Assembly: GCA_030737835.1 (NCBI GenBank)
Contig: CM060849.1
Span: 10,923,768 to 10,987,767 of the forward strand
Direction of reading: 5' to 3'
Source of the DNA: Acorus gramineus
Lineage: Eukaryota > Streptophyta > Magnoliopsida > Acorales > Acoraceae
Length of the DNA: 64,000 nt
In this document: positions 1 to 64,000 of the stretch, one piece after another
Layout of the letters: every line of letters begins with the position of its first letter
Numbering within the stretch: the first letter of the stretch is position 1
Position numbers and translations under genes: made by a program
The notes under the pieces: model-generated
The model's input: the letters and a program-made list of their open reading frames with translations, nothing else
Told to the model about the DNA's origin: nothing
Databases searched by the model: none

Positions 1-430
1 AAAAAAATAAAAATAGGTGTGGTATGAGCTTTAAATTTTAAAAATAACTAAGTCTAATATTTTCATATTCCTTTTATGAAGGACATCTTCATTAATTAAT
101 TAAGTGTATGCGTGTCTACCTTCACTCGAACAATTTTGGATTCTTTCCTCCTATCTGTTTCAAATGTAAGTAAAAAGAACATTACGTCAACAAGTGCTTT
201 AATGAAAAAGTAAAAAATAAAAAATTATTCCAACAAGTGTTTTAATAGAAATTAGAAAAGTAAAAAATAAAGAATCAATGCAAAACTTGGATGAAGGACC
301 GAGTTTTGGATTCTTCGGCCCTCTATTTTTTTTGTTTCCTTCCTCTACTATACTCCTAAATCACCTTTGTCTTTTCCCTATTCACTCATTGCCCACACAA
401 ATGCATTATGAATAAGCCTATTAAATTTTA
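1..430. other. AT-rich intergenic DNA
   Basis: No coding frame of interest. The stretch is A/T rich with a short internal repeat (a phrase about 'caacaagtgctttaat' occurs near 189 and again near 232). Nothing functional is recognised. Confidence 0.5.
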
Positions 431-706
431 GGGTTTTTTAATTTTCAGTCTCTATAAACATACTTATCTAAAAATTGATCCTTCAATTCTTCATATTTTA
501 ATTTTAGTCTCTAGATTTAAATGATATGTTTTTTTTAGTCCCTTATAGGGACTAAAAATAAAATCAAATAATTTAGGGATAGGTCCCTTTCAGGGACTAA
601 AAAGGAACGTATCCTTTAAATCTGGGGACTAAAATCAAAATATAAAGAATTGAGAGATTGATCACTAAATCTTATGGTTTATAGGGACTTAAAAATAAAA
701 ATCCCT
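431..706. mobile_element. Foldback MITE, family A, copy 1
   Basis: The left arm (about 431-545) and right arm (about 595-706) are imperfect inverted repeats of roughly 110 bp around a short loop. Mirrored phrases include 'tttagtccct' with 'agggactaaa' and 'attttagtctctagattt' with 'aaatctggggactaaaat'. There is no coding capacity. A diverged second copy lies at 24842-25110, so this is a dispersed family and not a chance hairpin. No clean target-site duplication was seen, so the superfamily stays open. Confidence 0.6.
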
Positions 707-1930
707 ATATTTTATTTTTATGAATCTAAAAAAAAACAGAATCATCTCAACCGTGTTTTTTAATTAAGCATAAAGCTTTTAGTAACACAATTAGGAGGTA
801 ATTCTACTTTTAATTAAGTAGAAAGCTTAAACGTATTACTAAACTAGTTTTATAAAGCAGAGTTAATTAAAAAGTTACTTACAACTTTTAGTGCAAAAAG
901 ATTGCTTTTTAAAAAATGTAGAAAATGCATTTTCCAGAAATCAAAGTCTTTTAAACCACTTTATTCAAAATCTTATTTTTCAAACGCATTTTCAAACGGA
1001 TCCTAAAACAAAATTGATTCTACTTTTAGAAAACAAGCCTATTAAATTTTGTTTTTGAAAAGCAGAATCACTCTAATTGTGTTTTCTAAAGCTCCCTAAG
1101 CCGTATTAGGAATTTTTCAAAACAGCTTTTTCGTAAAATGCTATTCTCTACCAATATTTTATGAAAATTACTCTAAATCAGTTTTTTCACTTTTAACATA
1201 TAACAAAAACATGAACAAGAAAGAAAAGGTTTTTTTAACCGATCATATAAGCAGAAACAGTTTGACAACTAGTGCGAACATTTGGATTTCAATTTGAATG
1301 GATGCATGATATCTGAACTACACGTAGTGATCAGATTTCAATTTGGAGTTAAATCTCATCAAATTAAAATCAAATTGGAACTGAAGAAATATTGAAAGGA
1401 ATTCATGGTTGAAATGTTGCATGAGATTAAGTGTATCTGAGTTAGAATGGAATGCCTTGGTATCCAGATATTGGATATCCAGATTTTTTTTTTTTTTTTT
1501 TTTGAAGAAAAATAGATATTTGCTATCCGATTTCATTTTTGAATTCGAATTACAAGGTCCGAAAGAGGGAGAATAGACATGTAAGTTTAAAAGGAAAAAT
1601 CAAAAACAAAAAGAGTCTCTCGCGCTCCGTAAAAAAAGGTTTCTAACCCAATAGGGATACCAAGACCGCGATCACCAGATATTGGACCAGTGGAAATGAA
1701 GACAAGATATGTGTCTGGCCGGGTTCATGTCATATTGACATTAAAATTGGATCATGAGTACTTTATTCATAGCATTCATTGAATTAGAGCCACTTATAAG
1801 GGTGTTATATCTGATTTAATTTGCATTTGACAATGCATCACAAATTAGGATACCTTTTGAACACAAGCTGTCAAAGATGTTCCTGTAATTGTCTGATGTG
1901 TGACACAGGCCAATCCCTCTTTTTGATTAA
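707..1930. other. AT-rich intergenic DNA, no gene seen
   Basis: Only short ORFs occur, including a 72-codon minus-strand frame across a poly(T) run near 1484-1502. No domain, RNA gene or clear repeat boundary was recognised. Confidence 0.5.
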
Positions 1931-3130
1931 CTAGTTGTAGCGTATGTGCAAATGCACATGAATAAAGTGTAAGAATTTTTTTTATTAATTTTTTTCATTC
2001 ATGTCAAATAATTTAATTACAATAACATTATGCAACTATAAAATGATATATATATAGATGGTTTAAATTACGTACTACTTTCAACAATAATAACCAGTGA
2101 CATTAACAACAAATTCTTTGAAACATGGGATTTGTAGAAAAACAAAAACACACATTGAAGAAATCAATAACGGTTTTTGTTTAATATAGTTTAATAAATT
2201 AAATATTAAAAATTTTAATATCTTTAACGTAAATGATATGATGTTTTTTAAAAAATAGTACAGTTGCTGAATTATTAAATAAGAAATATTCTATGCAACA
2301 ATGCTATCAGTTGATCAATCTCTATGTGAATGATAAAAATGGGCCACTAAAAACCATAGTTGAGATTAAAGAATCCAAAAATTCCACACCATCAAAGATT
2401 AACTAATATAAGGTTTACTTATATATTATTGAGTAATACCAATGGTAACTATGGAAAAGTTGACAAGTAGTAAATGAAGAAAAGGAAAACTAATCCAATA
2501 ATAGAAAACAATAATGTTAAATATGCCATACAATAATTAAAGCATAGAACACATATCCATTAACTTACATAAGTTCCATATAAGGGGAATAACCTTGCAG
2601 CCATGTTTTTAAATCTTCGACTTTATAAACTTAACACAAAAGTTATATCTATGAGAGAAAGACAACCTTGGTTGATCAATTTAAACCCTACTCTTTTTGT
2701 TTTTAGATCCACTGTTGCTCTCGCTGCCTTCTTCAAAATCATTCGTAGTCTCGATATGCTCTGCAATCCAACATCCCATTGCTCAACCATCATTTCTACA
2801 AAAGATTAACTCACCTTCCTAAGGTAAAAAAAAATTTTGAGAGAGAAAAGAAAAAAGAGAGAGATGATAGATCCATTTATCCAAATGAATGGGGATGACA
2901 ATGAATAGGTATTCAATGTTGCATAAATAAATTTAAGGGTTTGTGGAATATCATAAGCCATTGTCTCTAGAAGAAGATGAGGGGATTGAATGGAAATGTA
3001 ATTAAATAGAAATGTAAGGGTAAAATGAAAAAAATGGTTGTCATTAAAGTGGTGTCAATGGACTATAATGGGATTGAATGAATTGACAAGGACAAAAAGG
3101 TCAAATGGCAAGTTTTTGGTTTAAGAGAAC
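1931..3130 (-). mobile_element. Helitron-like non-autonomous element, copy 1 (probable)
   Basis: Read on the minus strand, the low-coordinate end has a hairpin (ATGTGCATTTGCACAT, plus-strand 1944-1959) followed 9 bases later by CTAG next to T, the form of a Helitron 3' terminus. The high-coordinate part (2835-3128) is about 95% identical to two blocks of the element at 7932-9105, where about 850 bp separates them. No Rep/helicase ORF is present. The left and right parts may belong to different elements, so the span is an inference. Confidence 0.4.
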
Positions 3131-3662
3131 TTATCTGACCTATAAATGAAGTTTAATTTTTTTTAACACAGAAAAAAAAATGATAACCAATAACAATCTA
3201 ACTTAACAATATTTTATTTTATTTTTTTCATTTATCCAAATCACAAAATAGAGTTTGATAGATTAAATATCATTTCATCATATATATGTACAAATATATC
3301 ATGCATACCTTATATTTAGTTTGTTGTACGACTGCATTATATTTTGTTATAATACCTTAAATATCCTCAAGAAATGTAAAATAATTACATATGGATGCAT
3401 TATGTGATATATGGCATATATTTTGTTTCTCTTCTGGATTATTGTGAGGCATCAATTAGCATGTCATATATATAACTCGTTTGTTTTTCACAAAGTTTTA
3501 CATATATATATATTTTTCTGTGGCAGCCCATGAACTTTGACTTTGTAATATTAATTTCTTTCACCAATAACTAATCTACGAAAGATCTTCTTTAATAGGT
3601 ATCATTTAACCAGCTGTGAGTGAGGTAATTCAAGGAGAGTTAAACTTTCATCTAGTTAAACA

Positions 3663-3702
<40 letters not shown>

Positions 3703-4356
3703 TATTAAAAGTAAGAAAACATGTTCATTTATGATAGATTCGTTATTTATTTGAAGACTCAAATAAATCAGTCATTCTTTTTAAAACCGTGCGTCCGTGC
3801 TCATTCTATGATTATTATGACTTTAAGGAATAGATAAGATGACCTATATTTTTTTTTATAATATTTTTTCTCTCTTGAGGATTGTTTCCTCCTATAATTT
3901 GACATGAAAAATAGAATAAGATAGAGCATTGAAACCCCGTTAGACAATTTTCATACTTAAAACTGTTAGATCATTAACTTGACCATCCAGATCTCTATGC
4001 AAAAACAAATTATTATAATACTAAACTACATTTATCATTATCAGTAAATTTATGCAACTTTAGTTTTCTACATTGTAGTAGGAATATACATGTTGCATGA
4101 CACCTACATGTACATTAAATAAATAAATCATTTAAATACAGCAATAAACATAAACACTTTCTATTTGAAGAAGCAAAGTTAATTATTAGGGCTCTATCCA
4201 TTAGGTTGGATGTTATGTAACACAATGCTTCCAATACTTGAATAAAAGGCAGTATATGGAATGAATTTCATTTATATATATATATATATATATATGGATG
4301 TTATGTAACACAATGCTTCCAATACTTGAATAAAAGGCAGTATATGAAATGAATTT

Positions 4357-4420
<64 letters not shown>

Positions 4421-5710
4421 TATTCAGGGATGTTGATAACTTACTTGTTTTGGTTGAAAGGTGGTCTAGAAGTAGAATATGATGTAGCCGGATAAGAAGC
4501 CTAGGATAACACACCACAATAAGAACATAAGAAGTGAAAGTATAATAAATATCATAAGAAAATCAAAATATCTTATTCATTATTATTTTTAAAATGTTTA
4601 CAACCCGTTAAGTACAAGACATCCCAATACGAATAATTTTTTTTTAAAAAAAATTGAAATTTAACACAGATTTAAAAATGAAAGCAAACTTGTTAAATTA
4701 TTAGTGTTCAATGCAACTGTATAGCTTCGCATGAATAAATTGAAATACTATTGTTATATTAAATATTTCATGCTAATTTGTAATGTCATCCTTATCCTTA
4801 TAGAGGAATGATAAGTATGCCTTAATGTTATTATCCTTATCGGTAGATTTATTATCTTAAGAATTTTTTTTTATATATAAATAGGAAGCTGATTTTTTTT
4901 TCTTTTTTTGGTATTGGAAGGTGCTTTAGATAGTGTGATGAAGAATGAGATTTAGTTTGATGGAATTATTGAAGTATGGTTTACCCCGATTTGTAAACTC
5001 AGATACATCTAAATATTTTATTTGAAAGGAGGAACATTACACATTTGAAGAAGATAATAATATGTAGGCCACTTTTATTATGTAGGCCACTTTTATTCAT
5101 TCTAGTCATTTCCCACATATATAGAGTAAGCCTACTATCAACTGTACAGAATAAATGTCACTTGTATTCCAGCATACAGAGTAATCTTTATAGAAGGAAT
5201 TCACGAGGAAGTTCGATAGAAGGGATAGAGCTCATGCTTGTATGTGCAGAACGGCAAGATAAATGAATTCCCCATTAAAGTGAAGCTTCTTCTAGGTGAT
5301 TGTTTAGATGTAGATATGTAATGTTGATGGCGTGATTCGTTAAGTATGTTTAGTTTCTATTTAATTTAGTAATAGATCCTGACTAACGTGGAGGACACTT
5401 TCCTTAGAGATGTATTATTTTAAAAAAAAAAGACATGATTAAAAAACATCGGAGTAAACTACAGTTTTTCATTTTGAATAGTGCACGATTAAAAAAATGA
5501 TAATACATTAAAATTAATTTCTATAGATCATATGTATAAGAATATTTTTATATGTACCAACATTAATTAGGATAATATGTTTTTGGACCTGAAAATAAAC
5601 CCTCATCATATTATTATCATAATAAAGGGATGCTTATAAAATCGAAGGAGTAAAAATATTTATATACACGAATGGAGTATTACATTGACTGAAACATTAT
5701 CATTATACTC
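3131..5710. other. AT-rich intergenic DNA with (TA)n tracts
   Basis: No supported gene. It holds TA microsatellites near 3673-3700 and 4363-4418 and a small tandem duplication listed separately. A 73-codon ORF at 5045-5266 includes the doubled phrase 'taggccacttttatt' and has no recognisable domain. Confidence 0.5.
4208..4361. repeat. 88-bp tandem duplication ending in TA microsatellites
   Basis: The block starting 'ggatgttatgtaacacaatg' at 4208 recurs at 4296 with one or two differences. Each copy runs into a (TA)n tract, the second about 56 bp long. This fits slippage or unequal exchange at the TA runs. No function is inferred. Confidence 0.85.
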
Positions 5711-7388
5711 AGATCCTAGATATAACTTTCTATAAGAAAAAATAATCTCTCTCTTTTGATAAGGAAAACATGTGTAAAATGATATTCAAAAGAAGCTAAG
5801 AAATAAATCCTATTCATATTTTAAATAGACTGAAATCCAATCCTATTCTAATTTTAACCCTTACATATTGGATATTAAAAAATGATAACTGTAATATTGT
5901 CCTATTCTAAATTTAACACTTACATATTGGATTCTTAAAATATGATAAATGTAATATCATGGTAATATAATTAAAATAAATTATATTCAAGATATTTTAA
6001 TGCTGCATAAAGATGTTCATACATTAAAATAAATTTATATAAATACATGTATATGATTATTTTATATATATACGCCAACTTTAATGAGATTATTTTTTCA
6101 ATATTATAATGAAGCAGGGATATCAGAATATTATCATGATAAGGGAGGGTTACAAAATCAAATCAAAGGAATATAAATATTTAACATAAAAGTATTTTTG
6201 AATTATGCAAATGAAAATAAGAAATATTGATAATATGGATGAAATCATTATAAGAGTCTTAAAAATTTAAATAGATATCATCACATCACTTACACATATC
6301 CTAAAATCCCTAAAATCTATGGAATTAATTATTTGGTGATTTCTAGATATGAATAACATGAAAGTTTCTATGTACCATGCAAAAGGGAAAACAAATGAAG
6401 ATGTAAATTCATATTGAAAATTAACTAAATTTTAAATAGATATCATTGTATTTTTATACAGATCCTAAAATATATAGAATTCAATCATAATAAAAAAAAA
6501 TTTAAAATCAAATTTTCTATATACCATGCAAACGAAAAAAAATAACTGAGGTCCTATATTTAACTTTCTATAAGAAAAAAACAATCTCTCTCTTTTGATA
6601 AGGAAAACATGTGTAAAATGATATTCAAAAGAAGCTAAGAAATAAATCCTATTCATATTTTAAATAGACTGAAATCCAATCCTATTCTAATTTTAACCCT
6701 TACATATTGGATATTAAAAAATGATAACTGTAATATTGTCCTATTCTAAATTTAACACTTACATATTGGATTCTTAAAATATGATAAATGTAATATCATG
6801 GTAATATAATTAAAATAAATTATATTCAAGATATTTTAATGCTGCATAAAGATGTTCATACATTAAAATAAATTTATATAAATACATGTATATGATTATT
6901 TTATATATATACGCCAACTTTAATGAGATTATTTTTTCAATCTTATAATGAAGCAGGGATATCAGAATATTATCATGATAAGGGAGGGTTACAAAATCAA
7001 ATCAAAGGAATATAAATATTTAACATAAAAGTATTTTTGAATTATGCAAATGAAAATAAGAAATATTGATAATATGGATGAAATCATTATAAGAGTTTTA
7101 AAAATTTAAATAGATATCATCACATCACTTACACATATCCTAAAATCCCTAAAATCTATGGAATTAATTATTTGGTGATTTCTAGATATGAATAACATGA
7201 AAGTTTCTATGTACCATGCAAAAGGGAAAACAAATGAAGATGTAAATTCATATTGAAAATTAACTAAATTTTAAATAGATATCATTGTATTTTTATACAG
7301 ATCCTAAAATATATAGAATTCAATCATAATAAAAAAAATTAAAAATCAAATTTTCTATATACCATGCAAACGAAAAAAAATAACTGAA
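5711..7388. repeat. 838-bp recent tandem duplication with nested repeats
   Basis: Copy 1 (about 5711-6549) and copy 2 (about 6550-7388) align with an 838-bp offset and differ at only a few positions, for example 'agagtctt' against 'agagtttt'. Each copy also contains a diverged 60-bp internal duplication (5840-5958 in copy 1) marked by 'tcctattcta' and 'cttacatattggat'. A further partial repeat of the copy's end follows at about 7388-7484. No ORF is conserved between copies, so it reads as satellite-like or transposon-internal DNA. Confidence 0.9.
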
Positions 7389-7931
7389 GATGAATAAATT
7401 CATATTGAAAATTACCTAAACTTTAAATAGATATCATCGTATCTTTTATATAGATCCTAAAATCTATAGAATTCAATCATAATAAATTCAAAAGAAATTT
7501 TTTTTTTTAAGATTACGAGATAAAAAATTGTGAAGACAGCTACACATCCTGTATCATGAAGAGCTAAAATTGAGGAAAATTTTTTCTGATAGGAAAATTC
7601 ATTTATCAAAAGATCCAAAGATCTATGTCTCATCATCACATGAACCCCAAATCTGCAACAAAAAAAAGGGCCTATCTGAAAAAACAACTAATCCCATCCC
7701 TAGAATCAATCATTTATATATTTAAGATCGTGATATAGGCCACCTGAAGATGTGTTAAGCTCAAACAAATGCCTCTCTGAAACGAAAATTGGGATTTTGA
7801 AATGAACAAATCACAAAATTTCATATTCTAAATAAATGACAAAAAAAAAATTAAACAACTGAGTAATCAAACAAACTAAAAAACATACCCGTATCAGAAA
7901 AAAAGATGAACACCACCTCCACATTCCAAAA
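7389..7931. other. AT-rich intergenic DNA after the tandem repeat
   Basis: It begins with a partial third copy of the tandem unit's end (to about 7484). The remainder has only short ORFs without recognisable domains. Confidence 0.45.
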
Positions 7932-9105
7932 TTTTGAGAGAGAGAAGAAAAAAGAGAGAGATGATAGATCCATTTATCCAAATGAATGGGGATGACAATG
8001 AATGGGTATTCAATGTTGCATAAATAAATTTGAGGGTTTGTGGAATAGCATAAGCCATTGTCTCTAGAAGAAGATGAGGGGATTGAATGGAGAGGGGATG
8101 AATGATGAGGAGATTGAATGGAGGGTGGATGAATGAGAGTGGCCGTTTCATAGTTGGAGGTTGAAGGGTGTATTGAATTTTCATAATATAATTTGGAAAT
8201 CTAAAATGAAGAGATTACATTAATATTTGATACCTTTTTTAATGTATCAACATGTCTTTGCATATGAAATTGGAATTTTTTTTTTGGGAATAATATTTTG
8301 AATATATTTTCATTTTATAAGGATCCTCTTATCATAACAATATTATGATATTCAAATATGATTATAATAAAATAATAAACATATTAATATAATTTTAGTC
8401 GGCATATTAATGTAATTTAATCATAATTGATGTAAAGGAATTTTTTCATGGATAAGTCGGCATATGAATGTAATTTTATCATAGATGATGTAAATTATTA
8501 ATATTATTTTATTATATATCTATAGTAGTCATCATATAAGTATGATGAAATGTAAAGCTTAAAATTTTAATGTGTCATGCATGATATGATGAAAATATGA
8601 ATAAATTATGGATGAAATTACAATGATATGAATGGATTTTCATTGGATTAAATCTATCGTTGAGTTCACACAAAGCTCAAATTTGAATTTGTTCATTTTT
8701 ATAGCAATAATTTTTTTTTTTGTACCAGTATTTTATATGTTTGTTTTTTTTATTGGATTGCATTTTTAATTACTGTGAATTATAAAAAAATTTGTTGGGT
8801 AGATCTTATTGACTATTGATTATTTGGGGCATTAATAGAGTAGAGAAATCCAAGTAAATAGTAAATGCTAATCAAATATGTGTGAATTAAATAAATGCTA
8901 ATAGATGTGAATTACATTAATATTTGATATTTTTTTTAAATGTGAATAAAAATGTAAGGGTAAAATGAAAAAAAAAATGGTTGTCATTAAAGTGGTGTGA
9001 ATGGACTATAATGGGATTGAATGAATTGACAAGGACAAAAAGGTCAAATGACAAATTTTTGGTTTAAGAGACTTTTATATAGTAATAATAATATAGATAG
9101 ATAGA
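7932..9105 (-). mobile_element. Helitron-like non-autonomous element, copy 2 (probable)
   Basis: Blocks 7932-8090 and about 8950-9069 match 2835-2993 and 3010-3128 of the first copy at about 95%. The intervening 8091-8949 is absent from copy 1. Read on the minus strand, the end near 9105 begins 'TCTATATTATTATTACTATA', the TC plus AT-rich start typical of plant non-autonomous Helitrons. The phrase 'attacattaatatttgata' occurs at both 8212 and 8913, so the copy 1 form may have lost the middle. No transposition gene is present. Confidence 0.4.
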
Positions 9106-10120
9106 TAATATAAATCTAGGAAGAGAATTTGTTTGAACCTTTTATTTTTGGTATATTTTTGGACCTTCCCAGTGGGATACGATGACAAAATGGACAAACA
9201 TAATGATCTGACATCTAATCATAGCCTACTCAAATGTTAAATGAAAGGTGGGTTGGATTAGGCTTGAAACACCAGTTTGGGACGAGAGACAGATTTATTC
9301 GTATACCGGATTAAATATCTTCACTGTTATTTTGAATGAAAAATGAACGTAACATGTGTGTTGTTGATTCACCTTGAAAAAACTGAGAACAAGTGGTGGA
9401 TAAAAATTAGAAAAATTTTATGGATTTTTAAATAATTCTATCCATGTATGAATTGTTTTCAATTAAAAATATGTGTGAGAGATGTGTGTATTATGACAGA
9501 TGTGACATTTTTATGACAGATGTGTTAGTATTAGGTGAAAAGTGTGTGAGAATATTTCTGGAAAGGGTATCATCGTAGGTAATGGTTTCTTGTCACCTTA
9601 AAAATGGTCCTCACCTATTGGCTGAAACAAAGACCCTTTGTATTATGATCTGCTGCGGAACCTTACAAATTGGAAAAGATGAAGAAATGAAGGAACCCAA
9701 CCTTCAATAAACAAAAAGATAAGCTATTCTTAACATGAAGTGGTTCATGTGTATAAGTGTGTACAATGGACAGTGAAATGAATGATGGATCGCCCAAGGA
9801 TGTCCTATTCTCAATCCAAAAGCGTCCTGATGAAATGATGACGAAGTCCTACGTGCTTAGTCCTCGAATGAAATGCTGAATTTTTTGCCAACTGTATAGC
9901 ACTCTAACTATCACTGTGCAAAACATTATTCGTCTGTCGTACTATTACACTCACTTCATTTTAAAGTCTCAATGCAGTCCTATCATTGACTCTCTCCACT
10001 CACGGTATTGAGGTATATATCTCATTCAAAGATTCACATTTTTTTTTATAAATGATATCATTCATTCTTTCATCGGAATATATATAATATATTTTACATT
10101 TAAAAAAAAAACACATACTT
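9106..10120. other. Intergenic DNA, no gene seen
   Basis: AT-rich sequence with a few less AT-rich patches (9590-9900). No ORF above 60 codons, RNA gene or transposon end was recognised. Confidence 0.45.
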
Positions 10121-10469
10121 TGTTACGATTTTGGATCTTAGGATGCAATCAATCGAAGGAAATAAACAAACAAATCGAAGCAAAGACACAAAAAATTTAC
10201 GTGATTCAGCAAATCTTGCCTACGTCCACGAAGTACACCAGAGATCAATCCACTATCAATGAGAAGATTTTACAATGGTTACACCGAAGATAAAAACCCT
10301 AGAGCCTAATGAAAAATATGAGATGCCCTTTTATACTGACATCTCATTAAGGGCAAAAAAGTCAATACACGAAAGACACTCCCAAAAAAATATGAGCTCG
10401 ACCCCCGTCTAACCCTGCGTAGCGCCAACAATCCTCTGTGCACATCATCAGGCTCCACAATATATAACA
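10121..10469 (-). mobile_element. Ty1-copia LTR, fossil (3' LTR, minus strand)
   Basis: The 349-bp block begins TGTTA and ends TAACA, the inverted TG...CA termini of an LTR. Just outside its high-coordinate end the minus strand shows a purine-rich GGTGGGAGATTG-type tract, the usual copia polypurine tract, and then the end of a copia pol frame. It is therefore the 3' LTR of a minus-strand element. The element is broken: nothing upstream of the very end of pol is present. No target duplication can be judged. Confidence 0.8.
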
Positions 10470-10658
10470 ATCTCCCACCTGGAGACTGAACCAAGAGTAA
10501 ATAACTTCTATCAAATGATCGATCTATAATCTGGTGTGCTCATCCCTGTCCTCAAGCTAGAAGACCAACTGAAGCTGCGCACAGCTCCAGTTTCTCTATA
10601 GTCAATGTCTTAGTCAATATGTCAGCTGTATTCTTGCTTCCTGGATCTTCTCAAGCAA
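10470..10658 (-). mobile_element. Ty1-copia pol 3' end (RNase H tail), fossil
   Basis: Minus-strand translation gives the conserved copia C-terminus (NTADILTKTLTIEKLELCAA), which closes the RNase H domain just before the polypurine tract. The rest of the element is missing: the sequence switches at about 10659 to helicase-gene DNA. It is a broken fossil. Confidence 0.8.
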
Positions 10659-11466
10659 TAGCTCCATCAGAAAACAAAATGATTACAAATCTCCATGAAG
10701 CTAAGATACCCATTAACATACGGAAGGTAATCTGCAGTTTTCTTTATACTTGCATTTCATTTACACAATTTGTAATAAGAGAAGATAGTGAGTCGAGTAT
10801 GTGTGTGTGGGTTTTCTGAAATAGATCCTCTCATAGCACCCTAGTAGTGGGATCTGAACCCAGACCACCTCTTTGGAGGTGGGCCGTGCTTACTGATTAA
10901 TTAAAATTTCTCTGTAGAATTTTGGGGGTGGAAATTGAGTCGAGTTCTATCAATATAAGCATGAAATCCAGCATGGCCACTAGTTTCTTTTCCCAAGAAT
11001 TTGGGGCATACTTTTTGAGTTTGAAGCCTTCGATGTGTCAAGAATACTAAGGAACAATTAATGCATACATTGGCGATGACCATGCATTGCAGATATAACA
11101 TTAAGCATGATTGTCTCTGTTACAAAAATGAATATCTTGCCTAATTGAGTTACATCACTGTTCTGTCAAGCAAACAGAAATTTTCCCATCTAATTTTTAT
11201 ATTTAAGTATCTCTGTTCATTGCCAGCAAACACGCAAATACGACATCCAATAAATCTGCATTTTTCTGTATACTTGCATTCCATAATCTCAGTGATTTAC
11301 ACTAATGAAATTGGAGAAGATAGGAATTTTTTTTTATTTTTATAAGTGAGTGAAGAAGATAGTAAGTTGATTGTTGATTCCAAATAATTGTTCTCCCGTA
11401 GCCACACAAGAGTGCAATTTGAACCCAGACCTCTTTGGAGGTGGGTAGTGCTTATGGTTAATCAAA
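10659..11466 (+). pseudogene. Copied fragment of the DEAD-box helicase gene
   Basis: This block matches 18990-19794 at about 98%. It contains the last 22 codons of helicase exon 5 ([20 protein letters not shown]...), the splice donor and most of intron 5, including two antisense SINE-like pieces. It cannot encode a helicase, since it starts in mid-exon. The left neighbour is a copia pol end and the right neighbour a copied piece of a DEGP2 intron. The piece at 18990 is the donor, because there it lies in frame inside an intact gene. Confidence 0.92.
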
Positions 11467-11669
11467 TGTAAAAGAATTTCTGTATCTTCATGGCCTTCCT
11501 GTCATGCATTTGCCAATAAGTTCATTTTTTTAAAGAAATGATAGGCATTATGCCTTGTTATCTTCAATCAAAACAAAATGCCCAAACAAACAAAACACCA
11601 ATGGTGGGTGCACCGTCCAAGGTGACCTGGTAGAAGAGATGTCTACTGGGCACACACTGGACTATGCAT
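11467..11669 (+). repeat. Copy of a segment of DEGP2 intron 2
   Basis: The 203 bp match 36010-36214 in DEGP2 intron 2 at about 97% in the same orientation. The block abuts the helicase-gene copy with no spacer. Neither flank is shared with the intron copy. It could be a copied intron piece or a short repeat present in both places; the sequence alone does not decide. Confidence 0.85.
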
Positions 11670-11737
11670 TTTTTTCCTCCTCTAACTCAGACTCATTCGA
11701 ACTTGTAACACCACTTTCAATTTATATTTGGATAGGA

Positions 11738-12141
11738 GTATTGGGTGTTTGGATTGGGATTCTCAATCCCAATCCATGTCAATAAGTTGTTTGGATAAAT
11801 TTGAAAATGGTGATTGGAATTGAGAGAGTGAGATTGGGAATCCTTGATTAGAGGGATTGGGAATCCCCCTCAAGAGGTGGTATTCTCTCAATCCCAATCC
11901 ATGTAGATTGAAAAAAGACATTTTTATCCAGGCTCTTCATCTCCCTTAACACATAATATATATATATTATAATATAATATAAATATATTAAAAAATATAC
12001 ATACATACATATATATATAATATATATAAAACATAATATATTTAATATAAATATATGTATATATATAATATAATATAAATTTAAATAAAGAATATAAATA
12101 TATTTAAAAATATGCATATATATAATATATATATATATAAT

Positions 12142-12179
<38 letters not shown>

Positions 12180-12616
12180 TCAAGCATTAATTGTGATGTA
12201 CATGTTCATAAATCCTCTTTATTTATTTTATTTATATAATATATGAATAAGGAAGTCTTCATAACCTATTGATTGGATGATACGAGATTTATATAATTTA
12301 TTATAACTAATTTGCTATGATATATATATAAAATATATATATTATATTACTATCATAACTATTTTGCTATGATATCATAACTAATTTGCTATGATATATA
12401 TATATATATATAGAGGGTATTTTTAGAAATATATATTTTTTATATTGTAATCCATGCATTACCAAACACATGATTGAGATTGAGAATCTCAATCCTGTTT
12501 TTTTAATCATGTTCTTTACCAAACAGGTTGACATGATTCACAATCCCAATCCACCTGGATTTAGAATCCCAGGATTCACAGAATCCCAATCCCACCTGTC
12601 AACCAAACAGACCCTA
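11738..12616. mobile_element. MITE, possibly Harbinger-like, with AT-rich core
   Basis: The left end reads TTGGGTGTTTGGATTGGG. The right end, read on the minus strand, starts TTAGGGTCTGTTTGGTTGAC, and both arms carry repeated GGATTGGGATTC-type phrases. The right end adjoins TAA, as expected of a TTA/TAA target duplication, but the left one is not clean. The core (about 11950-12420) is almost pure A/T. There is no transposase. Confidence 0.5.
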
Positions 12617-13586
12617 AAAGTGTTGTTGGCAAAGATTTAAATTTTTCTAAAAAAAATATATCCATCCATCTTTATCGAACAAAAATATATGCAATTTATA
12701 AAAGTGCACCAAAAAAATTTCAAACAAAGATTTTAAACATCATCATATGGCGGGTTTGCATTTTGATGGGTCTTAAAATCTATAATTACATCACATTAAA
12801 GTATATGTATTAATAGAACAATATAATAGAATATTTTTTATTTATACCCAATTAAAATTTTAAATTATATTTATGAACATGAAACTTAGAGAAAAAAAAA
12901 CTGGATTACATGTAGTCAGTAGTGGTGGATTGGAGCTTGGATTGATGGGTATACGTAGTGCATTTTATGATTGAGATACAAGGATTTTCTCATATTTTTA
13001 GTAACTTTTTAGATAGATATGTAAATTATATTAATATTATTAAGTATTAAGTAATAAGTTGAATATAATGAGTAGTTTAATATTAATATATAATTATTAT
13101 TAAGAATATTTTGTCAGGGGAAACGTAGGATAATAGATTATATTTGGATAAGGATGTATTTATATTAATTTAAAACAGTAAAATCATCGAAAAATGTTTC
13201 TATTATAGGATAAGGGAACTCTAAATTAACTATAACGATTATTGAATCATTATTTTGTGTATAACAGAAGGAATCACATTAAGATTTTCTTTTTCTCTTT
13301 AATAACCCCCCCCCTCCCCTTATATTCAGCCCATTTGTAACCAACTCTGAGTTATAAATGAACTACCAACTTTCAAAAAAGATTCCCCTTACCCTATCTT
13401 AAATCTTAATAAATCTTATTTACTGTCTTCGTTCAGATTACACAAATCTAAAAAGGTCATCCGATTGAGATTATACACATACATATTCCTTAATTGTGAA
13501 AACATATATAAATGCCTTGTAATTTTTTTTTCTTTTTTTCCATTTTCATATGAAATTCTGAATTTAATCTGTATTCATCTTACTAT
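12617..13586. other. Intergenic DNA upstream of the RING gene
   Basis: AT-rich, with a C-run near 13307-13319. It should include the promoter of the gene at 13587, but no box could be assigned with confidence. Confidence 0.45.
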
Positions 13587-13952
13587 ATGATTGCATTAGT
13601 GATTCTGTGCTTATTAATGATAGCGGTATGTGGAATGATATTACTATGTGTTGTGGGACTGTTGTTAGTGGATGTGTTACTTCTTATTTTCTATCCGCTC
13701 CCTGTGACGACGTTGCGGCCATGCGATCTACAGGAGATACCATGCATCGTGTACGAAGGAGGAGAGTCCATCATGGAATGCGTGATCTGCTTAGAAGACC
13801 TCAGAATCGGCGATCGGTGTCGGATCCTTCCAAACTGCAGACATGAATTCCATGATCCATGCATCGTGCGTTGGCTAAAGACGAGGGCCGTGACCTGCCC
13901 GATCTGTCGTGCGTCCGCTCAGGTGCAACATGTGAACGATTCTATCGTTTAA
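13587..13952 (+). CDS. RING-H2 finger protein, ATL-like E3 ubiquitin ligase
   Basis: The predicted 121-residue protein has a hydrophobic N-terminus (about residues 2-38, a probable membrane anchor) and a complete RING-H2 finger near the C-terminus (about 65-107). The zinc ligands read as CVIC, then CRHEFH, then a Cys before the conserved Trp of the IVRWL segment, and CPIC. ATL-type proteins are membrane-anchored E3 ligases that bring E2-ubiquitin to substrates, often in stress or defence responses. The size and intronless form suit the family, but the usual GLD motif before the RING is not obvious (the region reads DLQEIPCIVYEGGES). The substrate is unknown. The first ATG is followed directly by the hydrophobic stretch, so I take it as the start. 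Confidence 0.85.
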   Translation: MIALVILCLLMIAVCGMILLCVVGLLLVDVLLLIFYPLPVTTLRPCDLQEIPCIVYEGGESIMECVICLEDLRIGDRCRILPNCRHEFHDPCIVRWLKTRAVTCPICRASAQVQHVNDSIV

Positions 13953-14456
13953 TTATTATATTGCAGATTGGATTTATGCATAACCCTTGAATTCGGAGGA
14001 ACATTGTTTTTATTTTTAACTATTCATTTGTTAGTTATTTATTTATTTTTATTGTTGAGGAGGTGTTTTTAATCAAAATCGGCTTATTTATATTTATTTT
14101 AAAAATTATTTAAAAAAATTGTGCTATAATAAAAAAAAAAACAGAAGTTGCATACAAGGGTCTCAATTGACATGCACCATGTGATGGCCAGTTGGCCACC
14201 CCAGAAGGCCCTGAATAATTTTAATACTAGTTTTTATCTATGCATGATGTGTATAAAAATAAAAAAATTACCTTAAACCGATATTCTAAAAAATTTTAAA
14301 CTCATTTATATGTGATATAATATATCAGGATATATAAATATAAATAAAATAATATCTTTTAGGTAATTGTTATAAAATTACAAATAAAAGAAATATGTCA
14401 CACTTGAAAATGTTTTTTTTACCTATGTATTCATCAACCAATCATGTATTGTCATT
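13953..14456. other. 3' flank of the RING gene
   Basis: AT-rich sequence that should hold the 3' UTR. No other feature was recognised. Confidence 0.4.
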
Positions 14457-15094
14457 AAACCTGTCAATCGAACGGATACGGATCGGATAGGCCCATATAT
14501 GTGTGTGTCCGTATTCGAACTAGATATCTAAAAATATATTTGTATCCGATATCCGACGAATATTGAAAGTATATATCCGTATCCGAACAAAAAATTTGGA
14601 TACAGCTAATTATCCAAAATATCCAAAAATTCAAAATTAATATGGAATGACTAAAATATCCAAAGATCAAATATCCAAAAATAAAAAGCATATATCTAAT
14701 GTTTTGAAATATGTAAAAAAAATATAATAATTACCTAGTATAAAACATAATATTATAAGTATATATATAAAACATTACATACTGTGAGTAAAATAAAAAT
14801 AAAAATAAAAAAAACTCATACTAATTCTAAAAATATAAATATATAAATAATAATATAATAATATTTTCGGATACGGATATTTTTTGGATCGGATACGGAT
14901 AATTTTCGGATACGGATATTGATTTTTTTAGACATCGGATATTTTCTGGATTTTCGGATACAGATTCTTTGTTTCGGATACGGATATATTTTTCGGATAC
15001 AGATACGGATTTTTCGGATATCCAATATATTTTGGATTTTTGAATATGTATTTGAATTAAATACGGACATTTTTTCGGATAATTGACAGTCCCC
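14457..15094. mobile_element. hAT-type MITE built of TATCCG/CGGATA repeats
   Basis: The ends carry the inverted phrase CTGTCAAT (14461-14468) and ATTGACAG (15082-15089). The arms are filled with many copies of CGGATACGGAT on the right and ATCCGTATCC on the left, giving a long imperfect foldback. The termini resemble those of the proven hAT MITE at 51768-52580 (TAGGCCTGT...). No convincing 8-bp target duplication was found, so the ends are approximate. A weaker relative lies near 56345-56560. Confidence 0.55.
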
Positions 15095-15478
15095 ATTACA
15101 ATTCTAAAACTATCAACATCTCTTGAACGTTTATACATAATTTAAACCCTTTTAAGGGATATCGTTGAAAATAACAAATCATGAGAGATATTTTACCAAA
15201 TTTGATTTTAGGGGTATATATGTAAAAAAATATTTAAAAATATTAAGATCGGGTGGATATAGATATGGCATTATCTAATTTAGATAGCTACACATATATA
15301 GAAAGATAGATTTTTTAATTTTATCTTATCCCAATATAAAACATATAAAAAGTGATGATGTGACATGATTAATACTATTCAATTCTATGTAACTTAAAAA
15401 AATTGGAGAACTCAAATATAGATTTAATGTATTTTTATTAATTTTTCACAGTAAAATCATCCAAAAATGTTTCCCTTA

Positions 15479-16158
15479 GACTCCGTTTGGTTGGTGTCAT
15501 TTTTTTATGGATTTAATTTACCAGGAATCATTTTATCATGAATCTAGATTCCATCAGACTGTTTGGTTTACTAATAGATTTATGCAAAATATCATTTTTT
15601 AGTATTTGAGTCACACATGAATAATATCTAAAATACCCTTACTATTATACATTTACTTAAAAAAATCATTTCTTTATCCATATCACTATTATAAAACGGG
15701 AGTAATTTTTTTATAAATATTTAATGAATGGAAATAAATAAAACAATCGATTATATAATTAAATACATAATAATAGTAATTTTTCTAAATTAGTGGAATA
15801 TTATGAACTCCCCTAGAAACTTCAAATTATGAAATATTAATAATCCAAAATAAAACATCTTTTCTAAAGTTAAAAGACAAGAAATAAATTATTTAATTAA
15901 ACATGTTGTAAATGATAATTTAATTCATTTGTAAATGGTAGAATAATAATCTAATTTAGGATTCCAAGTAAAATTTGATATTATTACCAAAAAGGATGAC
16001 AATTTGATTTTATTCTATTTCCCCGCATTGATTTTAATTCCAATAAAACCCACAATTATCATCAAGATTTCTACTAATCAAACACTAGATTTTTCAGGAA
16101 TCTCATATGAAATCAAAATTCATAATAAAATAACACGAACTTAAAGCAGGGTCTTAAA
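15479..16158. mobile_element. Possible MITE upstream of the helicase gene
   Basis: The left end 'gactccgtttggttggtgtc' is typical of plant MITE termini, and 'aggaatc' phrases recur near both ends (about 15530 and 16098) with AT-rich DNA between. The right terminus is not a clear inverted match, so both limits are uncertain. If real, it sits about 180 bp upstream of the helicase start codon. Confidence 0.3.
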
Positions 16159-16333
16159 AAAATTTGTTATAAGAATCTGTACAGAACCTATCTATTTTCT
16201 ATGATCTCAGAATTAGTAAACGTTAATCATGATTTTACAACAATGAAACATGATATTTGATTTTGTGTGTGGATTTAAAACAGATTTTAAAAAGCAAAAT
16301 TGATCAAAAACGTTTAACGCGAAGCTCCCTTAT

Positions 16334-19300
16334 ATGGCTGTGCCCGAAAAATTTTATATTCGATTAACCCCCAAAAAAACCCTTCCAAAACCCCCGCCGC
16401 CGAACAAACCCGCGCCACCGCCTCCCGCCGCCAATCCAACCCCAATGACCACCATCAGCAAGAACAAGAAGAAGACCGCCGTCTCCCGGAAGCAGCACCG
16501 CCTCACGGAGGCGGCGGAGATCGACCTCATCGAGTCATGGATCTCCTCCATGAAACCTGACCCGGGATCCAACCCCCTCTCCCTCCCTCCTCCGCCGGGT
16601 GACGACTCGCCGTCCCCCTCCGACGGTGGTCCTTTCCCCCCTTTCGCGGGGGCCGTCCGATTCGACCAGCTCCCGTTGTCGAGGAAGACGAAGGACGGGC
16701 TGAGGCCGAAGTACACCACCATGAGCGACGTCCAGAGGGCCTCCCTCCCCCACTCGCTCTGCGGGAGGGACGTGTTGGGCGCGGCGAAGACCGGGTCGGG
16801 GAAGACCCTTGCCTTCATCATCCCTGTAAGTTTTTTAATTTCATGTTCGAAACAGAAAGAGTGGATCTTTATTGGAAATTTAGGGCTTTTGGGGAGCTGT
16901 TGTGTGTTTGATTTTGCATCATGTTTGAGTGTTTGTGTTTATCTATGTTCAATTTGGATTCATGTACCTCTTCTTCTAAATTTTTTACTTATCTTCTAAA
17001 TATTCTTTTTTCAATTTGTATGTGATTATTCTTCAATTTAGATTGACGAATCTCTTATTCCGAAATTTATATTATGCGTTTTTATATAACAATCTTCAAA
17101 TTAGACTCGCTTCCTTCAATTTACCTCTTGTTTTGATCAACCAAGGACTATCTTATTAGTACGATTTAGGTAAAAGTTATTTAGTTGTTTGTGCAGTGCA
17201 TTTTTCCCAAATCACTTTTTCATACCGATTATGAGTTCTATTAGCATCTTCTGATACAACCATCATTCAGCAGCCATGTTATATATATATATATATTGCT
17301 TCATTTTGTATCACTTCTGTTTTTTTTTGGGGAGCAGATAATTAGTTGACTTATTTACCATAAGCACAGATACTACTTAATGACATTTATTTACTCATCA
17401 TTGTGTATATCATTGGCTCCTCTCATTTTCCTTCCCTCCCTCCTCTCCTCTCTTGGGAAACTTCAGAATTTGAATGTGTTGAAATGGCTTCTGCATCTAT
17501 AATGCAGAGGTTTAATCAATCTCTGTATGCACATCTTCAGTATCCTCTTTTCCTTCAATGCAATTATCTGAAATTTATCATTTATCTGCTTTAATTTTCT
17601 CATGCGGATGTCATTTGTTCACATGGAGAGTATTGACAAAATATTTCACGACTTTTCAGGTTTTAGAAAAATTATACAGAGTTAGATGGGGTCCTGAGGA
17701 TGGTGTAGGTTGCATTATAATATCCCCTACCAAGGAACTAGCTGGACAACTATTTGAAGAATTGAAACTTGTTGGAAAATACCATTCTCTGAGTGCTGGT
17801 CTTTTGATCGGTGGTCGGAAAGAGGTTGAGACAGAGAAGGAGCATGTTAATTATTTGAATATCTTGGTGTGTACTCCTGGTAGGCTGCTTCAGCACATGA
17901 ATGAGACTCCAAATTTTGATTGCTCTCAATTGCAGGTCAGGATAACAAAACATGATATAATCTTTTCTTTTCATTTTCTTGTTTCTTACACTTCATTTGT
18001 CCGTTCGAGAAACAGATATTGGTGCTTGATGAGGCGGATCGAATTCTTGATAGGGGATTCAAGAAGGAGCTAAATGCAATTTTCTTTCAGCTTCCGAAAA
18101 AGCGTCAGACTCTTCTTTTCTCAGCTACACAGACAAAATCAGTTCAAGATTTGGCAAGGCTTAATTTGAAGGATCCAGAGTACCTCAGTGTCCATGCAGA
18201 GTGTCCAGCAGCCACACCCGACCAATTAGAACAAACTGTGATTGAAGTTCCTCTTGACCAGAAGCTGGACATGCTCTGGAGCTTCATAAAGACACATCTT
18301 AATACAAAGATACTCGTTTTTCTTTCAACCAACAAGCAGGTGACTTATTCTCTCCCTTAAAAATCACATATATTATGATACTCGTTTTTCTTTCAACCAA
18401 CAAGCAGGTGACTTATTCTCTCCCTTAAAAATCACATATATTATGATACTCGTTTTTCTTTCAACCAACAAGCAGGTGACTTATTCTCTCCCTTAAAAAT
18501 CACATATATTATTGGCAGAGGACTGGCCCCATCTATTCTATAAAAGCATGCATAGTCTTGTTGGCAAAAGTCACATGAATCATACACAAATGCTTGATTA
18601 CAAGTGTTACACACTGTAAATTTGTACAGGTCAAGTTCGTGTATGAAGCATTTAAGAAACTACGACCAGGGATTCCATTAAAGTGTTTGTATGGGCGGAT
18701 GAAACTGGAACGGAGGATGGGAATATATTCCCAGTTTATTGAGAAACGGTCTGTTTTATTTGCAACTGATGTTGCATCAAGAGGCCTTGATGTCCCTGTA
18801 GTTAACTGGGTTGTCCAGGTTTGTTCTTGGTGTAGGTGATCGTTTCTTTTCTGTAGTCAGCCTCTTCAAATGATTTCAATATTATTTTATTTTTGTACCA
18901 GGTTGACTGCCCCGAGGATGTTGCAACCTATATTCACAGAGTTGGCCGGACTGCCCGTTTCACTTCAAAGGGGAGGTCGGTCTTATTTCTAGCTCCATCA
19001 GAAAACAAAATGATTACAAATCTCCATGAAGCTAAGATACCCATTAACATACGGAAGGTAATCTGCAGTTTTCTTTATACTTGCATTTCATTTACACAAT
19101 TTGTAATAAGAGAAGATAGTGAGTCGAGTGTGTGTGTGTGGGTTTTCTGAAATAGATCCTCTCATAGCACCCTAGTAGTGGGATCTGAAGTCAGACCACC
19201 TCTTTGGAGGTGGGCCGTGCTTACTGATTAATTAAAATTTCTCTGTAGAATTTTGGGGTGGAAATTGAGTCGAGTTCTATCAATATAAGCATGAAATCCA

Positions 19301-21193
19301 GCATGGCCACTTGTTTCTTTTCCCAAGAATTTGGGGCATACTTTTTGAGTTTGTAGCCTTCGATGTGTCAAGAATATTAAGGAACAATTAATGCATACAT
19401 TGGCGATGACCATGCATTGCAGATATAACATTAAGCATGATTGTCTCTGTTACAAAAATGAATATCTTGCCTAATTGAGTTACATCACTGTTCTGTCAAG
19501 CAAACAGAAATTTTCCCATCTAATTTTTATATTTAAGTATCTCTGTTCATTTGCAGCAAACACGCAAATACGACCCAATAAATCTGCATTTTTCTGTATA
19601 CTTGCATTCCATAATCTCAGTGATTTACACTAATGAAATTGGAGAAGATAGGAATTTTTTTTTTTTTTTATAAGTGAGTGAAGAAGATAGTAAGTTGATT
19701 GTTGATTCCAAATAATTGTTCTCCCGTAGCCACACAAGAGTGCAATTTGAACCCAGACCTCTTTGGAGGTGGGTAGTGCTTATGGTTAATCAAACCATGG
19801 TTCACAGAATTTCAGGGGTGAGGAGTGAATGTCCTTCGACATTTAATGATATTAAGAGGAAAGTGTGCATTGGCATTTGATATGCGTCCAATGTAAAACA
19901 CTAATGCAGATGTCGCCATTATAAGAGTTGATCTTCTATATTTCAGACATAATTGGGTGCCCTCGTTATTCTATTCAGCAAACATGAATTTTTTCTAGCT
20001 AACTTTTATATTTAACATCCCTTTTCATTTCCAGGCAAACATGCAAAGATTGCATCCAATATCTTCATTACTGGCATCACTGCTTGTCAAGTACCCAGAT
20101 ATGCAGCCATTAGCCCAAAGGGCTTTCATCACATATGTGAGGTCGATATACAAGCTGAAGGACAAGGAAATCTTCGACGTTGATAAACTTCCAATAGAAG
20201 GGTTTGCCGCATCATTAGGCTTACCCATGACACCGAAAATGCGTTTCCTTGATAAAAAGATGCAAGGAAAGAATGTCCCCTGGAGTCTACTCCAACGATG
20301 TGAAAATAAATCCGAGGATGATGAGATCGAGGGAGAGAAGGCACCCAGGGATGTCCTCACACAACTGGAGAATGACTTTGGAAATGTTGAAGAGGATACT
20401 GACATCTTTTACCCAAAAGAGAGCACGACGGAAGTTGAAGAATCTCAACCTGCAATGTACGTTGACTTTCTTGAACTTAGGAAGTTTTTCTATATCTTGC
20501 TTTCTCTAATATCAACTTTGTAATGAATTTAAATATGCATAGTTTGCTGGAAATAATCAATCAACATGGCTTTCTTGAAACTTTGAAGTGTTACTATATA
20601 TTGCCTTCTCTAATATAATCTTTGTGATGAATTTAATTATGCATAGTTTGCCGGAAATGAAAAAATCAAAGAAAAAGAAGGTGAAGATCAATATAGACAA
20701 GCCATTTGGGACAAGGGTTGTTTTTGATGAGGAGCTCAATCCGCTACCCCCTCTTGCTGCCATGGTCAAAAATGGGAATCTGGATGCGAAAGGTAGACTC
20801 AATTCATAATTTTTGGATTGGACGCCTTTGTGATTAGCTTAACTGGAATTTTGTTATGCAGATCCTGGTAAAGAACGGTTCAAGAAACTGATGGAAGAGT
20901 TTAGGCCCAAGGATGAAGAAGACAAGCTCCTCAATAAGCAGAGGTTGCGGGAGAGACGGATCAAGGAGAAGATGAAAATAAAGAGAGGGAGGGCTGAAGA
21001 CATGGGAGACGATGAAGATGGTTCTGATGCGGACAGTGACCGAGAAACCAAGAGGACGAAAATAGTTTTCCACAGCGATGATGAGGGTGATGAAATTAAA
21101 GTGACAAAGGATTTAGGTTCCCTCGCGGATTCTATCTCTATTGCGGAGCAAGAGGCACTTGCTCTCAAATTGTTGATTTCTATGCATTCTTGA
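16334..21193 (+). CDS. RH32: DEAD-box ATP-dependent RNA helicase, Dbp4/DDX10/RH32 type
   Basis: Eight exons: 16334-16825, 17660-17935, 18016-18339, 18630-18818, 18902-19057, 20035-20456, 20647-20792 and 20862-21193. All introns are GT-AG. Together they give 779 codons including the stop, with no break. Motifs in order: AAKTGSGKT (150-158), PTKELA (187-192), TPGR (236-239), DEAD (261-264), SAT (292-294), [10 protein letters not shown] (409-418) and HRVGRTAR (439-446). A lysine/acid-rich C-terminal tail follows. The tail and the order of parts fit the Dbp4/DDX10 group, nucleolar helicases that act on U14 snoRNA and 18S rRNA maturation. A second start at Met38 (16445) would remove a proline-rich leader and may be the real one. 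Exon 5 and intron 5 were copied to 10659-11466. Confidence 0.92.
18309..18512 (+). repeat. 68-bp triplication across the exon 3 splice donor
   Basis: Three near-identical 68-bp units start at 18309, 18377 and 18445. Unit 1 contains the last 31 bases of helicase exon 3, the GT donor at 18340 and the first part of intron 3. Units 2 and 3 therefore place two further intact copies of the donor inside the intron. Use of a downstream donor would add 68 or 136 bases, shifting the frame. Confidence 0.95.
19140..19235 (-). mobile_element. SINE-like fragment in helicase intron 5 (antisense)
   Basis: On the minus strand it reads 'cagtaagcacggcccacctc' and then a tRNA B-box-like stretch, as in plant tRNA-derived SINEs. 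The B-box core is altered here, but the copied version at about 10855 still has 'tctgggttcagatccc'. It closely resembles the next SINE in the same intron. Confidence 0.5.
19656..19795 (-). mobile_element. SINE, tRNA-derived, antisense in helicase intron 5
   Basis: Minus-strand reading begins 'ttaaccataagcactaccca', then a B-box-like 'ggtctgggttcaaatt', and ends in an A-tail that appears as the T-run at about 19657-19670. Length (about 140 bp), internal promoter-like boxes and A-tail suit a plant SINE. The same insertion is present in the copy at 10659-11466. Confidence 0.6.
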
Positions 21194-21500
21194 GTTATGA
21201 TTTTAGGAAAATTGTGATAGAAAATTTTGTTAATTATATGTTGTGTTTTTGCTGACTGAAATGTCTTCCAGTTTGCCATTAATGAAGTATACATGGCATC
21301 ATTTTTTTTTGTTTTGGTTTCATCTGGCTGAACTTCAAAGGCTGTATCAGGTGACTGACTGAAATAAGACCATAATGTCATTAGGGATTCAGAAGGAACT
21401 TCATATTTAGTTGTCTTTTTGTTCGAATTAATAGGTATCATTAAAATTGTTAGTTTTGAATCTTTTGATTTATCCATTCAATTCAGGATGTTAAGAAATT

Positions 21501-21676
21501 GGGTTATTTGCATAAATACCTCTTGACAGACTATTTTGTTAAAATACCTGCGTCGAAGCCCCATTTCCAGTAATACACAAATTAAACTTTTTTGAGCTAT
21601 ATAGTGTGGGGTATAAGGTTTTCAATGGAGGTATTTTGACAAAAGGAATTTTTAGGGGTACCTATGCAAATAACCC
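21501..21676. mobile_element. Short MITE with about 50-bp inverted ends
   Basis: The left end GGGTTATTTGCATAAATACC and the right end, read on the minus strand (GGGTTATTTGCATAGGTACC), match closely. The similarity continues to a shared AAAATACC phrase about 45 bp in. The total is about 176 bp. No clear target duplication was found. It lies about 300 bp downstream of the helicase stop. Confidence 0.65.
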
Positions 21677-24600
21677 TATTATTTATTACAGTTAATGCTT
21701 GTCACTCATTAGTCTCCAAGTGATGGAATACGTGTTTAAGAATATCACAAAACTGATATTTTAAACATGTGAGATAATATTTGTTCATTGGGGATTGATT
21801 ATCACAAATGAGATCCAACACTGATTGGATCATATCTCTATCAATTATTGATCTTACTGAAAGAGGGTCACTGATTCAACTAAATCAACCGGAAGTGTCT
21901 TGAATAATGGAGATGGATGATCTTTTTAGAACAGAAAATAAGAATGAAAGAAGTTAATAAAAAAAGTACAGAAATTAAAGTTTCCCAACAACAGTGGTGA
22001 GCAACAAATGCACCTCACTCCTACTTCCAATCATCCCCCCATAATTGCAGAAACCAGGTCCACCTCCACCAATCATGCAAGAATAAAATGATGCTCGCCC
22101 AAATGTTCTCTATGTAAACTGTCCTCTTGAAATAATTCCACATGGCTTCATTTTAATGTTAATAGTAGTTTGTTGGAGAAACCAAGGGCATGATAGCCAG
22201 AATAAGAGGGTATTGCATTCTCTCTAGGTCAACTGATGTTCTCTCTATGGAAAAAGAGATGTTCTCCATGAAATATGGACAATCTTATAGAGGAATTCTT
22301 ATGATGATCTATAAGATGGAACCAAATCAGATTAACCCACTCCAGTCACTTGTGACCTAGCAAGACAAAACACCTTTTTTTTTTCCCCATTTGGTTTTTA
22401 TTTTAGGAACTGCTACTTGTTCCCAGAATGAGTACATCTTTTGAATTGTTACTTCTTTTCTCGTGATATGTAGTCCCTTTGCTTTCCTGTTAAAAATTTG
22501 TCACTGATTGATTGAAACTGGTATATTTCATTGGAAGATCTATGTTAGATTCTTAAGATTCTTACATGGTTTTTTAGAAACCTGACCAAATTCAGAATCA
22601 TGGCGTGTCATCTTACATACATTATCTGATTTCATAGGATTGCAAGAAAACATTTCTGATTTCACTCTACTTAGGTGTTCAGTAGTCATCATTAGGTGTT
22701 TAATTATTACGTGAATGTGGTGACTGAGTTTGTGTAATGCCCTGATTTTGTGAAATTATTTAGAATGATTCGTCAACTGAAGCAATTATTGTTACTTATG
22801 GTTCTGATTCGAGAATTGAGAATATCTATCTATTTCAGTTGTTCTTTCGTATTTTTTTCCTTATGGAATGATGAGAATGAGAATATTATTATTTCTTCTC
22901 CTTTCCTCCTCACGTTTGACCATTCAATGTGAAACTTTGTCCAGTACAGTATATTATCAAATGACTGGAATTCAGTATTTTAATCTCTGATGTTGTTAGT
23001 TCTGTTGTTGCCATGAAAAACAAAAGTCTATTGTTCCTTATCATTTAACATTGTTGTTTCTCGATATCATGAAAAATGTTGAGAAAAATCATTTTCTGCG
23101 TTCCCTCTTGCAGTCCCCAACATGTTTTAAATTTTTTTTCAAATGTATATATTTGTTCAATGAAACATGTATAAAAGCAAATGAACTTTATATTAAGGTG
23201 AATTATATATATATATATATATGTCTTTCTGCATTTTTTTAATTTTTATATTTATACTAGATTAGAAGAAAGTGGGGGCGTGCAAAAAGAAATACAGAAT
23301 ATAATATGTTTCAGCACTCCAATATTATTCATCTTGGCTAAAGTGAAAATAAATTCATAAAGTAGACCTTTCTTACATGGGACCCATTCCTCTTCTTCAG
23401 AATATCATTATCTATATATTCCTTTGTTGTGAGTTTAATTACATGGAATCTGTAACAAATAATTTGGGAACTTATTATCACATTCAAAACAGAGATCCCC
23501 CATCTACCTCTCAACCGAGTTTGTGTTATGAATTTTGGCATATCTTCGGCCCCCTGGACAGTTGAGTAAGGGGAGAATAGGGAGATATAAAGTGAAATAA
23601 AACCAAAAATCCGTTTGCAAATAACATATTAATATAAGAATGCCTGATTATATGAGAATAAGATGGTATTGATATTACAAGTCATCTGTTGAAAACGACA
23701 ATTATAATTTTACAGTTTTAGTCATGCAGTGTGAGTGTAGTTCTCAGTATGTCATTGTAGAAATTTGATCAATTCATTGATACTTTGAATGGTTTAGATT
23801 TGTCAGCGGTACATCAATTAAAATGGGATTACTGGAACATTTTTTCTCAATTAATTACATAATTCAAACACAACACATTTTCAAATAAGACTAACAAGAC
23901 TGAAAAATTGTCCCACAAGCCTAGAGCTTGGCGGTACAACCATTTTTCTAACCCTAATTCCAGGGCATGTACTCCTTTATGATATCAAAGAAGCAGCAGC
24001 CTACTAATTCATTTTTTCAAAAAAAAAAATTTCAATTCACAAATATGTTGATTATTTTTAAATAATATATTTTATCTAATGATGTATATGCTTTTATAAA
24101 AATAAAATGTATATATTCTAATGAATTATATGAATCTATAAATAAAAATGTGAAAAAATTTAATGAAATATATATCTTGTTGTATGAGTATGTGACGCTA
24201 ACGAATTATATCAGATTAGAATTGGGGCTAGAAAAAGGATCGTGTATAAATTGAGCTAAAAAAATGAAAAATGTTACATTCAATCATTTTTACATTTCCA
24301 AATCTAGTCTGTAAGTGGATTTTTTTAAAAAAAAATCTTAAAAGTGCCTGATGAGGTATGTATTTTTATAAAAAGATAAAATATATACTTCTATCAATTA
24401 AATGTTATGATTCATAGAAAATGTGAAAATATTCTATTGCGGTAAATATGAGTAATGAAAATATATGAAGTTGCATTTATGACTATAAAAAAAAACTGAG
24501 TATAAGAATTAAATAAATGTGATTTCTAATGGCCCATAATATGCTCTAAGTTTGTTCTAGGTCCCAATTAGTTAAGAGTGTTGTTACACTTAATCTATTA

Positions 24601-24841
24601 ACAATTCCTAACGAAATATATATCTTTTTAGAAATTTTTTGACAAATTTTATAAATTTATCTATGCAAGTAATTGAATTATGTAATTTATTATTATAAAA
24701 ATATGTACTTTATTAGATTATATATTCTATTTTTAAAAAATAAAAAAAGTGTGAATCGCAATTGGGGATGAGTAATTGAAAATGGGTTTGAGCCTAACGG
24801 TTTGAGGATAAGTGATTGATAGGAATTTATGATTTTTTTAA
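21677..24841. other. Intergenic DNA between helicase and F-box genes
   Basis: AT-rich DNA with only short, domain-less ORFs and a TA tract near 23207-23222. No RNA gene or transposon boundary was recognised. Confidence 0.45.
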
Positions 24842-25110
24842 GGGTTTTTTATTTTTAAGTTTATGTAAATTATATGATTTAATGATCGATCCCTCACTTT
24901 TTTATATTTCAGTTTAAGTTCTTAGATTAAAAGGGTATATTTTTTATTAGTCCCTGGATACCTATTGTTAAATTATTTAATTTTCTTTTTAGCCCCTGAG
25001 AGGAACTAAAAATAAATATATCTTTTAAATCTAAAAACTTAAATCAAAATATGAATAAGTAAAGGATGGATCACTAAATCATATAGTTTAAGAAGCATTA
25101 AAAATAAAAA
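24842..25110. mobile_element. Foldback MITE, family A, copy 2
   Basis: It has the same order of phrases as 431-706: a GGGTTTTTT start, 'gatccctcactttttta', 'ttttttattagtccct', then the mirrored 'gaactaaaaataaat' and 'ggatggatcactaaatca'. It is more diverged than copy 1, with the loop in the same place. It has no coding capacity. Confidence 0.6.
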
Positions 25111-26274
25111 GTTTTTTTTTAAATGATAATTTAAGCACTGCGGAGCTCAAAAAATTAATTATACTTTTAAATAATTTTTCCAAAAGACAAAAAATACCGC
25201 CCAACCCCCACGTCACGCAGAATATTTATTGACTAACAGAGCCGTGTTCACCAGTCACCATCTTGAGTCCGGTTCACCCACTCACCCACCGCCCCCAATA
25301 ATTGGCCCTCTCCTCACCCCCTAAACAAAAACACAAAAATTAATATGTATTTTATTGTTTGGTCTAATATTTTTTTAAATTTTATGTGCTCGATTCTTTT
25401 AAAAATAAAATATACCTAATTGATTGTTTGAAGAAAATATAATATAAATCAAACTATAGTAGAAAATCTAAATTTTTTTTTGACAAGGTATCAACTATTA
25501 GTGTTGAAAAATAAAAGATGATAACTGAAGCCACTCCTTTAAGATAAAATCTTACTCTGGAAAAAGACAAAAGGAAGGGGGACATGAGGTGGTGGCGGAC
25601 TGCGGGCAGTTGATGGCTGGCCGCATCTCTTTCTCTTTCTCCCCCTACCCCTCCACTGCCACCTTAACCACAGTTGCCCGCCACTATTGCCCCCCTCTGT
25701 CGCTACTGCCCTCTTTCTCTCGCCCCCTCCCTCGTCGTCACCACCTTCTCCATCGTCTCCACTACCCTCCGTCCGCCTCAGCCACCCTCAGCCCTCTCCC
25801 AACAGCCTGCTCTTCTTTCTCTTCCTCTTTTTTAGTGTTGAAGATGAAATCCCACCTTAAAAAAGATAAAAATGAAAAGTGGATAGAGTTAGGGTAGACC
25901 TCCAAATATAAACAATGTATAATAGTATACTTTTCCCCAAAAATATTAAGTGCAGGGCTAGCAGCCTAGGCACCACAACCTTTACTGATGTGAGTTGTTA
26001 TACTGTTTTTCTTTTTTACGATATTAAATACAATTTTAATACAATATATAATTTCTTTCGCATGCATCATTCAATGGAGGATATAAATATATTATTTTTT
26101 TTATAAAAATATATAATATAAATTATATATATATATATATATATTTATTTATTTTATAAAATAAGAGCAGTAATGACTATGTTTGGAAAACAGGACTGTA
26201 ATATTGTCCTTCAGTGAGACCGCATCATAATTCAAGACCCACCCATACACGCCAAAAAAAAAAAAAAACCAAAA
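25111..26274. other. Upstream region of the F-box gene
   Basis: It contains a pyrimidine-rich block (about 25620-25830) that keeps a 102-codon frame open at 25589-25897. The predicted peptide is low-complexity Ser/Pro/Leu and is not believed to be a gene. A TA tract lies near 26127-26144 and an A-run near 26256-26268, directly before the F-box start codon. No promoter box can be assigned firmly. Confidence 0.45.
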
Positions 26275-27927
26275 ATGGCGTCGACTTCCGGCGATGACCT
26301 CCTCCTGAGCCTCCCGGACGACGTCCTCTCCCGCATCTCCTCCCTCCTCCGCCCGCCGGACCTCATCAACCTCCTCCTTACCTGCCGCTCACTCAACCTC
26401 TCCCTCTCCTCCTCCGACCAGATCTGGCATCCCCAGTGTTCCCTCTTCACCTCCTCCTCCACCCTCCTTCAATGGAGGTCCCGCGTCTCCTCCTACAAGT
26501 CCCTCTGCCGCTTCCTCTCCTCCCTCTCCCCCCTCGTCGGCTGCCTCTGGGTCCACCAGAACCCGGAACCCGGCAACACCGTCCACGTCTCCTGGGGCTC
26601 CGGCTCCCGCCCCTCCCTCCTCGCCCGCCGCATCATCCCCCAGGAGATCGCCGCCTCCGGCTGTGGTGGCCCCCTCCTCTGGTCCCCCGTGTTCGAGGTC
26701 CTCCTCTCCGACGACGGCTCGACGACGGATTTCGTACTCTACGGCAGCGACGGCGGGGAAGAGTGCCTCTACCCGGGCGCGCTCGGAGAGGTCCGCCGGG
26801 ACTGCAACGTCTTGTCCCTCGACGTCGCGGTGGTCGTCGGTGGGGAGGCGGCGGGGGCGGGGGCGGAGGCGGAGGGGGGGTTTGGGAGGCTCGCCTTCTC
26901 GGACCGGCAGAGGCTGTTGGAGCTTGTCGCGGACCGGGTGAAGGCGCGGGATTTTCGAGGCGGGCGGGTTGTTGTTGGGACGGATTCGATCGATCCAGGT
27001 GAGGTTCGCCCGGTCAGAGGGATCGAGACGGGTCAGGGCGGCGGGAGCCTGTGGAAGGCGAGGTTTGGGGGGTACTTCAAGCAGGGTTTGAAACACATTC
27101 TTGGTGGGGGTGGCGTTGGGAGAGCGAATTCGGGGTTGGGTGTGCCTTCGTCGTTGAAGCGATTGCGTTTGCACGAGTTTCTTGCGAGCGGCGATGCCAT
27201 CGGGCTCCGGCTTCAGACGATGAAGATGAAGGTTTCGACTTATCGGGCGTGGCCGAACATGCACGGCAACCGGTTCGCGCTTTACAAGCTTGCGTTGCAC
27301 GGGCCTTCCGTTGGTAGAGAGTACGCGGGGTTGTGGGGGGCCTCTTTCGGGTGGAGCTGCGGCGGTGGTGAAGAGAAGCCTTGGAAGGCCCAATTCTTGC
27401 TTTTATTGTCCTATGAGGAGGAGGAGGAGGTCGTGGAGGTGGCGGAGGGGAGGCGGTGTTGGCTCATCGCTACCAAGATTCTTGAGGGGACTCACTACGT
27501 GCTACATCCGAATGGGTCGGCGATGTTCACGGTGAGGGTCGATGAGCCGTCCAAGGAGAATTTCCCGTTGGACTCTGGTGAAGCGATACGCGCGTTCGAT
27601 GGGGAGGGTATCGCAAATGGATATGGTTTTAGGTACCCGGGGTCGAAGCCGGGTTCTTTGTTTGTGATGCCGAATGGGTTGCTTGCGTTTGTTTGGAAGG
27701 AGTCTAGGACTGTCTTGACATTGCAGAGGTTGAAGGACATAGATGAACTTCTTGAGAAGGGTGAGCGAGTGCCTCCCCTCTCCCCTGTCTTCAATTTTGC
27801 GTACATTACCAAGTCGTATTCGAACGTGTTCCTTGGCTTCTCGAGGTCTGCAAGTTCATCGTCAGCGCAGAGGTTCGGTCCTTCCTCTATAACTCCTAGG
27901 TTCATATATTGTTTATCCAAGTTTTAA
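26275..27927 (+). CDS. F-box protein, At5g39450-like
   Basis: A single exon of 550 codons. Residues about 10-52 form an F-box (LLSLPDDVLSRISSLLRPPD, then the LINLLLTCRSL and IWHPQC segments), the part that binds SKP1 in SCF ubiquitin ligases. The rest resembles the plant family represented by Arabidopsis At5g39450, a protein of about 580 residues whose substrate is unknown to me. Conserved-looking stretches include GCLWVHQNPEPGN, KVSTYRAWPNMHGNRFALYK and GTHYVLHPNGSAMFTVR. The start has a favourable AAAATGGCG context. The first 650 bp are very GC-rich against AT-rich surroundings, so long shadow ORFs occur on the opposite strand and in other frames. A 20-residue Gly/Ala/Glu-rich insert (near 198-215) is low complexity. 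Confidence 0.88.
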   Translation: MASTSGDDLLLSLPDDVLSRISSLLRPPDLINLLLTCRSLNLSLSSSDQIWHPQCSLFTSSSTLLQWRSRVSSYKSLCRFLSSLSPLVGCLWVHQNPEPGNTVHVSWGSGSRPSLLARRIIPQEIAASGCGGPLLWSPVFEVLLSDDGSTTDFVLYGSDGGEECLYPGALGEVRRDCNVLSLDVAVVVGGEAAGAGAEAEGGFGRLAFSDRQRLLELVADRVKARDFRGGRVVVGTDSIDPGEVRPVRGIETGQGGGSLWKARFGGYFKQGLKHILGGGGVGRANSGLGVPSSLKRLRLHEFLASGDAIGLRLQTMKMKVSTYRAWPNMHGNRFALYKLALHGPSVGREYAGLWGASFGWSCGGGEEKPWKAQFLLLLSYEEEEEVVEVAEGRRCWLIATKILEGTHYVLHPNGSAMFTVRVDEPSKENFPLDSGEAIRAFDGEGIANGYGFRYPGSKPGSLFVMPNGLLAFVWKESRTVLTLQRLKDIDELLEKGERVPPLSPVFNFAYITKSYSNVFLGFSRSASSSSAQRFGPSSITPRFIYCLSKF

Positions 27928-29075
27928 GTTATTCTTTTTTCTTTTTGTTTGGATGAATCACTTATCAGTATTTTGTTTTCAACAAAGAAAAAGAAGAGCT
28001 TGTGATAAAATGCATTTGAACTCTGCATGATTGCATTATGTTTGTTCTGAACATAGCTGGGCTTCTTCTGAAATATCTTAGGAGGTGCTGGAGTTTAGCT
28101 CCAAAGATATTGGAAATTTCTGTTTTATATCTTGAATGTCACTTTGGTTTCAACATTTTTTTTGTGTATGTTACTGTATAACAATCATAATAGATCGTTG
28201 GCTATATTCTTTGTCCCGGTAATTCTAGCTGATTAAAAGATCACCGGGAGACATCCAAGGTCCTTTTTGTTACATCTCGTAAGTAGAACACCTTCACCCT
28301 AGTCTGTTTAGGATTTCCCCTTTAAGGATCTTCAGAATTAATTCTTTTTTACCTCATGGGGATCTTCTTGTGATGTATTAAATGTGCCCTTTTATTTACT
28401 TGTCTAGAACTCTAGATGCTTTACTAATCTATAAGAATTAAAGAGTTCTTCCTTTGTGTGTGTGTGTGCGCGTTTTTTTTTTTTTTTGGTGGTTGGGGTG
28501 GGGTGGGGGGGGGGGGGGGTGTGTATGCACGCTTAAAATGTATAACCAGTAAGGTAGGATTTCCACCTTATGAACTATTTCTTTGCAAAGTAGTTATGTT
28601 CTTCTTTTATGTTGGTTTGTGCTGATGATATGGCTCCATATGTTGAAACTAATTTTCCTTTTGATTACTTGAGTCTGTACACGTGTTATCATTTTTTACT
28701 TGATAATAGAATTCCACGTTGATATCCACGTGGTCAAGTATTATTATTTTTAACAACAAAATACATTTAACCCCCTTCAAAGTGTCCGATATCCACATTA
28801 TACCTTGGATACTTTGGGAAGTCAAAATAAACCCCACAGATTTGATTATGTAAATCACGCCCCCCCCACCCCAAAAAAAAAAAAAAAATTGAATCAATGT
28901 TGACAGAATTGGAATATTCGGTAGATATTTTGTTTAGTTAACCCAAATTTATGCAAATATCCCGTGTAAATAGAATGAAAATCTGACTGCCCCATGCGAA
29001 TGACACCCTCCTCCCAAAATTGTCCTTTCATCTTCTTCCACCCAACTGTTGCAAATCAAACTGTTTCTCCCCTTA

Positions 29076-29245
29076 CCACTTTATCTATTTTCACTTGTTT
29101 AATCTTCATTTGCCTCTCCATTCTTTCACCTAAAGCTAAAAGTACTTTTAATATCTTGAACCACTTTATCTATTTTCACTTGTTTAATCTTCATTCTCCT
29201 CTCCATTCTCGCACCCAAAGCTAAAAGTACTTTTAAATATCTTGT
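29076..29245. repeat. 85-bp tandem duplication
   Basis: The block beginning 'ccactttatctattttcact' at about 29076 recurs at 29161 with a few changes ('tttgcctctcc' against 'tctcctctcc'). It has no coding meaning. Confidence 0.85.
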
Positions 29246-31799
29246 GTTCTCAGTGAATGTAGTCCTGGAAAATATTGCTTCTCTAGACATCTCTTTGAAT
29301 GGTTCATCCAAATAACAATATTGCCTTACTGAAAGAAATTTAAATAAAAAAGTTGATCCAATTAACAATATTGCCACAGTGACTAAAATTGATGATAGTA
29401 TCCATCTCTAACATTGTGGGGAAATTGTCGTCAAATAGAGTAGAGATGGGAAGTGAATTTCAGGTAGAGGAAGTATAAATTTTTCACATCAATTTTTCAT
29501 GATTATATTTTTAGACATCAATAAAAAAACAATCGTATACCCAAAGGACAATCTCCAGATCATGGGATGCGCCTTATTGCTTGCTAGCATGCATATAATC
29601 TTGCAGTGCACCCTTTTTTATTCTCCAACAACTGATAGCTTCAGATACAACTTCATGAAAGAATAATGTAGTCAAAACTTGAATCATCACTATTAAATTT
29701 GCCAAAAACAAGATATAAAGACTGCCAAACTTGCCAAGGTATCCGATGCCTTCATATTGTCAACGGCAACAGATTGGAGGACAATCGATCATAAGGAGGC
29801 AATGAGATGGGAGGAGTGATATTTGTAGGTGGGCGAAAGAGGACAGTTGATAGGAGGAGGAAATGAGAGGGGAGGAATAATGTCCGTAGGTGGATGGAGG
29901 AAGATGATCAACCGGAGGAGCAATTGGAGTTGAAGGTGATGAGAGGACAGAGAAGCCTATGCGATGAGAGGAGAGAGGGTTGCGAGAGATTCAAGTTGGA
30001 ATATATCATACGTGCAATGGTTTAATTAAAAATTAACCAACCAGTAAGTTATTAGACTGACGGAACGGTGTATTTGGACTTTCATAATGGATTATAAGGG
30101 TTTTTTTTTTTGGGAGAGAGAGAATGGTAGGCATTCTATCCCGTTTTATTAAAATGAAGAAAATGCCCAATTACAAAAAAAATTACAAATTAAAAACCTC
30201 AAACATTTTATTTTTAGGACGCAGTAGAAGAGATATCTAATGACAGTTCGTAAGGGGTTATTTGGACTCTCCAAGTACATAGGGTGTTAATTGATGTCAA
30301 ACCTTTATGCACGGGTTATATGAACTTTTCCCTTTTTAAAATTTTATGGTGGCTAAGCCAAAGTTCTTGTGGCTGCAAATTGTTCATCTATGTCAAATGA
30401 CAGATAATATACTTGAGATTAGTCTTATCCAAATTTAGCTTCATAGTTATATGTACAGTTAAATGTATGTAATGATATAACTATGAGTATGCAAAGTTTA
30501 CTTTATATTAGTTGATCTTTTTCTGTTGAATAACATGGACCTGGACTGTAATCCCTCTCTGCAAGTTTTTATTAATCACTTGAGATTTTTGTTACTATAA
30601 TGTCATCATTGATTCATTTAAAACTCTATTGAATGCTTATTCAGTACATGGACATGCTGCAAATTAAAATATACTTGTTCATTGTTTGTTTTTGCTGCCA
30701 TATTACTAGTTATAAGATGCTGAAACTCTTTACTGATTTGGCAGGCACTCTCAGTTGAATGTTTTTGAAAGAAAAGCTGGAGCTTCATATACTAATTAAT
30801 TGATGCCCCTCAGACAAAATTGAAGATTGAGAAAAATCTCCAAAAAGAAAAGAAAAGAAAAAAGTCAAAATAGATAACTTCAACTGTGTTATGAAGCACA
30901 GGTACAGAGTTTGTTATTTAAAACATTGAGGTGAACCTTCTGCGGTACAAAGAATGTCCAATTTGATGTTCTGTTCCATAATCAGATAAACCATAGAAGC
31001 CTTATAAAAAGGTTCTTTTGTTATTTATTTTACCATAGAATGCATCCAATCCTGTATTGGATTTTAGCATCAGAGTGGATGGCACATTTGTGACCTTGTG
31101 TTTATATAACTTTGTGCCATCTATTGAAACAAGATATCAATACTACAAGTATGAATTTTTATTTTTCAGGCTCCTCACAATGATTGTGGTCAGATTTTTT
31201 GTGCAGTGGGAGAAATTTGTTTTTTTTTGAAAAATGAGAACCGGTGGGAGTGCCACTTCTCTGTAATAAAGAAAGCCTCATGTAACTACATCTAAAAGCC
31301 TAGATTAGTAAAGGGATTAGTTTTTAGGATAAGTTAACCTAATTTATGAAGGTAAAAAATTTATTATTTTTATCTAGATTTGCATTTGTTAATATTTTTT
31401 ATTATCTTTATTTTTTGTGTTCTTATCCTCAATCTTACATTTGAATCAAATATGGGATAACTTCAATTTTTTTAAAAAAATATCAAATCTATCCTTCCTA
31501 TTAATGAGGGTATTAATGTTGTTTAGTGGAATACATTCTTTTTTTTTTTTTTTTTGGTTTTTTTTTTTGGGAAAAGTAGTCATCAATGTTATCCCAATTT
31601 TATAAAATAGGGATAAAAATTGGGACAAAGTCTGTTCTACTTTTTATCCAGAACAAACTATCCTCATTTTTTTATTTTAAAATGTGGACAATTGTTCATG
31701 TTTTATCCCATTTTTTTTATGCTACATGCGATAACAAGTGATTTAACCTAATTTTTTTTCTTATCTCAAACCTTTATACCCATACCAAACTAGGTCTAA

Positions 31800-31960
31800 G
31801 GGTCAACCCCTTGGAGTTTGAATAAGAGACTTAGCCAAACATCCAAGGTATCCCATGATAATGTCAGCAACAAGATTTTGGATTCAAATCCCACCACTTA
31901 TTTATAACTTGAATGCATCTCGGCCTTTGAAATTGGATAATAATTAATTGAAGAGTGTTC
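31800..31960 (+). mobile_element. Possible tRNA-derived SINE
   Basis: A 'gccaaacatccaagg' stretch is followed about 40 bp later by the B-box-like 'ggattcaaatcccacc', spaced as in tRNA-derived SINEs. The ends and tail are unclear, so this remains tentative. Confidence 0.3.
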
Positions 31961-33497
31961 TTATACTTAGTTTTTTTTCAGTCCAAAACACAGTCCTATA
32001 TATCACCTTAAAAATTCAGTAAAACATATACCTCTTTAGATGTTGTATATACCATATTAAATATTTTCTTATACTTACTAAAAATGAATTCATTTAATTC
32101 GAAATAGAATGATATACATTTTTTTTATCAAAGTATATATCTTATGAGATGATGTTTATTATTTAAAAAAAAATAAAAAAATATGAGGTCTTGTGTTTTG
32201 ATCGGTGAATCTCACTAAGCCTAACATTTTCTTTCATTTAAATCTTCAACCACTCTCAATAATCCAACCAGACAACTCAACCATGCTTGACGGCGCGGTT
32301 TCTGCTGGACGGAGAGGCGGTTTCTTTGGGTGAGGAGCAGTTGAGTGAATAAAATATCTTGTTTCTTTAACTTATTTTTTTAACTTATTATCTAAATAAA
32401 ATAGTAAAAAAAACCATAAAAGTCTTGATTTAATATGCATCAAAAGGTGAAGAGCCTGTATAGACCACTAAACAATGAATTTGCATAGAGGGGAAAAATA
32501 AACTTTAAATAGGAACCTATAAATCCATGAGCAGCACCTTTTGAATTCTGTTTCTTTAATGCTGGTAGAATCCATGATACAGTTCTTCAGATTCATGTAA
32601 GATTCTCGATTACTTTTTGTATGAATAAATTATAAATACAACAAGTAAGTATGTCCATACATATTAAATAATGCACATAGTGCAAAAACGTAAATTAATT
32701 ATTTTTGGTATTTTCTTGTAATTGAATTCTTGGTTTACCATCTTCTAATTTAATTTGATTTTCTCGCCCAATAGCATATTTTTTTTTAAGAAGATATGCA
32801 AGGCAAATTTTTTTTGTGATATTTTGTTGTTTCAATATATTTTAATTTTTTTAAAAATATATCTTTATTGAATGATATATATACCTTTAAAAAATTCATG
32901 TACTTAAATAAAACTGAATACAGAAAATAAAGAACCTGATATACAATAAATTAAGGAAATCATATACTTTGGTTAGCATAACAAAAGGATGAATATATAA
33001 ACATCCTTTTTCAAAATATGAACCTGTGTATATTGCAGTTGCAGGTGTATTGCAAAATATTGTATTTAAATGTGCAACTTTAATCAACTAAATTGAATCC
33101 CAACTTATCTAAACTGTTTTATTTATTTATTTATTTGGATCACTATTTTTTTTTTAGTTTAGATATGAGTTCAAAATTAATATATCAATTTACAATTTGA
33201 TTTGTCGGTAGCAAGATCTATCGACAATAAATATTTATTAAACATTTTTTATATAAAAAATTAATAATTAATTATTATGGATTATACCACTAATATCCAT
33301 AAAATGAACTCACTGATCTACACTATCAATCCAATTTGATTTGGTCGGGGTCGATCAAAGTTACACTTTTTTTTAGCAACTCTGATTTTATTTTGGTTAA
33401 TTTGGTCCAATTCAAGATAGTATCGGCATAACATCAGACCCAAAGCCCTCCCCTTCAAACCGGTCCTCACTACGGATAAGAAAAAGAAGAGTTTTTG

Positions 33498-33517
33498 CTC
33501 TCTCTCTCTCTCTCTCT
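33498..33517 (+). promoter_or_regulatory. CT-repeat pyrimidine patch before DEGP2 start
   Basis: A run of CT dinucleotides ends three bases before the DEGP2 start codon. Such pyrimidine patches are common in plant core promoters and 5' leaders. It probably lies in the 5' UTR; the effect on expression is inferred, not shown. Confidence 0.45.
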
Positions 33518-33520
33518 GCA

Positions 33521-36500
33521 ATGGCGATGGCTCATATGTCCATCTCCGTCCATTCCTCCCTCCTCCAATCCTCCTCCTCTCCTTCCCTCCCCTTTTTCCG
33601 TTCCGGTGCTCCGCGGAGCCGCTTATCCTGCTCCGCCTCTCCGTCCAGCAGAAACCGCGCCGTCAAGCATGGAAGTTACTTCTCTTGCAAACCAAAACCT
33701 TCAACCGAAGAAGTTGAGGTAACATTCGTTCAAAGAGACCTGCTTTAGTTTCCAAGTTTTGATTGATTTGTATGTATTGTGTGTCTGTGGCGTGTCTTGT
33801 TTTCTGATCAACGGAAAAATGAGTGGAGGGAATAGAATAGGACTTTTACAGACCTGAATAACAAGTCAGCCGTAAATTGATAAATGGTCTATGTGGAAAG
33901 GCTTATTATTATTATTTTTTTTAATTCAAGTATGATGGCATGCTTTTGATGAAGTCCAAAAGATTTGTTCTTCTGTTCGCATTGAATGAAAGCAAATGCT
34001 GATAAAACAGAAGAAGTTGAATACATTAGAATAGCAGTTCTATCATGTTAGCCACTGGTGGTAACTGAATAGAATGAGGTGGAGTAGAATTACTCTCCTA
34101 GGAGTGGAGAGTGGAATAGGGAATAAAATGTCTTATTCCAGGCATGCATAGCATTCAGTCTAAAACTGGATAATGGTCGATGTCATTCTTCATGGGAAGG
34201 TGGGAAAGGCTTATTCAGCATTTTGTTTTTCCAGTTTAATGCCATTTTTTGATAAAGATGAAACATTTATTATTAATTTGCCTTGAAACAAATGCAGAGC
34301 AAACAATAATGGTTGAATACCTTAGAAGCAGTTTGAATAATAGATTTAGTCTGTTAACCCCCGTTGGTTACCAAATAAGTGAGGTGGAATAGAATTATTA
34401 CTCACCTAAAATGGAGAGTGGGATAGGTAATAGAACATGTGTTATTCAATGCGTGAATAGCAATTCAGCCTAAACCGGATAATAATAAATGTTATTATTC
34501 ATGGGTAGGTGGGAAAGGTTTATTCAGCAATTTTATTCCAGTTTGATGCCATACTTTGGGTAAAGATGAAAGATTTATTCCTATTCAGCTTTTTCATTGC
34601 AGCTTGTCTTTCTTGGTTTTTTATGTATTGTAAATTACAAAAGGATAATAGGCTTTTTTTTATATTTGTCTCTAGCAATGCACAAGTTACTAAACAGTCA
34701 AGGATCATATTGCCCTCATTTTATTTCCTCCTGATGGAAGCAGAATATCTGAGGTCTAAACAACTTAGGGATGATCGATCAACAGTCAGATATTTGAACT
34801 GTTCGATGGTCTGCGGAGAATGATGCATAATTTACCATTTTAATAGGTGAAAAAAGCATTAGAAAATTGACCATGGAGGGTTTAATCTTTTTTTATCAAA
34901 TTAGTTGCAAATCTAGGAGGAGATCCTAGGGGGATTGGCTGACATCTACTGGTACACTTAAACATTGTCTTGCAGATTATCATGGAGCACACCATGAACT
35001 ACAAGTTAGGGATGAAAACTGCAATTGCCTTTCCCCATTGGGATACCTATCTAGCCTTTATGTAGTTATATTCGGGGTTGCATTAATTAATCAGGCTAGT
35101 CCAACTAAATATTAAAAAAATGGGATAATTTCTATATAATTCCTTATCTCTATTATGAAAACAAAGGAGCTTACTGAATGGGGGTTGAACAATTGGGTTA
35201 AAATAATTTTGACCATGTAATGAATTTTTAGCTGTAGAGTCAATGGTACATTTGTGTTAGACTCATCATTTGGTTTTTTGAATTATTTCTTGTTCTTGAA
35301 TTTTTGCAGGTAACTCTTGTTTCTCCCAAGAGATCACCTGGGAGAAGGAAAGAAGAGAGAGTTGATTCATTTCAGGAAGATGCAAAAGGGCAGACAGGTC
35401 GTTCTCAGTCGACTGCACTTAAGTCTACTGGCATTCAGAAAAAAGATAAAAAGGGCTTCTTGTATGATCTGAAGGAACAACAGGCATGATTACTGGCTCA
35501 TGTGATTTTTAATTGTTAGTTTTTATAGATTTTCATGCATAAATGTTTTTGAAATAGGTGATATTGATGCCTGCATTTAGTTACATAGGTCATTCTCATA
35601 GGGATAAATTCCTTGTATGCAACGGTGATTTTCTTTTTATATGTTTGGTAGCAAATATCCATCTGTTTCACTCATTAATTATAAAGGAAACCCAAGCAGA
35701 ACATTTAAAAATTATTATTTATGTGATGATTTGGTTGGTTAATGGTTATCTACTTGTCATTTACAACAGTAATGAGTAACACTCAGGAGTAGACTTTCAA
35801 ATTTCATGATGAAGGTATCTAAAGTGGGCAATCTTATGTGATCAATTTCTACGCACAATGCTGGTTCATTTCCTCGCTTCTCGAAAATAAATTTCCTATT
35901 TACTTTTTTAAATTTGTGCTATTTCGCTCTGTAGTTAGTGGGAGGAGCAAAAAAATTTCTGGATCAGGGACACAAATTGACATTTTGTACAAGTAAACTT
36001 TCACATGAATGTAAAAGAATTTCTGTATCTTCATGGCCTTCCTGTCATGCAGATTTGTCAATAAGTTCATTTTTTTAAAGAAATGATAGGCATTATGCCT
36101 TGTTATCTTCAATCAAAGCAAAATGCCCAAACAAACAAAACATCGATGGTGGGTGCACCGTCCAAGGTGACCTGGTAGAAGAGATGTCTACTGGGCACAC
36201 ACTGGACTATGCATGGTAAATCAACCCCCCCCCACCCCACCAAAGTACAAAATCCGTTATCCCCTGCCCAGGATGTTCCCAAAATTCGAATTTTTTTACA
36301 TTTGATCATCATATATACTTTGTGATTACTAAGTTAGGATATAATAATTTTCAGGGTAATGATGCAGGAAATATACAACATGCTGCTTTTCTCAATGCAC
36401 TGGTAAATGTAATGTTCTCCTTGATTTTTATCCAGATTATTTGGCATTATGAAGATTATCATAGTCCCACTTTAGTATATGCTCCTTTAATTGTTGAATT

Positions 36501-39500
36501 GGTTGTTCAGGTGTACTGTACTCCTACTGCTCCTGATTACTCTCTGCCTTGACAAAAGCTGAGACAATTTACAAGTACTGGAAGGCATGTACTCATAAAA
36601 ATGAAATTCTGGTTTGAGAATGCAAGATATTTTTTCTCTTGATGATTGAGTCTGAGTAGCAAGCAAGTAGTTGAAGTTAAATCTGCTATTTGCAAACTAG
36701 TTGTTTTCTTCTTTTGTGTGTTTTTTTCTTAATCATCTGGCCACCAATGCAACCTAAAATGATATAAGAAACTTTTTTTTTTGTATGTTTTGTGTTAACT
36801 GGACCTTCGATTTTTCTTTTCTTGTGGTTTTTTTTTTTTGATGAAAAACTGTTCCTTCAAATGTATCCTTGTACTGTGTTATCTGTACAGTGTAGTTATA
36901 TTGTTCCATTTGAGAATATGTTGTCTGTTTACTTGTCTTTCAGCGCTTTTATGATAGGTGATGGCAAGCTTTTGACAAATGCACACTGTGTTGAGCATGG
37001 CACACAGGTAAAATTATAGTGTTATCCGTGAAATATTGAAACTTTCAAACTTTCTCTATAATTCACCAAAACACTTTGAGTTTCATATAAAGAATGGTTT
37101 TATCTTATACTTTGCATGTGCACATGAAGTTTGTCAAGTTTTACACAGTATGTTAAAATGCGTGCAAGAACATGTTATGACATACTTTTGGAATGCAAGT
37201 TCCATTTATAAAGTTAATTGTCCTCAAGTTCTTTGAGTGCATATATTTGTGTTTTGAGAATGTTCATTATTTTCTCGATTTATCATTTTATCCAAGACTT
37301 GTAATGATTTCTTCAAGATTTAATGTGTAAATAAGTCTAGCCTAGCATAACTATACGGTGCCATTTGGATAGAGGTATAAACTATTCTAGGGTTTATGAC
37401 TATTTTAGGAATAGATAACTATGTCAGTAGAATAAGTGATTTTTTTGTTTGGTTGTGTTTTTAGTTATTCTCATTGAGAAACGTAATAAAATTTTTGTTG
37501 TTTGGTATGTCGTGGATAAAATGTGAATAAGATGTGGATAAGGATTCGTAAAAGGTGAAAAAATGATTTGAATTGTGGGCCCCCTGATTTATAAAATGTG
37601 ATAATAGTTGATTTGATAGTAGGACCCCTTTCTACCAGTGGAATGGTTTGGGTGGAATAATGCAATTCCAGTGGGAGCCTGGAATACAAATACCAGTTTA
37701 TTATCACCCATTCTGGCACAATTATACCATCTACTCCTTCCAAACAAACAACCTTTTTGGCTTATTCCTCCCTATTCCCTCCTATTCTCCCCTTATTCCT
37801 TTACCGAAACGCCCCCTAAAAGAATAACAGAGACTGCATCTCCATTATTATTGATGATGCTCAATTTATGCAAACTGGACTTTGAAAATGCTTGTAATAG
37901 CATAAGATTAAACTTCTCGTGGAGACTCCTGAAGGCATATGTTTTTTGAGCATGATGGGTGAGGTGGATTATAAATTGTTTGAGCACTGATATGTTCTCT
38001 ATGCTGGTCAATAGAAAGTTTCTTGGGTATTTCAAGATGCAGAAAGGGCTTCATCCGGATGATTCTATTTCACCTTTTCTCATCATGATAGTAACCAAGT
38101 TTTTGAGCATGATGTTACATATAGCTCCAAGAAATGGTTGGAATGAAGGATTGCAGATTACATGAGGTCCCTGATTACACATATCTAGTATGTGGATGAT
38201 ACTTTATTGTTTTGGTAGGGTCAAACAGAGAGTCTGAAGGCATTCAGGTTCACCCACAAATTCTTCAACATGGTGTCAGGTGTGCAAATCAACTACTGAA
38301 GGAGGGCAGTGTTTGGCATCAACATGGTGGACGGTGAAGTGGTGGTATGCACTCAAGTTTTGGGATGTTCTAGAGGGGATTTCCCAGTTAAATATTCGAG
38401 CCTACCTTTGAAGACTAACAATTTATAAAAAAAGGACTGGTAAACTTTGGTGGATATCTTTTAAAAAAAACACTATCTGGATCGAAGGGGAGGTATTGGG
38501 CCTCATCTTGGGATGTTTGGTCCTCTTTAAGGTCGTTTTAATGAGTCTTCCACTATTTTTCTTTTATATTGTCTAATTCCTGCATGCTTCTTGATGGAAC
38601 TGGAAAACAGTTGGAGATGGTTTTAATGAGTCTTCCGCTCTTTTTCTTTTATATTTTCTAATTTCTGCATGTTTCTTGATGGAACATTTGAATTAGTACT
38701 GCAAATCTTTTGCTAGAGTGGGGAAAGCTTGTATTGGAGGTTGACACAGTACTAAAAGAAGTAGGGAGGGGGGTTTTGTATTGTAATTGTATGTGTTCTG
38801 TATTGGGAGGAGGGTATTGGGCTTTGTACCTATCTAGTTTTGTTTACTTTTTCTCTCTCTCTGTTTTTTTTTAAAGGGGAGATTCCTCATTTCCCTGCTT
38901 TAGCAATATATTTTCATTATATGTGTGTACGCACACGCGCACACACTATATTGGGATAACATTTGGATTAGCACTGCAAATCTCTTGCGAGATTGGGGAA
39001 AACATATATTGGAGGTTGACACAGTACTAAAAGAAGTGGGGAGGGGGGGTTTGTATTGTAATTGTATTTCTTCTGTTTTGGGAGGAGGTTATTGGGCTCT
39101 GTACCCATCTAGTTTTGTTTAATCTCTCTTTTTTTTTGTGAAGGGGAGATTACTCATTTCCCCATTTTAGTAATAATTTTCATGATATGTGTATACACTC
39201 ACACACGCACACACGTGTGTGTGCGTGTTATTTCTTCTTTGCTATCATTCACAAATGCAAAATGCACTGCAGGTCAAAGTAAAGAGAAGAGGTGATGATA
39301 CTAAATTTGTGGCTAAGGTATGCTATGCTCTTTAGTATCATTGTGTGTGGCAGATTGTTTTTAAAATTGTAATGTTCTGATTAACATTTTCATGTGTGAT
39401 AATTTGTGCTGATTTTCAAGATCCATTTATTAGTAGTAGCTAATATATTCTTCTCAGGTTCAGTTTATGATTTATCTCATCAGACGCAATAGTGGAATAT

Positions 39501-42500
39501 CAGCATTGTGTCCTTGTTTGGTGACATATCCTCTATTCATCGTTCTCCCTTTGTCCGTACTCACCATTGTACTGTTTATCAATTTCCACATTGATTTACT
39601 TAACATTTCTTTTTTATGAAATGATGTCTTTTGTCATTTTCATTTCATTAATTTATTGTTCTTTTCCTTTTCTATGGGCAATAATTACTTGTATGCCAAT
39701 GATTTAGCCATTTAGGTACTTTTTTGGGTATTATTGTGGCTAGGTTGATAAAAGGTTTAAAAGTATTGGTTTCATGTAGTATATGCATGTTGACCCAATG
39801 GTAGAATCTGTGTTAGAATACAGCCTTGACTCCTATTTTTAATTTTTATTAGGTAAGTTGTAGGACTTGAATCCAAATAGTTGTAAATTTTATTGTCAAC
39901 CATTGAGCTATGGATTCAATCCCTTGACTCTTATTATTATGAATAGAAATATAATCCCCCCCCCTGCTTTTGCTTTTGTTATATCACATGATGTGCTATT
40001 TTAGTCATGTTTTATATCTCACATGTTGCATGGTCCTTTTTTTTCTTCCTTATGACTATTTTGTACAATTCTTAGTTTATCTTTGTATTGACCGAGTACT
40101 GGTAATAGTGATCCGCAAAAAATAAATCAAGAGCTTTGTCAGTAATAAGATGCTTTTCATTTCCTAGTTTTTTTCATCTTATTGAAGTGGCTTTCTTGTT
40201 GGTATTATATGCAGGTTTTAGCTAGAGGCATTGAGTGTGACATTGCGTTGCTCTCAGTAGAGAATGATGAATTTTGGAGAGGAGCAGAGCCACTCCGTTT
40301 TGGCCATCTACCATCCCTTCAGGTTGCCACTCTTCTTGGAAGTGATCTTAAGATCCTTGCATTGGAAAATAATCTGAAATTGCAAAAAAGTGTTGCTGTT
40401 ATGAAGTTTATGATGAACCTACTATTCTCAGTGTTGTCTGTTTGCGTTATTCACAATAACAAAATTCTCAGTGAACGATGAGTTTCCACCCTGTGAATGA
40501 GGAAGAAAGGTAGTACTAATACAAGCTCAAAGGGAAAGACTGAAATTTATTAAAATTGTAAAATGTATTCAAAATTTTGAATTAACTGATGAAACAAGAA
40601 AGTTCTAATAACTATATCTCTATGTTAGTTTTGGGTATGCTAGACTTCAGTTTATGACATAATGGTGATATCATTAACCTTATCAATTTAACTAGAAATT
40701 GTGAACTTGAATACTGTTACTCTTTCAAGTACTTAATTAGATTAAAATGCTGAAAAAATCTCTAATTATGTCTGGTAGCATTGATCTTTCATGTTTCACA
40801 AGACAAACTCTGACCACTAATTTGTGCCTGACAGTCTTTCCCTCGGTGATAACTAAATGATGTTTCTCCCTGATGTTTTACTCCTCCCCTTCTCCTCTAC
40901 ATGTTTATCTGGCTTTCATTCACTGGAGTGGTTATCATTTCACCCATCTTGGAATTGCATAAAACAAATATGAATATGGCAATTGAGTGTTTTCTCTAAA
41001 TCTGTCATTATTCTTCTAATACACTGTGGATAGCCTTTTTTATTTATTTTTTAATGCAGGCATATCTTTGCATTTCATTGATTGCCATATGAATATTTTT
41101 TAATATCTTTTTATTTTATAACTATTTCATCAACTTGAATTTTTTTGTTCATATTTGCGTCATATACTTAAACACTAATATAAATGAAACTTTTTGGAAC
41201 CATGCATCTTTTGACTCACCATATGCATAAACCTGTAATATTATATCTGGAAGCAGAGAGCTATTTTGTGTATCCCATGTAAAGTTCTCATTTGTCTTGA
41301 CTCTGTTTCAGATTATCATGTAATACATGTTACTTCTTTGTTTCATGTTTGAGCTTTAGTTTTGCCACTTGTTAATCTGCAGGATGCCGTAACTGTTGTA
41401 GGGTATCCTCTTGGTGGAGATACTATATCAGTGACAAAGGGTGTGGTGTCCCGAATAGAGGTGTGAACTTTTTTTTTAATAGCCAATCTCCTTCGAGTTA
41501 TTTGTTGGTACACTGTTAGAGTTTTGTCAAATATTACAGTGAGCATACAGTGAACTTCTCATTTGGACCGTTTCAGGTTACTTCATATGCCCATGGTACA
41601 TCTGATTTGCTTGGCATTCAAATTGATGCAGCAATAAATCCTGGTAAGAAATATAATATTGAAGTACGAGAATATATTTCTTAGTCTGTACGCATGAAAG
41701 ACATTATACATGATGTTCTTATCATTAGGAAATAGCGGTGGTCCTGCCTTCAATGAACATGGAGAGTGCATTGGAGTGGCGTTTCAGGTATGCTACCATT
41801 TCCTATATAAAATAATGATGGCTTTCTACTGGCTAATAAATTACTTTGAATTGCTAACTTTACTTGCATGTCAGAGAAGTTATTGAGTATATCATATAGG
41901 CTGCTAATTACTAACTTTACTTTCATGTCATAGATGTTTTACTGAGGAAATGATCGGTCCTTTGTGCAGCCGCACCGCAGCCCTCACCGCTTTTCTTTTT
42001 CAAAATAATATACACTCGCTTATTGAAAACATTCTGCTATAAAAAATGAAGAATATACTTTGATAATAAATTAGCATATCTTTCCTCTGAAAAAATGAAA
42101 TTTTTTTAAATTCTCACACACTAGGCAGTGGAGTTATACTGTACTCACACCATACACTCCAATAGCGAAGAGTATAAGTGGCTAGGGGGCCGCTTTTGGG
42201 CTGTAGAGGGGACTACAAAATAGGCTAAGTGTATCAACACCCTTTAGTGAGTATATCATATGGGCTGCTTGTATCATTTTGTTTTTGTTGAAATGAGAAT
42301 TTTAATGCTGCCTCCAAATTGCTGGGGGAAGTTAATGTTGAGTACCAGTGGGCAATTTCTTTTCAAATATTGTACTTTTGTTATTTAGGATACAATAATT
42401 GAATAGAGCAATGGCTTAGGTTTGAATTGGGGATTTTTTTGGGAAAATCGATTCATTGAACTTTGAACTACCATTCAGAGCCCATGAATGCGACTTACTG

Positions 42501-45500
42501 CTGATCATATTAGAATTTGACTGATAAATCACGGGGCCCAACCATTTCCTGCATTGTACATTGAATGGAAGCGGTTGGCTTGGCCTCTAATAATCGTAAA
42601 TATTTTATCAAACTTTGGCAAGTGTCTCAGATTCAGTTTTATCATGCAAGAAATTTGGGGCATGTTTTCAGTTTCAGTTTTATAATACGTGCATGAGGTA
42701 GGTTACTGACTGGCTACTCGTTTTCTCTTTACATTATACCGTATTTTTTTACTATAAGTAATTTCTTATGCAATTTAGTAATGTCACTGCTTGAACTTGC
42801 AACTGAACCTGGAATCAGTGGATGACACTTTTTTGTTTGTGCTTAAGTAGTTTTAGAAATATATTTGCTTATAAGGGGAACTTCTGTTTCTGCGCAGCCC
42901 CCTGATTTTTTTAACCTATTTTTGTTATCTACAGTATATATGATAAGATCACTTTGCAATTTACTCCTATAATAAGGAGCACATGGAACATTAAACTGCC
43001 ATAATCCATAAAAAAAACTTTCACTAATTTAAACTAGACTATTGAACTTCTTGTCCTGTAAAATAGCAACTAGCAAGACACAAGATTTTCTCAACAAGTT
43101 CAATTTTTTTCTTTTTTTTTTGCTTGGTTATGGGTTCAATGTTGTGCGTTAGTATTGACTTTTGTGCATGATGTGAAAGTTAGTCAGGGTGTATGTGATG
43201 CAAGACGGGATGTGATGAGGGTATGTGATGATGATAAGGGTTAGGGTTAGGGTTCATGTGATTTGAGAGGGAAAAGAAAAACTGAAAAAGAAGAAAGAAA
43301 TTAGGGTTTTACACCCTACGGCTTCACACCCAAGAAAGTTAGGGTTTTACACCCTCACAAAAATCCCATCACAGGATATCTCAAAAAGAAACTTTTCATT
43401 CATTCTAAATCTATTTCTCTCCATAGAGATTACAATTTTATTTAATGAGAAAGTAATTTAATTTAGGTCATTGATCATCCTAAAGATCTATGTTCTAGAT
43501 TGAATCCTACAATCACTTAAATTAAATAACAAACAAATCAAATGATTTAATCTAGGCTGTGTATCATCCTAAAAATCAATGGTCTAGATAAAATCCTACA
43601 ATTGACTTGTTTAAATAAAAAAAACCTAACTAATCTTTATCCACGTAGGAATAAGATTAGATATTCCATCTCCAAGCTTAGCTTAGATGTAGCTCGCTTC
43701 TTTTTGGGTGTGAAGCTATGAAGCACGGTCACGGACACGGGACACGAAGACACCGACACGGCGACACGGCAATTTTTGAAAAAATAGGATATGAGTGTGG
43801 CTAGAACACGGCAATAAATAAATTTATATCACTATTTTATATAAACAGACACATTGCATATAAATCACTATTTATAAACAATTGTATAAACTAATAAATC
43901 ACATTTTTTATAAATAATTGTTTTACACTAATGAAGCACTATTTTTATAAATAACTGTTTTAAATTATAAATCACGGTTTTAAACTAATAAATCATTGTT
44001 TTTTTTACCTTCACAAAGAGATTTTGTTTAAATGGGTTGTTCTAGGCTGTTTTTATATGTTGAATACTTGTGGGTTATGCTTGGGCTTCATTTTTTCTGT
44101 TTTTTTTTCTTTACTTTTGGGCTAAAACTGGTTGGGCTGTGTCCTAGGCATGTCCCAGCCGTGTCTAGACAAAAATGCAGGCAGACATGGCTGGAGGCGT
44201 GTCCGACATGTGTCCATGCCGTGTCCGACATGTGTCCATGTCCGACACATGCCCGACACGGGTACGGGGCCTCCGGGGAAGTGTCTGTGCTTTGTAGGTG
44301 TGAAGCGGTGTATTGCAACATTGATTTGATGTCCCCATCAGTATGGCTTCGTGTGTTCATGTAATACTTATTGTAGATCAGAGGGCAGTTTGTATTGCAA
44401 CAGTTAGTAATTTTCAGACTGATTGATGAATTCTATTCTGCTCCACCTCTATGTGATTTCACCATAGAATTAGTTGCCATTTTGATATCTAAATATACAT
44501 GTTATATTTAATTATGTTTCTTATGAGATGCTTCATTTAGGTATACAGATCTGATGATGCTGAGAATATAGGATATGTAATTCCGACCACTGTTGTGTCT
44601 CATTTTTTGGATGACTTTGAAAGAAATGGAAAATATACAGGTATCATTTTTTATATCCAGTGATTATTTCAAACACATGAAATATTCCGTAATTTCATTA
44701 TCTGAGATTTGATGCCCAACACTTCAAATGTGTCTTTCACAAGTGTTGGATACTTCATCAGTTATATAAATTTACACATGTTGGTCGATCTCATTTTCTT
44801 CTCATGTGCATGCATGCACAGGCTTCCCTGTTTCACTTCTATTAGTCATTGGGCTTTCACTGTTTTGAGATAAACTGCACAATAATTTGAAGCTGAGAAA
44901 TTTTACACTGATTGAACTTTGAACACTTAATTTCTGTTAAAATTATATCAGTTGAGATTGTTTTTCTGGAATTGAATTGTATTCTATTATTTTTTACTAT
45001 GTAAAATTCAGGATTTCCTTGCCTTGGAGTCTTACTACAAAAGTTAGAGAATCCGGCTTTACGTGCATGTTTAAAGGTTCCAAATAATGAGGTATGATTC
45101 TTCATTTTGCCCTCTCATAGTTTAGCAAATGTTGATCTTATTGAATTGGAGGCATCGATCTATTCTTTCTGTACAAACATTTCTTTGCGTTTCATGTAAT
45201 TTTAACGAAAGAACCAATCAAATATGTAAGGCCAGCTATCCAGGCGAGGTTTTCATAAGAATCAATTGTTCATTGTTTTGACATTGGAATGTATCTCCTG
45301 AGGAGCAGAGATTCGAAGAAAAGGATCTTGTCAATGGATAACTACATTTGACTTTCCATTTGACCTTTCCTGGTCTGTATTGGAAAATACATGAGGTCCT
45401 AATATTGAACAAATTCTTAGATGGCCTTCTCACTCTTCATAAAGCTTTAAATTGGTCTCTATTTTTGCTGGAAACATATTATATTCACATCGTCACACAA

Positions 45501-46493
45501 AAGGAATGACCCTGAGCGAAAACAACAATAGGGTTCAGAGATTAGTGTAATAAGAGACGACTCTATCTAGAGGAGCTGGAATTTATTGAACTAGGGAGAT
45601 GGCTGTGGTTACTGTGGGGTGATGCTTTATTATTCAGGAGTAGTTTCTGATTTGCTTCATTTATGGGCCGGTACCATTTCTGGGACGGATCATTTTTCTT
45701 GTTTTTCTCTGTGTTTTCCCTTATGTATTTTCCTTTTGGGCTTTCTCCTTTATTAATATAATGAGGGCGTCGGCCTATCGTTTACTTCAAAAAATAAAAT
45801 AAAAAACTTCCTAGAACATCGAAATCCCCAAACATATAGGACTCATTTATCTAGGCTTTGAGCATCATGGGGTCTTCCCATTAAAGTTGCTTCATAATTT
45901 CATATCAGATAGAGGGACGAAGTGCACTACCAACAAGATATATGGTGCAGATAGGTTCCCCTTTAAAACTAGAGGCTTCCATGTGTCTGGTGGGTTGCAT
46001 AATCCACCCGCAGGAACCCTGTGTTTGTCACAATGTGGAACTCACAAATGACCTCCTAACAGAGGATGGCCTTGAGGTGCCTGTATTGTCGTAATGTAGA
46101 ACCCACAAACCACCTCCTAATCATATGTCCTTGGATCTTGTTCACTTTATGTTGCTATCTGGAAGGAAAGAAACAACATGATCTTCAATGACATATCAAA
46201 ATATCGACAAGGGATAGTAAACCAAATATTCAAGCTCATGAACACACTAAACCAAATATTCATGCTCATGAACACAGTGTGTTCTTGGGGATTTTCAGAA
46301 GCTTGGCAATTTTCTTCTTTGCCATGACTTTGTTATGTTGGGTTCATCCCCATATACCTAAGATACATGAATGTCAATTTTACATTTTTTTCCAGAGGTT
46401 CAATTTTATGCCCTTCTCCTGTTTGAGCTCAATAAAACTTTTAATAACCTTTAGATAGTGAACTCCCACCTTTCCTTAGAATGGTTAGTTCTC

Positions 46494-46538
<45 letters not shown>

Positions 46539-49500
46539 CTTAACTTTATCTAATACAAAATCATGCAAGCTCAATTTCTATACATGAAATTGGTTTGAAG
46601 TATAACTAGCAAAGTTGGTGATTCTACGAACCTTTGACGATCAAATTCTGTACTTTGTTTGCTTTTGACTTCTATGTGCTTTTGTACATTGCAGGGTGTG
46701 CTCGTGCGGACGGTTGAACCAACTGCTCCTGCCAGTGATGTTTTAAAAGAGGTGCATGGTCGAAATAAATATTTAAGCTATTTCAGAATTTATCAACTTC
46801 TGTGAGAATTTAGTATTGGCATCATATATTGTAACTTGGTTTTGTCTCTTAATGCGAGGATAGTGCTACACATTTACCATTTACCATTTATATTTGATGA
46901 TCAAAATAATGCAATATCATATGGAATTCAATTTCTAGTGTCAAATTTGTGTTTTATTAAGCAATAATGATAAGTATGTTGGTGGAGGTTGAACATAAAA
47001 TACTACAGGAACAATGGGAGAAGGAAATGAGAACCTAACAAATGTATGGCATGGACACTCTACAGGTGGCACATTTTTTTCTCGGGTTAATGGAGGGGAA
47101 ACTACAATGAAGAAGTCAAACTACAATGAAGAAGTCTTAATATATTTTTATAGTTGTTTTATGACAGTTGATTTAGTAATCAGATAATAATTGATTCTTC
47201 CAATTCAAGAAATAGTTATTTTCTTGGGTTCCAAAAACTTTGACTCGTTCAAACTTCTGAAGTGTGATTAATTGTTTATTGGACTCTCTTTCAAAACTTA
47301 CCCGAGTGGGCCGCCTAACCATGTTACAAAGGGTGCACATTACACTTTTTTTTTTTTGGGAGGAAAATGATAGGAGCAGTCTTATTAATAAAGAAGCACC
47401 CGCACCCAAACAAAAAGAAGAGGATCGATCTCCAAACAAAATAAAGATAAAAATAAGACATCTGTCTTATAATTAAATATCTCCGCAGAGAGATCCTCAA
47501 TTCCTTACACCCCACACCAAGAGTTTCCCATAATATTATCCACTCCTAATATATGTTGGCCCAACTTCTAAGGAAAGAAGTGATCACCACCCAAGTGTTC
47601 TCAATGCAGCATATGGATCGCGTAACGATTCTTTACACTCTCATTTATGGTACAGATTTCCAGTTCTTTTCTACCATTACACGAGATCAAATGTTGATAT
47701 ATTTTGTTCTACCATTTATGTTTAATGTGTAACCATTTTACATTTGAAATTCATTTCACTCACGAAGGTGCTAATGCCTTTTTTCCCCTTGATATACTAT
47801 TTATTAAGGCATCTCCTGGAATTTATTTTTGGGGGGCTGATTCTGTCGGAATCATTTGAAAAGATGGTTTCAATTCATTTGCTTGGCCATAATTGTGCGA
47901 AAATCAATCTTCCCAAAATCCAATTCTTGCAACATGCAATTCAAAACAGATTATGGAATAGCATGAAGCCAAGAGAAGCTATCTTATTCCTAAAAAGGCA
48001 GAATCTATCTAAATCATCTCCAAATACTTACAGTAGTCACGAGCTCAAATCTATATGATTGGATAATTCAAAACTACCTGTAGGGTTCAGAACTTTGAAT
48101 GTCATGGAGACCCCCACGTGCATAAGCCTACAAGCACACACCATTTCGTATTTTTTTGATACAAGAATAGGTAAATCTTCTTTTTCCTGCTTGGTTAACA
48201 CTGAAGCCATCAAATTCATTACCCGCTGAATTCTATGCCAGTAGGATTTTTATCTGATTTGTATTTCATAAAATATGGAGCCATTATATGATGATGAACT
48301 GTTTTATGGTAACGTTAAAATATTAACACTTGTAGGCTATGTGCTTTTCCAGGGGGATGTGATTGTAAGCTTCGATGGCGTTCATGTAGGGTGTGAGGGG
48401 ACTGTTCCTTTCCGTTCCACAGAGCGTATAGCATTCCGTTACCTAATAAGTCAAAAGTAAGGGCCACTTCCATTTCAATAAGTTTACGGTGATGTATCAG
48501 ATGCTAACTTTCTTCTGATGTATCCATGCTATTATCAGCTCATTTTGTGTTCCTTTTATTTACTAGAAAATAAAAATCGAAAGCCTCTGTTTTGGACCTC
48601 TATCAAATACTTTCTTTGGGAAGAATTGAGTACTTTTTTCCATGTGTTAGGTTGTCATTGAATGTTGTGATCTGCCCTTCTTTTGTATCATGAAAAAAGA
48701 CCTTTTGTATGGAATGGAAATGTATTATGTATTTTGTTCCATTCCATGTGTGGGTTATCTTCAACAATCACATGATTGATCAAAATGAGTTTTGGCATGT
48801 TTGAATGTAGAATTTGACAAAAAAATCTTTACGGCATTATCAGGTTTGCAGGTGATATGACAGAACTTGGAATAATTCGAGAAGGTTCTTACATGAAAGT
48901 TCAAACGGCTCTTCAACCACGTGTTCATCTGGTATGCATTTAAATTTTCACTGTTTAATTATCTTACAACATTTTGGAGATTTTTCTTCCAAATTTTGTT
49001 CATTATTTTTCTTTTTCTTGATAATGATTCTGGGAAGGTTTTTATCTAAAGGTGCCATACCACATTGAAGGAGGTCAACCTTCATATTTAATTATTGCGG
49101 GTCTTGTGTTCACTCCCCTTTCAGAACCTTTAATAGAGTGAGTCTTCTTTAATCATTTTGACTGGCACTTGTGAATCCAGATTTAATTGTTTGTCGAGTC
49201 AAGGACATTGCTTAGATTAATATTCAATATCATTTCATGTTATAACTCACCATAAGCAGCTAACTTTCTTGTTTTGTTTTTTAGTGAAGAATGTGAAGAC
49301 TCAATGGGGGTATGTATTTATATGATGCAATATGTTTAAAAAATTTGTATAAGGCCATAAGCTTAGGACTTTTACTGGACTAAAGATTCTTTTGGTTTTC
49401 ATCAGCTTAAATTACTTGCCAAGGCGCGTTATTCTTTGGCAAAGTTTAAAGGAGAAGAGATCGTTATCTTGTCACAGGTCAGATCATTATTTTTCCGAAT

Positions 49501-50693
49501 GAAAAGTAATTTTCAGATTATTAGTATTTTTTAGATTTATGGATTCTTTATAGTAGTGTAAGAAGGGGAAGGAGATACGGCATCAGTGGGAGGATGCAAG
49601 TTGTGTATTTAGAAGTTATGGATGCCATGATCATATATAATATAACAAATAGATAAATTGCTTGAAGTTGATAAAGTAAATTAATGCCTAGTGAACATTT
49701 TGAATTCATTCTAAGACCTCTTTATTAGTTGAGGAAGTTGATCCCTTTACTTAAAAATTTGAAATTGTTCCTTTGCCAGTTCTAACTGAAGGCTTCCCTC
49801 CTGAAATTGATTTGCTCATATAATATAACAGTCCCAGCACTGGATCTAGCAAGATATTGGTAGCATTAATATGTGCTGTTGAATTTTTTTTCCTTAGAAG
49901 TACTTTTCAAGTTCTAGTCCTTGATAATTCATCTAGTCTTTGATAATTCATTAACTTTGACTTGTACTTAAATTCAAGCTTTGTAGAATTTTGATCCATA
50001 TAAATTTGCCCCATGTGAACATTTTGCAAGAATTCACCCTTTTGAGTTTTCCATTCTGAACATCCTTGATGTCTCACTCCATGTAGCAAATTTGTACTAT
50101 ATTGGTCCTCCGTGACGGTCATATTGCTGATTTCCTCACATTTTCTTATTCCCATGCATTTCTCTACAGGTATTGGCAAACGAGGTTAATATTGGCTATG
50201 AGGATATGAGCAATCAACAGGCGAGTAACTTTTTTGGTACACACCAAATAAATTTCAAAGACTAACTTCTAAAAATACCTATAAAATAACAGGTTCTAAA
50301 GTTCAACGGGACCCAAATAAAAAACATACACCATCTAGCCCACCTTGTTGACTGTAAGCACTACTACCCTCCAGCATAGTAGCCATATTTTCTTTCGATA
50401 TGCGTATTAGTTCTCACTTTCCACCGATGCTGTTTTTGTTTTCTCTAGCATGCAAAGACAAGTACTTAGTTTTTGAATTCGAGGACAACTTTCTAGCAGT
50501 ATTGGAAAGAGAAGCCGCCACCGCCGCTTCTCCGTGCGTTCTCAAGGACTATGGAATTCCATCCGAAAGGTCATCCGATTTGTTGGAACCATACAAAGAC
50601 TCGTCTGACAATAACCTAGAGATAGATCATCATATTGGTGATAGTCCGGTTTCGAGTTTGGAGATCGGTTTTGATGGATTGTTGTGGGCGTGA
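33521..50693 (+). CDS. DEGP2: DEGP2, chloroplast Deg/HtrA-type serine protease (one in-frame TGA)
   Basis: 21 exons: 33521-33718, 35310-35483, 36355-36402, 36511-36584, 36944-37007, 39273-39317, 40215-40322, 41383-41460, 41577-41643, 41729-41787, 44541-44640, 45012-45091, 46695-46751, 48353-48456, 48844-48931, 49052-49137, 49285-49309, 49406-49477, 50170-50220, 50293-50353, 50449-50693. They sum to 628 codons; Arabidopsis DEG2 is about 607 residues. The Ser/Arg-rich start looks like a plastid transit peptide. Catalytic triad: His179 (TNAHC), Asp210 (CDIAL), Ser288 (NPGNSGGPA). PDZ regions follow (about 345-415 and 450-530), and the C-terminus [16 protein letters not shown] is family-typical. 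DEG2 acts at the stromal side of thylakoids in photodamage repair. Codon 154 (36550-36552) is TGA where the family has Trp. Introns 2, 4 and 19 use GC donors. The first in-frame ATG was chosen. Confidence 0.93.
36010..36214 (+). repeat. DEGP2 intron 2 segment also found at 11467
   Basis: The 205 bp are about 97% identical to 11467-11669. They lie in the middle of intron 2, and nothing at their edges looks like a transposon end. Either this is the donor of the upstream copy or both are copies of a short unrecognised repeat. Confidence 0.85.
37357..37816. mobile_element. MITE, family B, copy 1 (DEGP2 intron 5)
   Basis: About 460 bp. The left end is 'ggtgccatttggatagaggt'; the right end, read on the minus strand, is 'gggggcgtttcggtaaagga', followed outside by TAA as in Harbinger/Tourist elements. 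Internal phrases 'ttagttattctcattgag' and 'aaaatgtgaataagatgtgg' recur in inverted orientation in the copy at 55726-56160. There is no transposase. Confidence 0.6.
37830..38420 (+). mobile_element. LINE (L1-type) reverse transcriptase fragment in DEGP2 intron 5
   Basis: Plus-strand translation across more than one frame gives reverse-transcriptase landmarks in order: KLDFENA, a [17 protein letters not shown] block, [13 protein letters not shown] (family form RGLRQGDPLSP), the YVDDTLLF catalytic box near 38188, [11 protein letters not shown], and a LGCSRGDFP-like stretch near 38357. Frame changes and stops show it is dead. No endonuclease domain was seen, so it is 5'-truncated, as is usual. 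It sits in sense orientation within the intron. Confidence 0.75.
38530..38690. repeat. 86-bp tandem duplication in DEGP2 intron 5
   Basis: 'ttttaatgagtcttcc' and the following phrase 'tttttcttttatatt' occur at about 38535 and again at about 38621, ending in 'cttgatggaac' both times. It may belong to the 3' part of the adjoining LINE fragment. Confidence 0.8.
38687..39230. repeat. About 271-bp tandem duplication in DEGP2 intron 5
   Basis: Two units start near 38687 and 38958 and share 'tattggaggttgacacagta', 'tgtattgtaattgtat' and a CA/GT-rich end (38921-38946 and 39192-39230). They are about 88% identical. The second unit ends about 40 bp before exon 6, so the repeat crowds the splice acceptor. 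It may be a duplicated LINE 3' region. Confidence 0.85.
39780..39925. mobile_element. Possible SINE in DEGP2 intron 6
   Basis: 'gacccaatggtagaatc' resembles an A-box region, 'aggacttgaatccaaa' a B box, and an inverted tRNA-like phrase 'attgagctatggattcaatc' follows. The ends are not defined, so confidence is low. Confidence 0.3.
43170..43706. repeat. Repeat-like block in DEGP2 intron 10
   Basis: It contains a short telomere-like run (about 43237-43252), the doubled phrase 'ttagggttttacaccct' (43300 and 43341), and a diverged tandem pair of about 100 bp (near 43450 and 43545, sharing 'catcctaaa' and 'aatcctacaat'). 'gcttcacaccc' at 43321 is the inverse of 'gggtgtgaagc' at 43706, so the block may be bounded by short inverted repeats. 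Its identity is unknown. Confidence 0.4.
43707..44306. mobile_element. Mutator-type MITE with perfect 10-bp target duplication
   Basis: The direct repeat GGTGTGAAGC flanks the element at 43707-43716 and 44297-44306. The element (43717-44296, 580 bp) begins TATGAAGCACGGTCACGGAC and, from the other end, TACAAAGCACAGACACTTCC. Both arms are rich in GACACGG/CCGTGTC phrases, and the core is AT-rich. Long TIR-like arms plus a 9-11-bp duplication point to a Mutator-like element, though the transposase family is inferred. It lies in DEGP2 intron 10. Confidence 0.82.
45520..45815 (+). mobile_element. Possible LINE 3' tail in DEGP2 intron 12
   Basis: It ends in an A-rich tail (about 45790-45808) preceded by 'ctcctttattaatataatga', a form common at plant LINE 3' ends. 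Antisense look-alikes start with T-runs near 30098, 31217 and 47347. No coding domain was found, so the assignment is weak. Confidence 0.35.
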
Positions 50694-51189
50694 TGAAAGT
50701 ACGAACACATCCTGAGCAAGATGAAGCATTCAAAGTTACATCCTTTGCTGTTGCACACCAATTGCAGTATTCTTGATTCAAGTATTATTTATCCATTAAA
50801 GCAATCATTTTTATAATTATATTTTTTTTCCTTCTCCCAATTTGGAAGGATTTTCAATGATTAGTGAGTGCGAGAATATAGTAAAATGTAATGGTTGTTG
50901 CTAAGATGAGAATAATGTAAATTTGAGCATTTGAGCATTTACTTAGTCATTGTGTATGGGATGTTAAAGCAGAAAGTTCTGTAGTGAAGTTGCATAAATC
51001 TGTTCTACTAGTCTCTACTCTACGGGTAGTACACACCAGTGGAAGATCATTTTGTTGGAATATAAATCATTTTGATACCATTTATTAGGAATAACTGTTT
51101 TTTTAAAAAATAAATAAATATTTTTTATAGGATAATGGTAGACTATATATAACTGAAATCTGGTTTATCCCAAAAGCAGCAAGAGAGGG
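50694..51189. other. 3' flank of DEGP2
   Basis: It should hold the 3' UTR. It is AT-rich, with a short repeated phrase 'tgagcatt' near 50925. No other feature is supported. Confidence 0.4.
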
Positions 51190-51767
51190 GGGATGAAGGT
51201 GAAGATTGATAAGAGAGAACATTAAAAAAAAGATGGGTGTAAATCACACGAGCAGTGTAAACCAACTGCCATCTCAGAGCAAAAGCAAAAGAAGAGAAAA
51301 ACTGGGGGTAAAGGCAACCCCCAACCCAAGCTGACCATGATCACACTAGCCTGGATCAATATGAAAAACCCCTTTGACAAGTTGGACACTTCGAGCACAT
51401 GCCAGTGTACATCTCCAAGTTGAAATGAAATGGAGTGTCCTCCCAAACATTATCAATATAAAAACGTTGTCCCGTGAATAGCTTCTTGTTTTTGCTCAAC
51501 CAAACGCCCCACAGGGCAAGTCCTTGGCGTTCATCAATCTTCAAAAAAATTAATGTCCCATAGGGCAGCCAATATGATAATTTTGGAGACCCCAGTCTGA
51601 CTAGTACAGTGTTGCATTCGACTCCACAATTTTTCACCGTCTAAGAAGCTCGTTGGGAAACCTGAAGCTACCCTTACCTGTTGTGACCACAAGGTTGAAG
51701 GGCTAGGCATTGGCACAACATATACTTTCCATTTATATGGGAGGCATTTACTCCCATCCCTTGTCAT
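51190..51767 (-). mobile_element. LINE ORF2 C-terminal fragment
   Basis: Minus-strand frames at 51767-51534 and 51637-51356 carry stretches such as PYKWKVYVVPMP, LILAALWDINFFED-like sequence and LALWGVWLSKNKKLF. These resemble the region after the reverse transcriptase in plant L1 elements (the ...LWxIWxxRNxRxF block). It is broken and 5'-truncated. The hAT MITE at 51768-52580 inserted at its edge; the sequence after 52588 ('accccaccccaaagagagag') may be its continuation. Confidence 0.5.
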
Positions 51768-52588
51768 TAGGCCTGTTAACAGGTCGGGTCGTGGTGGACC
51801 TGAACCCGACTCGTGACAAGACCCAGCGGGTTCGGGTCCAACCCATGACCCGGCGGGTCCGGGGAAATGTGGACCCGGACCCGCCGGACCCGGGTCGGGT
51901 CCGGGTCCGACCCGACCCGGATGGTTGGGTAAAAAAAAAAAAAAAGAGAGAGAGAAGAGCTCATGTATTTGTTTGTCTTATCATTCTATTTGAAATTTTT
52001 TGTAATAAAACATTATTGTTAATGAGACTATGTTTGAATATAATTTTATACAATTCAAAAGAAGTAAATGAATTATTAAACAACATCTAAAACAATAATC
52101 ACTAACATAAAAAAACATATTAACCTAAATAATAAACATAACTAACCTAAACAACATTCAAAACAATAAACACTAACATATTAACCTAAATAATAAACAT
52201 AAATCATGCAACAAACTAATTAATCATACAAATTCAAATGCTAATAAATTAATTGTCCAAAACAAACCGATTATAGGCTTGTTATGATTATGATTTATGA
52301 ACTTGTAGATACAAAAATAAGTTAAGTAAGAAATAAAATTATGTATCAACTAATACTAATAGTCTTATAATATATGAACATTTGTTAAAAAAAACAGTCG
52401 GGTCCAACGGGTCCAACGGGTCGGGGCGGGGTGGACCCGGACCCGACCCGTTTGTTTGTTCGGGTCCGCCGGGTCGGGTCCAACTCGGGTCGGGTTCAAA
52501 TCGGGTCGGGTATATTACACGTGTAATCGGGTCCGGGTCGGGTCGGGTCCGGGTCTGGACCCGACCCGTTGACAGGCCTACTTGTCAT
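51760..52588. mobile_element. hAT MITE with perfect 8-bp target duplication
   Basis: The duplication CTTGTCAT lies at 51760-51767 and 52581-52588. The element (51768-52580, 813 bp) starts TAGGCCTGTTAACAGGTCGG and ends, read from the other side, TAGGCCTGTCAACGGGTCGG. About 160 bp at each end is filled with GGGTC/GACCC repeats, and the AT-rich centre lacks coding potential. The 8-bp duplication and the TAGG...CCTA ends place it in the hAT superfamily. Confidence 0.92.
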
Positions 52589-53072
52589 TCACCCCACCCC
52601 AAAGAGAGAGGGGTCAAGGTGAGTGGCAGTTAGTGGGTGGAGGGGGGAGAGAATGGAAGTGGATGAAGTAAAAAAAACAAGAGAGACTGTTTCTCTCACT
52701 TCCGTCCATTGTCATCACCCTTTACCCCCTCTGTGTTTTTTTTATCTCCACAAAAAAAAAAAAAAAAAATCCTTTGGTATATAGAATGAGCCCCAAAATA
52801 ACTAAGAATTAGTCAGAATAGCCCATTTATTTTGTTTGGAAGGTTAGAATAACCTGTTATAACATATGTCAGAATTACCTTGCATACACCATAATCTGGA
52901 TTCCATGTTAGAGGTGAAATTAGGGTATTCTCATTTATTCATGCACTCAGAATATGTGAGTCCCACAACTCACTTGAATTTTTTTTTCTCTAAGCGGTGC
53001 CCCTCTTGTCCTTCTCCCGGACCCTTCGTAGAGCCGTGCATCATCTTTTTTTTTTCTTTTTCTTCCATGGCT
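52589..53072. other. Intergenic DNA between two transposons
   Basis: G/A-rich then AT-rich sequence with an A-run at about 52752-52768. It may include more of the interrupted LINE. No gene is supported. Confidence 0.4.
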
Positions 53073-53165
53073 TTTTTAATAGGCATTTTTTTTTTCAAAA
53101 TAATCATTACTGTTCACAGAATTACCGAACTAATCATGGTTTTTGAAATATTACCAAACTAATTT

Positions 53166-53438
53166 TTATCTATGAGAATTCAGCATCACTTTTACACTTG
53201 TGTCATTGTATACCCTCATGCATTCATTCGCAAACGTCGGATATCTACAAGTTATAACTAATTTGTATCTACTTTGATCAATACTCGTTAAGTCATGAAT
53301 CAAATTTACCAACTCCTCGTAAGTGGTTGTTTTATCAATCATAATGATTTCTTGATGTTCACTCACATAACGAGGTTTTCCACAATTGTTCACTAACCGT
53401 CCATCATAATAACAAATTATTAGAACTTCACAATCCAT
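53166..53438 (-). CDS. MULE transposase N-terminal fragment
   Basis: A 90-residue frame: MDCEVLIICYYDGRLV..., a TTYEELVNLIHDLTSIDQS segment, then YKLVITCRYP and a C-terminal VMLNSHR. This arrangement (a short beta-rich start with VxIxYxGRW, a YxxLVxxIxxxT helix, and I-V-R/Y repeats) is that of the N-terminal domain of plant MuDR transposases. It starts and ends close to the element's left TIR and lacks the DDE transposase and SWIM zinc finger. It is probably a relic; expression is unknown. Confidence 0.6.
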   Translation of the reverse strand: MDCEVLIICYYDGRLVNNCGKPRYVSEHQEIIMIDKTTTYEELVNLIHDLTSIDQSRYKLVITCRYPTFANECMRVYNDTSVKVMLNSHR

Positions 53439-53820
53439 GTTCTATCATTTCACAAAAACAAGTATTTTTTTAGCAAATATAAGATTTACATCATTGGATT
53501 GAAATACAAAAAATAAAAACCTTCACAAAACCACTTTATAATATATTTTTATTGTAGAACAAAAAATATAAAAAATATCTTAGGGGATAGGAGGGCCGGC
53601 CATAACCGAGGATGGGAAGCACAATCAACAAGGGATGGAGTTGGGGAAACAAAATTTCAAAAATGGTGGATTAACTTGGGAGTTTTTGGGTGGGTTTGGA
53701 GGGAATTAAAGTTAGGGTTTTTGTGTCTCCTTGGGGTGGAAGTCGGGTAAGGGAGAAGGGGAAGACAAAGGGGGGTTTTAATTCAAAATAATTGGGCCGG
53801 ATCCGGATCCGGATCCTGCT

Positions 53821-54060
53821 GAAGCAGTGTAAAACGCCACTCGCAGTGGCGTTTACACTTGTTGCTTCAATCCAGGAGTACCAACTCCTGTGGGAAATTG
53901 TTCAAGTGTTGAAACGCCACTCCGAATAGCGTTTTATATGAAAATTAAATAAAACGCCAACGCGGGTAGTGTGTTATGTGAAAATTTGATAAAACGCTAC
54001 CCACGTTGGCGTTTTATAAAAAAAAGTATCAAAACGCCACATTCGGTGGAGTTTTTAACG
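53821..54060. repeat. 40-bp-phased palindrome array inside the MULE
   Basis: Inverted-repeat units of the form AAAACGCCA...TGGCGTTTT begin at 53831, 53911, 53951, 53991 and 54031, so the last four are exactly 40 bp apart. The slot at 53871 holds a different hairpin (CAGGAGTACCAACTCCTG). The first unit sits in a 48-bp near-perfect palindrome (53821-53868). Arms are partly degenerate in the later units. The function is unknown. Confidence 0.85.
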
Positions 54061-54278
54061 TGTAGATTAAAAAAAAAATAAAAAATGCTGACGTGGCGAG
54101 TTTAACTGGGTCATATGACTAGTTTGGTAATATTTCAAAAACCATGATTAGTTCGATAATTTTGTGAAAAGTGATGATTAATTTGAAAAAAAATGCCATT
54201 TTAATAAGCCATAGATCACTTCAATTCTAATTTACATGTTTCAAATAAGCATTTAAATAAGTTAGTTGGACAATTTTT

Positions 54279-55125
54279 AGGGTAATTAGCACTTTTAACT
54301 CTAAGAAAATAAAAATTTGCAAAAATAGCCCTGCCCCTCGAAAATTAGCAAAAATTAGCCCCGTTGACCTGGTCAGCGCTGGCCTTTTTTTTTATTTTAA
54401 TGTTTATACTATATAAACTACGAATAACAAGGGAGAAGGCATATATATACGCCGTCTCGTCCTTGAAAATTCCTTAGGGAAGAAAATGCAAAGGAAACGA
54501 CATATATATATGCTGTCTCCAAGTCAATTGCCTTAGGTTTTTTTTTTTTTTTCTTCAAACATAATCCTGCCTTAAATATAGTGTATAATCTTGCTTGAAC
54601 ATATATGAAAATGTATGAAAATCCTGCTTGAATGAAATAAAACAACTTAAATGAAATAAAACACAAGTTCTATAAATTACAATCACTTCATTACTGTTTG
54701 TGCATGAAAATTCATATATATAAATATATCTTAAGTCCCATATATACAGTTATCCAAAAAACTTCATAAACCCTTTCTTTTTGGCTTTCCTTGCAGCAGG
54801 AGGTGCTGACGAAGAGGGTACGTCTGTGGTTGTATCTTTGCACCCACATACGCACATATTTGTGGCTGTATATATGCTGTCTCCTTTGTATTTTCCTCCT
54901 TGAGGAATTTTCAAGGGGGAGACGGCGTATATATATACCGTCTCCCTTGTTATTCGCGGTTTATACAAGAGACGGCGTATATATATGTCGTCTCCTGTAT
55001 AAACATTAAAAAAAAAAACGACCAGCGCTGACCGGGTCAACGGGACTAGTTTTTGCTAATATTCAAGGAGCAGGGCTATTTTTGTAAATTTTCATTTTCT
55101 TAGGATTAAAAGTGCTAATTACCCT
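54279..55125. mobile_element. Second long-TIR element, Mutator-like, with GAGACGGC palindromes
   Basis: The left end AGGGTAATTAGCACTTTTAA and the right end, read on the minus strand (AGGGTAATTAGCACTTTTAA), are identical over 20 bases and stay similar for about 120 bp, ending near GCGCTGGCC/GGCCAGCGC-type phrases. Inside, palindromes of the type GAGACGGCGTATATATA...CCGTCTC occur near 54432, 54494, 54864, 54917 and 54968. No matching target duplication was seen. Its plan is the same as that of the MULE just upstream, so I place it with the Mutator-like elements. Confidence 0.65.
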
Positions 55126-55419
55126 TGATTAGTATTACATGAAATTCGGTACTCTATGAAATATTCAGTTTTTTTTTTTTTTTTCATTTTAATATAGAGA
55201 TTATTACAGCCCCACACTACACCCGTGTTAAAAAATCATTTTTCCCTACTAAACGAAATGATGTTAATCAATTGATGCTGGATTAATGTTGAGCAAAATT
55301 TAGGAAACCCATAAAAATTTAATAATACATAAGAAGGGTAGTTTGATCATTTTGAGAATAATAAATTTAATCATCAACTTATTCACAATTAATTCTAACA
55401 TAATTTACCATCTATTCAA

Positions 55420-55560
55420 ACAATAAATAATTTATTCTTATGTTTTTCAATGAAAATAACTGAAAATATAACTAGTTATTCCACTGTTATACTCACTTAT
55501 GCTGAAATAACTGTATACTTTGGCATAACTCTTATTCTCTATCCAAATAATGGTTAATGG
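55420..55560. mobile_element. Diverged partial copy of MITE family B
   Basis: The phrase 'tcaatgaaaataactgaaaa' and the later 'cttattctctatccaaat' follow the order seen at the ends of family B copies. Only one end is recognisable. Confidence 0.35.
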
Positions 55561-55725
55561 GTTGGAGGTTTCTGTACAACAGAGTTCGAATAGCCACCCA
55601 CATGTGCACATGCACACAAATAAAAAATGGGGTCTTTAGTATTTTTTTTCCGAATTTTACCTAGATCTTGAGAAATCTTGAGGAAACAAATATATAATAT
55701 CTGAATATCTAAAAATAAGCCATTT

Positions 55726-56160
55726 TTTGAGGGCTGTTTGGGCAGTGGAACAGGGAGATAATAGGAGGGATTATGGTGAGAGTAAGCAAAAAAAAGTTAT
55801 TTGATTATAATGAATAGACGGGTATAACTTTGTCAGAATATGTGAGAATAAATTGATATTTGTGTCTCCTTAAAATTATGTTATTCCACACAATTTATTC
55901 TGCAGGTATAAGAAGATTCACATATCAAATTAATTGTTATCACCTCTTATAAAATAAGAGAGACCACATGTCAAATAATTTTTTCACATTTTATAAATTA
56001 TTTCAAATCTTATTTACATTTTATCCACAACTTATCTATAGTTAATCAAACAACAAAAACTTAATTAATACATTTGTTAACGAGAATAACTGAAAACACA
56101 ATCAAATATAAAATTATTTATTTCACAAATATAGTTATTTATTTCTAAAATAGTTATCAA
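55726..56160. mobile_element. MITE, family B, copy 2 (inverted)
   Basis: Reverse-complement matching to 37357-37816: 'gagaataactgaaaacacaa' (56080) against the mirrored 'ttgtgtttttagttattctc' (37455), and 'ttttatccacaacttatc' (56018) against 'gtggataaaatgtgaata'. The left tip 'gggctgtttgggcagtggaa' is MITE-like. It is non-coding. Confidence 0.6.
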
Positions 56161-58403
56161 CTTCAAAATAATTTATTGTTAAATAATATGGAGCCATCAT
56201 AATTTTTTTTTTTATTGATTTGTTGCAATCCTTAGCCTGTGATAGAGAGAGATAGAGAGAGAGAGAGAGGGAGATATGCCTTCTCAGGAGTATCGAAGCC
56301 CCTAGAGAGGGAAAGACACACATCAATGTACACGTGTAACATCCTATTTGACAAATTTTAAAAATACATGTATCCAATCTGAATATGTATTCAAGAATTT
56401 AAAAAAATTATTAAATATCTAAAAATTTGTATCCATATCCAACATAAAATATCCGAAATATTTCTATTTGAATACAGATACGATGATATTCAATTTGAAA
56501 AATATCCATGTCCAAAATTATGATATTATTATATTATTATATTTATACTTTTTGAATTGGTATGAGTTTTTTTATATTGTTTTAACTTTAAACCATGTAA
56601 TGTTATCTGCGTATATTTATAATTTAATGTTTAATACTAAATAATTATTAATTTACATATTTTAGATAATAAAAATATGATTTTTATTTTTAGCTATGTG
56701 CAAGGTCTTCCATGTTCTAGTCCATGTATACCCCGGAGTCAAGTCAGGTCCACACGCGTTTGGTTTGGTAGTGTAGGACATCCCCTCTTGACATAAGTTC
56801 AACTCGGGATGTGTGTTCGTGGGCCCTATCTACTGTCTCATCTAAGCATTTTTTGGCGCGGACATTGAGTGTAACCTTGTCTAGCCCTATGTAAAAAAAA
56901 AAAAAGTCGGATCAAGAAAGGGTCAAATCAGTTCATGTTTCTTAAATATGCAAAATTAGGCCAGAAGATGGTGTTTTTAAATATTAGGCTTTTGTGTTTT
57001 CTTATTGAAATTTCAAATGATGTCAGTTGCGTTTAAAATCAGTTGAAAATTATGATGATGTATGAAATAATATAATAATTTTTTTTTATGAAGCTCATTT
57101 TCTTTCCTTTATTTTTTTTAAAACATATTTTTTTTGTACTAAAAATTGAATTAAATATTTGATTAAATATACTTTTGTGGAGCCGTTTCAGATCACTTTT
57201 TTATTTATTAAAACAATGCTGCTACCTGGGCCCCAGAAATTAGGTTTCATTGATGAGCCTCAATAGTTGGCATTCACCTTTTGGTTCCCTGTTTGACATT
57301 TTTAAACAATAAAAAAGACAATGACATTACTATCTTTTAGAGATTTTTAAAAATTGGTTTCAACTAATTATACAATCATTAATTCCTCATAACAAAACCC
57401 CTAAAAATGCAGCATCATTGAAACTTTTCCGATTGAACAAATTTTAGAAAAAAATTTATGACCTAAGGTTTCCGAATTGGGCGAATCTAGACAAACGAAA
57501 AAAGCAAAAAATTCCGGCGATCAAAAGTTCATATCATCTGATTTTCATCCCCAAACAATCATAAACAATGGCAAAGAAAAAAATTAAATTTCTTCCCACA
57601 ATGAAACCTCCTCGTTTGTTTGTTTGTTTTTTTTTTGCGACATAAACAGGACCATTAGAAGACATTTTTACACTTCTTGAAAAATGAAATCACTGATTTA
57701 AAAAACATTAACATGAAATATTTCAATAATCAAAGCTGCCTTCCGCACATTGTTCATCTGTTTATCTGAGTGTATCTGAAATCTATTTTAAGAATATGTG
57801 TTTCAGTTACATGTATCTGAAATCCAAAATATATATTTGTTTATTTAGGTTTGAGAAAAATAATATTTGACATTGCTCATTTGTTTTAGGTTTTCCAATG
57901 TATCTAGGTTTTCTAGTCTATCTATATTTGAGAAAAAAGTATTTGACATTGTTCATTTGTTTTAGGTTTTCTTGTACACATTGTTCATTTTCTAAGTGAA
58001 AAATAAATGATATAATGAATACAACATTCAGATACATATATGTATCTGAATTCGATATTTGTTTTCAGTTCCACCGATCAATCTGAAACTAAAAATTGTA
58101 AATTGTGATTTTTTTGGGGGTCCAAAAATACCTAATCTGGATGGATCACCATTGTTTGCACCACAATCAGTTCGCACAAAAAACAATCGTGTAATTCTTC
58201 TCTTCTCTACCTAACAAATCTGAATAAAAAAATGAAATTGATATTTGTTTTCGTTTCAACCGATCATTCTGTATCAAGAAATGGTAAATGGTGATTTTTT
58301 TTATCGTCCAATTGAATTGATATCTTCAAAAAGGAAAGAATCTCTCATATCATAACCACCTCGGGATTAATGGGGGCGGTTATGGAAAGTTCAATCAAAT
58401 TAG
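56161..58403. other. AT-rich intergenic DNA with transposon debris
   Basis: It holds a GA repeat (about 56240-56272) and a TATCC-rich block (56345-56560) related to the hAT-like MITE at 14457. A possible SINE ending in an A-run lies near 56690-56905, and there is a G-run at 58407-58421 at the far edge. The phrase 'gtatctgaaatc' recurs near 57771 and 57813. No gene is supported. Confidence 0.4.
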
Positions 58404-58853
58404 TTGGGGGGGGGGGGGGGGTTAATATGGGTAATTCAAACTTGTCACCTCATGTACATGTGGCTTGGGATGGGGTTTAGCAATTGGGACCCAAAAATCA
58501 TTATTGATATTAAAAAGCAAAATTTCACCCAAACATATTCCCAAATGATACATTTTTATCTTAAACATGAGCTTAAAGCTACTTTAACTATTATTCATTT
58601 TGAAGATTTGAATACCGATTGGGTTGTTATAGCTCCAATAGAGTTTCATTTTGAAGACTACAAGTCTTTAATTAGGATACAACCTCTATATTTGGGACCC
58701 AATTTTAGGTTTTTAAATGTCAAATCATGGATTTTTAATCTCAGAAATTCCCTTGTTAGCTTTGAACAACTTTTGATAAATGATATTGAACTCTTACTTC
58801 TTAATTTGCCTAATGTATTTAATAAAAGGGAAAAAATCCAAATAACCTCCTGA
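58404..58853 (+). CDS. Unrecognised 149-codon ORF
   Basis: An open frame of 450 bp in AT-rich DNA. It opens in a G-run (MGGGGGLI). The middle reads like an ordinary protein of mixed composition (for example NTDWVVIAPIEFHFEDYKSL), and it ends just inside an inverted repeat. I do not recognise a family. It could be a decayed exon, part of a transposon, or chance; the lack of any flanking exon argues against a working gene. Confidence 0.2.
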   Translation: MGGGGGLIWVIQTCHLMYMWLGMGFSNWDPKIIIDIKKQNFTQTYSQMIHFYLKHELKATLTIIHFEDLNTDWVVIAPIEFHFEDYKSLIRIQPLYLGPNFRFLNVKSWIFNLRNSLVSFEQLLINDIELLLLNLPNVFNKREKIQITS

Positions 58854-59350
58854 AAGCTGCTCGAAATCCATGTAACTCATTAACTTTTTTTGAAGTCTAT
58901 GTAACCACATGAAAACACCTATGTAAATATGAATAACCCTCTGAGTTAAATTTTCATTCACAGATGATGAATATTTTGTGAATATTCTGTTTGGTTCACC
59001 CTCGCTGTCCTACCTATGTAAAAATGTGGAAAATCATCTGCACATGATGATTTTACCATTATATATATATATATATATTTTAAAACCCTATGAAGAGAGA
59101 TAAAATCATCATTTATAGAAGATTTTTTGTAATTTTAACACATTATATGTATTTTTAGTATACTGTGTTGTCAGTCAAGATTAATCAAATTAAATATTTA
59201 TCATCTGTCAATGAAAATTTAACTCATGAAGGTATTTGAATTTATATAGGTGTTTTCATAAGATTATATGTACTTCTATAAATTTTTGAGAGTTACATGG
59301 ATCTCAACTAGTCTAGGATACAAAAAGTTCATTTTCAGGTTGCCTCATGC
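58835..59350. mobile_element. MITE-like element with about 140-bp inverted ends
   Basis: Left-arm phrases 'atccatgtaactc', 'catgaaaacacctat' and 'gagttaaattttcatt' reappear inverted in the right arm (about 59150-59310). The right tip carries 25-30 extra bases. No target duplication was established. The centre is AT-rich and non-coding. Confidence 0.55.
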
Positions 59351-61185
59351 GTGGGTAATGGGTGCAATACGAAAATGATTTCCGCGTATACTGAATACCA
59401 CATGAATGCGCCGTAGAAAAAATGGAAGTTAAAATGTCATCTTAATTGTCGGTATGTTGGGGCGACTTGACATGAATAGACCTGCATTAAATTGGCCATG
59501 AAAGATTCCACTAAAGCTCACTATTACTGAACTATCGCCAAATTCTGATGTTGAAGCAGCTACGCCTCCTACAATTCAAATTCTAACCCATTTGGAACCC
59601 AAATATATTACACAACTTTTTTTTACTTTTTATTTTCAAAAAATATATCTAATCTAATTAAATATATATTTTTATATAAAAATTAAAACATTAATCCAAT
59701 GAATTGTGAACTTACTTATTGAAGGTGAATTTTTTTTAAGGAACACAATATATCTTATTACAGTGAATGCAGATAACTAAAGAGGTATATGAGGTAGTAA
59801 ATGAGATTGTAGAGTGCAAGAGCGCTTAAATTTTTTTTTATACAAATAAATTAAACCTGCATTGAATTGGAGAGAAAATTCCAAACTCATGACTTACTAT
59901 TCCTAAAATTAACTAAATTCGTTTTAATCTGTGTAAAATTAAAAAATTACCATAGGTCCCATAAAGTATATATGAATAATGGATTTAGTCATTGAGTTAA
60001 ATTGCTCCAATAAAAACATCCAAATAAGTACCTACAAAATATAAAAAATCCAATTTAATCATTTTGATGAAAAAAATGTCAATGTATTTTCTTGAAAATT
60101 CTCTTGCTATCCTATACTCACCAACGGTAAAAAAAAAAAAAAAAGAGAAAAATCGATGTCTCCCTTGAAACTTTTGAAAATCGAAAAAGGTCATTGAAAA
60201 ATCAGTAAATCGAAAAAGGTCATTCAAAATTGAAAAAGGTCATTTAAAGTCAACCACAAATTTGATTAGTGTATTACAATAATTTATTAAGTAAATTTTA
60301 TAATGATATTACAATAATTTATTATTATTGGTTAGAGTTAACAATAGATCTGGTTAGTTCCAATTATGGTAAGGACTGAAATGAATATTGTCGAACAAGA
60401 TAGGGATCTAAGAGGATTTAATTTATTTATTTTTTATGGATCTTTTTCGATTTTCACAAGTTTCTAGGGAGCTATATCGATTTTTCAAAAATAAAGGGTG
60501 AGGGCATTTTGATAACTTTTAATGTGTTGTTAGGGTTAACTATGTATCTTGTTAGTTGGGGTGACGCCATGAACTTAAACAATATTTTTCTAATAATATA
60601 AGGATTTGTGATCATTTTTCAATTTTATTGTGACTAAAACCAATTTAGCTAACTTTCTATAGAGTTATATTGATTTTTTCCTTAAAATATATATTCCCAT
60701 GAATTTTATGGACTCATTTGTCAAACATGTAAAAAAATTCTTAATTATATTATGAGGTATATATACTTAATACCTTATTACAGTTAATGCAAGTGACTAA
60801 AGAGGCATATAGTACTGTATTGTGACTAAAAAATAGACTGAATGTAACAGAGCTATAAGAAGTTAATACAAATAAAGAAGTTTCACATACATTCTGAATA
60901 GATGCATTCAGTACACATGATATATGAACATGATGAGATTCTCTGCTCATTTTTTTGTACTTGGATTTTGCTTGACTCTCAATGTACGGACGACGAATCA
61001 GTATATTTAAATTTAAATGGTAGAGGAACGATGAGAATTAACAACTATTCCAATTCTAAATTCATCAAATGAAATATGTACCACACATTTCCCATGATGA
61101 TATCCAAGCACACAAATTTAAAAACAAGCAGATGATCTAAATCTTTTATTGAACACTCCAAATGTATGACCTGATCAACGTCCGC
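59351..61185. other. Intergenic DNA beyond the receptor-kinase pseudogene
   Basis: AT-rich, with small local duplications ('gaaaaaggtcatt' at 60183, 60209 and 60230; 'attacaataatttatt' at 60274 and 60311; and the related blocks at 59755 and 60775). No gene is supported. Confidence 0.4.
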
Positions 61186-62723
61186 TCAACGTCCGCTGGA
61201 GAGTACGGACTCCTTAGTAGTTGAAGAGTACAAGAGTGCTTGGTCTGAAGAAGTCACATAAGACATGAAGAAATCATCAAAACCCTTGTACCTCTCCATG
61301 TGAGGGACGCTGACATTCATGTAATCCGGCAATATGTTTGGCAGCTCGACATCGCAGTCCAAGAACTGCATCACCTGCTTCATGCTTGGCCTAGCCTACG
61401 GAATGATATGCGTGTAGAGCAGCCCAACTTTCAGCACCAGCTCCACCTACACCTCCACCTCCACCTCCTCCGCCGCGTATTCGCTCCTCAACCTCCGTCG
61501 ACCATCTCCATCACCATCCCCTTCCGCCAGTGGTCCAACACCCAGTCCACCAAATTCATCAGTTCTTCCGCCTGAAGATCGATTGGTCTCCGGCCACACG
61601 CCACCTCAAGAAGGAACACACCGAATGAAAATACATTGGAGGCTGTCGTATCTTCATAGTTAAAATTTGTGTATGACAAATAATGTCATTAATTAATATG
61701 AAAAACATATGCAAAAAATTATTATATGTTGGGTGTGAATATGTAATACCCTATGTCTACACAACAAAATATTATCTCTTTTCTCACAATTTTAAAATGC
61801 TTCTTGGTGTGTAAGAGTTGTACTCATGTATATATAAGCACAAACTATAGGGGACTAAACTCATGGTGTGAGAACTCATTTCACCCTCACCATCATCCAA
61901 TCTATGAATCTTTCAATCGCTCACCACCCCCTCGACAGGCTAGACGTCACATATTCAGAAAAAATCATAATACTTTGACAGTGCATACCTTTTCCGGTCT
62001 TGGAGAGCTCTGGCGCGAGATAGCCCAAAGTCCTGACCACATGGGTCGTCTGAGGATCAGTGCCGTGATCGTAAAGCCTAGCGAGCCCAAAGTCTCCAAG
62101 CCTCCCATTCATCTCACCATCCAACAGCACATTGCTCGACTTGACGCCCCTGTGGACGACGAGCTGCTCTTACACTTCGTGGAAGTAGAGCAGCCCGGAA
62201 GCAACTCCCCTCATGATGCGAAATCTTTGGCTCCAACCCAACTGGTCCTTTTTCATCCCGTCGAAGAGCAACTTATCGAGGCTTCCATTCAACATGTAAT
62301 CATAAACCAAGAGTAGCTCCCCCTTTCGCCTGCAGTACCCAAGTAGCTTAACAATGTTTCGATGTTGAAGCCATCAAATGCTTACGATCTCCACCACGAA
62401 CTCTCTCATCCCTTGCCTTGACTCATGGGAGACTCTCTTGAATGCTACCTCACATTTGTTCTTGGACAACACGCCTTTGTAGACCCTCCCGAACCCGCCT
62501 GCCCCGAGAAGCTCTCGCTCGATCCCTAAACCTTCTTGTCACCATATAAAGCTCTTTATACGAGAACCGGTGCAGCCCGTATTCGAGCTCCCAATCCTCC
62601 ATCACCTCGGCGAACTTATGCCTCCGCCACAACATCAGCCCGACGATTGAGGCCGCCATTAATGCCACCACAGAGAGGATCACCGGCAATCCGATTGCCA
62701 GGACCTTTGGTTTCTCTTTGGGT
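61186..62723 (-). pseudogene. L-type lectin receptor-like kinase, decayed and truncated
   Basis: Minus-strand pieces in family order: a transmembrane helix (LSVVALMAASIVGLML), then ELEYGLHRFSYKELY. After that come [71 protein letters not shown] and a tail with ARPSMKQVMQFLD that ends SSGR. L-type lectin kinases sense extracellular signals at the plasma membrane. The extracellular lectin domain is absent: the sequence meets an LTR retrotransposon at about 62724-62731. Damage includes a frameshift after RRFRD, stops in the kinase domain (for example TAA at about 62168-62170 within HEV-EQLVVH, and a TGA before WLQHRN), and a frameshift plus stops around 61380-61490. A 337-bp GT-AG intron-like insert (61652-61988) splits a family that is usually intronless. 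HRD reads HRG. Confidence 0.85.
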
Positions 62724-62730
62724 CCAATGT

Positions 62731-62854
62731 GTTAAATGTATATATATGCTAGGGTTAAGGGTAGATTAGTCTTTTCCTTGTTTCCCTTTTGTACTATAAG
62801 TATTGGCTACAAACCCTAATAATATAATCGATTCATTCTTTTCATATTCTAACA
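62731..62854 (+). mobile_element. 5' LTR of a Ty1-copia-like retrotransposon (fossil)
   Basis: The 124-bp block starts TGTTA, ends TAACA and is followed at once by a primer-binding site. It is short for a copia LTR. The partner LTR lies outside the window, so age and completeness cannot be judged. It interrupts the lectin-kinase pseudogene. Confidence 0.8.
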
Positions 62855-62866
62855 TGGTATCAGAGC
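62855..62866 (+). other. Retrotransposon primer-binding site (tRNA-iMet)
   Basis: TGGTATCAGAGC directly after the LTR matches the 3' end of plant initiator tRNA-Met, the usual primer of Ty1-copia elements. Confidence 0.9.
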
Positions 62867-64000
62867 TTGAATCCAATTTTTTTCTTTGATCGTCGACGTC
62901 CCGTCGCCCCGCGCCGCCGCTGCGCCGCCGTCGTGCCGCCGCTGCACCGCCTCGCGCCGCCGCTGCGCCGCCGTCGTGCCGCCACTGCACCGCCCCTCGC
63001 AGCCGCTGCGCCACCCTGCGCCGCCGCTGCGCCGCCCTCTCGCGCCGCCTCGCGCAGCCCTGCCGCGGCTGTGCCACCCTGCCGCACCACCTCAGCCCCG
63101 CCGCTGCCCCCGCAGCAGCCCCGCGCAGCCCGCCGTTGCCGCAGCCCCGCCGCAGCCCCGCCGCCGCGGCAGCCCTTGCTGCAGCCCCGCGGCAGCCCCT
63201 GCGGCAGCCCCTGTCACAGCCCCGCCACTGCCCCGCGCAGATCCACTGCCCCTGCCGCAGCCCCGCGCAGCCCCGCTGTTGCCCCGCACAGATCCGCAGC
63301 CCCTGTCGCAACCCCCGCCGCTGCCGCAGCCCCGCGGCAGCCCCTGCCGCAGCCCCGCGCAGCCCCTGCCACCCTGCTGCGCCGTCCAGCGCCGCCCTAC
63401 CCCGCCCAGTCCCCCACGCGCGCACAGTCCGCGCCTTGCCGCGCCCTGCTGGCTCCCTGCCCGCGCCCCTTCCGCGTCCTGCCCGTCCGCGCGCCGTGCC
63501 CGCGCCCCGTCCACGCCGTGCTCGCACACCGTCCGCGTCTGCCTGCGCGTCGTCTCGGAATTGCGTGATCAGCGCGGATCCGCGCCGACCAGCCCGGATT
63601 TCCTGGGATCCTGTCCCGGATTCGGTCCCGGACAGCATCCCGGATCTCCCGGGAATTTGTCCCGCGATCCCGTGCTTCGCGCCCGCGCGCGCCCTGCCCA
63701 GCACCCGCTCGCGCCCGGCCCAGCTGCACGACCCGGCTCCAGCGCCCGACCCGGATCCAGCGCCAGCTGCCCGACCCGGTTCCAGCGCTTGACCCGGTTC
63801 CAGCGCCAGCTGCCCGACCCGGTTCCGCGACCCGACCCGGATCCGCGACCCGACCCGGATCCGCGGCCCGACCCGTTTGTCGCTCCGTCATCGATCTTTC
63901 GGTATTTTCTTTATCCGGCCGCTACGGGCTCATTCGGACTCCAAATATAGTCATATTGGTACTCATTTTGATCAGCTTTTCGTGATCTACGCATCTGTGA
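62867..64000 (+). mobile_element. GC-rich leader of the LTR retrotransposon, cut by window end
   Basis: After a short AT-rich stretch, about 62890-63890 is extremely G/C-rich and built of short degenerate repeats (CGCCGCTGCGCCGCCG, GCAGCCCCGC, GACCCGGATCCGC). Because it almost lacks A/T, frames stay open on both strands; these shadows are not taken as genes. Ordinary composition returns at about 63895, where a gag region might be expected further on. No gag or pol domain is visible before the edge. Confidence 0.6.

Follow-up and report, generated by a model that had tools for sequence, protein, structure and literature searches.

A composite patch of copia, helicase and DEGP2-like sequence in Acorus gramineus, probably left by templated repair of a break

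Results

Layout of the patch and its flanks

The stretch of Acorus gramineus DNA studied here, referred to below as the window, comprises 64,000 nucleotides (C3:10923768-10987767) and sits within a contig of 32.4 Mb. It houses a DEAD-box helicase gene, a DEGP2-like gene and, to the left of both, a mosaic in which copies of pieces of the two genes adjoin fragments of a copia-type element. The features of the mosaic and the donor stretches are as follows.

9814..9938, minus strand: copia pol fragment, referred to as B', 90-94% identical to copia relatives
9945..10120, no strand assigned: left part of a dispersed repeat of ~205 bp, with the copia LTR inserted after ..ACATACTT
10121..10469, minus strand: 3' LTR of a copia-type element
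10470..10661, minus strand: 3' end of copia pol and polypurine tract, ending in ..CAATAG, reading frame seemingly broken
10659..10669, plus strand: copia/helicase joint with imperfect homology, TAGACTCCCATCA in copia relatives and TAGCTCCATCA in the helicase exon
10659..11466, plus strand: putative filler piece 1, a copy of a DEAD-box helicase exon end and intron (from self-comparison)
11465..11669, plus strand: putative filler piece 2, a copy of a non-coding stretch of the DEGP2-like gene (from self-comparison)
11670..11726, no strand assigned: right arm beyond the patch, unlike the sequence just past donor 2
18990..19794, plus strand: donor 1, which begins within a helicase exon (..HRVGRTAR..) and extends into the next intron
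36008..36214, plus strand: donor 2, ~0.7 kb upstream of a Protease Do-like 2 exon, probably intron

When the window was compared with itself, positions 10659-11466 matched 18990-19794 with 98.5% identity (9 substitutions in 805 aligned sites, 2 gaps, E 0.0), and positions 11465-11669 matched 36008-36214 with 97.1% identity (4 substitutions in 205 sites, 1 gap, E 7e-96). With such E-values, chance matching of both gene pieces is excluded. The two pieces show no detectable difference in divergence (Fisher p=0.31, with 9/803 and 4/205 sites entered). Both copies are direct and follow each other in the order of the donors, which lie downstream on this contig, at distances of 8.3 and 24.5 kb from the patch. 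The helicase/DEGP2 joint is a 2-base (AA) overlap with no spacer. At the right joint, where 31 bases were compared by eye, the right arm does not resemble the sequence that follows donor 2. The alignment to the donors thus places the breakpoints and bears out the original prediction, which held that three unrelated sequences abut here without spacers and that two of them match sequences of the same window at about 97-98%, in the orientation and order of the donors.

The donor genes

In Pfam searches of the gene that contains donor 1, the donor was flanked by a DEAD box on its upstream side and by an SPB4-type C-terminal extension on its downstream side. The helicase exon frame stays open across the donor 1 breakpoint, and the copy begins inside the exon. 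The predicted helicase exon-intron piece is real. Because copy 1 begins in the middle of an exon of a gene, the direction of copying was from gene to patch; because it retains intron sequence, spliced RNA did not serve as its template.

Two exons of the DEGP2-like gene, one near 36.9 kb and one near 40.2 kb, gave matches to Protease Do-like 2 (PDB 4fln/5ilb; E ~1e-9 and 3e-14), Do-like 9 being a weaker match. The second piece had been predicted to come from a DEGP2 intron. The gene is supported by these exons downstream of donor 2, and a position in an intron rather than in the upstream region is likely. It falls short of proof because neither of the two candidate exons to the left of donor 2 (33.4 and 35.3 kb) gave a match and a Pfam search of the 40.2-kb piece found nothing.

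The copia element and its displaced piece

Positions 10121-10661 contain an LTR, a polypurine tract and a copia-type pol end, all on the minus strand, and have dispersed relatives, in agreement with the predicted copia end and with a copia-type LTR retrotransposon. On the minus strand of 10470-10661, an ADILTK-type motif typical of the pol C-terminus and the polypurine tract can be recognised. The window's own copia fragment is too short for the RVT_2 domain; in one relative (L004), the pol sequence that adjoins the corresponding point carries RVT_2 (PF07727, E 1.5e-79), which we take to be the copia-type reverse transcriptase. Homology to copia extends to 10661, that is, to the shared TAG, or to 10669 with two single-base gaps. 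No second LTR of the 10121-10469 family was seen within the window. The LTR/pol part belongs to a dispersed family: among the best 40 of 695 first-look candidates, which were scored, the closest relative across the full LTR-pol stretch is 93% identical, and the closest relative of the LTR alone is 94% identical.

A start of the patch at position 10121 had been predicted. The copia LTR does begin there, but the mosaic starts further left, with B' at 9814-9938, which is of the same copia family (39 other copia-family matches listed, the best at 94%, from the best 40 of 749 candidates scored). B' was found beside the LTR/pol end in all 13 copia loci compared, which represent 11 distinct places, since L004 and L025 are the same place, as are L005 and L026. 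In these relatives, B' comes after the end of the match to 10121-10669, at the same base in 11 of the 13 loci and ~10 bases apart in two; counted as distinct places, the two meet at the same base in 9 of 11 and lie ~10 bases apart in 2 of 11. At the sequence level, the LTR side stops at ..CAATAG, and position 9814 begins nine bases on (11 loci shown). The probability of such adjacency by chance is ~0.5%, a rough figure that uses an internal region of ~4.2 kb inferred from match spacings. In the window, B' is found to the left of the LTR, in unchanged orientation and with 9939-10120 in between, and the copia copies closest to it are not the ones closest to the LTR part. As judged from these alignments, a single break in copia seems able to explain both ends, with both sides of the break surviving.

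Most of the sequence in between is the left portion of a dispersed repeat of ~205 bp whose left terminus lies at ~9944 and for which 40 other matches were listed at 70-86% identity (best 40 of 218 candidates scored). In one locus (L034), this repeat continues past the copia insertion point. The possibility that 9939-10120 is the 5' leader of a circular copia was also considered. No match to it was found beside the LTRs of L035-L037, which were taken as 5' LTRs from their spacing, and the idea was dropped because 9939-10120 belongs to another dispersed repeat.

Homology at the copia/helicase joint

At the point where copia meets the helicase copy, copia relatives read TAGACTCCCATCATCC in 9 of the 11 loci shown, and the remaining two, L008 and L027, read TAGAATCC..; the helicase exon reads TAGCTCCATCAGAA. 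The homology is imperfect and spans ~13 bases. The ancestral copia sequence is represented in this comparison by relatives that are 7-15% different, in place of the lost ancestor. Using a scoring scheme that was picked after the joint had been seen, the prefix alignment score of the joint was equalled by none of 8000 random plus-strand sites of the window. Of 749 TAG sites, donor and patch among them, 11 equalled it. Given the shared TAG, the homology is notable rather than unique.

Occurrence in the genome

The genome (398.6 Mb in 137 contigs) was searched with the patch and its parts. The fused copia-helicase-DEGP2 unit was found once, with one near-identical source for each gene piece. A search with the gene-derived part returned 15 matches (14 candidates, all scored), namely the patch, the two sources and 12 short matches of 35-139 bases, one of which, 35 bases long, is 100% identical. 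The donor stretches were accordingly rejected as dispersed repeats, only 3 of the 15 matches being the patch and its sources and the rest being short. Since the composite was seen once genome-wide, it is neither a known multicopy repeat nor a repeat with fixed ends, an alternative that the original prediction had raised.

A second patch and other features nearby

A second composite patch is located near the left end of the window, where 2831-2994 and 3005-3128 copy 7928-8091 and 8945-9071, with 4 substitutions in 164 bases and 4 in 124, respectively. The pieces are 10 bases apart, direct and in order, and their sources lie downstream. This patch, together with B' and the imperfect homology at the first joint, had been missed in the original prediction.

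A 124-kb region, made up of the window and 60 kb of flanking sequence, was surveyed for repeated pairs of at least 90% identity and at least 40 bases. The 14 pairs listed include four that are the patch pieces, seven tandem or near-tandem pairs at six places (an array at 18309 gives two), two short inverted pairs and one LTR pair of another element. A tandem duplication of ~838 bp is found at 5707-7387 (98.8% identity, 8/842 substitutions), and three perfect 68-bp tandem copies are present at 18309-18512, in the helicase gene region. When the divergences of the local duplications were compared three ways, a chi-square p of 0.07 was obtained; the second patch and the tandem duplication gave p=0.04, and the first and the second patch p=0.11. 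The divergences overlap and are not clearly equal, and a single cause for all local duplications is possible rather than shown.

Several other elements were observed along the way. A dispersed repeat of ~200 bp at 9316-9541 shares 72-77% identity with at least 39 other matches. In the right flank of the patch, positions 11727-12618 are a dispersed element with apparent terminal inverted repeats, whose near-full-length relatives across the genome are 75-88% identical (best 40 of 656 candidates scored). A young LTR element extends from 62729 to 3744 bases past the end of the window; it has two identical 126-bp LTRs (TGTTA..TAACA), CAATG target-site repeats and, beside the first LTR, TGGTATCAGA, which we take to be a primer site.

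Discussion

Origin of the patch

Repair of a break in an old copia element with templated complex filler DNA is the best explanation of the patch, and we consider it probable. In such a scenario, a double-strand break would have severed the pol end of a copia-type element that had already inserted into the dispersed repeat. The copia fragment would then have annealed, by its free 3' end, to the helicase exon via the ~13-base imperfect homology, and ~805 bases would have been synthesised, left to right, by priming on the helicase gene. The growing end may then have jumped through the 2-base microhomology to the DEGP2-like gene, from which ~205 bases would have been copied, and the new end would have been joined without evident homology to the resected right arm, the copia remainder of which would have been lost. 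As part of this repair, the 125 bases nearest the break on its other side would have been rejoined to the left of the LTR fragment. The identity, orientation and order of the pieces, their joints and the single occurrence in the genome are observed; we infer the break, the left-to-right synthesis and the origin of all the joints in one event.

As is characteristic of filler DNA, the copies are near-identical and their sources have been kept, more than one template is represented without spacer, and the templates are near the break. Short homology is present at the switches, imperfect over 13 bases at one and exact over 2 bases at the other, and none is seen at the right joint; lack of similarity at the right joint is expected if synthesis started at the left. 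The displaced piece B' requires an extra break or switch under the repair model. It may instead be an unrelated copia relic, so that only the gene-piece patch would be the product of one event, which is compatible with repair of the patch. Stray pieces are expected of a family so dispersed, B' having at least 39 other matches, and the LTR part and B' have different best relatives. However, B' begins 0-9 bases from the end of the other fragment, a coincidence expected in ~0.5% of cases by chance, and we regard an unrelated relic as somewhat unlikely.

The patch could also be what is left of a direct duplication, with either 11670-36214 as the unit or 18990-36214 inserted, once deletions had taken ~7.3 and 16.2 kb out of the left copy. 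The original prediction took the preserved order to favour repair or duplication over capture. Both indeed fit the order and orientation of the donors, but order alone does not favour duplication over repair. The joint between 36214 and 11670 is what a tandem duplication would produce, tandem duplications are found nearby (for example, 5707-6549 / 6545-7387), and the microhomology at the joint suits deletions equally well. Nevertheless, one duplication and two large deletions are required, which is more steps than repair, and copia would have to have broken twice, independently, at one position to yield B' and the copia end. No other trace of the block (at least 90% identity, at least 40 bases) was seen in the 124 kb, although the deletions would have erased it. 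On balance, duplication is unlikely. Capture by a transposable element, whether by copia read-through, by template switching during reverse transcription or by a Helitron or MULE carrying gene pieces, is extremely unlikely. The gene pieces do abut the copia LTR and pol end, yet the composite is found once genome-wide, the family has no second LTR seen in the window, and the gene pieces are antisense to copia and retain intron sequence. Moreover, none of the three inverted-repeat pairs in 9600-11760 (77-79% complementary, 19-26 bases) frames the patch, and at the joint the 11 copia places shown run on into their own pol. Judging by inverted repeats, LTRs and copy number, the pieces are not enclosed by element ends and mobilised as a unit; a MULE or LTR capture was rejected on the grounds that framing inverted repeats are lacking and the unit was seen once. 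Pieces of an alternative haplotype misjoined during assembly are very unlikely. The divergence of 1-3% does lie in the range of heterozygous haplotypes, but three clean joints, a 2-base overlap, imperfect homology and the retention of both copia ends are atypical of a misjoin, and the window lies inside a 32.4-Mb contig. Thus, among the three origins originally offered, filler DNA from template-switching repair fits best, and transposon capture is unsupported.

One local catastrophe, either shatter-and-restitch or replication template switching, might have made the copia swap, the helicase/DEGP2 patch and perhaps 2831-3128 and 5707-7387 as well. In both patches the templates are downstream and the copies direct. 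We consider such a common event doubtful. If true, it would amount to kilobase-scale natural chromoanasynthesis in the plant germ line.

Comparison with known systems

Gap patching that accompanies transposable element insertion was reportedly described by Wicker et al. in 2010, and patch-mediated tandem duplications in rice are said to have been described by Vaughn and Bennetzen in 2014. Going by the title, the rice cases are duplications that arise from break repair, as here; unlike them, the copies at the Acorus locus are composite, with 8-24 kb between them and their sources. Pol theta typically produces templated inserts shorter than the tracts copied here.

Pol theta end joining with mismatched microhomology, as presented in the available excerpt of PMC13015775, resembles the Acorus patch in having imperfect short homology at the joint and a templated insert. 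In gap patching by synthesis-dependent strand annealing associated with transposable elements (PMC3445842, available excerpt), gene-containing fragments likewise serve as filler beside an element. The break in those cases is linked to the filling of the target site when the element inserts, whereas here it would lie inside copia, ~540 bases from the LTR terminus. At maize p2/p1, according to the excerpt of PMC2686159, a 50-bp complex filler was copied from two nearby downstream sites, and a mosaic insert with two nearby downstream templates thus sits at a rearrangement joint in both cases. The Acorus insert differs from the maize one, as excerpted, in its length (~1010 bases against 50), in templates that are 8 and 24 kb off and belong to two different genes, and in the additional displaced copia piece. 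The lengths of 805 and 205 bases also far exceed the range of 1-131 bases quoted there for maize.

The process is known already, and what sets this scar apart is its length, the ease with which it can be read, the homology where copia meets the helicase copy and the fact that both sides of the break apparently survive. Read as the product of repair, it is an unusually legible natural scar whose templates are genes within the same 64 kb. Long filler tracts of this kind bear on the reach of plant repair synthesis, and such scars show that gene fragments can come to adjoin transposons without transposon capture.
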